Source of the DNA: Copromyces sp. CBS 386.78
Lineage: Eukaryota; Ascomycota; Sordariomycetes; Sordariales; Sordariaceae
Assembly: GCA_030685235.1 (NCBI GenBank)
Contig: MU839080.1
Location: 310,001-374,000 of the forward strand
Direction of reading: 5' to 3'
DNA length: 64,000 bases
Position numbers and translations under genes: made by a program. The notes beneath the pieces are model-generated. The model saw only the letters and a list, made by a program, of their open reading frames with translations. It searched no databases and had not been told where the DNA came from. Positions 1 to 64,000 of this stretch are shown in pieces (the stretch's first letter is position 1; every line of letters starts with the position of its first letter).

Positions 1-121
1 ACATCTTCACGAAAAGCAGGGGAAAAAAAAAACAAAAAAAAAACACAATCTTCTTCCTCACACCCCAAGCACGCAGCCCAGGATTGCAATGAAGAAAGGG
101 TTGAGCACAAACAAGTAGTAG

Positions 122-314
122 TGGTTCGCGTCACCTGGAGACAGTGTAATACCAGGGACACAGTGGCCGGTAATCATAGGCAAGCCTAGAGGAAAACCAA
201 CCGAGTTGCAAAAATTAGAATAATCACGATTGTACTCCGTAGAGCACTTTCAGAGATTAAACTGAAAAGAACAGATACTACACTTGATCTAAGCCAAAAG
301 GCAAAGAGAGCTAA
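122..314 (-). ncRNA. U2 spliceosomal snRNA
   Basis: The minus strand carries the hallmark U2 5' region: a CTTTGCCTTTTGGCTTAGAT start, then the branch-point recognition segment GTGTAGTATCTGTTC and the following TTTCAGTTTAATCTCTGA stem IIa region. Further on come a U-rich Sm-like site (AATTTTTGC) and a terminal stem-loop IV with a CCTGG...CCAGG stem and GTATTACACTGTCT loop. The length of about 193 nt fits filamentous-fungal U2. A TATTTAAG box (about 363-370, minus strand) lies roughly 50 bp upstream. U2 pairs with the intron branch point in the spliceosome. Both ends are estimated from conserved blocks and may be off by a few bases. Confidence 0.9.
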
Positions 315-1152
315 GGAAAAAAAGAAGGAAAAACCAGGTAAAAGTTGGGCGGGGGGAACGATCTTAAATAGGGATTCGTTCTGGTCTGTGCATTGTTGGT
401 CATGGTCTGTGCACGGGTGCAAGCTGTGAAATTCTGGGTGGAGTCTCTTGCAGCTGTAGGACAGCCGTCAAGTGTCGGATGCTGTCCAGCTGCAATGACA
501 GATTGCCGGCGGCAACTTGGCACCGCAGCTCAACTCCCCTCCAGCACCTTTACCTGTGTTGTGTTGCCGTCGACATCGAACTCCGATGTTGTGCAGCCTC
601 ACTGGTCATTTTCCTTTCCATTTCGTCGCTGCAGCAGTATTGAAATATTTGTCATTCTGTCTACGGAATCTCTTGCTTTCGCCATTGCTGGAATATCAAT
701 GCACCGTTTCCTCGCATTGTCCCTGACCTCCCATATTGTTACTTGCTATTTCCAGCAATTGGGCTTGAAATACCGGGAATAGTGACATCTATACGAGAAC
801 TTGATTTTTTTTTTTTTTTTTTTTGGACTTCTTACAAATGAATTGGCTGCGGGAAATATCGGACTCGACCACCTTCCTGGCTTTCCCGCGCTCAGCCATC
901 GCCAAGACCATGATGACTACTCCCAAGACAACTTTGCTCTTCTGTGATCACCACCAGCCAGTAGCGACGACGTGAGATGCGACATTTTTCTGCTGAGAAT
1001 ATGGTTCGGGGTAAAACCTGCCCGGCTGACACACCAACTACAACAATAAGTGATCAAGTTCAGTTCCGAACATGTCCGCGGTAGGAGTCAGCTGCCATAT
1101 GGCGATGACGACTTGACACAACCTTTGATATCACGAACGAACTTGAACCTGC
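315..1152. other. Intergenic region, U2 snRNA to monooxygenase
   Basis: It holds the U2 promoter side and the upstream region of the monooxygenase. A poly-T run lies near 806-824. Open frames here show no recognisable protein. Confidence 0.5.
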
Positions 1153-1160
1153 TATAAAAA
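1153..1160 (+). promoter_or_regulatory. TATA box of the FAD monooxygenase gene
   Basis: TATAAAAA lies about 135 bp upstream of the ATG at 1292. That would put transcription start near 1185 and leave a leader of about 100 nt, which supports the 1292 start over the upstream in-frame ATG at 1175. Confidence 0.5.
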
Positions 1161-1291
1161 GGTCCAAGCGCATCATGTCCATGTATTATAGGGAGCGTAT
1201 TCAAACTCTAAGCACTGACAACATCATATCATCATCAATCATTGTCTCGTTCATAATTACACATCGTTGCAAAGCAAATCCTTACCTCCAT

Positions 1292-3235
1292 ATGGACCAC
1301 TGCGACGTCCTCATAGTCGGAGCCGGCCCAGTAGGGGCCACTCTAGCCCTCGAACTGGCTCTGCAAGGCGTATCCTTCCGCATCATCGACAAAAGCCCAA
1401 CCCGGTCAGAGCATAGCAGAGCCCTGGTCGTCCACCCTCGTACTCTGGAACTACTAGACCGCCATGGAGCCGTCGACAAGCTCATGGCTAGAGGTGCCAT
1501 TGCCCGTGGCGCCGTGATGAATATCAACCGGAAACTGGTGGCCATGGTGGACATGGATGATCTTGACATCACCGACACCAGCTTTCCCCTGCCTCTGATG
1601 GTTTCTCAAGCCGAGACCGAGAAGTTTATGGAGGAATCTCTGGCGCAGTATGGCAAAGCCGTTGAGCGGGGTTATACTGCCACGAGCATCGTCCAGGACG
1701 ACAACGGAGTTACCACAACCCTAGAGAAGCCAGACGGTACCCAGATAACGATCAGATCCAAGTACGTCGTCGGGTGTGACGGCGCCCACAGCGTGGTTCG
1801 GCATTCAGCAAAAGACCTGACCTTCGACGGAGACGCCTACCCACAGGATTTCATCCTCTGCGACGCCCGCCTTCGCAACTCCAACATCGCGCGGGACCGC
1901 TTCACCATCTGCTTCGGCGACACCGGTTTACTAGCCTTCTTCCCCATCTCACCCCACAGCAACGGCAACAACGAAGACGGTCTGATCCGCCTCATCGCAT
2001 CAGGAGGCCGCTCAGGCACCAAGCAACCACCACCTCAGCCCACCGCTCCCGGTTCCCTACCACCGCAGCAGCAACAGCAACAAGAACAACAACAACACGG
2101 CGAACAACCCCACGAACCCCCCACCCTCACCCACTTCCAGTCCCTCCTCGACTCCTTCGCCCCTCCCGGCTCCGGCACCGTGCACTCCCCCATCTGGCTC
2201 GCCCGCTTCCGCCTCCACCACCGGGGCGTCAACTCCTACCGGTCCGGCCGACTTTTTGTTGCTGGCGACGCCGCGCACATCCACAGTCCCGCTGGCGGAC
2301 TGGGGATGAACGTGGGGATTCAGGACGCTGTTAATCTGGGGTGGAAGCTAGCCTCTGCCCTCAAATATCACCATCGGCTTAGCGATGAGGCGAGGGAAGC
2401 GTTGCTGGATAGTTATCACGCTGAAAGGTATCCGGTGGGAAGGGCACTGCTGCAGGGGACGGATAGGATGTTCAGCTTCACGGCTGCGGCGCACCCCTGG
2501 GTTTTGAGGGTGCGGAATGCGGTGTTGCCGTGGGTGGTGCCGTGGTTGGTTGGGGTGAAATGGATTAGGAGGAGGTTTTATAACTTTATTTCGGGGTTTG
2601 GGACGACGTATTCGGGCTTGCTGACGAATGCAGGGGCTGGAACTGGGGGAAGTGTTGTAGTAGGTGGTGGGATGAACACGTCGTCGTCGTCATCGATCAA
2701 GATAAAAGGAGGTGATAGATTGCCGGATGGGAAGGTGATTGAGCTAGGCCTAGGACGAACAGGTGGGAAGAGAGCTCCGGCCCTGTCAAAGGAGGAGAGG
2801 AAGGAATCGAGCTTGCACCGACTCTGTCGAGGTGCGTCTTGGCATTTGTTGTTGTTCTCCGGAACAGGAACAGGTGATGCCAGTGATGCGGTGACGGCTG
2901 AGGGGTTAACACTGGCGGGCGAGAGGGTATTGGCGGTGGTCAAAAGTGAGTGCTCACTTCATTTCATCTTTCACCACGTTGCAGAGGGTCGTGGTGATTA
3001 CAGCGCGGGGCAGGGGCGATTGCGCCCGGACGATGGTGAGCTGCAGGTGGTTACAGGGGAGAGCGGTGTTGCTTCGTATGCGGACCCAGGTGGTCGGGTC
3101 CACGGTCTGCTTGGATTGGACAATGGCCATGGTGGATTTGTGATGGTGAGACCTGACGGTTATGTTTCCCACATTGGATATCTGTCGTCACTGCAGGACT
3201 TTTTGAAGGAGTGGGAGACAAAAGTTGGTATTTGA
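1292..3235 (+). CDS. FAD-dependent aromatic-type monooxygenase (PheA/TfdB-like)
   Basis: A 647-residue class A flavoprotein monooxygenase; the family hydroxylates phenolic or polyketide-type substrates with NAD(P)H and O2. Seen: the N-terminal Rossmann motif GAGPVG (residues 10-15), the NADPH/FAD DG motif CDGAHS near residue 163, and the FAD ribose-binding GD motif GDAAHIHSPAGGLGMN from residue 325. The C-terminal third looks like the thioredoxin-like phenol-hydroxylase dimerisation domain (RLPDGK...). The start at 1292 (MDHCDVLIVG) places the FAD motif at the usual distance; an in-frame ATG at 1175 would add a non-conserved leader. Odd points: a Gln/Pro-rich insertion at about residues 253-273, and a possible 39-nt in-frame intron (2946-2984, GTGAGT...GCAG) that keeps frame spliced or unspliced. 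No biosynthetic cluster partner other than the adjacent SDR gene is visible. The substrate is unknown. Confidence 0.85.
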   Translation: MDHCDVLIVGAGPVGATLALELALQGVSFRIIDKSPTRSEHSRALVVHPRTLELLDRHGAVDKLMARGAIARGAVMNINRKLVAMVDMDDLDITDTSFPLPLMVSQAETEKFMEESLAQYGKAVERGYTATSIVQDDNGVTTTLEKPDGTQITIRSKYVVGCDGAHSVVRHSAKDLTFDGDAYPQDFILCDARLRNSNIARDRFTICFGDTGLLAFFPISPHSNGNNEDGLIRLIASGGRSGTKQPPPQPTAPGSLPPQQQQQQEQQQHGEQPHEPPTLTHFQSLLDSFAPPGSGTVHSPIWLARFRLHHRGVNSYRSGRLFVAGDAAHIHSPAGGLGMNVGIQDAVNLGWKLASALKYHHRLSDEAREALLDSYHAERYPVGRALLQGTDRMFSFTAAAHPWVLRVRNAVLPWVVPWLVGVKWIRRRFYNFISGFGTTYSGLLTNAGAGTGGSVVVGGGMNTSSSSSIKIKGGDRLPDGKVIELGLGRTGGKRAPALSKEERKESSLHRLCRGASWHLLLFSGTGTGDASDAVTAEGLTLAGERVLAVVKSECSLHFIFHHVAEGRGDYSAGQGRLRPDDGELQVVTGESGVASYADPGGRVHGLLGLDNGHGGFVMVRPDGYVSHIGYLSSLQDFLKEWETKVGI

Positions 3236-3805
3236 AAGCAGATTTGTTACTGACTTGTATTTATCCTTTTTCTTTTTCCCTTGTTTGTCTTTCCTTGCCG
3301 CTTCTCTCCCATTCTACCTGACTAAAAACTTGTCTCTATACCGCCGGCAATGGAAAAAGAGGTGTGAGGACCCCAAGTTTTAGTGCTTGGGACCATCCCC
3401 CTGACCCCACCCGTTCCCTTGACGTGTTGAAACCAGAGAAGCCCGATATCCATGTTTGTGTCAGCATTTCGATCATGAACTTCTTTTGGAAGGAAAAGGC
3501 CCCATCTGTTTCCCCATTCTGTTCCCATCATCCGTGTCCACCACATATTTCAACTGCATCATCACATCTGACTGATTCATCCGGAATCCAGCACATCCAT
3601 AATGATATGATCCAACACGGCGCCGGTCCACTACGTGGATAACGGTGAGTGGAAATCTGAGACACCTCCCAATAACTAGCTTGGCCCCTAGGTCGCCGTG
3701 GGGGCAGTTGTGTTGACAGCCCCCTATATGTAGCGAAAGTGCGGAATTACAGATAGATTTTATGCATCTCTATGGGTTCATGCCTTTGGTGCTAGAATAC
3801 GGGAT
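3236..3805. other. Intergenic region, monooxygenase to SDR
   Basis: It contains the monooxygenase 3' end and the SDR promoter. No supported gene. Confidence 0.5.
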
Positions 3806-3812
3806 TATAAAA
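3806..3812 (+). promoter_or_regulatory. TATA box of the SDR gene
   Basis: TATAAAA lies 114 bp upstream of the ATG at 3926. A CA-rich leader with CCACCAC-type tracts follows, as is common in strongly expressed fungal genes. Confidence 0.5.
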
Positions 3813-3925
3813 GGCCACATCCCCGTCCTTCGTGTCTCACTTTGTATCATCCATCACAAACCAAACCCGAACCCACCACTCACCACACACCTCACCACCT
3901 CACCTCCAAAAACAAACCCATCAAA

Positions 3926-4825
3926 ATGGTCTCCTCCACCACCACCCCCAAGGTCTGGCTCGTCACCGGCGCCTCCTCCGGCCTGGGCCGCGAGATCGCC
4001 CGCCGCGCCCTCGCCCAAGGCGACATCGTCTTCGCCACCGGCCGCAACCCCGCCCGCATCCCCCAAGTCCTCACAGCTTATGACTCCTGCATCGCCGAGA
4101 CCTTCGACGTGACCTCTCCCGACGCCGTCCTCGCCGAGACCGTTTCCCGCATCGTCTCGCACCCCAAGAACGTGACGGGCCGCATCGACATCGTCATCAA
4201 CGCCGCCGGCTACGTGCTCGCCGGCGGCTGCGAGGAAGCTTCCGCCGAGGAGGCCTTTGCGCAGTTCAACACCAACGTTCTGGGCCAGCTGGCCGTCGGC
4301 CGCGCCGTCCTGCCCGTCCTCCGTCGCCAGAAGGCCGGTATCCTGGCCAACTTTGGCTCCATCCTGTCTTACCTCGGTCCTGCGGGCGGCGGTCTGTACA
4401 GCGCCACCAAGGCGGCCTGCTCGATTTTGTCCGAGGCCCTGACGGGCGAGGTCAAGCACCTCGGTGTCAAGGTCACCTGCATCGAGCCTGGCTACTTTAG
4501 GACTTCGGTCCTCGACCAGGGCCATTTGTTGCACCCGGCCACCAAGATCGATGAGTACCGCGGTGAGAATGGAAGCGAGGAGATGCAGAAGACCTTGGGC
4601 ATGTGGGAGGCCGCCAACAACAAGCAGCCTGGCGACCCGGCCAAGCTCGCCGACGTGATTGTTGATGCGCTCAGTGGCAACGGCGTGTATGCTGGCCGTG
4701 AGTTGCCCGCTAGGTTGCTCATTGGCAATGATGCGTATGGCATCTGGGCGGCGGTGCAGGAGAAGCAGAAGAAGCAGCTGGAGGAGTGGAGGGCGGAGTG
4801 CACGGGTACGGATTTCACTGAGTAA
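3926..4825 (+). CDS. Short-chain dehydrogenase/reductase
   Basis: A 299-residue, single-exon classical SDR. Seen: the cofactor-binding TGASSGLG (residues 14-21), NAAG (92-95), catalytic Ser145, and Y158-S-A-T-K162, all at standard spacing. The residue after the first beta strand region (ATGRNP) suggests NADP(H) preference. The start at 3926 has an ideal fungal context (TCAAAATGG) and places the glycine motif 13 residues in; upstream in-frame extension to 3842 lies in the leader after the TATA box. Codon use is strongly C/G-ending, which suggests high expression. It is tandem to the flavin monooxygenase, so the two could act on related substrates, but nothing shows this directly. The substrate is unknown. 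Confidence 0.9.
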   Translation: MVSSTTTPKVWLVTGASSGLGREIARRALAQGDIVFATGRNPARIPQVLTAYDSCIAETFDVTSPDAVLAETVSRIVSHPKNVTGRIDIVINAAGYVLAGGCEEASAEEAFAQFNTNVLGQLAVGRAVLPVLRRQKAGILANFGSILSYLGPAGGGLYSATKAACSILSEALTGEVKHLGVKVTCIEPGYFRTSVLDQGHLLHPATKIDEYRGENGSEEMQKTLGMWEAANNKQPGDPAKLADVIVDALSGNGVYAGRELPARLLIGNDAYGIWAAVQEKQKKQLEEWRAECTGTDFTE

Positions 4826-5526
4826 AGGGGGGAAAGCTATGCAGGACTGTTTTTGAGCGGGAGGAATAAATGAGGATAAAGGAAAATCTCACCGGATCAG
4901 GATAATGATTGTAATGAATGATTAATACCTTACTTTCTTTTCAAGAGGGGCTTATACGACTCAAGAGGACGTTTGGCGGTGATGATGATGGTGAATAAAT
5001 GGGCCGCCCAATGGGTACTGTTTGCTGCTGGCAGCTCTGGTATCTTCGATGAGTGATATAGCGGAAGAGGAAGGGAAGCCTTGAAGACGATGAAGGGTTA
5101 GTGAGCATCACAAACCACATGAAGCAAGCACAGCACGCTGTTTTATACTATGTTTCTCCCTAACGATCATATCTGGAACGCATGGAGGTTCAGGTATGCC
5201 TACATCCGAAACCGGGTGTGGTCCCCAACCGAGTAGCAACAACGTTACCTTTGATGAAACCCAAAACTGGTAGCCAAGAAGTGGTATAAACATTATCCAA
5301 AAAGGGGTACCGATGAAAGCAACAATGCCGACCTATACACCAAAAAAAAAAAAAAAAAAAAAAAAAAACCGATACTTTGCAGACAACCCCCTAATACCCC
5401 CTGTACCTGTCATTCGTTCCATGATCATTCTCGTCACCGCTCCATTTTGACCTAGTAACCACTCAGTCTCCAAAACCGAGAGTCTACAGGTCTCAAGGAG
5501 GCCACGTTCCATGAAAACCAGCCCGT
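4826..5526. other. Convergent intergenic region, SDR and multicopper oxidase
   Basis: It contains the 3' flanks of two convergent genes and an (A)28-like run at about 5342-5368. No gene seen. Confidence 0.5.
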
Positions 5527-7494
5527 CTAGAATACCAGCTCACTATCCTCAAACACACCAGCATCGCGGCGCTGAATCCTCGACCCTGCCGCTGCTCTCC
5601 TCCGGGCAGGAGAAGAAATCGAGTCACCACGGGCAGGTGTGGTGGTGGTATTGGCGACAGGAGGAATCCATGTAGCACTGCAATACAGACCGTTAGTCAT
5701 CGTTTCACTCGTTCAACTCAAACGCACACTCAGAATAAGAAAGAAAAAAACTCACCCAGTATAAACCGTCGGGGAAATAGTCAGCATCCCTGTTGTATCC
5801 AACGGATTTACCGTATTCCCCGCGGCATTTCCCCTAGTCGGCACACCCCCCAACCTACAATTCTCCAAATGGTCCTCCGGGAAGACATGTCCCCTCAGCT
5901 GCTCGGGTCCTTCGATGAAACTCGCCGTCAAGCCCATCTCCACATGCCACTCGATATGGCAATGGAACAACCACACGCCCGGGTTCGTCGCCCTGAACCT
6001 TAGGACTGCGTGACTCCACGACCAGACGGTTACCGTGTCACGCCGGTTGGGCGTGGGGTTGTAGTTCACATCGCGGCCGGGCCAGTCACCCGCGTAGGGG
6101 CGTGCGCGGTCCAGGATTTGAAACCGGTGCCCGTGCAGGTGGAACGGGTGGCCGGCGGCTTCCTGGTTGTTGATCACCAGCTGGACGATGTCGCCCTTTT
6201 TGACCACGACGGGGTTGATTTGGCCGTAGACTACGGGGTTGGTGTTGTTTCCGCCTACGGTGGCGGCGGTGTAGAGCGAGGGAACCTTTTGGCCGATGAA
6301 GGGCTTGCCGTTGAGGCAGGCGCGTGGGTAGCCGTTGGCGTCGAGGCAGAAGCGGAAGTCGAACTGGACGAGGTGGTCGTAGGAAGGGATCATGGCGAGG
6401 TTGTCGAGCGGCTTGAAGTGCGTGTCGTCGGCGGGGCGCCAGACGTCGATGTTGTTGGTTGGACGGGTGTAGGGGGCGTTCTCGTCCATCACTAGCCAGG
6501 CGGTTTGGTTGTGGGGGAAGGTAGGGGCCAGGGTTGCGTTGCGGAAGTCCCGGTTGATGTCGAGAGCGAGCAGGATGGGGTAGTTGCCGGAGTCACGGTC
6601 GATGGCGGAGATGAGGAAGTCATACCGCTGGGCGGAGCTGGCATGTAGCTGGTAGGCGGTTTCGGTTTGGAGATAAGTGCCGTCGCTCATGATCATGGTC
6701 AGCGGGTGGGAGTCGATCCAGAGGAAGGCCGAGGCAAAGGCGGACATATTGATGAGACGGATGCGGTAGGTTTTGCCTTTGACAAAGTTGAACTTGACAT
6801 CCTTTTTGTCGTTGACTAAGATGGTATCCGGGAACGGTGGACGGAACAGGGTGTTGCTAGGATTCAGCATAGCCTGCACAAGCGGGATGCTTTGCTGATG
6901 GTACCTGTGCTAATGTTAGATGATTGCTGGCATGAGTTGAGTGGGACACTTACCAATCGGAAACAGTCAAGACAATCTCCTCGTCATACTTGCCCTTATA
7001 GGGGTCATTGGGATCTTGGACAATAAGGGGGCCGCGCAGGCCATCCGGATATTGTCCCTTTTCGTGAGAGTGGTACCAGAAGGTGCCGGGTTCATCAAGC
7101 TGTGACCATGTAAGCCCCGGTTCGATCCGAAATCTAGAAGAGACATATGTCTTACCAAGAACTTGTACTGGACCGAGGATCCGGGAGGAGTGGGACACTG
7201 GACGACACCACTGGGCCCATCCATCTCAGGAGTTTGCAGCTGGTTGATACCGTGCCAGTGAAGACCGGTTGTCTGGTTTCCAAGACCATTGTAGAGGTTC
7301 ACAATGAGGGTGTCGCCAAGGGTCGCTTCGAGCTTGGGGCATGGCCACTGGTTGTTGATACCAATGACAGGTCTTCCAAAGCCATCGGGAGAAGCCCATA
7401 CCCACGTGACGTTCCAGTTGATGGTGACAACTGCTGCCCTGGCAACTGTGCCAAAGCACAGCAATGCCAAGGAAAGGAGGAGTGACCACATCAT
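5527..7494 (-). CDS. Secreted multicopper oxidase of Fet3/laccase type
   Basis: Four exons by eye: complement(5527..5677, 5756..6904, 6954..7099, 7156..7494), 594 residues in one uninterrupted frame. Residues 1-20 form a signal peptide (MMWSLLL...VARA). All four copper motifs are present: HWHG (79-82), FWYHSH (120-125) followed by [12 protein letters not shown] as in Fet3, HPFHLHGH (near 413) and [12 protein letters not shown] (near 476), with Leu in the axial T1 position. The DWYH after the second intron is also Fet3-like. Members oxidise Fe(II) or phenols and reduce O2 to water. Yeast-type Fet3 ends in a membrane helix; here the C-terminus is polar and Arg/Thr/Pro-rich without one, so a secreted enzyme is inferred. 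No Ftr1 permease lies next to it. Ferroxidase versus laccase activity cannot be settled from sequence alone. Confidence 0.9.
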
Positions 7495-10400
7495 GGTCCG
7501 GTTTATACGAAGAGTCAAGCCGAAGGAGTGGCAGTGAAAGGAGGAGGGTATTAAGAGACAGGCAGACGTGAACCAAGAGCTCGACGTTGAAGATTAGGAT
7601 GAAAGAGACTGGACAAAGACATGGTTCAGGAACGAGAGAAGCCTCCGTATATAAGTAACAACGACGAGAGGTTGAGTTCATGCTGGCACCGACAACGACA
7701 CGAGACTCGAGTGGGCCTTCGTTGGCATTGTGGCTCATGATGGATTCGACCACAGGGGTATGATACGAAGGGTGATGGGAACTTTCCTAATCAGGAGGAT
7801 TGCCCACATGATAGCTGCACTTGCAGTTCATACTGTCCCAAGAAGAGTGTGCAGCATGCGGCTCTAGATCCGAAGAGGCAGAGCCAAGCTGTCAGCTCGG
7901 TGATTGCGAACAGCTTCAGACTGAGAGGCATCAGAATATTGAATGGCTGCAGGACGGGTCTCCGTACCTGGCACGACCACCAATCATTGATTGGGTGTTG
8001 AACTTGAGGCTTGTAAGAAGAGGCGTGACTACAATATGGTGCTTGTAAAGAGATCGGTCCATGTAGGGACATCTTCTCTCACGGAAACTGTACCCAATAA
8101 TGGCTCTAGGACTGGGGAGAACCATGTAGATTCTGTAGTCTGTTCCAGTTTGGGGTGAAGACTGGCGGTAAACAGAAAGCTTAGCGGTTCTTTATCTGCT
8201 TCGTTTGAACCGGTCGTCGTCTTGACAATCTAAGCGTCCGGGTAGCGGCGGGAACTGCATGCCAGCTTTAGGGGTGGGCGCTTGAACAGCTCACATACGA
8301 AAGAAGAGAGAAAGGTGAAGTTGTACAAGCTTCGGAGGCGTATGGCATGTGGTGTGTAAGACTTGGTTTGGGGTGACACCAAGAGGTCGCTCGGATACAT
8401 ACAGAGGGGGACTGTATAAATCACACGTGAGGTCTATCAACATATCAGCCATCTGTCAGGGTGACTGGTATATGGAAAGAATGGTGGTGGCTCATCAGAT
8501 GGGGGAAAGGGAGACGAGAAGCAAACCAGACTGGGGCGAGCTCTTCCTGGATGATGCTTTCCATAGGAATTTTCCAATTATCTTTAGCTCTGAGTGTAAG
8601 AGAGATCGACCGATGTCTAGTTAATCTTAGTTTCATATGATTCAAAGCGATCTTTAAGCTTTACGAGATGCGGAATGTGTTCATCTTTGTTCGATGACGT
8701 GAATCGGAGGTATTGACTGAAGGAAGCTGTAGGTACTCGCTCGAAGCAGAGGTCTGCATATTGTAAATAGATTGGCTGTAGAACCGTTGCCACGTTGCAG
8801 TGTTGTCGATGCAGAAGAAGATGACAATGTGGAAGAGAGAGCAAGAAGAAAAGACGAGGTGAAGTTGAGTTGGAGGCTCGGGAAGAGCTTCATTGGGCGT
8901 TGCTTGGCACGGTACAGTTTCTGTTAATGTCACCCTGCTGGGAGACCCCTGTAGATTGCTGTAGCTGCAGGAGTGGTATCGTTAATGAGGCCCTCTAAAG
9001 AGCCATTTGATCGCACTGTGGACAAAAGACAGCGCTCTTCAACTGGAATGCGGAAGGGAGACGGGAGATCGGTCTCCATTCGTGAGGCTCGTGAATCTCG
9101 TGATTTTCACTCAAACACAAACATCTCTCAACAAGAGAACACAAAGGCACAATCAACGAGCTGCTTCAGGCAGTCACACAGTGCTGCCAATGCATCGACC
9201 CCGTCAAGTCTGCAGGAACACGTTGCTCTACGTGCGCTTCGGGGATATTCATGTTCACCTTCGACTTCGACCATGACAACAACACCAGACTTTGTGATCC
9301 GCGGGTTCCAACGTGAAGCTCGACTGCCTATTTCCTCCCAAATCCGATCAGGAGCCCGATCAATATTCCACCCAGGCAAGGCAGAAACAGAGACCATGGG
9401 AAAGCTTATTTCCTTCGCCGGCAGGGAATGGGATATTGGGAGGCGTTCGCCATGGATATTGAGGAGCGAAGTCAGTGGACAGAATAACCAAGTGTCTCGG
9501 ACACCGGCATTCAGACCGGCATCTCACTGAACTAGAGTCGGAGTTCTTTGACCGCCGACCCTGCAATGTGGCTGACTTTGGGGTGTTTTGTTGGCTTGAC
9601 TCCTGAGACCCCTTCGCTTCCAGCGTCTCGGAAACAGAGGAGGACGGTCGCCTTGAGGATTCTGGAGGGAGTTCAGCCACAGGAGCGGCACGCGCGAGAC
9701 ATCTCACGATGCCGGACTCGGATACGAAAGACAGATCACCACGGAGAGATTCCTGATCCAGGCGGGTGTGTAACCGTTCAGCAAAGCGAGCGACTACCCA
9801 AGCAACAGTTGCTTCCCGTTCGTTTTTCCGACTTGGCTGTTCTTCATGGCTCAGCCTTTGGGGCTTGGTAACACTCAGCCGTGCTCAGATTATGGGAATA
9901 TCTGGATGGGTGAAGTTGGTTGACATGGAAAGATTTGCCCTAAATCACTCCATGTTGTTTGCCTTGGTGGTACGGATTTCGAGTTTGGGCATTGGGCCCA
10001 GCGACTTGGTTCGTTCCCTTGTCTCACTCAAAATCTCCGAGGAATAAGCTTTCCCGAAATCTTAACTCTAACCTCACTACAGCAGTAGGCCCTTGCCGGG
10101 ACATAGCGCAACACCGTCAAGTGATGGTAAACTTCTAGGTTTGCAGGATGGTGGACTCAGGAGTTGACTCCAGGGTCAATTAGCGTCCAACTCGCCTCGT
10201 TAAGCCACGCTGTTTGCTGTTAAAGAATTCTCACCCTGTGCTAATTGTACTTGCATGGGATGGCTACCTATCTGTTTAAGGAAGGTAATGGCTAACCGGA
10301 CATAGGAAATCTACCGGACCCCGGGTCTGCTCTTACACAAGGTTGAATAACTGGCTCGAGTATCGTGTTGTTCTTCCCATCAATGGAGTCAGTCTCCTAA

Positions 10401-12006
10401 TGAAGAAAGCGTTACGTCCATTATCTCACTTAGAGTCTCCATAGCATTGTGCTAAAAGCACCTGTATGGGTTGGAAATTACACATTTTGCTTCTCCTGAC
10501 AGCATAAACACCAAGGGATTTGGCGTGAACGAGCAGTCGTAGTGTCTCGGAACCCCTCATGCATACCCGTTCAGCAGTTGAGACTCGCATCAACGGGCCT
10601 CTGATGCAGAAGGCTAGGTATCCAGAAGAAGTCGAGACCCGAGGATATCATTACCGCGTGAGCGCCTCCCATGCAGACCCCGTAGACCAAATCAGCCTTA
10701 ACGCCAACGTTAATGCATCCTGAGGTTGCGCCAAATCCTCCAGTACCTTACATTAGGTCCCGAGAGGTCGTGGCACTCGACTATCTAGGCCAAGAACTGG
10801 CTATTACCTACTACCGGCGATGCATTCAGCTACAGTAGCTCAGCCTGGCTGTGCCCGATACCGACAGAAACTGCAGTTTGATATGTTACACTACGTCTAT
10901 GTACCATGTCTATCGTCTAGCTGCGGATACGGAATCTTCATCCAGTTCAACGAGGCGCGGATGAAGAACAGAGGATGAAGGAAGTTAAAGGGAAGGGAGG
11001 CAGCGGCGTGCAACTCCTATATCCGAGCTGGCTAACTGTGGAATTTCAATGCCTCGAATGGAACTAACTAGACATCCAAGACTTTCTGAGCTGTTGACCA
11101 TGGCAGTAAGTCTACCTGCCGATACTGCCTTGTATTCCCTCTTTGACAGGCCAAGCAGCCGATAAAACATCCCTTGGAGCCACAACATCAGCCAAACGCA
11201 GGTACGCATTTTCTTTGCATATCCTGATTCCGAACATCGGGAATCAGTGGGGACCTTTCTTCCCAAGAATGGAAGGTATACCACCACATGTGATCTCTAG
11301 AGGTAGACACACAGAAGTGTCAAATTTCAGGCATATGTATGCTCGAAACAGGAAGAAGTATTCAACCATGAAACGTTTCACATATTCCCTAGTAAATACG
11401 CCACACAATCCAGAAACGAAGACACTTCTTCAACGTTGACGAATATGAAAGGTTCAGTCCAAATACAGCACCAACCAATTTCTTACAGTCTACAGTCTAC
11501 AGTCTACAGTCCCAAAAGAGATCCCGCTAACGCCTAGCTCAGCAGCAAAGCTGAGAATAGTTTGATGCTGTACTATGTCACACTACCTACTTCCTGCTGC
11601 CTTGCCTTGCCTTATCACCGGGCTTGCACGTAGATAACAAGGAAAAGTCCAAGGCAAAGGGGGACGGAAAGCATGACATGATGTTGCCAAGATCGGATTT
11701 AATATCGTCAGCAGCCATCGGGAAATGTCGACACCATGTTGTTTAACTCTATAACTTGGCTGACCATGGGGTTGCTTTCTATGTCAGGGAAGGGTACCTT
11801 AGCGGTTCAAGAAGCAGATGCAATGGGATCCACATGTTCCCAATAAGTGAAATTAAAACAAAGGGATTCTGAAAAAAAAAAAAAAAAAACCCGCGAGGAG
11901 TTGCAAATCCAAGTGAAAGCAGAGTCAACATAATTGACAACACCCAAGACTAACACCCCAACAGTTTATTCCGTCTTTATAAGACTAGAAAACAGTAACA
12001 ATAACC
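7495..12006. other. Gene-poor intergenic region
   Basis: About 4.5 kb with no recognisable gene on either strand. The longest open frames (for example about 8973-9530 + and 9360-9707 -) start on non-ATG codons, show no known motif and overlap one another, so they are not called. A direct triplication of a 9-10-bp unit (CAGTCTACAG) lies at about 11489-11513 and a poly-A run at about 11873-11890. The oxidase promoter lies at the left edge. Confidence 0.4.
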
Positions 12007-12125
12007 ACATACGACCATACCCACTGGAAAACTCGGGATCCCGTCCGCTCTCCCATAGATAAGCCAGTGAGGGCCAGACTAGTAGTTGGGTCGGTGACGA
12101 CCAGCGAATCCCTGGTGTTGTATGT
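12007..12125 (+). rRNA. 5S rRNA gene (copy 1)
   Basis: A complete 119-nt 5S gene beginning ACATACGACC and ending GTTGTATGT, with the Pol III internal control region (AAGCCAGTGAGGGCC...GTCGGTGACGACC) intact. A TTTATAAG element lies about 28 bp upstream, the position of the 5S TATA element known from Neurospora, and a T-rich terminator follows (CTTTTCTTTTT). It is unlinked to other rRNA genes, as expected for dispersed 5S genes. Confidence 0.95.
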
Positions 12126-12402
12126 CTTTTCTTTTTACTCTTTCCTTCCTTTTTCCCGCTCTCATTTCTTCCTTGACTCGTATAATTAATTCATCGGGTT
12201 TGCCTTCTCGACTTTTTGGTCTCCTGATGGTCATTTTTTTTTCCCCCGCTCAGTTGAACAGGGGGAAAGTTGGATCCATCCTGAACAGGCGGTTATGAAC
12301 CTCGGCTTTCGTCAGTTAGATCGATGTACATTTAGTTATTCTAATACAATGATGGGAATCTCCTCGTCGGAAACAGTTTGCTGAAGTATATAGATATGTG
12401 GT

Positions 12403-12970
12403 TTCTTTTTGAGGATGTCTATTCGTACTGTTGACATCGTCTTCTGAGACTGTACCCCACCCACCTCCGACCACTAGAAGTATTCTTTCGAAAATTTCGC
12501 CAAGATTCCCCGCAAAATCCAGTCATTACATTCTTTCGTGACCTGACATCAAACGGCTGTGCACGGCACCAGACTCGTACCCAGATGTACAGATTTACAG
12601 CGCACTTTACAGCGCACTTAGCGGCACGGTCGCACATCCGACCATATCCATCGCACTCAATTGAGCTCAATTGCCAGCAACTGTCAACGACTGTCACAGC
12701 TGTCAGCGATTGTCACAGCTGTCACGGCTGTCACGACTGTCACGGCTATCACGGCTATCACGGCTGTCAGCGATTGTCACAGCTGTCACGGCTGTCAGCG
12801 ATTGTTACAGCTGTCAGCGTCGTAATAGGTTGAAATCTGGGAGCTTGGCGGTCGCGGTACGAGGGGGACCGGTGCGGGGGCGCCAGGGTTAGGGATATGT
12901 ATAGGGAAAAAAGTGGGGTACAGTCTCAGAAGACGATGTTAACAGTACGAATAGACATCCTCTTCTTTTT
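12403..12970. mobile_element. Non-autonomous hAT-like inverted-repeat element (552 bp plus TSD)
   Basis: Fifty-bp terminal inverted repeats at 12411-12460 and 12913-12962 differ at a single base (TTGACA versus TTAACA). They are flanked by matching 8-bp TTCTTTTT (12403-12410 and 12963-12970), the duplication size of hAT transposons. No transposase is encoded. The interior holds a tract of TGTCACGGC-type 9-mers. The duplicated flank is low-complexity, and the right flank runs into an assembly artefact, so the TSD is less certain than the TIRs. Confidence 0.6.
12677..12822 (+). repeat. Degenerate tandem repeat of a TGTCA-containing 9-mer
   Basis: The units CTGTCACGG, CTATCACGG and CTGTCAGCGATTGTCACAG recur about a dozen times head to tail inside the inverted-repeat element. 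Confidence 0.6.
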
Positions 12971-13145
12971 TTTTTTTTTTTTGTGGGGGGTGGGGGGGGG
13001 GGGGGGGGGGGGGGGGGTGGTGGGGGGGGGGGGGGTGGGGGGACGGGCCGAGGGCTGTGGGGGGCTGCNNNNNNNNNNAGCCCCCCCCCCGCGCCCCCCG
13101 CCGCCCCCCCCCCCCCCCCCCCCCCCCCCGCCCCCCCGCGCCCCG
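12969..13145. other. Assembly gap with poly-G/poly-C flanks
   Basis: Long G runs are followed by 10 Ns (13069-13078) and then long C runs. The pattern is typical of low-quality read ends meeting at a scaffold gap. Proteins predicted across it (poly-Gly/poly-Pro) are artefacts. True sequence and gap length are unknown. Confidence 0.85.
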
Positions 13146-13858
13146 GTTTGAGACTGTCAAGCTGGTCACGTTCGTTACTTGGCATCGAGGGGAGGTATCT
13201 TGGACAGTCGTTTGGGTCCGGGTTTTCCCAGAGTGGCTTCGTTTCGTTGGGTGTTTTCTGCTTTTCTTTGAGCTTCCTTCCTTACTGTGGTAGGTTTTAC
13301 GGGTTCTTTTCGGGGACCGTTAACGGTGGAACCCTTCTCGGGAAAGGATGATTCGAGTTTGCTCTCTGGCATATGGTATGGGAGCCTGTCAACTCTCGTT
13401 GGGAAGTTTCAGCCATTTGTTTCAACAAACTGTACAAACACTTTCGCTCTAGACTTAGGAGACTTCTGCAACTCGCATAAGATTCTATCGAGAAAGTGAA
13501 ATCCATATGTGGCTTCTGTGTATCGGAGAGTGTCGTGAGTGTGTCTGGATCAGAAGACAAACTCGGTTGTTGCATGGTTATCAGGATTCCGTCGAAGGCC
13601 CTTCGTTGAATTTTCGATGAGGACGAGAGTCAGGAAGCGATGGTGAAAACCGATCAACAACACACAAAGAAAAACCAACGGATCGAACTGAAACGTCGGT
13701 ATCAACGAGAGAAGAAAACGGAATCATCTTAGTTACCTCCAAGGCTGCCGAAATCCAGACACCCACATAACCATCCAATACCCAATGCCAGCAGGTCCAA
13801 CCATGCCTATCCCGTCCCCATGAACCCTTCACTAACCCGGACTCCTCCCTCTTCCGCC
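13146..13858. other. Intergenic region downstream of dpb2
   Basis: No supported gene. It contains the 3' flank of the DNA polymerase subunit gene. Confidence 0.4.
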
Positions 13859-16466
13859 TTAGAACGTACACTCCCTAACCCTCCCTCCAGCCGTCCCCGA
13901 CCCTCCCACTCCCGGTAACTCATACTCAACCCATCTCGCCGCCCCCTTCCTCCCCGGCACCAATATGCTGCCCGGATTCATAACATGACACCCCTCATAG
14001 GTCACGCAAAACGGCGGCGCCGTGGTATCCACCAGCACCATGGCCGTCGGTAGCGGGTAGAGGTACATAGCGGAAGTATAGTCCCAATGTACTGGGCGAA
14101 TAGCCTGCCGGAAAGGAGCGAGGTAGCCTTGGTCGAGGATAGTTTTCACTAGCTTGCGGGCCGCGAGGACGTCGTACGGTATGGATGGGGGTGGGAGCAT
14201 AGTAGTAGACTTCTGGTTAGGGGCCGGGGCCGGATCAACGTCCATGGCGTCGGTCATGGTTGTGTCTGCCATGTCTTCGTCGTCGACGTCGGGAGCGTCG
14301 GGGAGTGATGAGGGTGGGCATTGGTTATCCATTGCCGAGTCGTCGTTGTCGTTATTTGTTGGTGGCTCCGGCTCGACAGGTGCTTTGTTCGTGTTCTTAA
14401 GACGGACAGAAGCTCGTCGTAGCCGGGCGGAGATGTCATCTCGGAAAAGGACCATTTCGTGGCTGGGTCCGAAGAGGGTTATCCTGCTTGGGTTTGTTGT
14501 CCAGACAGCTTCGCCGCCTTTTCTCTTGCCAGCATCCTTTTCTGTTTCTTTGCCTGGGTTGGCTAACCCTGCTTCGGCATTCGCTGCTGCGAATACCCTC
14601 CTGATGCGGGAAGTGAACAAATCTGGGACGGGTTTCCTGGGCAAGGGAGTGGCAGCACCACCTGAGAACGCAGAGACCCACCCGTCGTTGTCACCCGGCA
14701 CGAAGACGAAGGTGGCCGTCGTGAGCAGACTGGGGAAATCCGCCAGTGTCGACGCCAACGCGTCGAAAAACTCCTTGTACTCGATGCTCCCACCACTCCC
14801 GCCCCTCGCCATAACAGCATGCTGCGTGAAGTTTCCCGCCAGCACAAACGTCATCGGAGTATGCCCTTCTGGGTCGCTAGCATATAGACCCAAGATCTTC
14901 CTAAGCGCCTGCAGACTTCTCGGCTGATCTAGGTTCAGTTCGCCAATTATCACTGCCCTGCCCCTTGACGGCCTGCCATCCTCCAGCAGGGCCGGCTGCC
15001 GAAGAATCCTGTGTTCCAACTTGCGCATCTTGGACCCGACAGCCCTCTCACTGCCTACGCCCAGGAAGTCGATCCAGCCGAACCCGCCGCCAATGGTATG
15101 ATCGGCGCCGCTACCGTCGGGTCCACTAACCCCGAGCGTAACCCGGCGCTTTTCGCATGGCGGCTGACCGATGAAGAAACCCTGGAACCGGCCGCCGATG
15201 GTACCACCTACGCCACTACTCCCGCTGAGACCATTGCCCATGGTCATGGTTTCCTCCTCCTCTTCGTAGACGCCGTCAATGAGAACCATCATTCCCGGCG
15301 TAAACCAGGCAGAATCCTCAGGGATGGCAACAGCGTGGGAGAGGTCGAGTGTGATGGTGCCCGTCAGGTCGCTGATGGCGAGGGAGCCAGTCGGGAGGAT
15401 AACGAGCATGCCTAGCAGCATGTGGTGGGTGCCGTGGCGGCCGAGTAGGTTGGCGATCGGGGTGATCTTGTGGGAGGAGAGGCCGTTGGCGCTGGTTTTT
15501 TGACGCAGGCTGGAGCCTTGGACGGAGGAGGATTGGAAGGCTTCGTTGCGGAGGATACGTTGATGAATGACGTTGTAGCGGTTGCGGAAGGCATCGGTCT
15601 TGTGGGAGGCAGCGGGTAATAACGAGGGTTTGGAAGGGTCCCTACAAAGATTAGTTGTAATTCCCATGTCGAAGTCGTGCTAAAGGGGCATACCTCTCAA
15701 AGTGTTTCTTTCCAACATTATACGTCAACCGTGGCTGGTCAAACGCATGTATAACCTTGAGCCACCTCCTCACATCCCTGACAGAATCGTCTCCCGGCTC
15801 TTCTGTGAAGTCCAACCCAGACATGCCAAAGCTGGCATTGCTATCCTCACGGGTTAGCGGCTGCACAGGCCTGAGCCCCAGTCGAGTGTGCGCATGTTGT
15901 TCGTCTTGCTCGGGCTCTAGCAAGAGACTGTTTTGTCTGCTCAAGCTTCGTGGCCCGGTCAGGATCTTCCCTCCGCTCATGTTACCCTCGAGGTTCTTGA
16001 GAATGTCCTTCAGCTCGGGGCTGTTCCCTTCGACGATGACGCCGCCATTGCGGTTCTTCCAACTCCTTGCCACTTCTTCCAGCACCTTTTCAGCCAAGCC
16101 TTCTTCCCTCCATCCTGAGCCACAGTGTCTGCCGATAAAGGTTGCGAGCTCTTGTAGGGCCGTCGAGGTAAGTGTTAGGCTGTGCTTCTTGGTAAACGTT
16201 CGGAAGGCGAGTGGTCGTAGTGTCGCTGGAGGAAGGATGATGGGCAGGATTGCGGCTTTTGTGAGGACTGGAGGTTGGAACGGCTTCAGTGGGTGTACTG
16301 GAGTAGCGAAGGCGGGCGAGGACGAGGGTATCGGGTTGGATGGGCCTGCTGGCTTCTTGGGCGCAAAGAAGCCGGCGGCTGCTTGTGGTTGTGGTCTTGG
16401 TGTTCTCTCCTCGGCATTCGCCTGGCCGGGTTTCGACCGTTTTGGGCGGGGACTTTGGACGATCAT
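13859..16466 (-). CDS. dpb2: DNA polymerase epsilon subunit B
   Basis: Two exons, complement(13859..15641, 15694..16466), 851 residues. It is the essential non-catalytic second subunit of the replicative DNA polymerase epsilon and links the catalytic subunit to the CMG helicase in the nucleus. Seen: a Pro-rich N-terminus with PSSSPAFATPVHPLKP, an N-terminal helical region, an OB-fold region (LGRHGTHHMLLGMLV...DLTGTITLDL), and the calcineurin-like phosphoesterase fold (AVIIGELNLD..., FVLAGNFT, FVFVPGDND, with SRITLFGPSHEMVLFRDD) lacking the catalytic metal ligands, as in all B subunits. It ends with a CHVMNPGS strand. Acidic and low-complexity inserts (near NNDNDDSAMDNQ and DVDDEDMADTT) are typical for fungi. 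The 52-nt intron joins HFER to DPSKP in frame. It is divergent from the 16809 gene, with 342 bp between starts. Confidence 0.93.
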
Positions 16467-16808
16467 GGTGTCGGGTCTGTGGTTCTGTGTATTTCAAATA
16501 ATACCTAGGCACAGTTGACTTTCTGTTAGTGCCTCCGTGGTGGTCACTGTCTGGAAGACGCGTAAATTGAGAGACGAAGCAGGGGACCAGACGCGTTTTG
16601 GTGGGGCTCACCCCAGATTTCAGCCAATGCCATCTCCACAATGCCAGGAACAAGGGCATCAAGGGCCACCCTGGTTGCCGCCGGCAGCGCTAGAGAGGTA
16701 CCTACAGCAGATACCTAGACGCACTAACACCACCAGAGTGACATCAACTAAACTCTTGACGCCATCACCAACCATTTCATCCTCGATAATAGGAAAAAGT
16801 CAATCAAA
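16467..16808. promoter_or_regulatory. Divergent promoter region, dpb2 and the 16809 gene
   Basis: 342 bp separate the two start codons. An MCB-like ACGCGT (reading GACGCGT on the plus strand) occurs at about 16558-16563 and again at about 16590-16595. That motif is bound by MBF at G1/S in fungi and would suit a replication gene; regulation is inferred from the motif only. Confidence 0.4.
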
Positions 16809-17687
16809 ATGTTGCTAGCTACAAGGTTCCGCGTAGCTTCTCAGCTACCAAAAGCATTCCGATCGTTCACGACTTTGGAGTCCAACCATAACATCGTAAG
16901 TCATCCACCTCCACCACCAACCCCACCCCTCACTTACACCACCACCACCACCAACACCACCACCCCATCCTCATCACCACCTCTCATTACTCAAGCCCCA
17001 TACTAACTCATCTCCAGAAAGTTTTCCCCCTCCCCAACAAAACCCACCTCCTAACCCTCCTCCCCACCACTCCCCCCTCACCCACCCTCTCCATCGGCAC
17101 CACCACCACCCTCCCCCCAACCCCCCAATCCTTCACCACAAACCCCAACTTCCTTTCCATCCTCAACTCCGTCCTCGCCGAACACGCCTACTCCGATCCT
17201 GGTCTCCAGTCCCAAGCCCAAGCCTTCGCTTCACCAGCCGGCTTTTCTTTCCTTCCTGGCTCAGCCGGTGCTAAAGCAGGCGGCGCAGGCAGAAGGACAG
17301 GCAAAAAGGGCAGCGACACCGGCGCCGGCGGCGCATCTGCCGAGGGAGGTGCCGGAGGAGCGGGTAGAGGGGGGTGGGTACATCTGAGTGATGAGCGGAC
17401 GCCGGTGGATTTTGGAAGGATTGCCTGGCCGGAGGATATCTTTGGGAGCGTGGAGGTTGATGGGCAGGGAAAGATCTTGGAGGGGACGTTTCAGGGGAGT
17501 GGGACTTATAGGGTTGTTACTAATCAGGGGATGTGAGTACTTGTGCCGTTTTCTTTCTGTGATGTTGGTTGAGGTTGGCTAACGTGGTCTGCTTGGGTGA
17601 TTTAGCTTAGGCCTTAGCCCTTTTCTGATGGAGAAATTGATTGCGAGGTTGAGGGAGGAAGAGGCGAAGGAGAAGCAGAAGGCTTGA
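16809..17687 (+). CDS. Conserved-looking protein with mitochondrial-type N-terminus
   Basis: Three exons: 16809..16895, 17018..17532, 17606..17687, giving 227 residues in one frame. The N-terminus (MLLATRFRVASQLPKAFRSFTTLESN) is Arg/Ser/Thr-rich with no acidic residue until E24, typical of a mitochondrial presequence. A Pro/Thr-rich stretch follows, then a Gly/Ala-rich linker (about residues 115-145). A well-ordered C-terminal domain has VHLSDERTPVDFGRI, WPEDIFGSVEVDG, FQGSGTYRVVTNQGI and LGLSPFLMEKL. The first half uses almost only C-ending codons, the second half does not. I do not recognise a named family; a mitochondrial role is inferred from the N-terminus alone. The ATG has a good context (TCAAAATG). 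It is divergently paired with dpb2. Confidence 0.75.
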
Positions 17688-18123
17688 TGGGATGTTTGTG
17701 TGGTTGAGGGTTATGGATGATAAGCACGGCGACGGTAATGAGGGTGGGTGTACGATAAGCGAGAGGTTAATGCATTGCGTCACTACTCTTCACGCTGTTG
17801 CTTTCAAATGGGAAGATGTATGACTTGAGGATTGGTTCAAGTTGATGAGGAATGCTCAGGCTGTTATTGTCAAACGATTGATTGGAAGACCTGACATCTT
17901 CCTTGATGGGAGTTTTGAAGGCCTGAGGGGATGTGAGCGGCAAAGAGATTCAAAGTTAACTGACAGGTTTCGGGTAGGTAAAGGCTCCACCCCGGCCGGA
18001 GGTGGAAGGTAAAGTTTAGACCGAACGGAGAGAAAAAAATGCCAAAGAAAGATAACACGATAGGAATATTTAAAGGTACAAAGCTTATGCGAGAACTCGA
18101 GGCAAAAAGAAACGAAAAAATTA
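17688..18123. other. Intergenic region
   Basis: It contains the 3' flank of the 16809 gene and the downstream side of a 5S gene. No gene seen. Confidence 0.5.
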
Positions 18124-18242
18124 ACATACAACACCAGGGATTCGCTGGTCGTCACCGACCCAACTACTAGTCTGGCCCTCACTGGCTTATCTATGGGAGA
18201 GCGGACGGGATCCCGAGTTTTCCAGTGGGTATGGTCGTATGT
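18124..18242 (-). rRNA. 5S rRNA gene (copy 2)
   Basis: A full 119-nt gene on the minus strand, identical by eye to copy 1. On the transcribed strand the gene is followed by TTAATTTTTTCG, a Pol III T-run terminator. A clear TATA element upstream is less obvious than for the other copies. Confidence 0.95.
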
Positions 18243-18380
18243 GATAGTATTGACTAGAAAATACACTTATGTAGCTCGCTACATGCTGTAATGATGAACA
18301 TTTCATGCTTTCCCCCTAATGGTCAAGAGTCCGTCACTCCTCGTTCGCAAACCCCTACAGAAATGTATGCCACATTCAAA

Positions 18381-18719
18381 TACCGTATAATCTCGTCAAA
18401 TTGATTTTCGGGAAACCGCTTTTCAGGCACATTTACGTACAGATTTAAGCACATATTACAGCATATGTGCCAACCGTATCCTCTGTACAGGAGGGTAAAA
18501 CCTGGCGCCCCACCCTCCAGTCCCAGCCAGACTAATAAGGGAAAAAGATAGGGCACAGACTGGAAACAATAATTTCGAATTTACAGTGCTCCGGGGTGGC
18601 AACACATCTCCCCCATCCAAGTTGGCAGGCATACATATGCCTGGCATCGGGCAGGAAAATGGCATATATGTGCCTGAAAAGCGGTTTCCCGAAAATCAAT
18701 TTGACGAGATTATACGGTA
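18381..18719. mobile_element. Mariner-like MITE (335 bp plus TA duplication)
   Basis: Fifty-bp terminal inverted repeats at 18383-18432 and 18668-18717 are identical, beginning CCGTATAATCTCGTC. They are flanked by TA on both sides (18381-18382 and 18718-18719), the Tc1/mariner target duplication. There is no coding capacity. Perfect TIR identity suggests recent activity. Confidence 0.75.
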
Positions 18720-19519
18720 CGGCAGTTGATCTTGTAACTATGGCTGCCATTCCAATGTTTTACTCTTTGGTTGAAAAGCAGAGTGCGATGCGAGACGGTA
18801 TGAGAACTTGGATAAGCAGGATTGTCATCCAGCTACTGTATGTCTTGTCCTGGTGGATAGCTTGGAAGATCAAGAATGTGTTGAGGTCTTGGGAGTCTGG
18901 TGTTCGGCGTTAGTGTCCGATGTATCTTGGCTGGATAGCAACGATGCCAATGAATAGGAGACAGGTAGCGAACCCGCTGACCTGAAGCGCGGAAGAGTGG
19001 TTTCTTCTTACCCGAACAACATATACTGTCACCGTTCTAAGTAACCCCATTCCTTCACACATTGATGGTCTCTTTAGCTTTGCAATCGGTGTAGAGCCCG
19101 GTGCCAGCTTGTCTGGCCTTGACAATGTTAGTGGGGATCACAAACCATTGTATTATAGAACCCGGGAGGAGGTACTTTGAAGCTCATGGTGCCTATGCAA
19201 AAAATAAAAAATAAAAAAAGAACGAAAAAATGAATAAATAGGTCTTCAGAACCGCATCCTTGATGCGTAGTTATGTGGTCGGTGTCGTTGTCGGCTTACA
19301 CGTGCTTCTGTTGTTGACCCTTTGAACCTCCTTTATGCTGGCGTTCATGGTGGTAGCGTGTATCGCCACATGATCCCTATCATATCAACGTTCGGAGTTT
19401 CCAATTGTCAACAAGGCCGACGCCATTTTTCTATTCGTTACTAACTGCAGTAGTCGTTGATCTCGACCCCATCGTATCGGTGATGCCTGACCGAACGCTA
19501 TCGTGTCACCAGAACCACA
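18720..19519. other. Intergenic region
   Basis: No supported gene. An open frame running out of the MITE to 18913 (hydrophobic, LLYVLSWWIAWK) could be a gene remnant, but nothing else supports it. Confidence 0.35.
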
Positions 19520-20045
19520 TCACCCACACCATTCTTGCCACAACTTCCGAGCCTCCGGATCATATTTTGCGACTACGAACGGTGAAACAAGTCATGTTAG
19601 TTGTATTTGCGCGATTCGAAAAAGATATCCATAATTCGGACTGGTGCACACCTTGCGAGAGCCGGGCGGCGAATTCGTCGGGAAGCATTCTTCTTGGCTT
19701 TTTGGCCTTTGACTTCGTCACCTTGTTGGGGTGGAAACCGGAGGATGAACCGGCGGCGGCGTCAGTTTTCTAACAATACAGGAACCTTGGTCAGTTGCAC
19801 AGTTCGAAAGTGGGAGGTGGTCGGACTCATTTTGTGGTTGGGCGACAAAAACGTACTTCTTTGGCGGCTGCGGCGAGCCACAACTCGTACTCCTCACCTG
19901 CCTCCTCAATCATCTCGTGGAACCCCTTGAGAATCTCTGCTCTCTCTTCGTCTGACTTCTTTGACAACTGTTCGAGTTCTTCCGTGAACGTCAGCCGCTT
20001 TCGGCCGGTAAACTTGGAGAGCTGCTCCTTCGGAAGATCCGTCAT
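19520..20045 (-). CDS. Small hypothetical protein, three exons
   Basis: Predicted exons complement(19520..19572, 19652..19769, 19857..20045), giving 119 residues. The start MTDLPKEQLSKF is in frame with a charged helical region (FTEELEQLSKKSDEERAEILKGFHEMIEEAGEEYELW), then a basic stretch (KVTKSKAKKPRR) and a short acidic/aromatic tail ending KLWQEWCG. Intron 1 (19770-19856) runs GTACGT...GTTAG; intron 2 (19573-19651) runs GTGTGC...CGTAG with a CAACTAAC branch site. Both join the frame cleanly, which supports a real gene. I do not recognise a family. The basic cluster could be a nuclear localisation signal; that is inference. Confidence 0.55.
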
Positions 20046-20414
20046 TATGCGTAGTAAGCTTGGTGTTTGGTCTTTGGAGATACAGAAAAACAATGAAGAC
20101 GTGTGGCAAGAAGTTGAACGGGGAGAGAGAGAGAGAGAGATGGGGCAAGGGATAATTTTCTTGCTGTACCTGAGTGTCAGAAGGCGAACAGAGAAAGCCC
20201 ATCCACCAAGGCAGGTCCGGTATGTTCGTACCTTCCCGAGCTTCTCGACCTCCATCATTTGCGGCCTGCAAGAGTAGTGGACAGAAATGGAAGGAACTCC
20301 AACTTCACCACCTTCCCTCAATGAGTAGTAGGTAAGTACTCCCATTCATGTGTCCCTCTGACTTGGTCTTTCCCCTCTTCAAGAGATTGATCAAAGCTTC
20401 CCTTCAGAATCAGA
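20046..20414. other. Intergenic region with (GA)n microsatellite
   Basis: It contains the upstream region of the small gene and the 3' flank of the HET gene, with a GA repeat at about 20122-20140. Confidence 0.5.
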
Positions 20415-23400
20415 TCAAACCAGTACCACATCCTCAAACTTCCCCTCATCCAACTTCTCCCCTTTGCTCGGCAAAGGTACCAGAATTGAACCAGTATCGC
20501 CCTCAAACAACGCCTTAGCACCACCTTGGACTATGGCAGGAACTATCGCTGGCCCGATGATCCTGTAGACAACTTCTTCCTGTTCTCCGGTTTGCCCGCT
20601 TCCGTTTAAGGGGACAGGACGCAAGATCATCGGCACTGGCACGCCAGCCAAAACGAAGACTACATCGCCAATTTGGGTATCGACTGGTCCGGTGCCCGCC
20701 GAGCCATTCGCCGTGGGAATGCTGATTGTTTCCGCATCGCTATTCGAGGCAAGTCTGCGTTCAACACCGCTGTGCTCACTTGCTGACACAGGTAAACGAC
20801 TGTTGGGCTCCGTTGAAAAGATGAAGAGCCCCCTATCTTCATTGAGCAGCGTCTGCAGGCAAGGATCGAGGCGCCCCTTAACATCGTGCAGCAACTCGGT
20901 CCAGCCTTCCTCATTGTCGTGTCTCTCTGTACTTGTTCCTCCTTCGTTTTCCTGCTCAGAAGACGGCACCAATTCAGGGTTTGACGAAGACGGCGGTGCC
21001 AGATCTTTGTATTGATCCAGAATCTCGCACAGTTCCCGAAACTCCCTGAACTTGAACCGACGAGCAAGAATGTCACTCAACAGACTCCCCCATGCCTCCT
21101 CCTGATCAACATTCATCTCTTGCAGAGCACGTCGCCATGTCCAGAGCTTGACAAGACGGGAGAGGTCACCGCCCTGTGCGAGGGTCTCGAGCTGTAAGTT
21201 ATCGAGGGGCTCAGCCCACCTGAACTGAGTCCTAAACACGACAGTCCCGATATGCTGACCTTTGAGTTTTAGCCTCGTGTGGTTCGGTCCCAGGAGTTCA
21301 ATCCCCAGCGGCCCAGTCTCCCCATATCGCCGATAATACCCATCAAATGCATATCCGCACCTATTAACCAACCACTGCGGCCCCTGATTCATATCAAAGC
21401 CCCACGGCAGAGCCCACGACGCCCCCACTGTCGGCGCACCTCCTGGCTGACCATGGTACCAGGGAAATCTCGTCCCAGCATACACCAACACTTCCAACCC
21501 CCTCGGTTGCCACGCAAAGAAATCTTTCCACAAAATCCGATACGTCTCGTTGACCGGCAATCCATAATCCGGCACCCCTCCCGGGGTGGAAAGCTCAGCG
21601 CCGCACACCTTCAGCACGCCAAATAGGGAAAAGGCCTTATCGTGCGGATCATAACATTTCCGTTCGCGCAAAGCGATTGTTATTCCCCGCCACAATAGCT
21701 CTTGGGGGTTGCCCGGGTTGAGTCCCGGAAACCGAATATTAGGAAACTCGCGCAGGGCACCACGGCCAAAGAAAACGATGTCAAGGATGTTGAAGGTGTT
21801 GCCGAATAGGCTGTAGAAGGCCCAGGTAACGAGGAGCCAGGCGAGGACGTACGAGAGCCAGAGGAAGACTTTTCCTAGGATGGAGCGCCAATGGGTGCCG
21901 GGGAGGAGGGCGCTGATACGAGGGGCGACGCTGGTTCCAGATTTGTAGGTTGCGTAGGCGTAGGGTCCAAAGATAAGAAGGACGAGAGCGAGAGTGAGGA
22001 GGGCGTGGAGGGCACGGAGTTGCCAGGGAGAGTAGTTTGTTGAGTTTCGGAGGTATTCGATGTGTTCGCGGAACGAAGGACCAAGGTGTTGTTGTCCAAC
22101 AGCTTTCTTCTTCGATGTCTTCTTCACCATATTGTGGGCGTGGTAAGGGCGAGGAAGACTAAGCCAGAGCTCGACGATGGAAAGCCAGTGCTCCATGACA
22201 GCGGCAGAAGTCTCAGAATTCGGCGCGGTGAATTCATAATCCCGATGCGTGTAAACAGTCGACACCAGCTCGTCCCACGTAAGTGAATGGGTGCCGCACA
22301 GGATGACAGGATTGCTGGCCAGGATAATCTCCTGGAACGTCCACGCCCGCTCAATCCACCCTCGGCCAAGGGCGGCGTCGAAACTGCTAACTTCCGTCCT
22401 TGCTCTTGCTTTCTGCCATGACAAGAAGTTGACAAGCACAAAAGAGGTAGGAAAACGTGCGACCCAGGGACCGAGAACTTGGATGGCGGTGTAATACACC
22501 CGCAACGCTCCCAGTTTAGGCTGTCGCACTCGTAACCGGTCTGCGTTATACCCTCATTAGCTTTCCCGAAAATGAAACTCCGTTATCACAACCCCAGAAA
22601 AAGCCCAGAGTAACCCACGTTCGAAATCCCCCCATACCCTCTCCCTCAACTCCCCCTCTCTCCTTATCCTCTCCTCCCCCGTCACAGCCGCACACACCCC
22701 CAACGGCAACCGCTGAAACAAACAGGCTCTCTGCTTGATATACCGCATAATCCGATCTGACTCATTGTCGCCCTCCCCCAACCAGACATAAACTGACTCC
22801 GCGAGCATGTAGATATCTTCCATCAGCGGGATCTGGGTCGCCTTTTCGTTGGAGGTGGAGGATTGGTTGATGCAGATTGAGTCTACCCATATCGTTATCA
22901 CTTGACTTGTTGGGTTTACGAATTGGGGGTTGGATTGAATGTGTCGCAGGGCTTGGTAGCAATTGGGCGTTAGGTCTAGGTCGAAGTCTTGAAGGGTTTG
23001 AGGAGATTGAGGTTGAGGTTGAGGTTGGGCTGTAGAGGTGGATGGAGAGGTTGAGGTTGAAGCTGAAGTTCCAAGGCTGATACGATATGGCGATGGAGAG
23101 GGCAATGAAGTGCCCCAGACGTAAGACAGGGCTGTGAAGGAGGGCGAGTCTTGTAGGTTTACTACCCGGAGACGGCCGGTCAGTTTGGGGGGGATCCCAT
23201 TGTCATCATGATTATGTGGTTCCGGAGTGGGATCGAGATCAATGAGGCGGATGGAGCGGGAGTGTGGTGGAAGGGGAAGGCTGGCGTAGAGGTCTTCGTT
23301 GTTGATGCTGACTAGAGGTACTGTTGGTTCTGGTTCTGGTTGTTTGGTAGTGGTGGCGGTGGCGGTCTGCTCTTCTTCAGCGGCTTTCTGCTGGAGTTTG

Positions 23401-23429
23401 GACACCGTGATGATGGCGTCGCCTTCCAT
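20415..23429 (-). CDS. HET-domain protein with membrane segments
   Basis: Two exons by eye, complement(20415..22520, 22593..23429), about 980 residues. The N-terminal half contains the heterokaryon-incompatibility domain: FTALSYVWG, IWVDSICINQ, EKATQIPLMEDIYMLAE, VYVWLGEGD, then (after the intron) ERAWTFQEIILASNP. HET domains trigger programmed cell death when unlike fungal individuals fuse and are shared with NLR-type effectors. Downstream are three hydrophobic segments (LHALLTLALVLLIFGPYAY, VFLWLSYVLAWLLVTWAFY, NILDIVFFG), so the protein may be membrane-anchored. Ser/Thr/Gln/Pro repeats interrupt the HET domain. The intron has an unusual donor (GTTGTG) but a good GCTAAT branch site and CGACAG acceptor. 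If it is not spliced, a TAA at the exon 1 end would break the gene. The start was moved to the first ATG at 23429. Confidence 0.8.
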
Positions 23430-23872
23430 GTTGATATTGTTTTCCACCGTGGGCGACGGTCGATGTTTCCTTTAGACTTCAAGAGTCGATGATGAAGATT
23501 CAACCGTCTGTGAAATACTGATGATCGCGCGATAGAAGTTTGAAACGTGATCGAGAAGTCGCGCAACAACGACCCCTGGCGCAGCCAAGGTGGCACAGCC
23601 ACGGCGTCCAAGCATGGAGCAGTAAGCGCAACTATACCTACTTGAGGATAGCCATGAGGACAGCCATGAGGACGAGTCGTCCCTCTTGTTCACGCTTTCT
23701 CGTAATTGATAATATCTAATACTACTGTACATCAACCAACACCAGGGCGGACCCAATTACAATATCGATACTCGTCTCGTCGTCAGCCCATACCCAAAAT
23801 CTTGGGGTGGGAGTTTGAATGGGGACCCTCATCATCTTCTTGTCGAGAAAGAGGATTTTATTGCCTTTATCC

Positions 23873-23910
<38 letters not shown>

Positions 23911-24059
23911 TTGTCGTTTCCCATATTGTCTTGCCCATCCATCTAAACCATCCCACCCGTTTGTTTACCCTAGGTATCCCATCTATTATATATATCATTC
24001 AGATCTCATCATCAACATCTTTTCATCTTCATCTTTCATCACATTACCGCAATCCGCAC
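23430..24059. other. Intergenic region with (CT)n microsatellite
   Basis: It contains the upstream region of the HET gene. A CT repeat lies at about 23878-23907. No gene seen. Confidence 0.5.
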
Positions 24060-27000
24060 TCAATGCGTAACCGTCCTCACGGCCTGCAACAAAACCCCAA
24101 ACATCAGACCCCTTGCTACCTCCTCAATCTGCAAACAATCAAACAACCGTCCCAACGCCTCCCCAGTAGCCGACTGTCCCATGACTCCCGACAAAGCAGC
24201 AGGGACTCCACTCTCAATTAACAGTTTCCTCGCCTTGACTCTTAGCTTCTCCTTCTCCTCGTCGCTCATCTCCGCGGGCCAGTTCGCCCGCTCCTCTTCA
24301 GTGGGAAGCGCGTTCTCCCTCAGCTTGCGCAGGTGTGCGGCAAGACCGTCGTCCGAGGTGTTCGCGTCCAAGACGGATGACTGAATAAGTGACTGGATGG
24401 AGGATAGTGATGGGTTACCCGGCCGGAGGAGGAATGACTTGGCAGCTGCGAGAAGCGTGCGGCGGAAGTTCCGGGCTGAGGAGAGGGTGTAGAGCTCGTT
24501 GATAACGGCGAAGAGGAGTTCCACTGCCACCCGGGTTTCTTCCTCGGAGAGTTTGGGATAGGATTTGAAGCCCTGGAGAGGGGCAGCGCCGGGTCCGGGA
24601 CTACGGCTTTGGCTTCTCGAGTGGGAGCCATGGAGGATAGGCATGGTTAAAGAGCGGGCGTGGTGAGGTGGGTAGTCGTGGATACGGGAGCTGGGTGCGG
24701 GACTGACGGGAGAATTTTGGTAGGTGTCTGGCATCATGTCGGGCGGAGGGGGGAGTCTGAGAGATTCAAGTGTGAGACTGAGTGATGAAGGAGAACGGAG
24801 GGAGGGCGGCGCTCGGCTAGAGGCACGGCTTTGTTCGCGGCTGTCGCGCGCAGACGTCCTTCCGTAGCGTGCTGACTCTACCTCGGTGCGGTAGTCAGTG
24901 CTAGTCTGACGATCCATAGGGTCTACCTTGCTGGGTTGCGTAGAGATGATGGACGACCGTTGGCTGTCGATGCTTTCACGAATCCGATTCAGCGAAGCAC
25001 TGCTATCTGGTCTAGGGATTGTTGACATGGAGAGACGACTAGCCGCTGTCACGTCGGTAAGAGCAGACTGCGGTGCGCTAAACGTGGTATTTCCACTTGC
25101 AGATGAGGCCGCGTTCTTCTTGTGTCCGAGACCGATAGTCCCTAGAACACCGGTAAAACCGTCCACCAGGGCCTTAGAACCTTCGAGGGGAGCACTGGTC
25201 ATGACGTCAAAGACGCCCTTTCCAATCTTCTCAAAGGCCTCGAATCCGGACTTTGGCCGGACGGGCATGTTGGCTGTATCCCTCTCCAGGAACTTCTTCA
25301 TGCCCTCGCTCTCCGCCAGTGGCTTATAAGCACAGGCGTCTTTCACATAGCGTTCCAGCCCATCCCGAAGAGAGGTTCTGGTAGCGCCCTTCCACTGTGG
25401 TAGTGTCTTGTGCTTGGTGTTAAACTCCGTGGCTCCAGAGATAGCAGCAATGCGGCGCAGAACCTCGTGAAGACGCTCAAAGTCGGGATATTTCCGCACG
25501 ATCATCCAACCTGGATAGATCGAGGTGGCGGGTTCAATCTGTACGAGATAGTCCCATCCAGGCTTTGAGCCAAGATTTCGGTCACCGGGCTCGTCCAGGA
25601 TAGTGATATTAGCGTTGTGCAATGTCAAAGGCGGTGGCTTAGGCCGTTCATCTTCGACCGGGGTTTCTGCACGCGCAGGAGGGACCATTTGGTCAAAACT
25701 GGTAAATCGAGAGGGCGCCTCAGGCCGAGATGGTGCCTGCTCAGGCGTAGGCGATCTCTTCCCAGAAAGAGGCGTTGAAGGTGTTTTGATAGTGTTGGAA
25801 GTGCCACTAGAGACATTGCTTGATGTTAAACCCTTTGACTCAGGCTCGGTACGGGCCGCGAAGGGTTGCACAGCTAGCTGGTGCTCCTCGGAACTGCCCT
25901 TGAATGCATCGGCAAACTGATCCGGCTCTTCTGCTACAACTGTTCGCTGTAAAGGCACCGACCCTGACTTGGCCATAATATCTTTGGCCTCCTTGTCGCG
26001 TTTTGACTCTTGTTCGGCAATCATTTGGTTGAGCTTCTTCATTTCCTCCATGAATTCCACCTCTTCATCAGCTTTGCTGAGTTTCTTCTTGTGGGACATG
26101 GCGATGGACTCCTTCCGGCGCACTTTCTCGGTCTCGAATGAGTTCTTGTTTCCTCTGGTGAGACCAATGTTGCCCATGTTTCCATCGAAATCGGCAAAGG
26201 TAGCATCAGCCGCAGCAGGGCCAGTCTGCATGCCCTCGTCGATAGCTTGGCTGAAGTCCGGTTCACCCTCCTCTAGGAAATAGACAATCCACGAGTTGAT
26301 CCATTCAGGCTTGCAGCAGTTCTGAAGGGTCATTTCTAGGACGACTCCAGCCAGGATTTCCCTCAGGAACACTCTGGCAGGGTCACATTCATAGGTAGGC
26401 TTATCCAAGAAGGCCAGCAGGTCCTCAGCAACCATTCTAAACTTGCCGGCCTGATGTCTCTTGTTGAGGAGTTGCGCAAGGTTCGAGTCGGGGTTGGACG
26501 CAAGATAAGTGTACAAGGCATCGGGGGCCGAGACCTTGACGTCCGCGGGAAACTCGGCAAATGCATTGGTGAGCTCAGAGAGGAAGACAATGACGATGGA
26601 AGAGGAGTTTGTCAAGAAATCCAGAAAGGCGTCCGCTGGCCGTTTCCTCTTGAGGTGGTTGGAAATGGCGAGGATAAAGGAAGTCAAAGTCCTCTTGCAG
26701 GCCAGGGGGAAGAACTTGTCCGAGGGCACAAGTGGGGAGTACCACCACTTAACATATCCGCTGATGACGGCGTCGATTATCTCATTGATGGCTTCGCGCG
26801 TCTCGGGCTGGAAGTCTTCAAGGCGGAGAGCTAATGCGGCTTCTTCCTTGTCAGCGGCTCGTTCACTCTGTGTAATCTCGGCCTTTGTCTTGGTCTCCAA
26901 CAACCTCGCGATAAGGTCCACGCCCTTTTCTCCCCTCAGGGCCCGAGCTACTTCGGCGTTGCGCTGCTCCCATTGTATGTAACCGACAACGCCACCGAAT

Positions 27001-27323
27001 GCTCCTATTAAGACAAGCCCAAGAGGACCTAGTACGAAGTATGTGACTGCGCCGAGGCCGACAGCAACTCCGCCGAGTGTCCCGGGGGTTGCGGTGGCCA
27101 GAAAGCGGAACGCTTGTGTTGCTAGGTCCTCCTCCTTGTTGGTATTTGTCGATGTTTCCGAGGCGGCCGAAGAGAATCCCCCACCGCCTTTCGTCTCGTC
27201 TTGGAAGTAGTCGTGGTCTGCTTTCGCTTGCGGAACGGGATCGGCGGTAACCGGGTTTTTAGTCGTGGGGGAGCTCATAGCATCGGGTATGGCGCCCGCA
27301 GTGGGCGCATCTTTGTCGGTCAT
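24060..27323 (-). CDS. PXA-PX-nexin_C membrane protein (Mdm1/SNX13-19-like)
   Basis: A single exon of 1087 residues. In order: an acidic low-complexity N-terminus; two hydrophobic segments (about residues 78-115, GGVAVGLGAVTYFVLGPLG and LVLIGAFGGVVGYI); a PXA domain (about 175-370, with REAINEIIDAVISGYVKWWY and VFLREILAGVVLEM); a coiled, Ser/Pro-rich linker; a PX phosphoinositide-binding domain (about 566-690, with DYLVQIEP, WMIVRKYPDFERLHEVLRR, LRDGLERYVKDAC); a long Ser-rich disordered region; and a sorting-nexin C-terminal domain (about 930-1080). This order matches the Mdm1/Snx13/14/19/25 family, ER-anchored proteins at membrane contact sites, but I see no RGS domain. Contact-site function is inferred from the family. 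It is divergent from sub1. Confidence 0.85.
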   Translation of the reverse strand: MTDKDAPTAGAIPDAMSSPTTKNPVTADPVPQAKADHDYFQDETKGGGGFSSAASETSTNTNKEEDLATQAFRFLATATPGTLGGVAVGLGAVTYFVLGPLGLVLIGAFGGVVGYIQWEQRNAEVARALRGEKGVDLIARLLETKTKAEITQSERAADKEEAALALRLEDFQPETREAINEIIDAVISGYVKWWYSPLVPSDKFFPLACKRTLTSFILAISNHLKRKRPADAFLDFLTNSSSIVIVFLSELTNAFAEFPADVKVSAPDALYTYLASNPDSNLAQLLNKRHQAGKFRMVAEDLLAFLDKPTYECDPARVFLREILAGVVLEMTLQNCCKPEWINSWIVYFLEEGEPDFSQAIDEGMQTGPAAADATFADFDGNMGNIGLTRGNKNSFETEKVRRKESIAMSHKKKLSKADEEVEFMEEMKKLNQMIAEQESKRDKEAKDIMAKSGSVPLQRTVVAEEPDQFADAFKGSSEEHQLAVQPFAARTEPESKGLTSSNVSSGTSNTIKTPSTPLSGKRSPTPEQAPSRPEAPSRFTSFDQMVPPARAETPVEDERPKPPPLTLHNANITILDEPGDRNLGSKPGWDYLVQIEPATSIYPGWMIVRKYPDFERLHEVLRRIAAISGATEFNTKHKTLPQWKGATRTSLRDGLERYVKDACAYKPLAESEGMKKFLERDTANMPVRPKSGFEAFEKIGKGVFDVMTSAPLEGSKALVDGFTGVLGTIGLGHKKNAASSASGNTTFSAPQSALTDVTAASRLSMSTIPRPDSSASLNRIRESIDSQRSSIISTQPSKVDPMDRQTSTDYRTEVESARYGRTSARDSREQSRASSRAPPSLRSPSSLSLTLESLRLPPPPDMMPDTYQNSPVSPAPSSRIHDYPPHHARSLTMPILHGSHSRSQSRSPGPGAAPLQGFKSYPKLSEEETRVAVELLFAVINELYTLSSARNFRRTLLAAAKSFLLRPGNPSLSSIQSLIQSSVLDANTSDDGLAAHLRKLRENALPTEEERANWPAEMSDEEKEKLRVKARKLLIESGVPAALSGVMGQSATGEALGRLFDCLQIEEVARGLMFGVLLQAVRTVTH

Positions 27324-28217
27324 TAATATCGGTTGTTGTAGTACGCTAGGATGGGTGCGGTAGGGCAGAAGAAGTCTGGGTAATAATCATGGAGTAGTCG
27401 TTGTCGTCAGTCGTTTCATGGGCACACTCGCAAAGGCGGGGAAGACGACGGGAACAATGAATGGATGAAAGTCGTGGAGCTATGTAGTGCGCAGAGTCGT
27501 TCGTTCGTCTTGAGATATGTCTGAAAGAGATGAAAAAAAGGAGAGGTCGCGCGGGAGCAGAGCGTGGTCAAAAGGTCGGTTGTGGGACAAAGAATCAGAA
27601 ATAGGAACTGGGAAATGAGACGTCAATCATGTTATGTTTCGAGAAGTGTCGTGCGAGCAAAGTCCCTGTTCTGCTCTCGCGGCCATTCGATTCCTCAACA
27701 ATCGGTGGTTCCAGGCACCGCAGTGGTAACATTTTCAGGGGGATCTGCCCCAGGTTCGGTTCAACGGGCTCCTTCCACCCCGGGCCCCGTACGCGGACCA
27801 TTCTAGCGCCCGGGGTTTGGAGCTTCCAGGTTGTGTCCTTGACAGCTGCCACAGACCCCCTGCCCGCCCAGATTCTGCACAGTGCACGGTTACAGCGGAG
27901 CCGGAGGCTGGCTGCCAAGACTGTTGACATCCCATTTACAGCAAATGCACTAACAATTACACCAGCGGCCCCTCCACGAAGCTTCAGTTCACGTGTGGTC
28001 GCGTCGATGTTCAAGGGAGGCACCACCGACGTCACTGCCCTCTGCGTTTACTGTCGCGTTGATTTTTCTTCTCGCACCTTCCCAAGTTGCCGGCCGCTCG
28101 TTTCATTCTCACAAGGAAATCTCTCATCTCCCTGATACAGTGCCTCGCCCTTTCTCTCATTCCCACCAGTCACTCCGACAACTCATCTACAAGATCCCAC
28201 CTTCTCAAACCGCCAAC
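27324..28217. promoter_or_regulatory. Divergent intergenic region, PX protein and sub1
   Basis: About 0.9 kb between divergent starts. A 146-codon minus-strand open frame inside (27595-28035) has no recognisable domain and is not called. It presumably holds both promoters and leaders. Confidence 0.4.
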
Positions 28218-28860
28218 ATGCCTCCCAAGAAAAGACAGGTCGAGGACACCAGCGATGCTGAGCCTCAGTACACCAAAAAGTCCAAGGGCAGCAGCGGAAA
28301 GGCCCAGCCCCAGGAGCTTACCAAGGGATCCGACCAAGATGGCAACACCTTCTGGGAGGTTCGTCAACCAATTAACAAACCTTGATGATGAAGATGAGCT
28401 CAAGCTGACAGACATCCTCAACAGCTTGGAAACAACCGCCGAATTAGTTCTTCCATGTTCAAAAATACCACCTTGGTGAATATTAGGGAGTACTACGATG
28501 CTAACGGCAAGCTGATGCCAGGCAAGAAGGTGAGCTTTCTCATCACTCACTCATCTCCCACCCTCGCCAGTCGACTAACACAAACACCAGGGCATCTCCC
28601 TCTCACTCGCTCAATACCAGGCCCTCCTCAAGGTTATCCCGCAACTGAACGCTGACCTTCGCAAGCAAGGCCACGCCATTGAGGACCCAGAGTTTGCCGA
28701 GGTGGCCGAGCCGACCGACGCCCCCGTCGAGTCTCCCAAGGTCAAGGCGCTGGAGTCCAAAAAGGAGAACAAGAAGAAGGAGAAGAAACCGCGCAAGTCC
28801 AACATTGACGTTACCAGCGACGAAGAAGAAGCTGCCGAGGATGAGGATGACGACGAGTAG
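28218..28860 (+). CDS. sub1: PC4/Sub1 transcriptional coactivator
   Basis: Three exons (28218..28358, 28425..28529, 28591..28860), 171 residues. The order is a basic, Ser-rich N-terminus (MPPKKRQVEDTSD), the PC4 ssDNA-binding domain (about residues 44-110: FWELGNNRRISSSMFKN, VNIREYYDANGKLMPGKKGI, SLSLAQYQALLKVIPQLN), and a Lys/Glu-rich acidic tail ending EDEDDDE. Both introns fall inside the PC4 domain and splice in frame (phase 0). PC4/Sub1 binds single-stranded DNA and stimulates Pol II pre-initiation complex assembly and Pol III transcription in yeast. The tail is longer than in human PC4, as in other filamentous fungi. Confidence 0.93.
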
Positions 28861-29452
28861 AGCAGATCGGTCCGCCAAGCAAAACATCTTTGGGCGTCGC
28901 AGAAATGGTAATATCCGGGCGACACAGGCAAATTTTCTGATCGATCGTCTTGCTTTGCTAGCGAGTTGCAGATATCCCCTTCTCTGCATTTTGCTGTGTG
29001 CCATTTGGGCTCATCCATGGTGTATGATCTTTTGCCTGTTTTTTGAACATGGGGTTTACTGGCATTTTAGCTTGTTGGTGAAATTTCGAGGCGTTGGGTC
29101 TGGATTTTTTGCGGATACGGATGAGCCATGGGCACGATGCCATATCGTTCAATGTCGATATGACTTCTACGACTTTATTGGGCTTATAAGAGAATAGGGA
29201 AATGGCGTTGTCGGCTTACATCAGAGGTTTAATCAGTCTATGAGCATGTCTCACGACATCCATAAGGCACATCTTGCCAAGGGGGCTTTTGTCAGGTCAC
29301 AAAGGTCAAATTTTAAGAAAGATTTTTTTTTTTAAAAAAAAGCATGGAAACCAACTAACGCACTCATTATATCCATCATCGTGTCCCGTTTATCCCATTA
29401 CATGTACCGTGTGCCCTTCTCGCCATTCTCAACTTTCTCCTCTGTTACCCCA
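28861..29452. other. Convergent intergenic region, sub1 and GNAT gene
   Basis: 3' flanks only, with a poly-T/poly-A junction near 29323-29341. No gene seen. Confidence 0.5.
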
Positions 29453-30199
29453 TCACTCCTCCTTCTTCTTCTCCCCTTCAGCTTCATTTTCCTCGGCCTG
29501 CTTCTTCCTCAAAGCCTCCCACTCTCCCTCCAACATCCCCAACCTAACAATATCCCACCACTGCCTCTCATACAGCACCGCCTCCCTCTCCCTCCCCTCC
29601 TCCACGAACCCCAGCTTCTTGTACAACTTCACAGCCCGCTCATTATACCCAAAAGCCGCCAACCAAATCCTATGCAGTCCCAGCCTCATAAACCCCCAAT
29701 CCAAAACCCAATTCGTCGCCTCCCCTCCGTACCCTTGCCCCCTATACCCCGTCGTAAGCCCAATACCAATCATGGCATTCCGATGATGCAGTCCCTCCTC
29801 GCTCGGCGCCAACAACGTCAACACCCCGATGGGCTTCGCTTCCGGGCGGGGGAACTCGCCCTTCAGCTTCTCCACATCCAACGTAGCCGTCAACCCACTC
29901 TTCTCTGCCTTCTCAGCAATCAATCCCTCCCACTGAGCGATCTCCTCCTCGGTGGGGGGCAAGCAGATGAAAACACGGATATAAAGCAGATGCAAACGCT
30001 CGTAGAAACGCTGGACGGCGGCGCTGGGCTGGGGGGATAGAGGACGCATCGACACCATGGCGATGGAGACGGGGTCGTTGTCGGCGAAGGCCCAGAGGGT
30101 TTGGCGGTCGACGGGGTTGTCTTCGATGGCGCGGTAGATGAGGCGGGGGGAACGCCAGGCGTTGAGGAGGGTGGGGGCGTAGGGCTCTGGGGCAGACAT
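29453..30199 (-). CDS. GNAT-family N-acetyltransferase (RimJ/RimL type)
   Basis: A single exon of 248 residues. The acetyl-CoA binding motif A is visible as IGLTTGYRGQGYGGEATNW (about residues 145-163; R/Q-x-x-G-x-G), followed by the motif-B region RLGLHRIWLAAFGYNERAVKLYKKLGF that typifies RimJ/RimL-like acetyltransferases. The N-terminal RSPRLIYRAIED start resembles fungal GNATs of unknown substrate. The C-terminus is a charged Glu/Lys tail. The ATG at 30199 is the first in frame. Substrate (protein N-terminus or small molecule) is unknown. Confidence 0.88.
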   Translation of the reverse strand: MSAPEPYAPTLLNAWRSPRLIYRAIEDNPVDRQTLWAFADNDPVSIAMVSMRPLSPQPSAAVQRFYERLHLLYIRVFICLPPTEEEIAQWEGLIAEKAEKSGLTATLDVEKLKGEFPRPEAKPIGVLTLLAPSEEGLHHRNAMIGIGLTTGYRGQGYGGEATNWVLDWGFMRLGLHRIWLAAFGYNERAVKLYKKLGFVEEGREREAVLYERQWWDIVRLGMLEGEWEALRKKQAEENEAEGEKKKEE

Positions 30200-32296
30200 G
30201 GTTTTGGTGGCAAGGAGGTTTTGGGGTGGTTTGGTTTGGTTCGGTTTTGGTTGTCGGGGGTTTATTGGGGGTGGTGAAGTTGAGGTTGAGGTTGAGGTTG
30301 AGGTTCAACTTCAAGTTTGAGTTGGGTCAACGTCAAGATGTTGATAATATGTAAATGGTCCAGAGGAAAAGTGACAAAAGAAGTGTTTATATGTTGGGTA
30401 TTGAAACGAGGTAGTACGACTATAATAAAGTACGTACAATAGTCGTGTAGTGTGGTATCCAGTCTTACATCAACTTGTGAGCGTTGCTCAACTAGGAAGG
30501 TGAACAAGGTCAGACTCGTAAGTGATGACTGGGGCTCTGGCGAAGCTTGACGAATCTTGGTGGTGGAGAACAAACAAGAAGCTCTTTGAACATGATCTTC
30601 AGAGATTCTCCCTTTTATATCTGGGGATTTGAAGAGTCAAACCTCGTTTATTCAAGTGAGTCAGCAACGCCATGTTCACCCATCTCTCTCTCCTCTCTCT
30701 CCTTGTCCTCTTCCATCTCCGATGCAAACCTCCCGCTTCGTAGCCAGCTATCCCGCCGTTTTCCACCCCCTTCATCTCCAAGAATCCAGTAAGAGTCACA
30801 ATCCTGTCAGAAACTAGGGTACTGATCCCTGACGCATTTCTCTGTAGCCTCGTGAAATTGTACGGAAAATGCACCAAAACCCGAGAAAGGTGGGTCGGGT
30901 CGGCGACGTTACCCCGGTGCGGTACGACTATAGTGGGCTGTGTGAAGTTTAGTATTGTGTGTTTGGTCGAGGTGACGAAGAACAATGCTACACCATACCC
31001 GGGGCTAGGCTATCGTGGATCCTTTAAACGCTGGTTTTATAGCTGCCGTAAGCTTTGTGTGGGTGGTGGTGGTTTCAGCCATCCTTGCCCGATTCAAACT
31101 TGAAAAATGCCCATCCCATCCCTTGAAGAGACATACCATATGTAAATCGCCAATGCAAGCCAACACAAGCTTAAGCCAGCCACTTGCACACCGTAATTGT
31201 GAAAGTTCCAGGTTGGACCTAAACCGAGGATCTGGTTGAAGCTTCCCTTTGTTTCCCGTGGCTGGAGCTTGTGGTGATTTTGAGATAGCTGAACATGCTA
31301 CGACATTTTGTTTGCAGCATGTGATAGTGACGGGAGAACAATGTGTGTCTGTTTAGCGAAGATAGGTATTGTTTCTGTCACCACAACCATGCAGCCTTGA
31401 TGAAGATGATCTAGGATTCAGAACTGAAGAGTCATCACCTGGAAAACCATGGGTCCCTCGCTGGAAGTGGAAACGCGTGTTGATGATGACTATTACAGAA
31501 TCCCATCATTCCATTTCAGGCAGGTGGTACTGCATCTCACCCTACTGAATCCTATTGAACTCAAAGTGCTGACGCTGTAATTGACCACTACCAACGATAA
31601 CTTCGGCGAGTACCGTTCGGTACGGGCGATGATAGCTTGTCGTTAGGTACGCCGGCGGCGAGCCGCTTCCAGACTGGCCAATGCCGTCACACTCACCATT
31701 CGGCGTCCGCCGTCCGGAGTCTAGCCCCTTGATGGAACGCCGGGTCCGGCGCCATCGATCGGGCTTCCGTTTACGAGCCGTGTCAGTTATTGTTGTTCAA
31801 TCAGCCCGGTATGTAATTACTGGCGAAAAACTGAAAGCTCAGCTTGACTCTCGGCTGGAGCTCCGAAGGCCTGCAGCTCAATGGCAAGAACCTCAAGCTA
31901 TCGGTTGCGGTAGGTAATGAGCTCTTGGTTGCAATCATGGGGATTGAGTCACCTAGGCACAAGTGCCATTGCTATTGTGCTTTCTACCGGAGGGAGCTCC
32001 GACGGGCGCCTCTTGAAGCCGCCACCACCACCACCAGGAGGTTAGCATTGTGAGTACATCTAGGGTGCAACAAACGATTCATTGGTATCATATAGTAAGA
32101 ACAGTCCCGGCCGTCCATCCACCCATAAGTCACTCCATCCGTTCTCCCAGCCGAGGCAAGCGTTGACAGCAGGCCCGGAAAAATGACCAACCCAAAAGAT
32201 ACACATGTAGAGAGACCAATGTTCTCTGAAGGAAAAAAATGTACAGATATCTGAAGAAAAGTTACAGTCGCTAAAGACAAGGCCAGGATCATCGGC
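30200..32296. other. Intergenic region
   Basis: About 2.1 kb without a recognisable gene. A GGTTGA hexamer is repeated four to five times at about 30279-30305. Short open frames on both strands lack motifs. Confidence 0.4.
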
Positions 32297-35200
32297 TCAA
32301 GCCTCGCTCGAACGATCCGATCGATCCTTGATAGTCTTTTTCGTAGACTTTGCCGTTCCGATATGGGTATTATGTACCTGCAGTATCACCACGTTAGCAT
32401 CCTCTGTGTTGCACAAGTCCCCAGGAGCCAATGACTCACCTTAGTAGCAAACCTCAAGCTGGTAATCGTCTCCTTCAAATGAGCCTCCAACGGGCTCACC
32501 ATCACGAACATCAACGTCTTCGAGTTACCTCCCAGCGAATACTGCAGCAGATGCGTCAACTTGGAGTTCCTGTACGGCACGTGTGACGACCCTCTGCCCA
32601 GAGCCTCGATAACATCCCCCAAGCACGCCAAACTCTTGTTGATGTTCTGCGTCTCCTTCATTCTCTCCCCTTCGGCCTGCGAGTGCTTCAGCCGCTCGGA
32701 ACCAGCTAGATCGACCAGGTTCAGGGTACCCTCGCACCGCTCATTTGTGACCGAGTTCTCGCCCACAAGCTTGAGGATGAAGACAGAGTGGGAGCGCGAA
32801 GACCGTTCGTTGGCCTTGGTGGCGGCCACGCTGCGGTTATTTTGCGCCTGCTTGAGCATCATCTCCACCTTGTCGGCCGAGTCCAGGGCGACGGTCTTGC
32901 AGTTGAGTACCGTTGTCTGCTTGCGGACGTCGTCGTGGCGGATTTCGAGTTTCTTCTTGCTGTTATTGTTGCCGTCGAGCAGGTCGTGCAGCTCTTCATT
33001 GTATACCTCGACGAAACTGCCCTCCATGGTATACGTCCACGATTTCTCCCTAAGTTTCGTGATGGTATCGTATATCATGTGTGTGGCTCGCGGGATCATG
33101 CCATCTGGAGACGACATGGTGTACGTCTTTCCGGAACCGGTTTGGCCGTAGCAGAAGATGCACACATTATAACCGTCTAATGCACTCTGCACCAGCTGGG
33201 AGATCTCGTCGAAGATTTCCTCGTTGTGTACTGACGGGGCAAAGACACGGTCAAATTCGAAGGGTAGCACCTTGCGGTTGATATTGCCAAAACTGCTCTT
33301 TTCCTCGAGCCCGGTCACTTCGATTTGTGCGGAAGACGTTTTGGCGTCGGGAAACATAATCTTGGCCTCGTTGCCTTCGGTTTTGGTGAGTGCGGGACGG
33401 ACTCTGCACATGACCCGAATGTTGCCTTTCAGCTCCTGGTACTTGTTGAACAATATCCGCCTCTCCGTCTCCTCCTTCATGAGCTTTTGCTTGGCGTTCT
33501 CCGCGATTTCCAGAGCCTCTCGGAGCCGTGCCTCCATCTGCGCAAACGAATCCGATTGTTGCTTGCTATCGGATTCAAGGAAATCAATCTGCGCCCTGAG
33601 TCCTTGGTTCCGAGCTTCCAGTTTCCCATTGGTTGTCGCCATTTCGCTGATCTGTTCCTGCAGCGCCCTTTTGCTCCTCTGCTCCTGGCTGAGCTCTGAC
33701 CGCAGATCGTCCAATTGAGACTGTAGTTGCCGTAGTTCTCGTTCTCTCTCCAGGAGAGTTTTGTTGATGTCTTGCTGTTCCGCCCCAAGCTTCAGTCGCA
33801 GTTCTTGGACCTCCTTTGCCGCCTTTGCCTTTTCGCCCTCCAGATCTGCCCGGCATTGTCGCTCGAAAGCGTCCTTTTCCTCACGGTTGATTCGTTGCAG
33901 TCGGTCGCTTTCGTCTCTCAACCTTCTTTGTAGTTCTTGGACTTCATGTTCGTGCTCTCTTAATTTGTTTTGAAGTTGATATTCGTGGTCCATCTTCTGT
34001 CTTTCGAGTGTGAGGGTCAGTTGTTGGAATTGTTGTCGCAAGGCATCCATCTCCTTTTGTAGCAGTTCGTTTCTCTCGTTCAGTTTTTGTCGCTCCGCCT
34101 CAAGCGTGTCCACTAGTAGGTGTTAGTTCAGTCCTATCATGTTAGTATACTCGCTGCCACGTACCTTGACTCTTTGCCATCTGAACGGCCGTTTCCATGG
34201 CCTTCTTGTCTTGCAAAGAGATATTGAAAGCCTCCTTCATCACCTTCCACTCAGCATCAACCTCGTTGAGGCGCTCGTCGACGTCTATGCCTGTGAATGC
34301 GGTGTTATTAGAGTCCTTGGTGAGAAAAGAAAGCTTAACAGGTGAGACGGATTTTCGGGTCGAGGCTTCTTTCTGAACGGAGACGACGGCAGAGTTGAGA
34401 ATGGCGTCGAACCGCTCCATAGCCACACGGGGGTCTTCCAGTCTTGACTTCGCTTTGGGGGTCTCCGGGTACGCTGCTGTCGACTGTCGGAGAGAGGACT
34501 TGCGTCGTGCAGTTTCGGCTCCTTCGGTCTTTCGTCTGGGCCTAGCAGGCTCCGCCTTGGCATCCGACTAAGACGCCTTGGAGGCGGGCTGCGAAGTCTT
34601 TCGAGGCGTCACTTGACTCCCGCTGGGGATGTTTTCCTTCTCATCATCACAGATCGACAAGTCCTGCATGCGTCTGCTCAGGCCCGAAACAGTCCTTCCC
34701 TTCTCTTGTCCTTTACCCGACGGTGAAGATCGAGACGAGGGAGACGTTCTTGTCTGCTTGGGCTTCATTTTGGTTCCGGGGATGGGTATAGAAGATGGAA
34801 AATCCGTACCATTGGGCGGCTGGGTAGGCGCGGGCTGGGTAGGCGCCACGCTAACGTCTCTCGAAGGTTCACGGCTGCTCATCGATGTCGCTGGTCGCGG
34901 TTTGGAAATGGATCGCGATCGATTTGTGGATTGGGTGAAGCTGGGTTGTCGCAATCCTGTCACAGGTGGTCGGCTTGAAGGACCTAAGCTCTTTGCAAAG
35001 TTGGACGGGTTTGTCGAGGAGTAGGTTGGCCGATGACCGGTCGCCGAGTTTGCGCGCGGGAGCGCTGTTGTCGTCGTCTTGTTCGCATTTCGGGCCTAAC
35101 GAAACATTGAGTCAGAATCGGCCTGAGCCATATCAATGCGCTTGACTGATCACATAGTGCCTAGTGTATATCTCCAAAAGCACAGGCAACGGTATGTCAC

Positions 35201-35520
35201 GCGGCAGTATCGGATTCGTTTTATGGTAGGTAACTGGGTATATCGCGATGGTTCGATTCCATGATAGCAAATATAATCCGGGGTATATCGTGCGGATGGA
35301 CGGATTTTAAACGTACATTAGCCAACTGGACGATTGATGAGCCGGATATGGTGCCCGTGAGAAAGGCGCTGGTGGGCGTCGGCGCCGGTAGTTGTGACTT
35401 TGGCTGGATCGGCTCGCCTGCCCTCTCGGCGAGGGTTTTTCGTTTGGCATCAGGCGGCGCGACTGAAGAACATTGCTGGTCAGCTATCGAGAGCTTCGAC
35501 AATGGCATGGACAAAGCCAT
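32297..35520 (-). CDS. kar3: Kinesin-14 (KAR3 type) with in-frame TAG in the tail
   Basis: Four exons: complement(32297..32377, 32440..34112, 34165..35095, 35317..35520), 963 codons with frame kept across all three introns. Order: a basic, Ser/Pro-rich tail (start MALSMPLSKL, LAERAGEP, residues 1 to about 310), a coiled coil (about 320-600, starting DTLEAERQKLNERNELLQ), and a C-terminal motor from GNIRVMCRVRP (about 604) with P-loop GQTGSGKT (about 699), NERSSRSHSVF, LNLVDLAGSER and the terminal FATKVHNTHIGTAK. The neck-before-motor layout marks a minus-end-directed kinesin-14, used in spindle function and karyogamy. Anomaly: codon 244 is TAG (34568-34570) in otherwise open tail sequence. It may be a true nonsense change (CAG to TAG is a simple explanation), a sequence error, or removed by a 45-nt intron (GTGACG...CTTAG) that lacks a branch site. 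Confidence 0.88.
34568..34570 (-). other. In-frame TAG codon in kar3
   Basis: The reading frame on both sides (PASKAS before, SDAKAEPARPRRK after) looks like the same Lys/Pro/Ser-rich tail. The next upstream and downstream exons are in phase with it, so this is a point change rather than a frameshift. Confidence 0.75.
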
Positions 35521-36579
35521 GTTGTATGTATGCGGTGGTGTTTGATCTGGGTAGTGGAACAAGAAGAAGCAGGCGGAGGGCATGTCTTACCACCGCTGTC
35601 GTTTGCGGCGCGCTTTGTAGGAATGGACGACATTTGCGCTCGCGCGTTGCTTTGGGAGTCGGAGATCTCTTTGAGGCCGGTGGGAGCAGTCGCGGTGGCC
35701 GTGGCGGCGTGGGTGGTTGGAAGTCGCAACTTGGTCGAGGCTGGAGGATTAAGGGCGTTCTACAATTTTCGATAAGCGGTAGGGATATCGTCAGCAGGTT
35801 GTTTCTCCATCTTATCGCAGTGCTTCCATGTAACGGGGTAAACAATCGAGACAGAGTGTTTCAAAACAACCCTGATACGTACCCTGTTCTCGGAGCTCTC
35901 CATGGTGAGCGTGCGCATGCGAGGGATGATGTTGTTCACCAACACACACGAGCCGAGCAGCAACGCCCCGGATGTTGAGGACAGTGATGGCGCCGTTGTG
36001 GAAAGCCGTTGTGCTCTTCGGTCATGCGCTTTCAGTGAGTCGATTGGCGTACAAGCGGGTGAGTGGGACTTGCAAGTTGGGCCCGGTCCTGGCCCTGTAT
36101 CGGTTTGTTTACTTCACCACGGCAACCGGTTCTCTCCAGCCCTGTGTCCAATCGTTCGATCTTGAGCAAGCAGACGAGAGGGGCTCACAGTGTGCAGGGG
36201 CCACTTTAGCTCGCGGGATGGTACGTATCTCTGTGTACCTTGCGCTAGACCATTCTGTGCAGCGCCAAGACATCCGCTCACCTTTCGGTCTTCATTGTCC
36301 CGACCGTCCAATATTCCATATTGAACTTGACACTTGCAGACACCATCACCATGTTGACTTTCGCTCCAAGTCAAAATCTGCCCCGTATTGGTCTACAAAC
36401 CTTATTAAGAACACGCTGCGGTATCTATCTTCAAGCATAATTCGCCAAGTCTTCGGTGTTTGACGTCTTGAACAATAAACCTCCAAAAGTATCGACCTCA
36501 GTCCACGTTCATGCATCTGGCATCACCTTCCATTTTGTCTAAACCCAAATTATAAGCAGAAGTTGAAGACATGATAGAT
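35521..36579. other. Intergenic region upstream of kar3
   Basis: It contains the kar3 promoter, then about 1 kb with overlapping motif-less open frames on both strands. The TATAAGCAG element of the next 5S gene lies near its right edge (about 36551). Confidence 0.4.
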
Positions 36580-36698
36580 ACATACGACCATACCCACTGG
36601 AAAACTCGGGATCCCGTCCGCTCTCCCATAGATAAGCCAGTGAGGGCTAGACTAGTAGTTGGGTCGGTGACGACCAGCGAATCCCTGGTGTTGTATGT
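36580..36698 (+). rRNA. 5S rRNA gene (copy 3)
   Basis: 119 nt, with one visible substitution against copies 1 and 2 (GAGGGCTAGAC instead of GAGGGCCAGAC, inside the internal control region). A TATAAG box lies about 29 bp upstream and a T7 terminator (TCTGTTTTTTTC) follows. Confidence 0.95.
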
Positions 36699-37115
36699 TC
36701 TGTTTTTTTCTCATGCTTTTTTTGTTTTTTTTTTCCATCACCTGCAATCCCTTCTGTCACCTATCATCTGTTTTGGTTATCGGTTTCTTTTTAATCCATA
36801 TTTTTAACTCTTCTTTGCGGGACTATTTCCATTGTGTGTCAAACCAGAAAGTCAAGATACCAGGACAGGTAGACCCATTCGATCCCACAAATGCACCTTC
36901 CAACCCAGCAAGACCGGCATGATGGTGAACATCACATTGCCAAAGGAGTGCCATATAAAGAATGAATGCTTAGTATTGAGGGGTTCGGTAGAAATGTGAC
37001 ATCTCGTACTCGCAATGCGAAGTCCATCTTTAACCACGCAATCTTCATTAACCTCATTAACCGTCCTTATAAACTCACTATCTGTACCTCAATCCCTTTC
37101 TGTTTCCCATACCGT
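36699..37115. other. Intergenic region
   Basis: The 5S terminator and the 3' flank of the acyltransferase gene. No gene seen. Confidence 0.5.
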
Positions 37116-38185
37116 CTACCTCCTCCTCTTCTCCCAAGCCTTTACAAAATTCTTCTTATCCTCCACCGTCAAACCAACCCTCTTCGCCCTACCCAACCTC
37201 GCCAATGTCTCCGCGACTTTATCCAAAACCCTCTGCTCCTCCGCCGTCAACTCTCCCCCATCTCCATTCTCTCCCCCCCTTCTCCGGAGGTCAGCACCCG
37301 AAGTCTCACCATGCGATACGCCATTAGCAGCCCCCACGGTATTAACTACCCCCTCGCCAATGCGAATCCTAATACAATGTGTCGGCCTAGCCAACAACTT
37401 CCACAAGAACCCCCACCACACCTTCACACCACCGGGAACCGGCGTGGTGTCGTCAACGGGTGTATACCGCAAGCTGAGCGGGAAGATCTGCGTCGAGCTC
37501 GGAACGGTAAGCAGCGAAGGGCTAAGCGGCAAGATACCCTTCCCGTTGGTTGTCGCGCACTCCGGGAAGACGGCGATGGCGCGGGTTGGGTATTCCTTCA
37601 GCAGTTGGACGATGGTCGTCAACTTCTCGTCATCTCTCGCATCCGCGAGCTGCCTTGGGCTCAAAGCCAAGGTAACAGCCTGCCAGAGCGACAGCTTCCT
37701 GACCTGTCTACTCCCAGGGAAACTCTGCACAAACACACAATCCCACACCGCCGCCAAGTAGACCGCGTCCAACGGACTCGTGAAATTCGCGGCGATCACC
37801 GTACCCGCGCGCGGGATTCGCGAGGGGGGTTGTTGAGAAAGTGAGCCGCGCTTGACACCGTCGAGTTGGAGGTCTGACCACCAGGTCCCTGTGAGGGCGA
37901 AGATGCCCCAGAGCAGGAGCTTGCGGAGCGGGGAGGGTAGGAGAGGCAGGAGGAGGAAGTAGGTGGTGGTGTAAAGGAGGAAGAAGGGGAGGCGGAGGAG
38001 GAAGATTAGAGGGCCGAAGAGGCGGGAGGGGAGGGAGGATTCGGGGGCGGGCGAGGGCATGAAGGGGGAGATGCCGGAGCCTGTGGGAGAAGGTAAAAGA
38101 GTTAGTGCGAGGTCGGGGATGGGAGGGGAAAGTGGGAGAGGGAGAGAGGCTTACCGCGGTCACGGAATTGGGAGAATTTCTCCAT
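37116..38185 (-). CDS. Lysophospholipid acyltransferase, Loa1/Vps66-like
   Basis: Two exons, complement(37116..38080, 38155..38185), 331 residues. Exon 1 encodes only MEKFSQFRDR and splices (GTAAGC...CACAG) into GSGISPFMPS, a start typical of fungal Loa1/Vps66-type proteins. Hydrophobic segments follow (about residues 31-60, FGPLIFLLRLPFFLLYTTTY). The PlsC acyltransferase blocks are NFTSPLD (an N-x4-D in place of H-x4-D) and AVFPECATTNGKGIL (the PEGTTSNGR-like acceptor motif). The C-terminus is charged and helical. Yeast Loa1 makes phosphatidic acid from lysophosphatidic acid on ER and lipid droplets; substrate preference here is inferred from the family. The His-to-Asn change in the catalytic motif is visible and should be kept in mind when inferring activity. 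Confidence 0.8.
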
Positions 38186-38780
38186 TATTATGGTTGTTCG
38201 TGGTTATGTCGCTGTGTAGTCGGGATATGTGTGAATAGGTTTGCAATTGTTGGTAGATGGATTGTCGCTGATGGTGTCGCGAAGAAAGTTGAACCGGCGA
38301 TTCGCGACGGCTACACTTGTCGTCGCTTGGAACGTGAAAGTCGCCGGTATTTATAGACCGAAGAACAGCAGTCGCGCCGCTTGCGCGATGGCGGAGAGGA
38401 TGGTTGCTGTTTCAAGTTGGTTGAATTGGAAGGAAATCCAGACCTTTTGAGTTTGGGAATCTGGCAACAACGACGTCAGGGGTCAAAGCTGGTCAGCGAC
38501 TTTTTGGATCCTTCCACTTGCGATTCCGATCTGCGGACATGTGAAGAGGTGATCCGTGCGTTGTTGGTCAACATGCCAAAAATCCACCCTGCCGACCTGG
38601 ATCAAGTGTGACTGGCCAAGATGTACGATGTTATCTACGATATTTGGGCACTGAAGACATTCCCTGCGAAACGGGCCGAAAAAGGAGAGCCCCAACCAAG
38701 AGAAAGACAACTTTATCTACTTTGGTATAATACAGCAAAAAAAGAGAGAGAAAGGGTAGGTAGGAAAGGAAAAAAAAAAG
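38186..38780. other. Intergenic region, acyltransferase gene to split 5S gene
   Basis: Promoter of the acyltransferase. It ends in an A-rich run (38767-38779) that is the Pol III terminator of the minus-strand 5S gene. Open frames carry no motif. Confidence 0.45.
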
Positions 38781-38840
38781 ACATACAACACCAGGGATTC
38801 GCTGGTCGTCACCGACCCAACTACTAGTCTGGCCCTCACT
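38781..38840 (-). pseudogene. 5S rRNA gene, 3' part (split copy 4)
   Basis: The 3'-terminal 60 nt of a 5S gene, identical to copies 1 and 2 up to ...GGCCCTCACT on the plus strand, where the sequence leaves the 5S consensus. The remaining 59 nt lie at 59922-59980. The terminator-like A run precedes it on the plus strand. Confidence 0.92.
38829..38840. repeat. Target site duplication, left copy (12 bp)
   Basis: CTGGCCCTCACT, part of the 5S gene, is repeated at 59910-59921 directly outside the other end of the inserted segment. Confidence 0.8.
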
Positions 38841-39124
38841 AAGATTATCTATGGGAGTGGGAAGGACATGAAACGGGTCTTTTAATCACGTGGCAGGGTC
38901 AAAAAACTGAACAATCACCTCCCGTATCAAATCGTTCGTTACGGAGGCATTACGGTGAGTGGGGAGCCGGCGCTAAAATGATTGATATAATTGGGCGGAT
39001 TATGAGCAAAGTAGACCGTCCTGACACTGCGGCTAGATCTTTTACACGGGTAACACCAAGATTGCACTCGGTCAGAAGACCATTCCTGATTGGTTCTTCG
39101 TACTCCTCGGCCCAGTTATGTGTA
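38841..39124 (+). repeat. Terminal inverted repeat, left
   Basis: It aligns with the reverse complement of 59630-59909 at roughly 80% identity. Shared blocks include CGGGTCTTTTAATCACGTG, GTGAGTGGGGAGCCGGCGCT, GACCGTCCTGACACTGCGG, TTGCACTCGGTCAGAAGAC and CTCGGCCCAGTTATGTGTA. The divergence between the two arms suggests an old insertion or independent evolution of the ends. Confidence 0.85.
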
Positions 39125-40316
39125 TGCAGATGAGAGCGTGGCAAGGGAGTCTCTCGCTGTTGTCTTGTTGGATCACGATGGACCTCCTTCATGTACCTAC
39201 CTTAACCTACCTTCATCTGCCTGCATCAGCCTACCTCTTCCCTTCCATCCTGGCACGTCATAACCATGCGGTTGGCTTGCAACACTTCTCTCTCATCCGC
39301 GCATATAGAGCATCCAGCCCGGACGGAAATTTGCGTAGCATTTCTTCGGTACGCCATTTCTTAACCTCCGGGCCTGCAAGTACTTGGCAGACCAACGCCA
39401 CCCAGAGGAACGTGTCCTGCGCGTTGGAGCGCAAGTAGTCCTGAACGGTCTTTTTCGTGGTGGAGTCGTACTTTCTCAGCTCTCTTAGTTGGTCCACTTT
39501 GTATAAGATGAATGCATCGACAGCTGCCGCAACGGATTCCGCATTTAGCTCCAGGGAGACTTTCAAGCGGTCTTCTTATATATTGGTCTTCGAACCCGTC
39601 CCGTAGTCCCGTATTTTCGGGACTCCGGGACCCTGGGTTCGGGTTGCCTCCTATTGGTCAATCTATCTAGCTTACATAAGGGGTTTCTGATTGGATCGTA
39701 ACATCCTTCCTCGGTCCTCCTGCTGTAGAATACGAGTACGTGCAGGGTTGTAAAAGTATGGCCAGCGAGGCAAATAGAGCAGGAGACGAGGGCGGTAGAA
39801 GAGCACCGGAAGCAAGAACCCATATACAAAGCCAGATCAAGGCACCAAAGTAGAGCGCTTCGTCTTTATATTTTCCAGGACTTTTTGGTAAGGATAATTG
39901 TATGATGTTCACTACGGCGAACTTTGGCAGGCGCGAACATGACTCTATCATTGGCTATATCCAATCCACATAGTCGATTCACAATGGTACGCAGTCGATT
40001 TATCCGGCCCAGCCACCGCGTCAGCCAGCAGCTCCCACATATTCCCCAGTGCCTTTTTGACCAGACACTGTAGTTATATCACATAGCCTAATATCAATTT
40101 TTGAGCGGTGAAGGGCATTTGATATCCGCTGTGACATTTGACAGCACTGTGTCACATTTGAACACTGTAATGAACCGAACCGGGTGCCTGTCATTTTGGC
40201 ACTGGCAGAATTCTATAAATCGGACGGTTCTGGCACCCAGATCACTTCCTGGCCGTTCCATCTTCTTCACCCGAACTTGAATTTCAGGTAGAAGATAAGA
40301 TATCCAAGATTCGACC
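39125..40316. other. Element interior left of the methyltransferase
   Basis: Besides the NACHT fragment (39292-39570) there is a 94-codon ATG-initiated minus-strand frame at 39667-39951 with one hydrophobic segment (FGALIWLCIWVLASGALL). I do not recognise it and do not call it a gene. The right end is the methyltransferase promoter. Confidence 0.35.
39292..39570 (-). pseudogene. Fragment of a NACHT-WD40 receptor gene
   Basis: The minus-strand frame encodes KVSLELNAESVAAAVDAFIL through LDALYARM, which matches residues just after the NACHT domain of the receptor at 57.0-57.3 kb with only scattered differences. Homology stops abruptly on both sides, so this is a roughly 280-bp relic rather than a gene. 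It has the same orientation as the receptor at the other end of the element. Confidence 0.85.
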
Positions 40317-42210
40317 ATGAGTTCTCCGGCGAAAAAGGCTCAGTCGCCAGCACCCCAATCACCCACGCCCGGTCCTGCATCCCGGTCTCCCGCTGCTGCG
40401 AGAGAACTCACGCCTGCTCCCGCAACTCCAGCGGCTGTGAGAGAACCCACGCCCGGTCCTGCATCTCCCGCTGCTGAAACGACTGGCCCTCTTCCTGGAT
40501 CTCACTGGGCGGAACAGGTACGGCCCTCTCACGTTCCCCGTCGCCCGGTCACAAGCCCAATCATAATTGGAATTGATCACTGACATACTTCTACCTTACT
40601 TACGCACTATAGGGACTTCCGGAGGAGGAGGAAAATGATGGGGATTCAACCATTGGAAGTGATATCGAGAGTTCGACTGCTTCGATTAGTTCGAGTATCC
40701 TCAAATACCGTACCATGAACGGCCGAACTTACCATAGCGATAGCGTAACGGATGGAGAGTATTGGTAAGTCTGTTTGGGATTACTCGTCAGGGCTCGAAG
40801 CGCCCAGTCTGACCTCAGCATTGGGTCTATGAGGTGTCGTTTCTAGCCCAGAGTCCAGAAGAGTATGGATGAAGAGAAGCTCTGCGCATGTGGGGGGAAA
40901 CACCCAAGGCTAACGAGCATTTTAAACTTTCATGCAGGGGCCCCAACGACGCTAAGCAGAATGAAATGCTGGATATTTTGTAAGTGAAACATGCTTCCCA
41001 CCATCGGTTTGATCTCTCAAGGACCTATCATGCATACCTTTATCCGAGCCACTCAATCTGTCTCTCCGCCTCCAAGGCCCCATGAGGCTGCTGAACAGCT
41101 GTCAGGTTGCGCTACCATTGTTGTCGACCTGTCGTCGAATCTCATAGCATCCAGGATCGAAGACTTCCCTTCGACCGTCTGGATTTGGGACGTACAAGCT
41201 GCAGTAGCTCTCCTTTTTCACGGGAGCGTCAGCACCCTGTCGTGGCATCCCTATGTCCGCGAGACTTCGAGTTCTTGTAGCTAACCAAATATTGCCTACC
41301 TCTAGCCATCATGTGATGACCGTTTGTCTGGATGGCAGGCTTTATGATGCCCCTCTTCCCAAAAATCCTGAGAATGCAATTGATCTTGGCACAGGCACAG
41401 GTACGCCGACTTTCTACACTATCTTGGTGGTTGTTCCTTAAATACTAACTCGACATTTAGGGCTGTGGGCAATCGATTTTGCCGATAAATTCCCTAACTG
41501 CAACGTCATGGGTACTGATATCTCGCCCATCCAGCCCAGTTGGGTACCCCCCAATGTCCGTTTTGAAATCGACGACTACAATAAGGAATGGACCTATAAC
41601 TCTAATTTCTTCGACTTCATCCACCTCCGGTGGCTTACCGGCACCGTCAAAGACTGGTCTGCTTTTTATAAGGAGGCTTACCGGTGCTGCAAGCCAGGCG
41701 GTTACATCGAGCATATGGATGCTTCCAGCGGTACTGTTTGCTCAGACGATGGTTCCGTGAACACTAAGGTTCATGCCCTGGGCCAATGGGGCCCCATGTG
41801 GGAGGAGGCTTGCGGGAAGATTGGGCAGCAACTGCTCAGCAACGACATGATGGAGAACGGAATGAAGGAGGCCGGTTTCGTGAACATAGTAGTGAAGGAT
41901 TACAAGGTAAGTTCTCCGCTTCCCACAGCGTCTGTTTATCCCAGAAACTCTAACTACGGGATACTTGCAGATCCCTCTCTCCCCATGGTCCAAAGACAAG
42001 AAGTTGAACGAAGTTGGTCTGTACTTCTATGTCGCTATGAACCAGGACCTTGCTGGTAGTCTTCAGTTTATGTTTGGTAAGGTAATGGGATGGACCACGG
42101 AGGAGATCAACATCTACATCAAACATTTGCAGAAGGAGTTGAAGGACACTACCCTTCATCCGTACTTCATCTACCGCATGGTGTATGGCCAGAAGCCATT
42201 GGATGCTTAA
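40317..42210 (+). CDS. LaeA-like SAM-dependent methyltransferase
   Basis: Six exons: 40317..40517, 40613..40764, 40938..40979, 41306..41400, 41461..41906, 41971..42210, giving 391 residues with every junction in frame. The N-terminal 65 residues are Pro/Ala/Ser-rich repeats ([13 protein letters not shown]). The methyltransferase domain has the approach motif [21 protein letters not shown] motif [17 protein letters not shown], the post-I acidic [25 protein letters not shown] and [12 protein letters not shown]. This set is characteristic of the fungal LaeA-like (TAM) family. LaeA itself is a nuclear regulator of secondary metabolism; most relatives are uncharacterised, so that role is not assumed here. 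The gene is intact although it lies inside the 21-kb element among decayed sequence, which suggests it is maintained. Confidence 0.88.
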
Positions 42211-43467
42211 TGTACGGCTGGGCAACAACACCGACCGGGGCTGGTTACCTACCTAATCTCCCACGATGGGCGGTTGGATACCTCTACCTTAGGACAAGCT
42301 TCATATCTCTTTTTCTATGAATAATCTGAAAACAACATACTAGTTAAAACCTCGGATGACCGTCACACTTGTTTTACAGGGTTGACCCCAGACCGGGCAT
42401 GTGCCTTCAGCCTTACCCGGCCTCCACCTGCATCCAAATGTGCACTAATACTCTTACACCAATGATCGCAAAGGATTTGCTAGTGTCTGTTAGCGCAAAG
42501 CTCCCCACCGGCGTGTCTTCCTCGGCTCAGCTCGGGTATGTCTTTTTTCGACGTCCGGAGCATTTAGTCTCCACTCACGACGTCCCTCCAAGTCATCACA
42601 TTTAGCGGCGAAACCAAAGAGCGTAATATCGAAAACATATCTACCATATTGGCAGCTTCATGATACCCTGGCGTCTTCCCAATAGTGGTACCATACCATC
42701 TGACTAAGGTATCTAAGGAAACCCGAGTGGCGTTTTACTCTACCTACCTCTAGGTAAACGAAAGCACGTCGAAACGGTCAACCATCTGCGCCTACAATAA
42801 TCCCTTTCTACCCAAATGCTACGAACTCCGTCTATAAAAGACGGTCATCGTCTGACTTACGATACTTTGCTAGCAATCATCACCATCGCATTAACTCATC
42901 TATCGATCACATAGCGCAGCGTTTCCGTGTATCAAACATGTATGATACCTCTAGGTTTGTATTGTATGTTACCTGGATGCCACTATATATGCATTGGGAT
43001 GAAGAGAAAACAAGATGTGAGAGAGAAGAGACCGAGTCCGGGGACTCGGTGGGCATACGCTAGGTAAGTAGGTGTTATGGGTAAGGCTGAAGTAACAGCG
43101 ATGAACCTTGTTCGTTAGACGGGGGCGGGGAGTGGGTGGGAAGATAGGTTGCAAGGGGATCCATAATCTTTAACGACAATTTCCAAAATGACAGTATAAA
43201 AATAATAAGAAGAATTCATATCCAAATCGCTATTTACTTAATATACTAGCCACATTAATAACTAAAAGCATCGGCACGATATATATACGACCCTCCGCTG
43301 AAATATTCACATTCACAACACCCACCACCGTTTAGCATTACTTCCCATCGGTTATCCACCTTAAACATCCAGCGGCTTTTGCGCTCTCACCATGCGCCAC
43401 CTAATATTAGAATGAATCTTGGCTTCCCTAAACTCTCAGCGAATAGTAACGGCGTAGTTTGCGATTT
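42211..43467. other. Element interior, methyltransferase to copia LTR
   Basis: No recognisable gene, AT-rich towards the right. The LTR element inserted at 43468. Confidence 0.4.
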
Positions 43468-43698
43468 TGTGAGAAGATTCTGGGCGTTTGCTGCACAGAC
43501 CGCTAGTCCTTTGCGCTGCAGGGCTCTTTGCCCTGCACCCTTCTTTGACAGCGGATCTGGCACCTCCCAGAATCCCCTCCTTTGCAGACCTTCCTCCTCT
43601 TTGTATCACCAGCTCTATATAGCTGGTGATCCCCTCCAGCTTCAGATAGCTGGATCCCTCAATCATCATCATTCCCATCTTTCGTGATCCATCTCATA
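43468..43698 (+). repeat. Copia 5' LTR
   Basis: 231 bp, identical by eye to the 3' LTR. The end points are fixed independently by the nested solo LTR, whose 5-bp target duplication shows that the LTR runs TGTGAG...TCATA. An internal hairpin CACCAGCT(CTATAT)AGCTGGTG is visible. Confidence 0.93.
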
Positions 43699-43711
43699 GG
43701 TCATGAGCCCT
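43699..43711 (+). other. Primer-binding site, internal initiator-tRNA type
   Basis: GGTCATGAGCCCT starts directly after the LTR. It is nearly complementary to the anticodon arm of initiator tRNA-Met (GGGCTCATAACC), the half-tRNA priming known for Drosophila copia and several fungal copia elements. One position differs from that consensus. Confidence 0.6.
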
Positions 43712-43841
43712 CTGTCGCAACGCTAACGCGACCTCCCAACAGAAACCTTACCCAAGTCAGCGACGCGATTCACGCCCTGACAACCCTCCAAGTCAGACGA
43801 ACTTCCTGACGACCCTTTAAGTCGACGATTTACCGACACCC

Positions 43842-44939
43842 ATGAGGATTATCTATCAAGACAACAGTCAATCCCCCAACAAAACCCCGTCACTCGCTCT
43901 ACCAGCCATGACTTCAAGCAACAGCAACAACCTCGCCGATACGGCAACCCTCATTCAGCTCAAAGGCGAGAAGAATCTGGGCGACTGGGAATCAGCTCTC
44001 TGGGTCGCACTGGACTGCGCCAACCTCACAGACTACGTTTTCAGTCCCAAGGATAAACCAGAACCAGATGATAAAACATCAACAGAATACGAAACGTGGC
44101 GTTCCAACAGAGCCAAAGCAGTTGCCGCCATTCACAGCACTCTGAAAGCAGAGAACATCAGGACAACTCTTCAGATCAACGGTTGGAATCCACGAGATAG
44201 GGATCCCAGCTATCATTACCAGCTAGTCCAGAAAGCCATTGCAAAGGTCACAGACGAAGCCAGGGCAGATGTCCTTCAAGAATATCTGTCCTTGAAAAGA
44301 CAGTCTTTCGATACCATGGAATCATTCCTGCAAAGATACAACGTTTGTCGTAAACGCATAACCGAAGCCAACCTCAACATCGACGACGATCTCGAGATGG
44401 TCATCCTGTTCAATATGGTCAGAACCCAGTACCCCATTGAGGCTCGCCTCTGGGCCATGGATATGGAAACAAAGAAGCTGGTTCCATCGGTCTTCCTGGG
44501 AAAGCTCAGCACCATTGGCAACAGCGAGAAGCGTAATCCAACCCTCAACGTTTCTACACAAGTCAACAACACCGACAACAAGAACACCAACAACGATAAA
44601 AACAACAAAGACAACAAGGATAAGAAGAAAAGAGAGACAGAGAAGTGTTCAACGTGCAACAGAGACATCACGAAAGGTCACAAACACTTCGATTGCGGTC
44701 ATCACAGGAACCCTAAGACCCCAGACTGCTGGATGTGCAACCCAGAAAAGGCGCCAGATACATGGAGAAAAAAGAAAGAGTTGATGGAAGCTAAGTCTGG
44801 CACGGCAGCGGCTACGGCTGATACGAACAATGGCCTTACCCATCCCTCATCAAAGAGCTCCCTCCTGTACGGTAGCGTCAACAACTTCATGGCACTAAGC
44901 CGTGACGATTCTGATTCTGATAATCAGGATTTTTGGTAG
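43842..44939 (+). CDS. Copia Gag protein
   Basis: 365 residues. The N-terminal half has the UBN2/gag-like region (LIQLKGEKNLGDWESAL, EYLSLKRQSFDTMESFLQRYN). An Asn/Lys/Asp-rich linker precedes a Cys/His-rich segment (CSTCNRDITKGHKHFDCGHH ... CWMCNPEK), which is not a classical CX2CX4HX4C knuckle. The frame ends at a TAG inside the short overlap with pol. The second ATG (MTSSNSNNL, 43908) is an alternative start. Confidence 0.88.
   Translation: MRIIYQDNSQSPNKTPSLALPAMTSSNSNNLADTATLIQLKGEKNLGDWESALWVALDCANLTDYVFSPKDKPEPDDKTSTEYETWRSNRAKAVAAIHSTLKAENIRTTLQINGWNPRDRDPSYHYQLVQKAIAKVTDEARADVLQEYLSLKRQSFDTMESFLQRYNVCRKRITEANLNIDDDLEMVILFNMVRTQYPIEARLWAMDMETKKLVPSVFLGKLSTIGNSEKRNPTLNVSTQVNNTDNKNTNNDKNNKDNKDKKKRETEKCSTCNRDITKGHKHFDCGHHRNPKTPDCWMCNPEKAPDTWRKKKELMEAKSGTAAATADTNNGLTHPSSKSSLLYGSVNNFMALSRDDSDSDNQDFW
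44926..44939 (+). promoter_or_regulatory. Probable -1 frameshift site between gag and pol
   Basis: The pol frame is closed by TGA TAA just upstream and gag stops at TAG, leaving only the stretch TCAGGATTTTTGGTAG for a switch. The GAT-TTT-TGG codons allow a tRNA-Phe in the P site to re-pair after slipping one base back (TTT TTG GTA). Confidence 0.65.
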
Positions 44940-47900
44940 AGCCCGTAGCCAATACAAACGCTAAAATCCAACAGGCTCTCAAGGTATTCAACATCAACAA
45001 CGATAACACACGTGACAAGGTTCTCTACGATTCTGGATGTGCCACCAGCATCTTCAACCATCTCAAATGGTTTACAGAGATACAACCACTAAACGAACCA
45101 TCAGAACACGTAGTAGGCAACGGCAACTCCATATACTCGTACCATAAGGGCACAGTAGAGTTATCCATGCCAACAACACATCACGGGATAATAAGGGTGA
45201 CAATCAAGGACGTACAGTTCTGTCCTGACGTTCCAGCTAACCTCATCACCTCTGCTGGTCTCCTCGATAACGGTATGGAGTGGATGATGAAAAGCAACCA
45301 GATTTCCTACGGCAAATACACGATACAATGCAACTGGGCTGGCAACGTCCCTACCCTCCCTACCATACCTCCTAACAACTTCGACCAGACACACGAGCTC
45401 CCCAGAGCTCTGATGGCCTCGATAACGTACAAAACGATGCACAAACGACTGATGCACGCAGGTAAACAACAAGTCATCGAAGCTTGTCAGAAAGCAGGCA
45501 TCCCCATAACCAGACAGGAGGAGGATGATTGTGAGGCATGCAATATATCGAAAATGACAGATAAGATGCCAAAGGTGGTCTACGGTACAGCAGCGAGAAA
45601 GGCTCTACAATACGTACGTGTAGACGTCACCAGCCATAACCAGCCAGGCCATATGGGCGTCAGATACGTCGTACATTTTACCTGTATGGCGACAGCTCAC
45701 AGATGGGTTCGCTTCGTAGTCAACAAAGGTGATGCCTTTAGGGCACTTATCGAATGGAAAAGATTCGTGGAGTTACAAACTGGTCTGAAAGTCTGTATCA
45801 TAGGCCTTGATGGTGGCCCAGAATTCGGACTGGCGACAACAGAGTTCAAGAACTCTAAGCTGGATAAATGGGCAAAGCAAGAAGGTGTTGAGATCTGGAA
45901 AACAACACCCCATACACCATGGATGAACGGCCCGGCAGAACTGACTGGCCGTTTAATCATGACAAAGACCAGAACCGTCATCCAAGAGAACAAGATTCCC
46001 ATAGTTCTCTGGCCATTCGTGATGGATGCAGCCGTCAGAGTCATGAATCTACTACCAACCAAGGCGAATCCAGACAAGATGAGTCCCCATGAACTGCTTC
46101 ATACTCACGCTAATAGTCCTATGGATCAGAGGAAACCTTACCTCAAACACTTACGGAAATACTGGTGTATCGCCTACTATTACATCAAACCACAGAAACG
46201 TGAGCAAGGCGACAAGTTTACCCCGCGAGCACGCAAAGCCCACCTTCTCAACTACGGTGACGAACACGGCCGAATCTACTGGCTATACGATCCAGAATCT
46301 CAAGAGATAATCCGAGCAAGCGCAGTCAAGCTCGTTGAGAAGGATGACGAGGATAAAGAAAGAGAGGATGAGCCTCAACACACGGTAGTCTTCGAAGATC
46401 ACAGCGTTCAAGAGATAGAAGACGTGGCGGAACAAGAAAAGGAGGTGATAATCAGGGTAACGGGTACAACGCGATCAACAGCAGCGCGACCGGTGGAAGT
46501 TGAACAACAGTCTCAACCCAAGCTTCCCCCCGCGGTTCTCGAGATACCGCGTTACTACCTCACTCCATCATCGACACCAGCGCCATCGTCAACACCCTTG
46601 ATTCAAGATCTCCAGACCCAACAAGACCAGCCGCTCCCTTCCATCGAGGAGGAGGAACAGACAATGGACCTTGATGATCTGAATGAGGAGGATCCCATCC
46701 CACCAAAGGATAGTCCACTCAACAGATCACACTCCCCAAGCAGTTCCAGCGAATCTGATAAATCTTCGAAATCAGGAGACGCGACTACGGATAACGCGAT
46801 CTCTACCCCTACTCAACGCGGCAGTATCAGAATGCCAAACCTATTCAAAAGGTTTATGTCTCCATCAACCTTTAAACCTCTCCAGAACCCCATGGAGCTC
46901 CAGACTATGCCGCCAAAACCTCCAGCTCCCCCTCCAGATCCGCTGGCATCCCCAGCTCCCTCTACGGCTCAGCAGGGATCTCCAGCACCACCGGCTTCTC
47001 AAGCCCCACCTCCATCGGCTAACCCTGCTACTCCAGCACCCATACAAGCACTCCTTACTCCCTTGGTGCCTCTTTCAAACGATCAACCCTCTTCAGAACC
47101 CATGGCTCCAGCCGTGGATAACTCTGTTTCCCCAGAGGTACGAGAAGGTCGTCCAAAGAGAACTAAAGCCAAGAAACCAGAAGGATTCAAATATGGTGAG
47201 GAACAGGTAACAGATGGACTGAAGAAAACGGTGTTTTACCAAGGAACAATGGAACCAAACCGTCTTATCAGACCACCGCCTATCTGGTGCCTTACAGCTA
47301 TGAAGGCATTGAAGGAGATCAACAGCCATATAAACATCGAACGAGTTATCCCAAAGAACTACAGACAGGCTAAAAAGCTCCCAAACTTCAATACATATTG
47401 GCTTCCAGCGATGGAAAAGCAGGTAAAAGCACTGAAAGATCAACAAGTGTGGAATCTGGTACAGAAAACTCCCGATATGGATGTTCTACCTGGCAAATGG
47501 GTATATGACGAGAAATTCAACCTTCTTGATCAGAAATATGAAGCCAGAGCCAGATGGGTAGTCTGTGGCAATAAAGAACAGGAAGATTCATGGAATATCG
47601 AAGACGTCTATGCTGCAGTGGCCAACAGTACGAGCCTTCGAATCTTTCTGGTCTATATGGCCATCCACGATCTAGAATGCCAACAATTCGACTTCAATAC
47701 AGCATTCCTCAATGCCCCCATTCCAGAAGGAAAAAGATATTACGTCGAACAACCAACAGGACTAGCTGAGGAGCACCAGAAGGTGTGCTTGTTACGCAGA
47801 GCTCTATATGGGTTGAGACGGAGCCCTCTGTACTGGTTTAACACCATACATCCCATCCTGATGGGCCTGGGTTTCTCAGCACTAGGCACAGATGCCTGCC

Positions 47901-49186
47901 TTTTCATCAACAAAGATAAAGGAGCATTGATTATACTCTACGTCGACGATCTTCTCATTGCAGCACAGAAAAACGAGGATATTGAAGATACCGTCAACCA
48001 GCTGAAATCCAGGTTTAAGCTGAAGTCAATGGGCGAGGTCAGAACGTTTCTTGGGTATGATATCGTTCGTAACAAAAGGGAACGCACGGTATTTGTGTCA
48101 CAACAGCGATATGTGCAGGCAATCATCAAGAAGTTTGAATACGATGGTTTGAAAGGCGCCAACACTCCATGGCCACCAGACTACAGGATCCATGGGGGTG
48201 CAAATCCAGCCATCGAAATACCAGAAATCCAGAAACCCTACATCAAGAAGACTGGCTCCCTTAACTACGCATCTATGGGCTCACGCCCTGATATCACATA
48301 CACGGTCAACAAACTATATGAGGGTAACGCTAAACCTACAGATCGTCACGACTACGTATGAGATGGATCACGAAAATGATGGGAATGATGATTGATTGAG
48401 GGATCCAGCTAACTGAAGCTGGAGGGGATCGCCAGCTATATAGAGCTGGCGATACAAAGAGGAGGAAGGTCTGCAAAGGAGGGGATTCTGGGTGGTGCCA
48501 GATCCGCTGTCAAAGAAGGGTGCAGGGCTCAAAGAGCCCTGCGGCGCAAAGGACTAGCGGTCTGTGCAGCAAACGAACCCAGAATCTTCTCACACTACGT
48601 GATGCGCCATCTTTTCAGATATCTGGTAGATAATTCAGATCTGGGATTACTGCTGGGAGGACTGTCGTTTCCACAGCAACCAGACCTCAACTTCAGGACA
48701 TACGCAGATGCCTTATATGCTGATGATATCGAGACAAGGCACAGCACAGCTGGACATATCGTATTTGTTACAACTGGACCAGTTTTCTGGAAATCAAAGA
48801 AACAGGCTTTCGTTACTCTGAGCACAACAGAAGCAGAGTTTACCAACCTAGTCCCAGCAGCCAGATCAGCTGACTGGGTAGCTAAGATGCTGGAGGAGCT
48901 GGGTATGGCACAACCGCAGCGCATCCTCTTTACAGACAGTGCCAACGCGAGAGCTACGGCTCTCAGAACCCCTGGAAGGAACCGCTGTATTGATATACGG
49001 CTAAAATGGGTTACAGAACAGATAGAACAGAAAAGGTTTGAGGTTATTCACATACCAGGGACGGATATGGTAGCCGATGGCCTAACAAAAGGTCTCAAAG
49101 CGGATAAGCATGGAAGATTTGTAAAGATGCTGGGCCTAACTAAAAGGGAAATCCCCTGGCTCAACACCAAGAAAAAGGAGTCGTGA
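44933..49186 (+). pseudogene. Copia Pol polyprotein, interrupted by a solo LTR
   Basis: The first segment (to 48356) carries the aspartic protease (YDSGCATSIF, with DSG), GAG-pre-integrase zinc motif (HKRLMHAG...CEAC), integrase core (VDVTS..., DGGPEFG..., WMNGPAEL), a Pro/Ser-rich linker, and reverse transcriptase (FDFNTAFLNAPI, RALYGLRRSPLYW, YVDDLLIA). A 238-bp reverse LTR with a 5-bp duplication then introduces a TGA. The frame resumes precisely at 48595 with the RT thumb and RNase H (YADALYADD, STTEAEF, FTDSANAR). Without the insertion the frame would be continuous. As it stands the protein would lack RNase H, so the copy is non-autonomous. Confidence 0.9.
48357..48594 (-). mobile_element. 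Nested solo LTR of the same copia family
   Basis: 238 bp, reverse-complementary to the host LTR but with several substitutions and small insertions (for example CTCAAAGAG and GAACCC). It is flanked by a perfect 5-bp duplication CTACG (48352-48356 and 48595-48599). It is a recombination remnant of a separate insertion. Confidence 0.93.
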
Positions 49187-49231
49187 TAGTTTACATGTAC
49201 ATAGATTATCTCTGTCAGGTCTGCGGGGGTG

Positions 49232-49462
49232 TGTGAGAAGATTCTGGGCGTTTGCTGCACAGACCGCTAGTCCTTTGCGCTGCAGGGCTCTTTGCCCTGC
49301 ACCCTTCTTTGACAGCGGATCTGGCACCTCCCAGAATCCCCTCCTTTGCAGACCTTCCTCCTCTTTGTATCACCAGCTCTATATAGCTGGTGATCCCCTC
49401 CAGCTTCAGATAGCTGGATCCCTCAATCATCATCATTCCCATCTTTCGTGATCCATCTCATA
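49232..49462 (+). repeat. Copia 3' LTR
   Basis: Identical to the 5' LTR; preceded by a G-rich purine tract ending at 49231. Confidence 0.93.
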
Positions 49463-50162
49463 CGAGTTCTTCTCTGCAGCTTGCCGCGGAAATTTCAAGG
49501 CTAGTGACAGTCCATATATTAGCAACGACACTAAACAAACATTATATTTAGGAGGCACAAGAAGGAAAGATTGACCTCCCAGATGATGATCCTCGGCTTG
49601 TCCATATAATGGTACATTATCTATACCACTTGTCATGGCCCTATCCGACGGGTCATGCCCTGGGACATTTGACTGCATTGCACGGATGCATCGCACGGGT
49701 GATGCGAGCATTCTGATTGGTTGTAGATTAGATAAGGAAGAGTGGGTCCACGACGGGTTCAGCCTTGGAGGATAAAACTCCATTGCCAACCGCGCGCACA
49801 ACTCTTTCCTTTTGTTTTACTCTTTAGTCGTAAATTCTATGTTGAACGTCAACAACGCTGCAGCTCTGTCTCTCTCGTTACGTGCTATCACACTACTCCG
49901 ACTATGACGTACGGCTACAATACGAGCGTAATGGTTTTGATGGGTTAGAAATGGACGGATATGGAACCAACGTCAATGAACCCTACGCAACAAGGCAACC
50001 ACGGGCAGCCCACATCTAATAGAACCAATCCAAAAGTTACGGCGTAGAATGACTTGGCTGTTTGTATGGTACTCCAATCGGCATTTTGGTTGAACTGGGC
50101 AAATAAGGAGGAGCTGGAAACCGTACACGCAAATCACTATATAATTCTCTCTACTAATTACA
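49463..50162. other. Element interior, copia LTR to FunK1 remnant
   Basis: No recognisable gene. A TTAGATAAGGAAG block near 49730 recurs in the LTR-like sequence at about 54300, so old LTR material may lie here. Confidence 0.35.
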
Positions 50163-52436
50163 CTAATTCGTGGAGCTATCTCTCCGTAATACCTTTGGAT
50201 CCTCTCGAGCTTTCTCAAGAATCCCCCTCATCCGATCATACAATCCCTCGTCCTCTTTTTCCCACCTCCCACCGTTCGGAAATACTTCTCTCCGTAGTTT
50301 GTTGACCCAAGGTATCAACGGCCGGTAGTATGGCGTGAAGTTTTCTTCTGCCGATTCGATGAAATCTCCTTCATCATCAACTGTCGCCTTCTTCAACTTT
50401 GCCAACGTTACCGGGCTGGTATAATTCCACTGCTCAAACTCGTCAACAACCATGCTGTCGCTGTCGTTTGGCCCATTGTAGTGGACGTAGATCCAGAACA
50501 GGACCCAAAAGAATGATTCGAGATCATGCATGAAGGAATGTTGTTCGCGCAGAAGGACCCCAATTGCCATGAACGCCCTGGTGCCGGTCATGCCCTTTGC
50601 TCCGGAGGCACCTTCTCGTTCTTTTCTGACAGCAAGGTCTAGGTCGATTAAGAACGAAGGCCAGGAAGGGTTGTTGTCGTCCTTATTGATTATAAGGTTA
50701 TTAATGGAGATGTCTCTGTGAAGGAGGCTGGCCTTTCTCTATAGAGACTCGTGTCCGTTAATGCAGCCTTCCAACGTAGCGAGTAGGGCTACTCGGGAGC
50801 TTACCTTATAGATGGGTTGTCTATAGTCGCGAATAATAACTCGCTGATATACCTAATTTCGTAGCGCATTACTACTAGCTTGGGTCGTACAGGATCGCTT
50901 GTTGGAGGGTAAAGCGGCGTCGGTTTGGCTAGATGACCATTTCTTGCCAGCTATGCTAGTACTGTAGCCTTTCCGCGAAGTACTAGCCGTAACCGTTCTG
51001 GTCGGCGGCGTCAAGTGTTCCGGCCTATAGTTCTTCGCCGTACTAACATCTATTCCTCTCCGAACGTTGCTTCGGATATCGTCATCGGTTCCGCGCACCT
51101 GGACTGTCTCGTGGTAATAGTATCAAGCTACGTTCACTACCCCTTTATCGGTCGCTTCTCGCAACAGGTCCCCTTCCTCGTCGCACTTAGGGTACTGCTA
51201 GGAATCTTTGATAATTAATGATATTTGCGAGTCTCCCTCAGAATAGGCCTTCTAGCAGGTCGTTGCGCGGCTGTATATATAACGTCCGCGTCGTATCACT
51301 TTATTAATAATGAGACGTTCTGGTAAGCTATTCCTCTTGATTTAGACGACCCGCTTATTATTCTCCTTTATAAACGATGGATCGAACCCAAGCTCCTCCT
51401 CGCTCATCTATAGAAATGCGAGGACCGTTGATACGAATTGTAAGCCCTCCGTATTAATATCGAACTGTTTAGATGCGATGGCCCCGAGTCGATTAAACTC
51501 CTATAATCTCATAAATGATCTACAGATAGTAAATCCTAGGACGAAGCGACGACTGTCTTACGTGTCTTGAGCAGCGAACACTTCCCTTGCGTATCTCCTG
51601 AGATCGAGCCATGCATTTGACGCTATATCAGCAGAAGGATTGCTCTTCAGCTCGCCCGGTACGAGGACATGCGACCAGCGCTATTGAGTATCCTTTCTAG
51701 CCTTTGAGTCATCTACGAAGCCGACGTCCAATTTGCGTTCCGCTATCGAGCCGAGGATCGGTTTGTTGGGTTATACTAGCAGCCTTCGTCGCGGCGTCAG
51801 TATCCGATTCGGATGGTACTCTTCTGCAAACATTGCTAATTTCTCGCTCAATTCTGCAAACCAGTCCAAGATACGGTCCTAGTTCGCATTTGTCAGCTAC
51901 CCGCGCCAACTATTACGGAAGAGTGGTTCGTTGCTTTTTATGTACTTTTTGAAGATGGCTTGTGATGCTGTCTTTCAACCCGCTACCCGACCGATAAAGA
52001 TGTTATAGAAGTCAGGAAGGTCGACGTATATAGCGCCGAGCTCATCCTTAAGGACCATGTCTATATGCTTGCGATATTCGGAGGAGTTTGCGAAGTTGCT
52101 CGTATTGATAGACCGCGGAGTTTGGAGAAAGTGAGATGCTGTCGGTCGGGGAGGCGGGGTAGTTTCGGTAACGGTACAATAAACTTGGCGCCAGATCTTA
52201 TCGTCGGGCTTATTGGTGATGATTGCATTAAAAAGTGGTTCGAATTGGTCCGAGTCGAAGTTGTCCAAGTTGTTGGGGGTGAGGGCGGGTAGACGTCTCA
52301 ATATATCGTCGAGAAGGTTGGTATGGCCTGTATTCAAACGTAGAAGAGGGATAATAAGGAGGATTTGGAGTGTTGATAGAAGCCTAAACGCAAGATTCTG
52401 CAAATTTAAACTGTGGTTAGATGGGCATTTTAGCAA
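50163..52436 (-). pseudogene. FunK1-type fungal protein kinase, decayed
   Basis: Read on the minus strand. The 5' part (51975-52436) encodes the N-terminal region (FDSDQFEPLFNAII, DKIWRQVY, PRSINTSNF, DELGAIYVDLPDFY). The middle (about 50770-51970) keeps short homologous islands (DRILDWFAELSEKLA, KLDVGFVDDSKARKDTQ, WSHVLVPGELKSNPSADI) separated by many stops. The 3' part (50163-50750) is well preserved, with the catalytic loop HRDISINNL, the DLDLA metal-binding equivalent, MTGTRAFMA, and the typical SFMHDLESFFWVLFWI and FTPYYRPLIPWV. FunK1 kinases are a fungus-specific family often found with NLRs and transposons. The stop-rich middle with TA-rich changes resembles repeat-induced point mutation, so no full-length kinase can be made. 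Confidence 0.8.
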
Positions 52437-53459
52437 CGTGGGCCTGTCTCACTCACCTTATTGGCGCGCCCAGATAAAGGACAACGCCAGAAGGAAGATG
52501 GAGAATGGATGAAGGTATTCAGGAAGATCTATACGTATATAGACAGCTAAATAGATGCCTTGAAGACTTAGGTGATAAGGCTTGATACGTACCTTAAGTA
52601 CGTACTGATTCCCTTTGGTATAAGAAGGCCTTGAAGCCCAAACTTCTCCTGGAGGTTGAGAAGATTAATAAGGCCTTTGAGACCAAAAAAGATTATTAGC
52701 TAAATTGAGCTCTTTGTTCCAAGCCTAGGACTCTGCCCTTGTTACAAAAACAGGGTGAGTGAGGTGGGCAATTAGTTTCTACTCTCTGTTTGGAGTGAAG
52801 GAGAGTTCATTTAAAGATTGTTCTAAAGGAGACAGCTTAGCGAACTGTAAAGCCTGCCTAACGAAGACCTTATTAACTTTCTGACACCTATTTAGCCCGG
52901 GGATGGTATATAGGGTAGTCTCATAAGGCTGGATATTGCGTTCAAAATAAGTAGTATTAACTGTAGCTGTATTAATATTATTTTCTGCTGGTTTTTGTTC
53001 TTAATTAAGTCCCCTGTGGTATAGATAGCGGGACTCGGATCCCGAACACGCAAATCAGCACTGCGAATCTTGTACGATAGGTGCCATAAACACTATTGTG
53101 AACGCAATTGATTTATAGAATCGCGTAATGAAAAGATGTCCAGGATGTGCTTGGTTGTGGTCGCCTTCTAGTAGAACAAATCCAACTCTAACAATTCAGA
53201 CGTTCGCTTCAGAAGCCGATAGTCCGTTTATTACAGTGTCGAGTACTCCATAAGTTGTTGAATATTCCCCTTCTAACTCGTTTCATACGTAGGTACAAGA
53301 GAAAAGTTGGGACAAGTTCCCGTTCCGGGCTGAGAAATGTCACGGCGGTAGCAGACCACTACACTAACCAGCCCGTATCCCTGCAAAAGGGTACAAGTAA
53401 CCGAAGCTAGCAATTCGGTTACTCAAGTAGTCTTATATAGTTGCGACGGATAACCAGGC
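52437..53459. other. Degenerate AT-rich element interior
   Basis: About 1 kb of stop-rich sequence with no assignable gene. A tRNA-like block on the minus strand lies at 53309-53374. Confidence 0.35.
53309..53374 (-). other. tRNA-Asp-like sequence (possible SINE head)
   Basis: The minus strand reads GGTTAGTGTAGTGGTCTGCT, an A-box-like D-arm close to tRNA-Asp/Glu, followed 35 nt later by a degenerate B-box (GGGAACTTGTCCC). The acceptor stem does not pair well and no clean anticodon arm forms, so a functional tRNA is not claimed. Confidence 0.3.
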
Positions 53460-53920
53460 TGTCACAAGAAATAACGTTTACTCATTCTTTTCTCGCATTT
53501 CTTTAATTAATCAATCCTTCGAGAGGTGCGGAAATATAGCCGATAGTGATTGGGGAGCTGTGTTTCGAGATATAGCGGTCAGAACCCTAACCCTAGTTCT
53601 GGCTCAGCCAGCACTAGGGTTAGGATTCCTCAACCACCTGGTCAATGTGGGTACGTAGTTTGCTATCGCCGTAATATGTGACTGACACCAATGTCCGCTG
53701 AATTCGGTGGGGGTGGCAGGCAATATTACGAGCGACGTGGTCACGAGAGATAAAGCTGAACACGTTGATTCCAGGTCTATAGTAGAATCGTAAAATAAAG
53801 AATAAAAGAGGAAAACGTGCAAAGGCGCGCCTGGCGCCCAGCGTTTCAACCCAGGGCCAAGGTGGCCTGTGCACGCGGCACGACATTACGTGCCGGGACC
53901 CATCCGCCAGTACCGTAACA
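53460..53920 (-). repeat. LTR of a Ty3/gypsy-like element (minus strand)
   Basis: On the minus strand the sequence begins TGTTACGGTACTGG directly after a polypurine tract (CTACCGGGGGGGTGA) and ends CTTGTGACA, the TG...CA form of an LTR. The adjoining 53921-54110 (GGGACGAGTCTTTTTCTACC) is the usual 3' internal end of fungal gypsy elements. The body of the element is missing. Confidence 0.55.
53586..53624. other. Near-perfect palindrome with telomere-like arms
   Basis: CCTAACCCTAGT and ACTAGGGTTAGG enclose a second palindrome CTGGCT-C-AGCCAG. The 39 nt can fold almost entirely into a hairpin. It lies inside the LTR. Confidence 0.8.
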
Positions 53921-54110
53921 TCACCCCCCCGGTAGAAAAAGACTCGTCCCGAGTCGTGCAAATTGCACAGAAAGCTAGAATACATGTAAAGTGGGTGCAG
54001 ACCCAAAAATCCTCGCGTCACCTCCTCGCATCACTTCCTCGACCGACGTGTCGTCTTATTAGTCGTGTCCCTTTTCTCGCGGGCACGTTATCGTCGTCGT
54101 GATCTGGATC
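53921..54110 (-). mobile_element. 3' internal remnant of the gypsy-like element
   Basis: The polypurine tract and a short stop-containing stretch with charged residues resembling the end of a gypsy pol. No complete domain remains. Confidence 0.4.
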
Positions 54111-54273
54111 CAACTCCTCCGCGTCCGCCGCCTCTAGCCAGTCTTCACTAACATCCTACGAGACCCAAGCCTCGGAACGACCTACCTAATCATTGACGTA
54201 CCTTCAGCACCCATGTCGGTGGTACAAAGCCGCATGTTAAACCGCGATCCCCCGCATCTAGACTAGGGAGGAC

Positions 54274-54465
54274 TGTGACGACGGGGATTATTAGATTAGA
54301 TAAGGAAGGCGGTAGAGGCTGGCAGGATCTGGGCTCATCTCATATAAGGATGCACTCTAGAGCCTAGCTCTCAATCTTTCCCTCTTTTCTTCTTTAGCTT
54401 TAGTTATTTATTCATTTGTACCCAACTACGCGATACGGAACTACGTGAGCTGGTGCATCGTAACA
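54274..54465 (+). repeat. Putative solo LTR
   Basis: It begins TGTGACGACGGGG after a purine tract (CTAGGGAGGAC) and ends GCATCGTAACA. An internal promoter-like CATATAAGG lies about 60 bp before a pyrimidine-rich tract (TTTCCCTCTTTTCTTC). No partner LTR was recognised. Confidence 0.4.
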
Positions 54466-55065
54466 AGGACCATGTAGCTGTGGCAACGCTACTACAAGTG
54501 TGTTGGCTCACCTAAGCACCACTAAGGAAGAGACTACTTATCCGGTCGAGGAGAATCGAGGCCTCTACTACTGTACTAAGCTTAGCCAGGACTGGTATCA
54601 CGGGGCGAGAGGGCACTGTTGGGGGTATGGTAAGATATGCGTTGTTGTGCGAAGGAGAGAAAAGGAGGATGTGCGTGGAGGACTGGCTATATGGGCGAGA
54701 GCCCAGACAGGCCAGTCCGTGTGCGCGGACGTACAGTGCGACAATGTCACACGCTAACCCGGTGACAACTGGGCAGTCACGGGTTAATCCCGTGGCATCT
54801 AAACCGCACAGGCACCTGCAAAAGAGAGTCAAGGGATGGAATAGTCTTGCTTCTTTATAATGGAATACATTGACAATAGTAGAAGGTACCAGAATTTACA
54901 AAATTCCTATAAATTTGCTTATCCTCCCAGACTCTTCTGGTAGCACGCTAGAAAAATGAAATAGAGAGAAAGGAATTGAGAATGACATAGAATACATTAT
55001 ATGTCCTGCGAGAAACCAATAAACCAAACCAGTCCTGATACGGTGCCGAAGGATATCATCCGTCC
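54466..55065. other. Element interior downstream of the receptor gene
   Basis: No recognisable gene. It holds the 3' flank of the NACHT-WD40 receptor. Confidence 0.4.
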
Positions 55066-58000
55066 CTAGACATCACCTATAGACGGTCGGTAATTCGGTA
55101 GCAGCCAGAGTACGTTCTGGCCGTTGCAAGTAATCCAAGACCTATCCTGTCCCAAGCCATAGCCATGGCTCTTTGCATTAGCTAGTACAACTTGGCTTTC
55201 GGACGCAAGCAGCTGGCCATCAGGCGAGAATGCCACTGAGGTAACGGAGCCGCTATGGCCTTCTAGGGTCTGGAGGCGGCTCCCCGACGCCGCATCCCAG
55301 ATCTTGATCGTGGTGTCTTCCGAACCGGACGCAAGCCGCTGGCCATCAGGCGAGAATGCCACTGAGACAACGCTGTCGCTATGGCCTTCTAGGGTCTGGA
55401 GGCAGCTCCCCCACGCCGGATCCCAGATCTTGATCGTGTCGTCCCACGAACCGGACGCAAGCCGCTGGCCATCAGGCGAGAATGCCACTGAGCTAACGCA
55501 GCTGCTATGGCCTTTTAGGGTCTGGAGGCAGCTCCCCGACGCCGGATCCCAGATCTTGATCGTCTTATCCCCCGAACCGGACGCAAGCCGCTGGCCATCA
55601 GGCGAGAATGCCACTGAGACAACGGCGCCGCTATGGCCTTCTAGGGTCTGGAGGCAGCTCCCCGACGCCGCATCCCAGCTCTCCGACGCCGGATCCCAGA
55701 TCTTAATCGTGGTATCCCCCGAACCGGACGCAAGCCGCTGGCCATCAGGCGAGAATGCTACTAAGGTAACGGAGCCGCTATAGCCTTCTAGGGTCTGGAA
55801 GCAGCTCCCCGACGCCGCATCCCAGCTCTCCGACGCCGGATCCCAGATCTTAATCGTGTTGTCCCCCGAACCGGACGCAAGCCGCTGGCCATCAGGCGAG
55901 AATGCTACTAAGGTAACGGAGCCGCTATGGCCTTCTAGGGTCTGGAGGCAGCTCTCCGACGCCGGATCCCAGCTCTCCGACGCCGGATCCCAGCTCTCCG
56001 ACGCCGGATCCTAGATCTTGATCGTGTTGTCCCCCGAACCGGACGCAAGCCGCTGGCCATCAGGCGAGAATGCTACTGAGGTAACGGAGCCGCTATGGCC
56101 TTCTAGGGTCTGGAGGCATGCATCCCAATCCAATTCTACAGCCGGCTTAGTTCGAATCCATTTAGGTTCTTCTGCCCTAAAATTCCTCTTTATCAAGCTA
56201 CCGCTTGGAGCAAATATAAGCGCTAATATATATGCTTGAAGTGGAGCTTGCTCTATTATTGACTTATAAAATAGAGTAAACCGGTAAGCATCCTGAACAA
56301 GCTTTGATAACTGCGATAGATTATTACCTCCCTATATCTTTAGTTAGATTAAGTTCCTAGTGCGGAGTTAGACTTGTACTTACTAGCAGGCCCTCGAGCT
56401 GTCTAATGGCGATGACGCCCTCAGACATAGCTTGGAGTAGACTTAGAGCTTCGAGCCAGTAAAGGTACTTCGTCTTGAGGAATGTATAGATAGCCTCATC
56501 CCATAAAAGATGCCGTTTTGTGTTCGTGCCAGAAGCCGAGTCACACAAGTGATCAACCCAGTAGACGCACGAGTACCGCACCGTCGCTAGCGGGTCCGGA
56601 TCCGGTACTTGGACCTTGTCGCTCGGAAATCCCGGTGCGCTTAAGTCGTACATATCGCGTCGCAATACTATAGACATAGCTTTAAGTGACCTTGAGAAGA
56701 TAGTATAGTTCACATCTTCTTTCCCAGAAGGAAAGATCCAGCTGAAAGCCTCCTGAGAAGCTTGGTTGCCAGCTTTATCAAAAGCATTGCCCAATAGAAA
56801 GTCCTTGGCTGATTGATGAACGAAATAAATAGTTCGTTCTCGTATCGTTAGAAATGAACCGCAAAGCCTTATAATCTCTTCTAGAGATTCGAGATCATCG
56901 CAGATGATATTAGGCATCTCGACGAGAGTAGTTAGTTCTTGAACGCTAATTGGTCGACGAACAATGGCAGCAACGGCAAGCACGCGCTTGCAGAGATCAG
57001 AATGGTAGGATAGGCTTATATCCTGTTTCATCCGCGCGTATAGAGCATCCAGTCCGGGTGGAAACTTGCGTAGGATCTCTTCGGTATTCCATTTCTTAAC
57101 CTCCGGACCTGCAAGCGCTAGGCAGACTAACGCCACCCATAGAAACGTATCCTGCGCGTTGGAGCGCAAATAGTCCTGAACGACCTTTTTCGTAGTTAGA
57201 TTGTACTTCTTCAGCCCTTCTAGTTGGTTTACCTTGTATAGGATGAATGCATTGACAGCTGCCGCGACGGATTCCGCATTTAGCTCCAGGGAGACTTTCA
57301 AGTTGGCCGTAGCTATCTCCAATTGTTCCTCGATTTGCGGCGAATTACGACTTGAAACAATCCACTTGACTCGAGAAGATTTAGATGATTGCTGGGCGAT
57401 TAAGTCAAGAAGCTGTGACCGATCTTCAACGCACTCGTCAAGCGCGTCAATGACTAGGTAGGTCGTTCGGAGGCTTGGGTCTTGTAGGATGTCGGTGAAG
57501 ATTTCTGATAGGGCGTCCCACGCATTTGCATCTATGAAGAGGTTTTCGTCTGTATGGTCATACTTTTTCCGCACGTGTGGGAGGACACATGGCTGCTGTT
57601 CGATAAGCACGTAGATCAGGCCGCGTAGTACGGCGGTTGCATTGTTGATACGAGAGTCGGTAGCTTGGCAGAAGAAGTAGGCCACATTGCAATAGCGCGC
57701 GTTGGCAGTATTGCCTTGATCCAGCTCATTGATGATGCCGCATAGCAACATAGTCTTCCCTTTGCCGGGGTCGCCCTTGATCCAGAGCAGTCGGTGCTGT
57801 AGGTCGTCACGCCATTGTTGAAAGTCAGCGTTATTGAGGACCCAACGATACGAGTCCTGCAAAAGGCCGCCTTTGGTCCGTTCGATGCGGACTTTATCAT
57901 CGCGAGGATCGGTAAGGCGCAAGTGCTTCAGGCATTGCTGGTCCTTCTCTGACATTGCATAGCTAACGAGCTGCTCGAGATGAGACGTCCCTTTCCAAGT

Positions 58001-59085
58001 GGTATATGTTTGGGCATCTGTGTCGAAGCGCTTCTCAGCGTCTTGGATAGCCCCCAAATCAGCTTTCCAGTCATCAAGCGTGATCATATCCCGCAGAAAG
58101 ACTAAGCCGGGGTTGCGATAATAAGCATAAACACTCTTAATCTGGTAAGAGAGGAGCGCTTTGTAGAGGCTAACAATGTAGTTCTCCAATTGGCCTTTCA
58201 TTCCAGAGGGTTCGCTGATATTGTTGGTAGGATCCTTAAGAAGGCTATTCGACAAGCTCCAGTACCACTTCATTCTCTTAACAACGTAGTCGATCCCTTC
58301 GCGGTTGGCTTTGGTCGCTTTTATAGGATTGATGAATATCTGTAGAAGTTAGTATGTGAAGTATCATATCACGCTCTAAATAGACATACCTCTAAAGCGA
58401 TACAAATGCCAGTCCAAGCGAACGCGGCTTGGGGCACGGCTTGGATTGCCGCACTTATAATGTTCTTAACGGATAGAATAACGTCCATAACTTCGCCACA
58501 GCTCTCTTTCACTTTAGCTTCTCTCTCAGTCTTGGCTAGACCAGCATTGATAAGCTGAATCATTTGGCGGCGCCTGTCCGAGTTGTTTTGGGCGCTGATG
58601 TTCGGCTGAGACTCGAGCACCATTGAGTTGGAGCCATTTTGTAGCTGTCGGGACAGTATCTTCTCATATGCGTCCACCAATTTGACTTCTTCTTGTTTAA
58701 GCTCGTTATAGGCACGCTCCCAGAGTCGTGCAGGTAAGCTGGTAGTGGTGTCATTCGCGCCGGCGGACGTCTCTCTGTCGGCGGAACCAGTAGCTGGGGT
58801 GGCTGGGGGCCGTGGGGTGGACGTCTCTATATTAATGGAACTGGTAGCCGGAGCGAGTGGGAGCTGTGAGGCGGACGTCTCTACGTCAGTGGAAACGGTA
58901 GCCGGAGCGGCCGTGAAGGGGAGGGAGGACGTAGAGAGAGTGGCGGGGATGTGCTGTGTAGACGTCGGCAACTCGAGTAGAGATGCAGGGCAAGCCTGCT
59001 CTTGGTCCTTAGAGCCTTCCCTATCCTCTGTATTTCCGTGTCGCTTGAAATGCGTCTGGAACGACGAGCGCAGTCGTCGACGCAT
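55066..59085 (-). pseudogene. NACHT-WD40 NLR-type receptor (HNWD/HET-E-like) with premature TAG
   Basis: Three exons, complement(55066..56331, 56384..58339, 58390..59085), 1306 codons. Order: a Ser/Thr/Pro-rich start (MRRRLRSSFQTHFKRHG), a NACHT_N-type domain (about 115-330: LWERAYNELKQEE, AFAWTGICIALEIFINPIKA), a NACHT NTPase (P-loop GDPGKGKT near 421, Walker B TYLVIDALDE near 523), a helical region, then seven 42-residue WD40 repeats (GHSGSVTSVAFSPDGQRLAS type) that would close one propeller, and a tail with LGQDRSWITCNGQNVLWLLP. Such receptors control incompatibility and cell death in Podospora. Codon 991 is TAG at 56011-56013, exactly where the first WD repeat has its Trp (TGG in the others). 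Everything downstream stays in frame, so the break is a single change. It might be a recent loss, a read-through site or an error. Confidence 0.85.
55220..56130 (-). repeat. Seven near-identical WD40 coding repeats
   Basis: A 126-bp unit recurs seven times with only a few changes per copy, mostly at positions after GH(S/D) and V(T/V)S. Units 2 to 4 carry extra 21-bp insertions (encoding WDPASES or WDAASGS) in the linker between propeller blades. Confidence 0.9.
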
Positions 59086-59629
59086 CGTAGCTTTGAGGAA
59101 GGAACGTCTTGACTGCAGTGAGGATGCTATAGTTGATGATTAATAAATCGAGTTTATGAAAGTGCCGGGAATGCCTCTCTCCTGCCATCTAGGACAAAAC
59201 AAGGAAAAGAAACTAGAACACTGTGTTTTCTCGAGGTTATGAGGGAGCATAGGGCTCTGTGTTGTCACCTTGTCAGGCGCGAGATGGCTGGCGGCTTCCT
59301 CCCAATTACACGCCAATTACCCAAACGATATTTCTTTTTTGAGGCTGGGCATTCATGGACCCGGAAGGTTCAGGGCGCCAAATCAATTGCCTGGGTTGGG
59401 TCGTAGCTTTCCGTCACGGGTCTACAGGATTGGCTCTCCACCCAGACGTTCTAACAGTATGGACACCTAGTCGACGGCTCCAGCGCCATCTACGTGGCTA
59501 GTGCCGATAGCGTAGGGTAACGCCTCAGGGGGCGCAGGCGACGCATGGGTGTCGTACAAACAGACTCGAGCAAGTCTTCCTCGCGATGCGAGCTAGTTTT
59601 CTCTCCTTCGTAGAACCTTATCCATTCAT
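59086..59629. other. Element interior, receptor promoter to right TIR
   Basis: Upstream region of the NACHT-WD40 receptor. No separate gene seen. Confidence 0.4.
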
Positions 59630-59909
59630 TACACATAACTGGGCCGAGGTACTAGGAACCAATCAGGAATAGTCTTCTGACCGAGTGCAATTTTGGTGTT
59701 AACCCCTGTAGAAAATCTAGCCGCAGTGTCAGGACGGTCAACTTCTCTCGTAACCCCTCCAATTATATTCATCTTTTTAGCGCCGGCTCCCCACTCACTG
59801 TCTTGCCTCCGTCCGAACAATATGGATATGTGAGGTGGTTGTTCAGTTTTTTGACCCTATCACGTGATTAAAAGACCCGGTTCATATCTTTCCAACTCCC
59901 ATACATAAG
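59630..59909 (-). repeat. Terminal inverted repeat, right
   Basis: Reverse-complement partner of 38841-39124. Its outermost bases read, from the outside in, CTTATGTATGGGAGTTGG, against TTATCTATGGGAGTGGG at the left end. Confidence 0.85.
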
Positions 59910-59980
59910 CTGGCCCTCACTGGCTTATCTATGGGAGAGCGGACGGGATCCCGAGTTTTCCAGTGGGTATGGTCGTATGT
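59910..59980 (-). pseudogene. 5S rRNA gene, 5' part plus duplicated target (split copy 4)
   Basis: 71 nt identical to the 5' part of the intact 5S genes; the first 12 (59910-59921) are the target duplication and 59922-59980 complete the gene interrupted at 38840. A TATAATG element lies about 29 bp upstream on the minus strand (near 60004-60010), so before the insertion this was probably an active gene. Confidence 0.92.
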
Positions 59981-60044
59981 ATTTGTCTTTGTTATTCTCA
60001 TCATTATAAAGGAGCATACGGACATTAAGGAGCAAGAGGAGAAG

Positions 60045-60395
60045 ATGTACAGCGAAAGGAAGATGAGGGCAGCACAAGCGGAAATGGCCAGGGTCGCGGC
60101 ACAGAAGAAGGAGGAACTGGAGAAGAAACTCGACAGCTCATACTGGGGCTCGTTCGCAGCAATCCTAGGTGCCGGCGCGGCATCGATAGCAGCGGTAGCC
60201 GCCGCTTCGGCAACTGGTAGGGTATCTCTGGCAGCTATGCCGAAGATCTACGCACTTGTTGGTGTGACGCTTGCGGGTAGAAAGGTTTCGCGGGATTCAG
60301 CGCGCCGCGCGGCACTTGAAGGGAATAAGTCCGTTAATTATACAAATATATATACCTCGGACAGTACACCTAGGGTAACTGAGATTGGAGATTAA
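60045..60395 (+). CDS. Small hypothetical protein, coiled coil plus Ala/Gly-rich segment
   Basis: 116 residues from the ATG at 60045. The N-terminal half is a charged helix (MYSERKMRAAQAEMARVAAQKKEELEKK), followed by an Ala/Gly/Ser-rich hydrophobic stretch (FAAILGAGAASIAAVAAASATG) that could be a membrane segment and a basic C-terminal part (AGRKVSRDSARRAA). The same frame stays open upstream through the 5S sequence to 59931, which is probably chance. Only 64 bp separate the ATG from the 5' end of the split 5S gene, so the promoter is unclear. I do not recognise a family; it may be a real small gene or the tail of a lost one. Confidence 0.4.
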   Translation: MYSERKMRAAQAEMARVAAQKKEELEKKLDSSYWGSFAAILGAGAASIAAVAAASATGRVSLAAMPKIYALVGVTLAGRKVSRDSARRAALEGNKSVNYTNIYTSDSTPRVTEIGD

Positions 60396-61075
60396 AGGGC
60401 TTACCATACCGGAATGATATAAGAGAAAAAGACGATGGAAACTGTGCCGAGCATTTCAAATAGACGACGGACCTGAGGCGGAAAGGTATTGATGAGCACC
60501 GTACCAACCAAGTAGTTTAAATATATGACGGAAATGGCACTTTCGTTTACTTACTGACAACACTATCAACACCGGCTTGAAATATGAGATGGGATTGCTG
60601 GCACTACCTAATTGAAATAGGTATATGGGGTGTACGAGGGGAGAGCGGGAGAGGCACGAGAAGGGGAGAGGAGGGTGCCTAGAGAATCTGTCAACTTTGA
60701 AACTCTAAAACCGTCCACGGCCCAACTACTGCTGCTGTTGCTCTTGCGCCTATTTCTCAAGAACGCGATGCAGCAACGAGTGTGATAAGAGCCAACGCAT
60801 CACTATCACACAGACCACTGTTCACCAGAACAACATCAGCCAAAGACTCATTCAAGCTTCAAATCCTTGTACTGTGTATTACCCAGGCCAACACTGCACA
60901 CGAAACGTCAACAAGCGCCTCCCATTTTCCTGAAAAAGAAGAAAAATGCCCGAATTTACAAAAATATGTACAGAAACTCCGGTATAAATGATATCATGAT
61001 CCGCTTTATATCCATCCCTTTTTGACATTCCCTTCCCCAATTTTTGCTCACATCCTGGCTAGGCGTACTGTTCCC
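60396..61075. other. Intergenic region downstream of the dihydroxy-acid dehydratase gene
   Basis: The 3' flank of the ILV3-type gene. No gene seen. Confidence 0.45.
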
Positions 61076-62974
61076 TTAAGCATCAGTGACGCAGCCGGAG
61101 CTGGCATCCTTGACGAGCTGGGCGTACTTCCTGAGAGTACCACGCTTAGCCTTGGGCTCAGGAGCCTTCCACTCCTTGCGGCGCTTGACGAGCTCCTCCT
61201 CGGGAACCTCAAGGTCAAGGACCTTCTTCTCGGCGTCGATGACGATGGTGTCGCCGTCGCGGACGAGACCAATGGGGCCACCCTCCATGGCCTCAGGCAC
61301 AATGTGGCCGATGAGGAAACCGTGAGAACCGCCGGAGAAGCGGCCGTCGGTGATGAGGGCAACGTCCTTGCCGAGACCGTAGCCCATGATGGCGGACGAA
61401 GGCTTGAGCATCTCGGGCATGCCGGGACCGCCCTTGGGACCCTCGTAACGGATGACGACGACAGTCTTCTCGCCCTTCTTGATCTCGCCGCGCTCGAGGG
61501 CCTCAATGAAACCGTCCTCGTAGTCGAAGCAGCGGGCCTTGCCCTCGAAGCGGAGACCCTCCTTGCCGGTGATCTTGCCGACGGAACCGCCGGGGGCGAG
61601 GGAGCCGCGGAGGATCTGGATGTGGCCGGTCTCCTTGATGGGGTTGGAGAGAGGGCGGATGATGGTCTGGTCGGTGGGGAAGTCGGGGAACTTCTCGACG
61701 TTCTCCTTCATGGTCTTACCGGTCGAGGTGATGCCGGTGCCGTCAATGATGCCCTCCTTGAGGAGGAACTTGAGAAGGGCGGGGGTGCCGCCGATCTTGC
61801 AGAGGTCCTCCATGACCCACTTGCCGGAAGGCTTGAGGTCAGCAAGGAAGGGGGTGCGGTCGGAGACGGCCTGGAAGTCGTCGATGGTGAGCTTGATGCC
61901 AACGGAGTCGGCCATGGCGATCAAGTGGAGGACGGCGTTGGTGGAACCGCCGAGAATGTTGACGACGATCATGGCGTTCTCGAAGGCCTGGCGGGTAAGG
62001 ATATCGGTGGGGCGGATGTCCTCGCGGAGGAGGTTCTTGATGGCCTCACCAACGCTCAAGCACTCGTTCTTCTTCTCGGGAGACTCGGCGGGGAAGGAGG
62101 AGGAACCGGGAAGGGTCATGCCGAGGGTCTCGATGGCGGTGGCCATGGTGTTGGCGGTGTACATACCACCGCAGGCGCCACCGCCAGGGCAGGCGTGGCG
62201 GATGATATCGAAGCGCTGCTTCTCGTCGATCTCGCCGGAGATGTACTGGCCGTAGGCCTGGAAGGCGGAGACGATATCGATGTTCTCGCCCTTCATGTTG
62301 CAGCCGGGCTTGATGGTACCACCGTAGACCATGATGGAGGGGCGGTTGACACGGCCCATGGCGATGAGGACACCGGGCATGTTCTTGTCGCAACCGGGGA
62401 GGGAGATGTTGGCGTCGTACCACTGGCCGTTCATGACGGTCTCGATGGAGTCGGCAATGATCTCACGGGACTGCAAGCTGTAGCGCATACCGGTGGTACC
62501 CATGGAGATACCGTCCGAGACACCGATGGTGTTGAAGCGCATGGGCACGAGGCCAGCCTTGGCGACAGACTCCTTGACGAGGCCGGAGAGGTCGAGAAGG
62601 TGCATGTTGCAAGGGTTGCCGTCATACCAGACAGACGAGATACCGACCTGGGCCTTGTTCATGTCGTCCTCGTTGAGGCCGGTGGCGTAGAGCATGGCCT
62701 GGGAAGCACCCTGGGACTTGGGCTGGGTGATGGTGGCAGACACCTTGTTGAGCTGCTTCTCCTGGGCATTGTAGCGACGGGGAGTGGTGGAGAGGGAGCG
62801 GCTGGATGGGGAAGAAGTTGGGTCAGTATGTGATGTTCTGAATAGCTTCACTTTTGCCTGGACATCAAGGTTGTTTGTTGTCTGTCACTGTCACCGGGCA
62901 GAAACTCACAGGGAGAGACGGGCAGAAGCCAGAGCTCTGGGGGCCTGAGCCCTCAGAAAGGAGGGAGCGAGCAT
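61076..62974 (-). CDS. ilv3: Dihydroxy-acid dehydratase (mitochondrial)
   Basis: Two exons, complement(61076..62801, 62910..62974), 596 residues. The enzyme dehydrates 2,3-dihydroxy-isovalerate and -methylvalerate, the step before transamination in valine and isoleucine synthesis, in mitochondria. Seen: an Arg/Ala/Ser-rich presequence ([20 protein letters not shown] continuing [10 protein letters not shown]), the first cluster Cys in [25 protein letters not shown], the second in [27 protein letters not shown] with the third, [17 protein letters not shown], and [19 protein letters not shown]. All Fe-S and active-site residues are in place. The intron (GTGAGT...ATCCAG) sits in the presequence, as often in fungi. 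The Neurospora name for this function is ilv-1. The long plus-strand frame opposite is a shadow caused by GC-rich codons. Confidence 0.97.
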
Positions 62975-63798
62975 GATGTGAGGAGGGGAGAACTGCCGTG
63001 CAAGGAATCGCTGGCAGAAGGAAAGGGTGGAAAAGGGGAGAGAATCACAGCAAGAGAACAAGATCAAGAGGAAGACTTGGGACGAGCTACGGAGCCGGAG
63101 AGAGGCGACTCACCTATTTCTTTTCCGGGCGGCCTGGGCGAAGTCGGCGTCCAGGCGGGACACAAAATTCCTCCTCTGACGCCCGTAGCGAGTCACTGGC
63201 CACAGGGGTTGCCGCCAAGTCCCACGTCCACCCCGCAAAAAGCTTCAGAGCTCCCCATGTCGACCAGGGGGGAGGTGAGATATACGAGCTCTGTGATTGG
63301 TCGATGGCTTTTGTTTTTCAGCAGTTCAGCGAGCGCCGTGACGTGTCTGAACAAAAAGCTTGAGATGAACCACAGAAAAGTGGGAAAAAACCATTGGGAG
63401 AGAATACTGATATTGGGGCCTCTATGGTCATTACAATATCAACCTTCAATGGCTTCAATTGCTTAAAACCCCATTAAACCCATGGTGCCGGATCTGGCTT
63501 ACCGTCCACCTTACTCAGACAGGTTCCACCACATGCGCTATGAGACTGGAGCCCCACATTCTTAAATGTCAAGCTTCCGTCATCGGAACTGGAGGATGGG
63601 TGTGTTCCCGGAAATGCCATTGTATGCCTCTGCCATGCACCATTCAATCCAATCCATCATTTATTCGGCCGGTATTCGACCGCAGCCGCCGGTTTGATAT
63701 CCGGCCCCCGCTGTCATTGTCCACGCCTCAATGTCTCTGTGCTAGACCTGGCGCATCGCACATCGTCCACCATGGATATCTCAATATGAGATTCACGC
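62975..63798. other. Intergenic region, ilv3 promoter to clpP 3' end
   Basis: Promoter and leader of ilv3. A TGACTC-type Gcn4/CPC1 half-site was looked for; only scattered GACTC-like sequences (near 63109) are seen. No gene. Confidence 0.4.
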
Positions 63799-64000
63799 TC
63801 ACGGCTGCGGCGCCGGCGTCTCACCATCCTTCGCCTTTGTTTCCGCCTCATCCTTCACCCTCCTATCGAGAATCTGATCGACGACGCCTAACTCCACCGC
63901 CTCCTCCGCCGTAAGGTACTTGTCTCTCTCCATCATATCGCTAATGGCAGCAAGGTCGTACTTCTCGTAGCCAAACGACTTGTTGATGTGCGCCTGCACA
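63799..64000 (-). CDS. clpP: ATP-dependent Clp protease proteolytic subunit, 3' end only
   Basis: The C-terminal 66 residues of a ClpP-type serine protease; the gene runs off the right edge of the window. Seen: QAHINKSFGYEKYDLAAISDM, then the family signature MERDKYLTAEEAVELGVVDQIL, matching the handle/C-terminal region of ClpP (DRDxFMSAEEAxEYGLID type). A charged tail follows (RRVKDEAETKAKDGETPAPQP). In fungi this subunit is mitochondrial. The catalytic Ser, His and Asp lie outside the window, so activity cannot be judged. Confidence 0.85.
   Translation of the reverse strand, partial: VQAHINKSFGYEKYDLAAISDMMERDKYLTAEEAVELGVVDQILDRRVKDEAETKAKDGETPAPQP

Follow-up and report, generated by a model that had tools for sequence, protein, structure and literature searches.

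A captain-less element in a split 5S rRNA gene, probably derived from a 5S-targeting Starship-type lineage

The 64,000-nucleotide stretch of DNA analyzed here ("the window") holds a 21-kb element that interrupts a 5S rRNA gene. The element is real and transposon-derived. It is probably a captain-less, non-autonomous derivative of a Starship-type lineage that targets 5S genes, and a captain with this target would move it in trans. Starships are giant transposons of fungi that encode a DUF3435 tyrosine recombinase, the "captain", and it is by their captains that they are usually recognized. A canonical member of the family described below has one end, K, at the 5' side of the 5S gene, with a captain gene (where present) inside K and reading inward, and its other end, L, at the 3' side; in the derivative, an inverted copy of the L end would have replaced K, leaving two L-type ends that resemble long terminal inverted repeats. 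On this model, another copy's captain would bind both outer half-sites (approximately CTTATSTATGGGAG) and their counterpart in the 5S gene, and recombination across a 6-bp overlap would place the element at 5S nt 62-67, always the same way round. A first-pass annotation of the window had proposed that a large mobile element carried cargo genes into a 5S gene, and that much of its proposal is supported.

The split 5S gene and the ends of the element

Rfam and sequence alignment place the two parts of the split gene on the minus strand: nt 60-119, the 3' part, at 38781-38840, and nt 1-71, the 5' part, at 59910-59980. Neither part has a mismatch to the intact 5S copy at 18123-18242, and the split gene of the first-pass annotation is accordingly borne out (Rfam gives one part 44.1 bits and the other 30.4 bits, the latter under the family's gathering score of 38, and gives 89-92 bits to each of the window's three intact 5S genes). 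The two parts overlap by 12 nt, AGTGAGGGCCAG; the annotation's sum, 60 + 59 = 119 nt, agrees with this, as it counts the 12-nt repeat once. Besides the two junctions, the only places in the window with this 12-mer are two of its three intact 5S genes, which makes four occurrences in all. The annotated 12-bp repeat is indeed present at both junctions (38829-38840 and 59910-59921), but comparison with the family reduces the core target duplication to 6 bp, CCCTCA (TGAGGG in the 5S sense), at 38833-38838 on the left and 59914-59919 on the right. The position of this core matches that in other copies, and the remainder of the repeat is flanking identity: the R end of the window element opens with CCAG and the L end closes with AG, in both cases what 5S has at that position, and a 6-bp duplication is thereby extended to 12. 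A short direct repeat of the target stands, in any event, at both ends of the element.

The inverted repeats of about 280 bp that had been noted just inside the junctions are likewise there. Self-alignment defines the left arm, the L end, at 38842-39124 (plus strand), and, together with genome comparison, the R end at 59630-59911 (minus strand), where L-type sequence occupies the place at which canonical copies carry the captain (K) end. Aligned as 38842-39125 against 59629-59911, the two are identical in 246 of 286 columns (86%). The element has long inverted repeats because one type of end is present twice. The L end contains a half-site, ATTATCTATGGGAG, at 38844-38857 (plus strand), that is identical at 13 of 14 positions to the 5S half-site CTTATCTATGGGAG, itself present in all three intact 5S genes of the window. 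The corresponding half-site of the R end, CTTATGTATGGGAG (given as minus-strand sequence), lies at 59896-59909 and is identified by comparison with other ends. The L, K and R ends that were read all have a 14-bp half-site resembling that of 5S, in some copies slightly changed. A K or R end joined to the 5' half of a 5S gene rebuilds two inverted half-sites around an overlap, which would be the form of a tyrosine-recombinase site, and inverted half-sites around a short overlap are what the sequence presents. Resemblance of the outer 14 bp of the element ends to a 5S half-site would explain, as a rule, the target, the orientation and the tandem arrays of these elements.

A family of ends and its captain

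When each window end is used as the query against the window's own genome (49.8 Mb in 273 contigs, labeled C2, C60 and so on, with the window on C2), either one returns the same set of at least 28 places with an L-type end (at least 21 L and at least 7 R), in addition to fragments and intact 5S genes. (These counts are lower bounds: the best 40 of 116 and the best 40 of 128 candidates were scored.) Copies with the same ends, which the first-pass annotation had suggested looking for, thus exist elsewhere in the genome and define a family. A truncated L end on C101 brings the L ends to at least 22, of which 16 adjoin the 3' half of a 5S gene, at the same site; the other 6 adjoin the K or R end of a neighboring element. 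The 13 K ends have no relatedness to L apart from the half-site: 9 adjoin the 5' half of a 5S gene, at the same site, and 4 adjoin an L end, while none of the K ends read adjoins a 3' half. Among the R ends (at least 7), three stand at 5S 5' halves, each at a locus of its own with its own unique flank (the window, C24 and C184); two, both on C60, are joined to an L end; the one on C77 starts at a contig end, and the flank of R_C83b is not 5S. Since R is defined by its position, the orientation bias is best stated for all L-type ends: among the matches listed, 16 of the 19 that stand at a 5S half are at a 3' half, and 3 of the 19 are at a 5' half. Elements are joined end to end, with inverted half-sites around the overlap, at six tandem junctions (one on C7, three on C60, one each on C63 and C96). 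The load on the 5S genes is measurable: a 5S-site pattern matches 78 places in the genome, 16 of these 3' sites being L-end junctions and 62 lacking such an end (the count is of pattern matches, and the 62 include sites of any 5S length).

The overlap follows the type of 5S gene. In the commonest type it is TGAGGG, 5S nt 62-67; it is CAATCG on C14, C33 and C101, and ATATCG on C18, C63, C83 and C96. Two variants, TGGGGG at the L end of C5 and TGAAGG at the K end of C92, are read as mutations of TGAGGG. (A technical note: no uninterrupted 5S gene of the ATATCG type matched the 5S pattern in this genome, and on the 5' side of 5S this type is represented by one half-gene, on C63. The three 5S types replace, in part, a model in which a free coupling sequence accounted for the variable spacer.) Beyond the overlap, K ends continue with GAAG (10 of 13), GAAC (2 of 13) or GTGG (1 of 13). 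Both outer 5S junctions have been read in two cases, C196 and the outer ends of the C7 array; in both the duplication is cleanly 6 bp, and it is always at the same 5S position.

What moves these elements? The DUF3435 model of Pfam has one match at E ≤ 0.001 in the 49.8 Mb, at C196:9392-9790 (in a six-frame search, which is blind to introns). The corresponding ORF, of 471 aa (DUF3435 E 8.9e-10), lies about 2 kb within a K end and reads inward. Its C-terminus resembles C2H2 zinc fingers (the Pfam matches are weak and below cut-off, the PDB matches start from 1e-4), and the PDB sequence search with this ORF returned zinc-finger proteins only. Stops in the C196 captain region outside the 471-aa ORF may or may not be due to introns. 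With the C196 protein as the query, three more captain regions emerge, on C5, C63 and C60. All four lie inside a K end and read inward, the first match being about 1.7 to 5.4 kb in; no captain match is seen in 9 of the 13 K ends, contig ends truncating some of these nine. The C5, C63 and C60 regions contain many stops. Relative to C196, C-to-T/G-to-A changes, the reverse transitions and transversions number 483, 10 and 7 on C5; 387, 39 and 64 on C63; and 774, 66 and 191 on C60, an excess that is the pattern of repeat-induced point mutation. The family of ends is Starship-like by its captain, and the hint in the first-pass annotation that some Starships target 5S genes fits it. The window element itself has no match to DUF3435 or to the captain protein, by profile or by protein search.

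Canonical pairs of ends come in very different sizes. The K-L pair on C196 (7379-29690, 22 kb) contains its captain, and two K-L pairs stand in tandem on C7 (about 6.3 and 9.2 kb), with no captain match. Larger K-L pairs, each with a captain region, would span 58 kb on C63, 134 kb on C5 and 148 kb on C60, if their ends have been paired correctly.

Cargo of the window element and of other copies

Pfam was used to scan 30 ORFs of the window, 10 main and 20 further. Six of the main ORFs matched (a methyltransferase, a copia element, a piece of a kinase and three parts of an NLR), as did one of the further ORFs, which is the next WD40 piece; another of these 20, at 59868-60395, extends beyond the element. 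The cargo is thus of host-type genes: a methyltransferase ORF at 41442-42059 (plus strand; Methyltransf_23, E 1.6e-16); the C-terminal part only of a fungal protein kinase at 50163-50738 (minus strand; Pkinase_fungal, E 5.4e-34, profile positions 305-386 of 387); and an NLR receptor gene, in pieces, at 55066-59139 (minus strand), comprising NACHT_N (58369-59139 and the start of the next ORF), NACHT (56357-58348) and WD40 repeats (55066-56331), pieces that introns or frameshifts may separate. The methyltransferase, putatively LaeA-like, and the NLR of the first-pass annotation are thereby confirmed as lying inside the element. The ORF at 39258-39575 (minus strand), which has no Pfam match of its own, is also a piece of the NLR gene, with 86% identity between 39288-39567 and 57023-57302.

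A copia LTR retrotransposon, absent from the annotation, takes up almost 6 kb of the 21 kb. It lies at 43468-49462 (plus strand; RVT_2 in ORF 44924-48361), as delimited by Pfam and self-alignment. Its 231-bp LTRs are 100% identical, a third, inverted LTR (95%) lies within it at 48357-48594 (minus strand), and no target duplication is evident by eye at its flanks. The copia ORF provides the only mobile-element match among the 30 ORFs scanned, with no transposase of MULE or other type; the earlier observation that no known mover gene is visible holds for captains and, among these ORFs, for transposases.

Receptors recur in other copies. Among 25 long ORFs scanned there with Pfam, 11 have receptor-type domains, 9 have no match and 5 belong to other families (DUF6601, DUF7580 twice, DDE_3 and BRCT, the BRCT ORF being outside its element). 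The receptor-type domains are NACHT/HEAT (C196), HET with ankyrin (C83 and C7), ankyrin (C24), NACHT with WD40 (C77) and WD40 (C68), to which C26 adds TPR and phosphorylase matches and an NB-ARC match just below cut-off. NACHT genes related to that of the window are also found by tblastn on C83 and C60. Matching flanks enclose the HET-ankyrin gene of C7 and the NACHT-WD40 gene of the window, which suggests that receptor bodies have been exchanged inside a single cassette. (The notion that the NLR takes the captain's place was prompted by the window NLR, which reads inward from the R end; the homologous gene on C77 points the opposite way, and the notion was dropped.)

The two-L-ended elements, their origin and their relatives

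Three R-L elements are complete: the window element (21 kb, or about 15 kb without copia), C60:6394-13714 (7.3 kb) and C77:1-15386 (15.4 kb). On C24 and C184, where L-type ends are joined to 5S 5' halves, one end each has been read. Did such elements move as they are, or were they formed where they now stand? Three segments of the window (52466-53295, 54010-54274 and 54466-55157) recur in the C60 R-L element, where their succession towards the L end is unchanged, and C68, the far end of which is beyond its contig, keeps that order; the join 54273/54468 alone is also seen on C7, on C77 and at two other places on C60, and as K-L copies (C7 and C60_201) have it, it is not private to R-L elements. 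In the tree of ends, R_win, R_C60_6394, R_C77 and R_C60_23847 form a group (support 83/98) and are 86-97% alike; R_C83b joins these four (73/71), and R_C24 and R_C184 are elsewhere. A single clade of all seven R ends is not rejected (p-AU 0.146), nor is there a well supported clade that unites them. A single origin of the seven is thus neither shown nor rejected, and the two-L layout may have arisen more than once, or its history may have been blurred by conversion. The L ends of the window, C60_13774, C77, C68, C89, C215 and the first C7 element form a clade (100/99), which, by including the L end of a K-L element, is likewise not private to two-L-ended elements. Taken together, the shared segment order and the groupings of R and L ends make it appear that at least one R-L lineage has travelled as a unit, and this is the likeliest reading of these sequences. 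As to how the second L end was acquired, two stretches of the window, 54468-55157 and 58870-59434, have counterparts between the K and L of the 6.3-kb C7 element, where they keep their order and the L end stands where the window has R. This suggests that the R half of the window element is an inverted derivative of the L half of a C7-like element.

An alternative that retains transposition for the original insertions only would have the two-L-ended copies immobile, arising where they stand when neighboring K-L elements of a tandem array recombine or invert. The six tandem junctions, with L beside K or R, offer raw material for such rearrangement, the R ends are scattered on the tree, and some internal joins are common to K-L copies. 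The internal order shared at different loci and the close group of four R ends nonetheless speak against it, as do the three R ends that adjoin 5S 5' halves at the canonical nucleotide and with the canonical overlap; in-place formation is unlikely, if not negligibly so. Far less probable is a DDE element, whether Mutator-like (MULE), as the first-pass annotation had considered, or of another kind, with long inverted repeats and a target duplication of 9-12 bp. The long repeats and the 12-bp direct repeat fit it, in the window copy alone; across copies the duplication is instead 6 bp (C196 and the C7 array), at a fixed 5S position, the family has a second, unrelated type of end in K, DUF3435 is the only mover gene found linked to the ends, and the 30 scanned ORFs of the window have no transposase match apart from the copia ORF. 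Lowest of all we would place an artefactual joining of two unrelated 5S halves: repeated 5S genes can mislead assemblers, but the window sits within a 968-kb contig, its two 5S halves are exact matches with a common overlap, and junctions of these kinds are found, beside other flanks, on many contigs.

The preferred reading, mobilization in trans of a captain-less derivative, favors the second option in the annotation's choice between a new class and a non-autonomous derivative: a new class is unneeded, one end type present twice being sufficient to explain the inverted repeats. One can take it further, and tentatively, with somewhat less than even confidence, think of a self-propagating satellite lineage that has lost its captain end, kept two inverted cargo ends, and spread NLR/HET cassettes through dispersed 5S genes by means of the captains of full-length Starships; an occupied 5S gene, in which inverted half-sites are rebuilt beside the 5' half, may then receive insertions more readily than an empty one, and tandem receptor arrays would result. 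If a captain-less lineage with long inverted repeats does reach 5S genes, captain-based searches would overlook some of the cargo being moved, and here would be a possible route for the spread and shuffling of fungal NLR/HET receptors. The likeness between ends and half-site suggests a simple rule of target choice, and makes the specificity of the captain testable.

The closest systems would be the Starships, Voyager in particular, which inserts in the 5S rDNA of Macrophomina phaseolina. At the level of the family the likeness extends to a captain inside one end and reading inward, a short direct repeat, the 5S target, NLR/HET-type cargo, and the sizes of K-L pairs, the smallest read being about 6 kb and the largest, as deduced by pairing ends, 148 kb. 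The window element differs in being without a captain and in having the non-captain end twice, inverted. MITE-like and other non-autonomous derivatives similarly keep their ends, lack a mover gene and presumably move in trans; the window element is much larger, it carries host-type receptor genes, and its symmetric ends are one end of an unlike-ended element, twice. With MULEs the window copy shares long terminal inverted repeats, and it differs in target duplication, mover gene and end structure. Tyrosine-recombinase elements of the Tn916 type also have two inverted half-sites around a short overlap, and the donor site would be a circle junction built in this way; the overlap of the present family, in contrast, follows the type of the 5S target, and the family is known from integrated copies alone.

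Captain copies and a retrotransposon

Copies of the captain (the DUF3435 tyrosine recombinase) on three contigs of this genome, at C5:654231-655637, C63:184916-186707 and C60:55362-56711, are interrupted by many stops, their changes being mostly C-to-T/G-to-A, whereas the composition of the copy on C196 is ordinary. Inside the window element, the copia retrotransposon at 43468-49462, bounded by 231-bp LTRs that are 100% identical and containing a third, inverted LTR (95%) at 48357-48594, is a young insertion; C-to-T/G-to-A decay is visible in repeats of the genome that hosts it.

5S targets and an end outside them

Genome-wide (and with C63:183087), at least three 5S types are found, distinct in the overlap, the 6-bp core target duplication; the ATATCG type was observed only at split genes and junctions. 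The R end (L-type sequence in the captain-side position) at C83:72934 has a non-5S outer flank, reflecting either off-target insertion or later rearrangement. Another RNA gene, for U2 snRNA, lies at window positions 120-314 on the minus strand (157 bits).

The receptor cassette

A small insertion of approximately 190 bp lies at window positions 54275-54465; the equivalent join lacks it at three places on C60 and also on C68, C77 and C7. At equivalent positions, matching flanks enclose a HET-ankyrin gene in C7 and a NACHT-WD40 gene within window segment 54466-59434; it is as if receptor bodies had been swapped.
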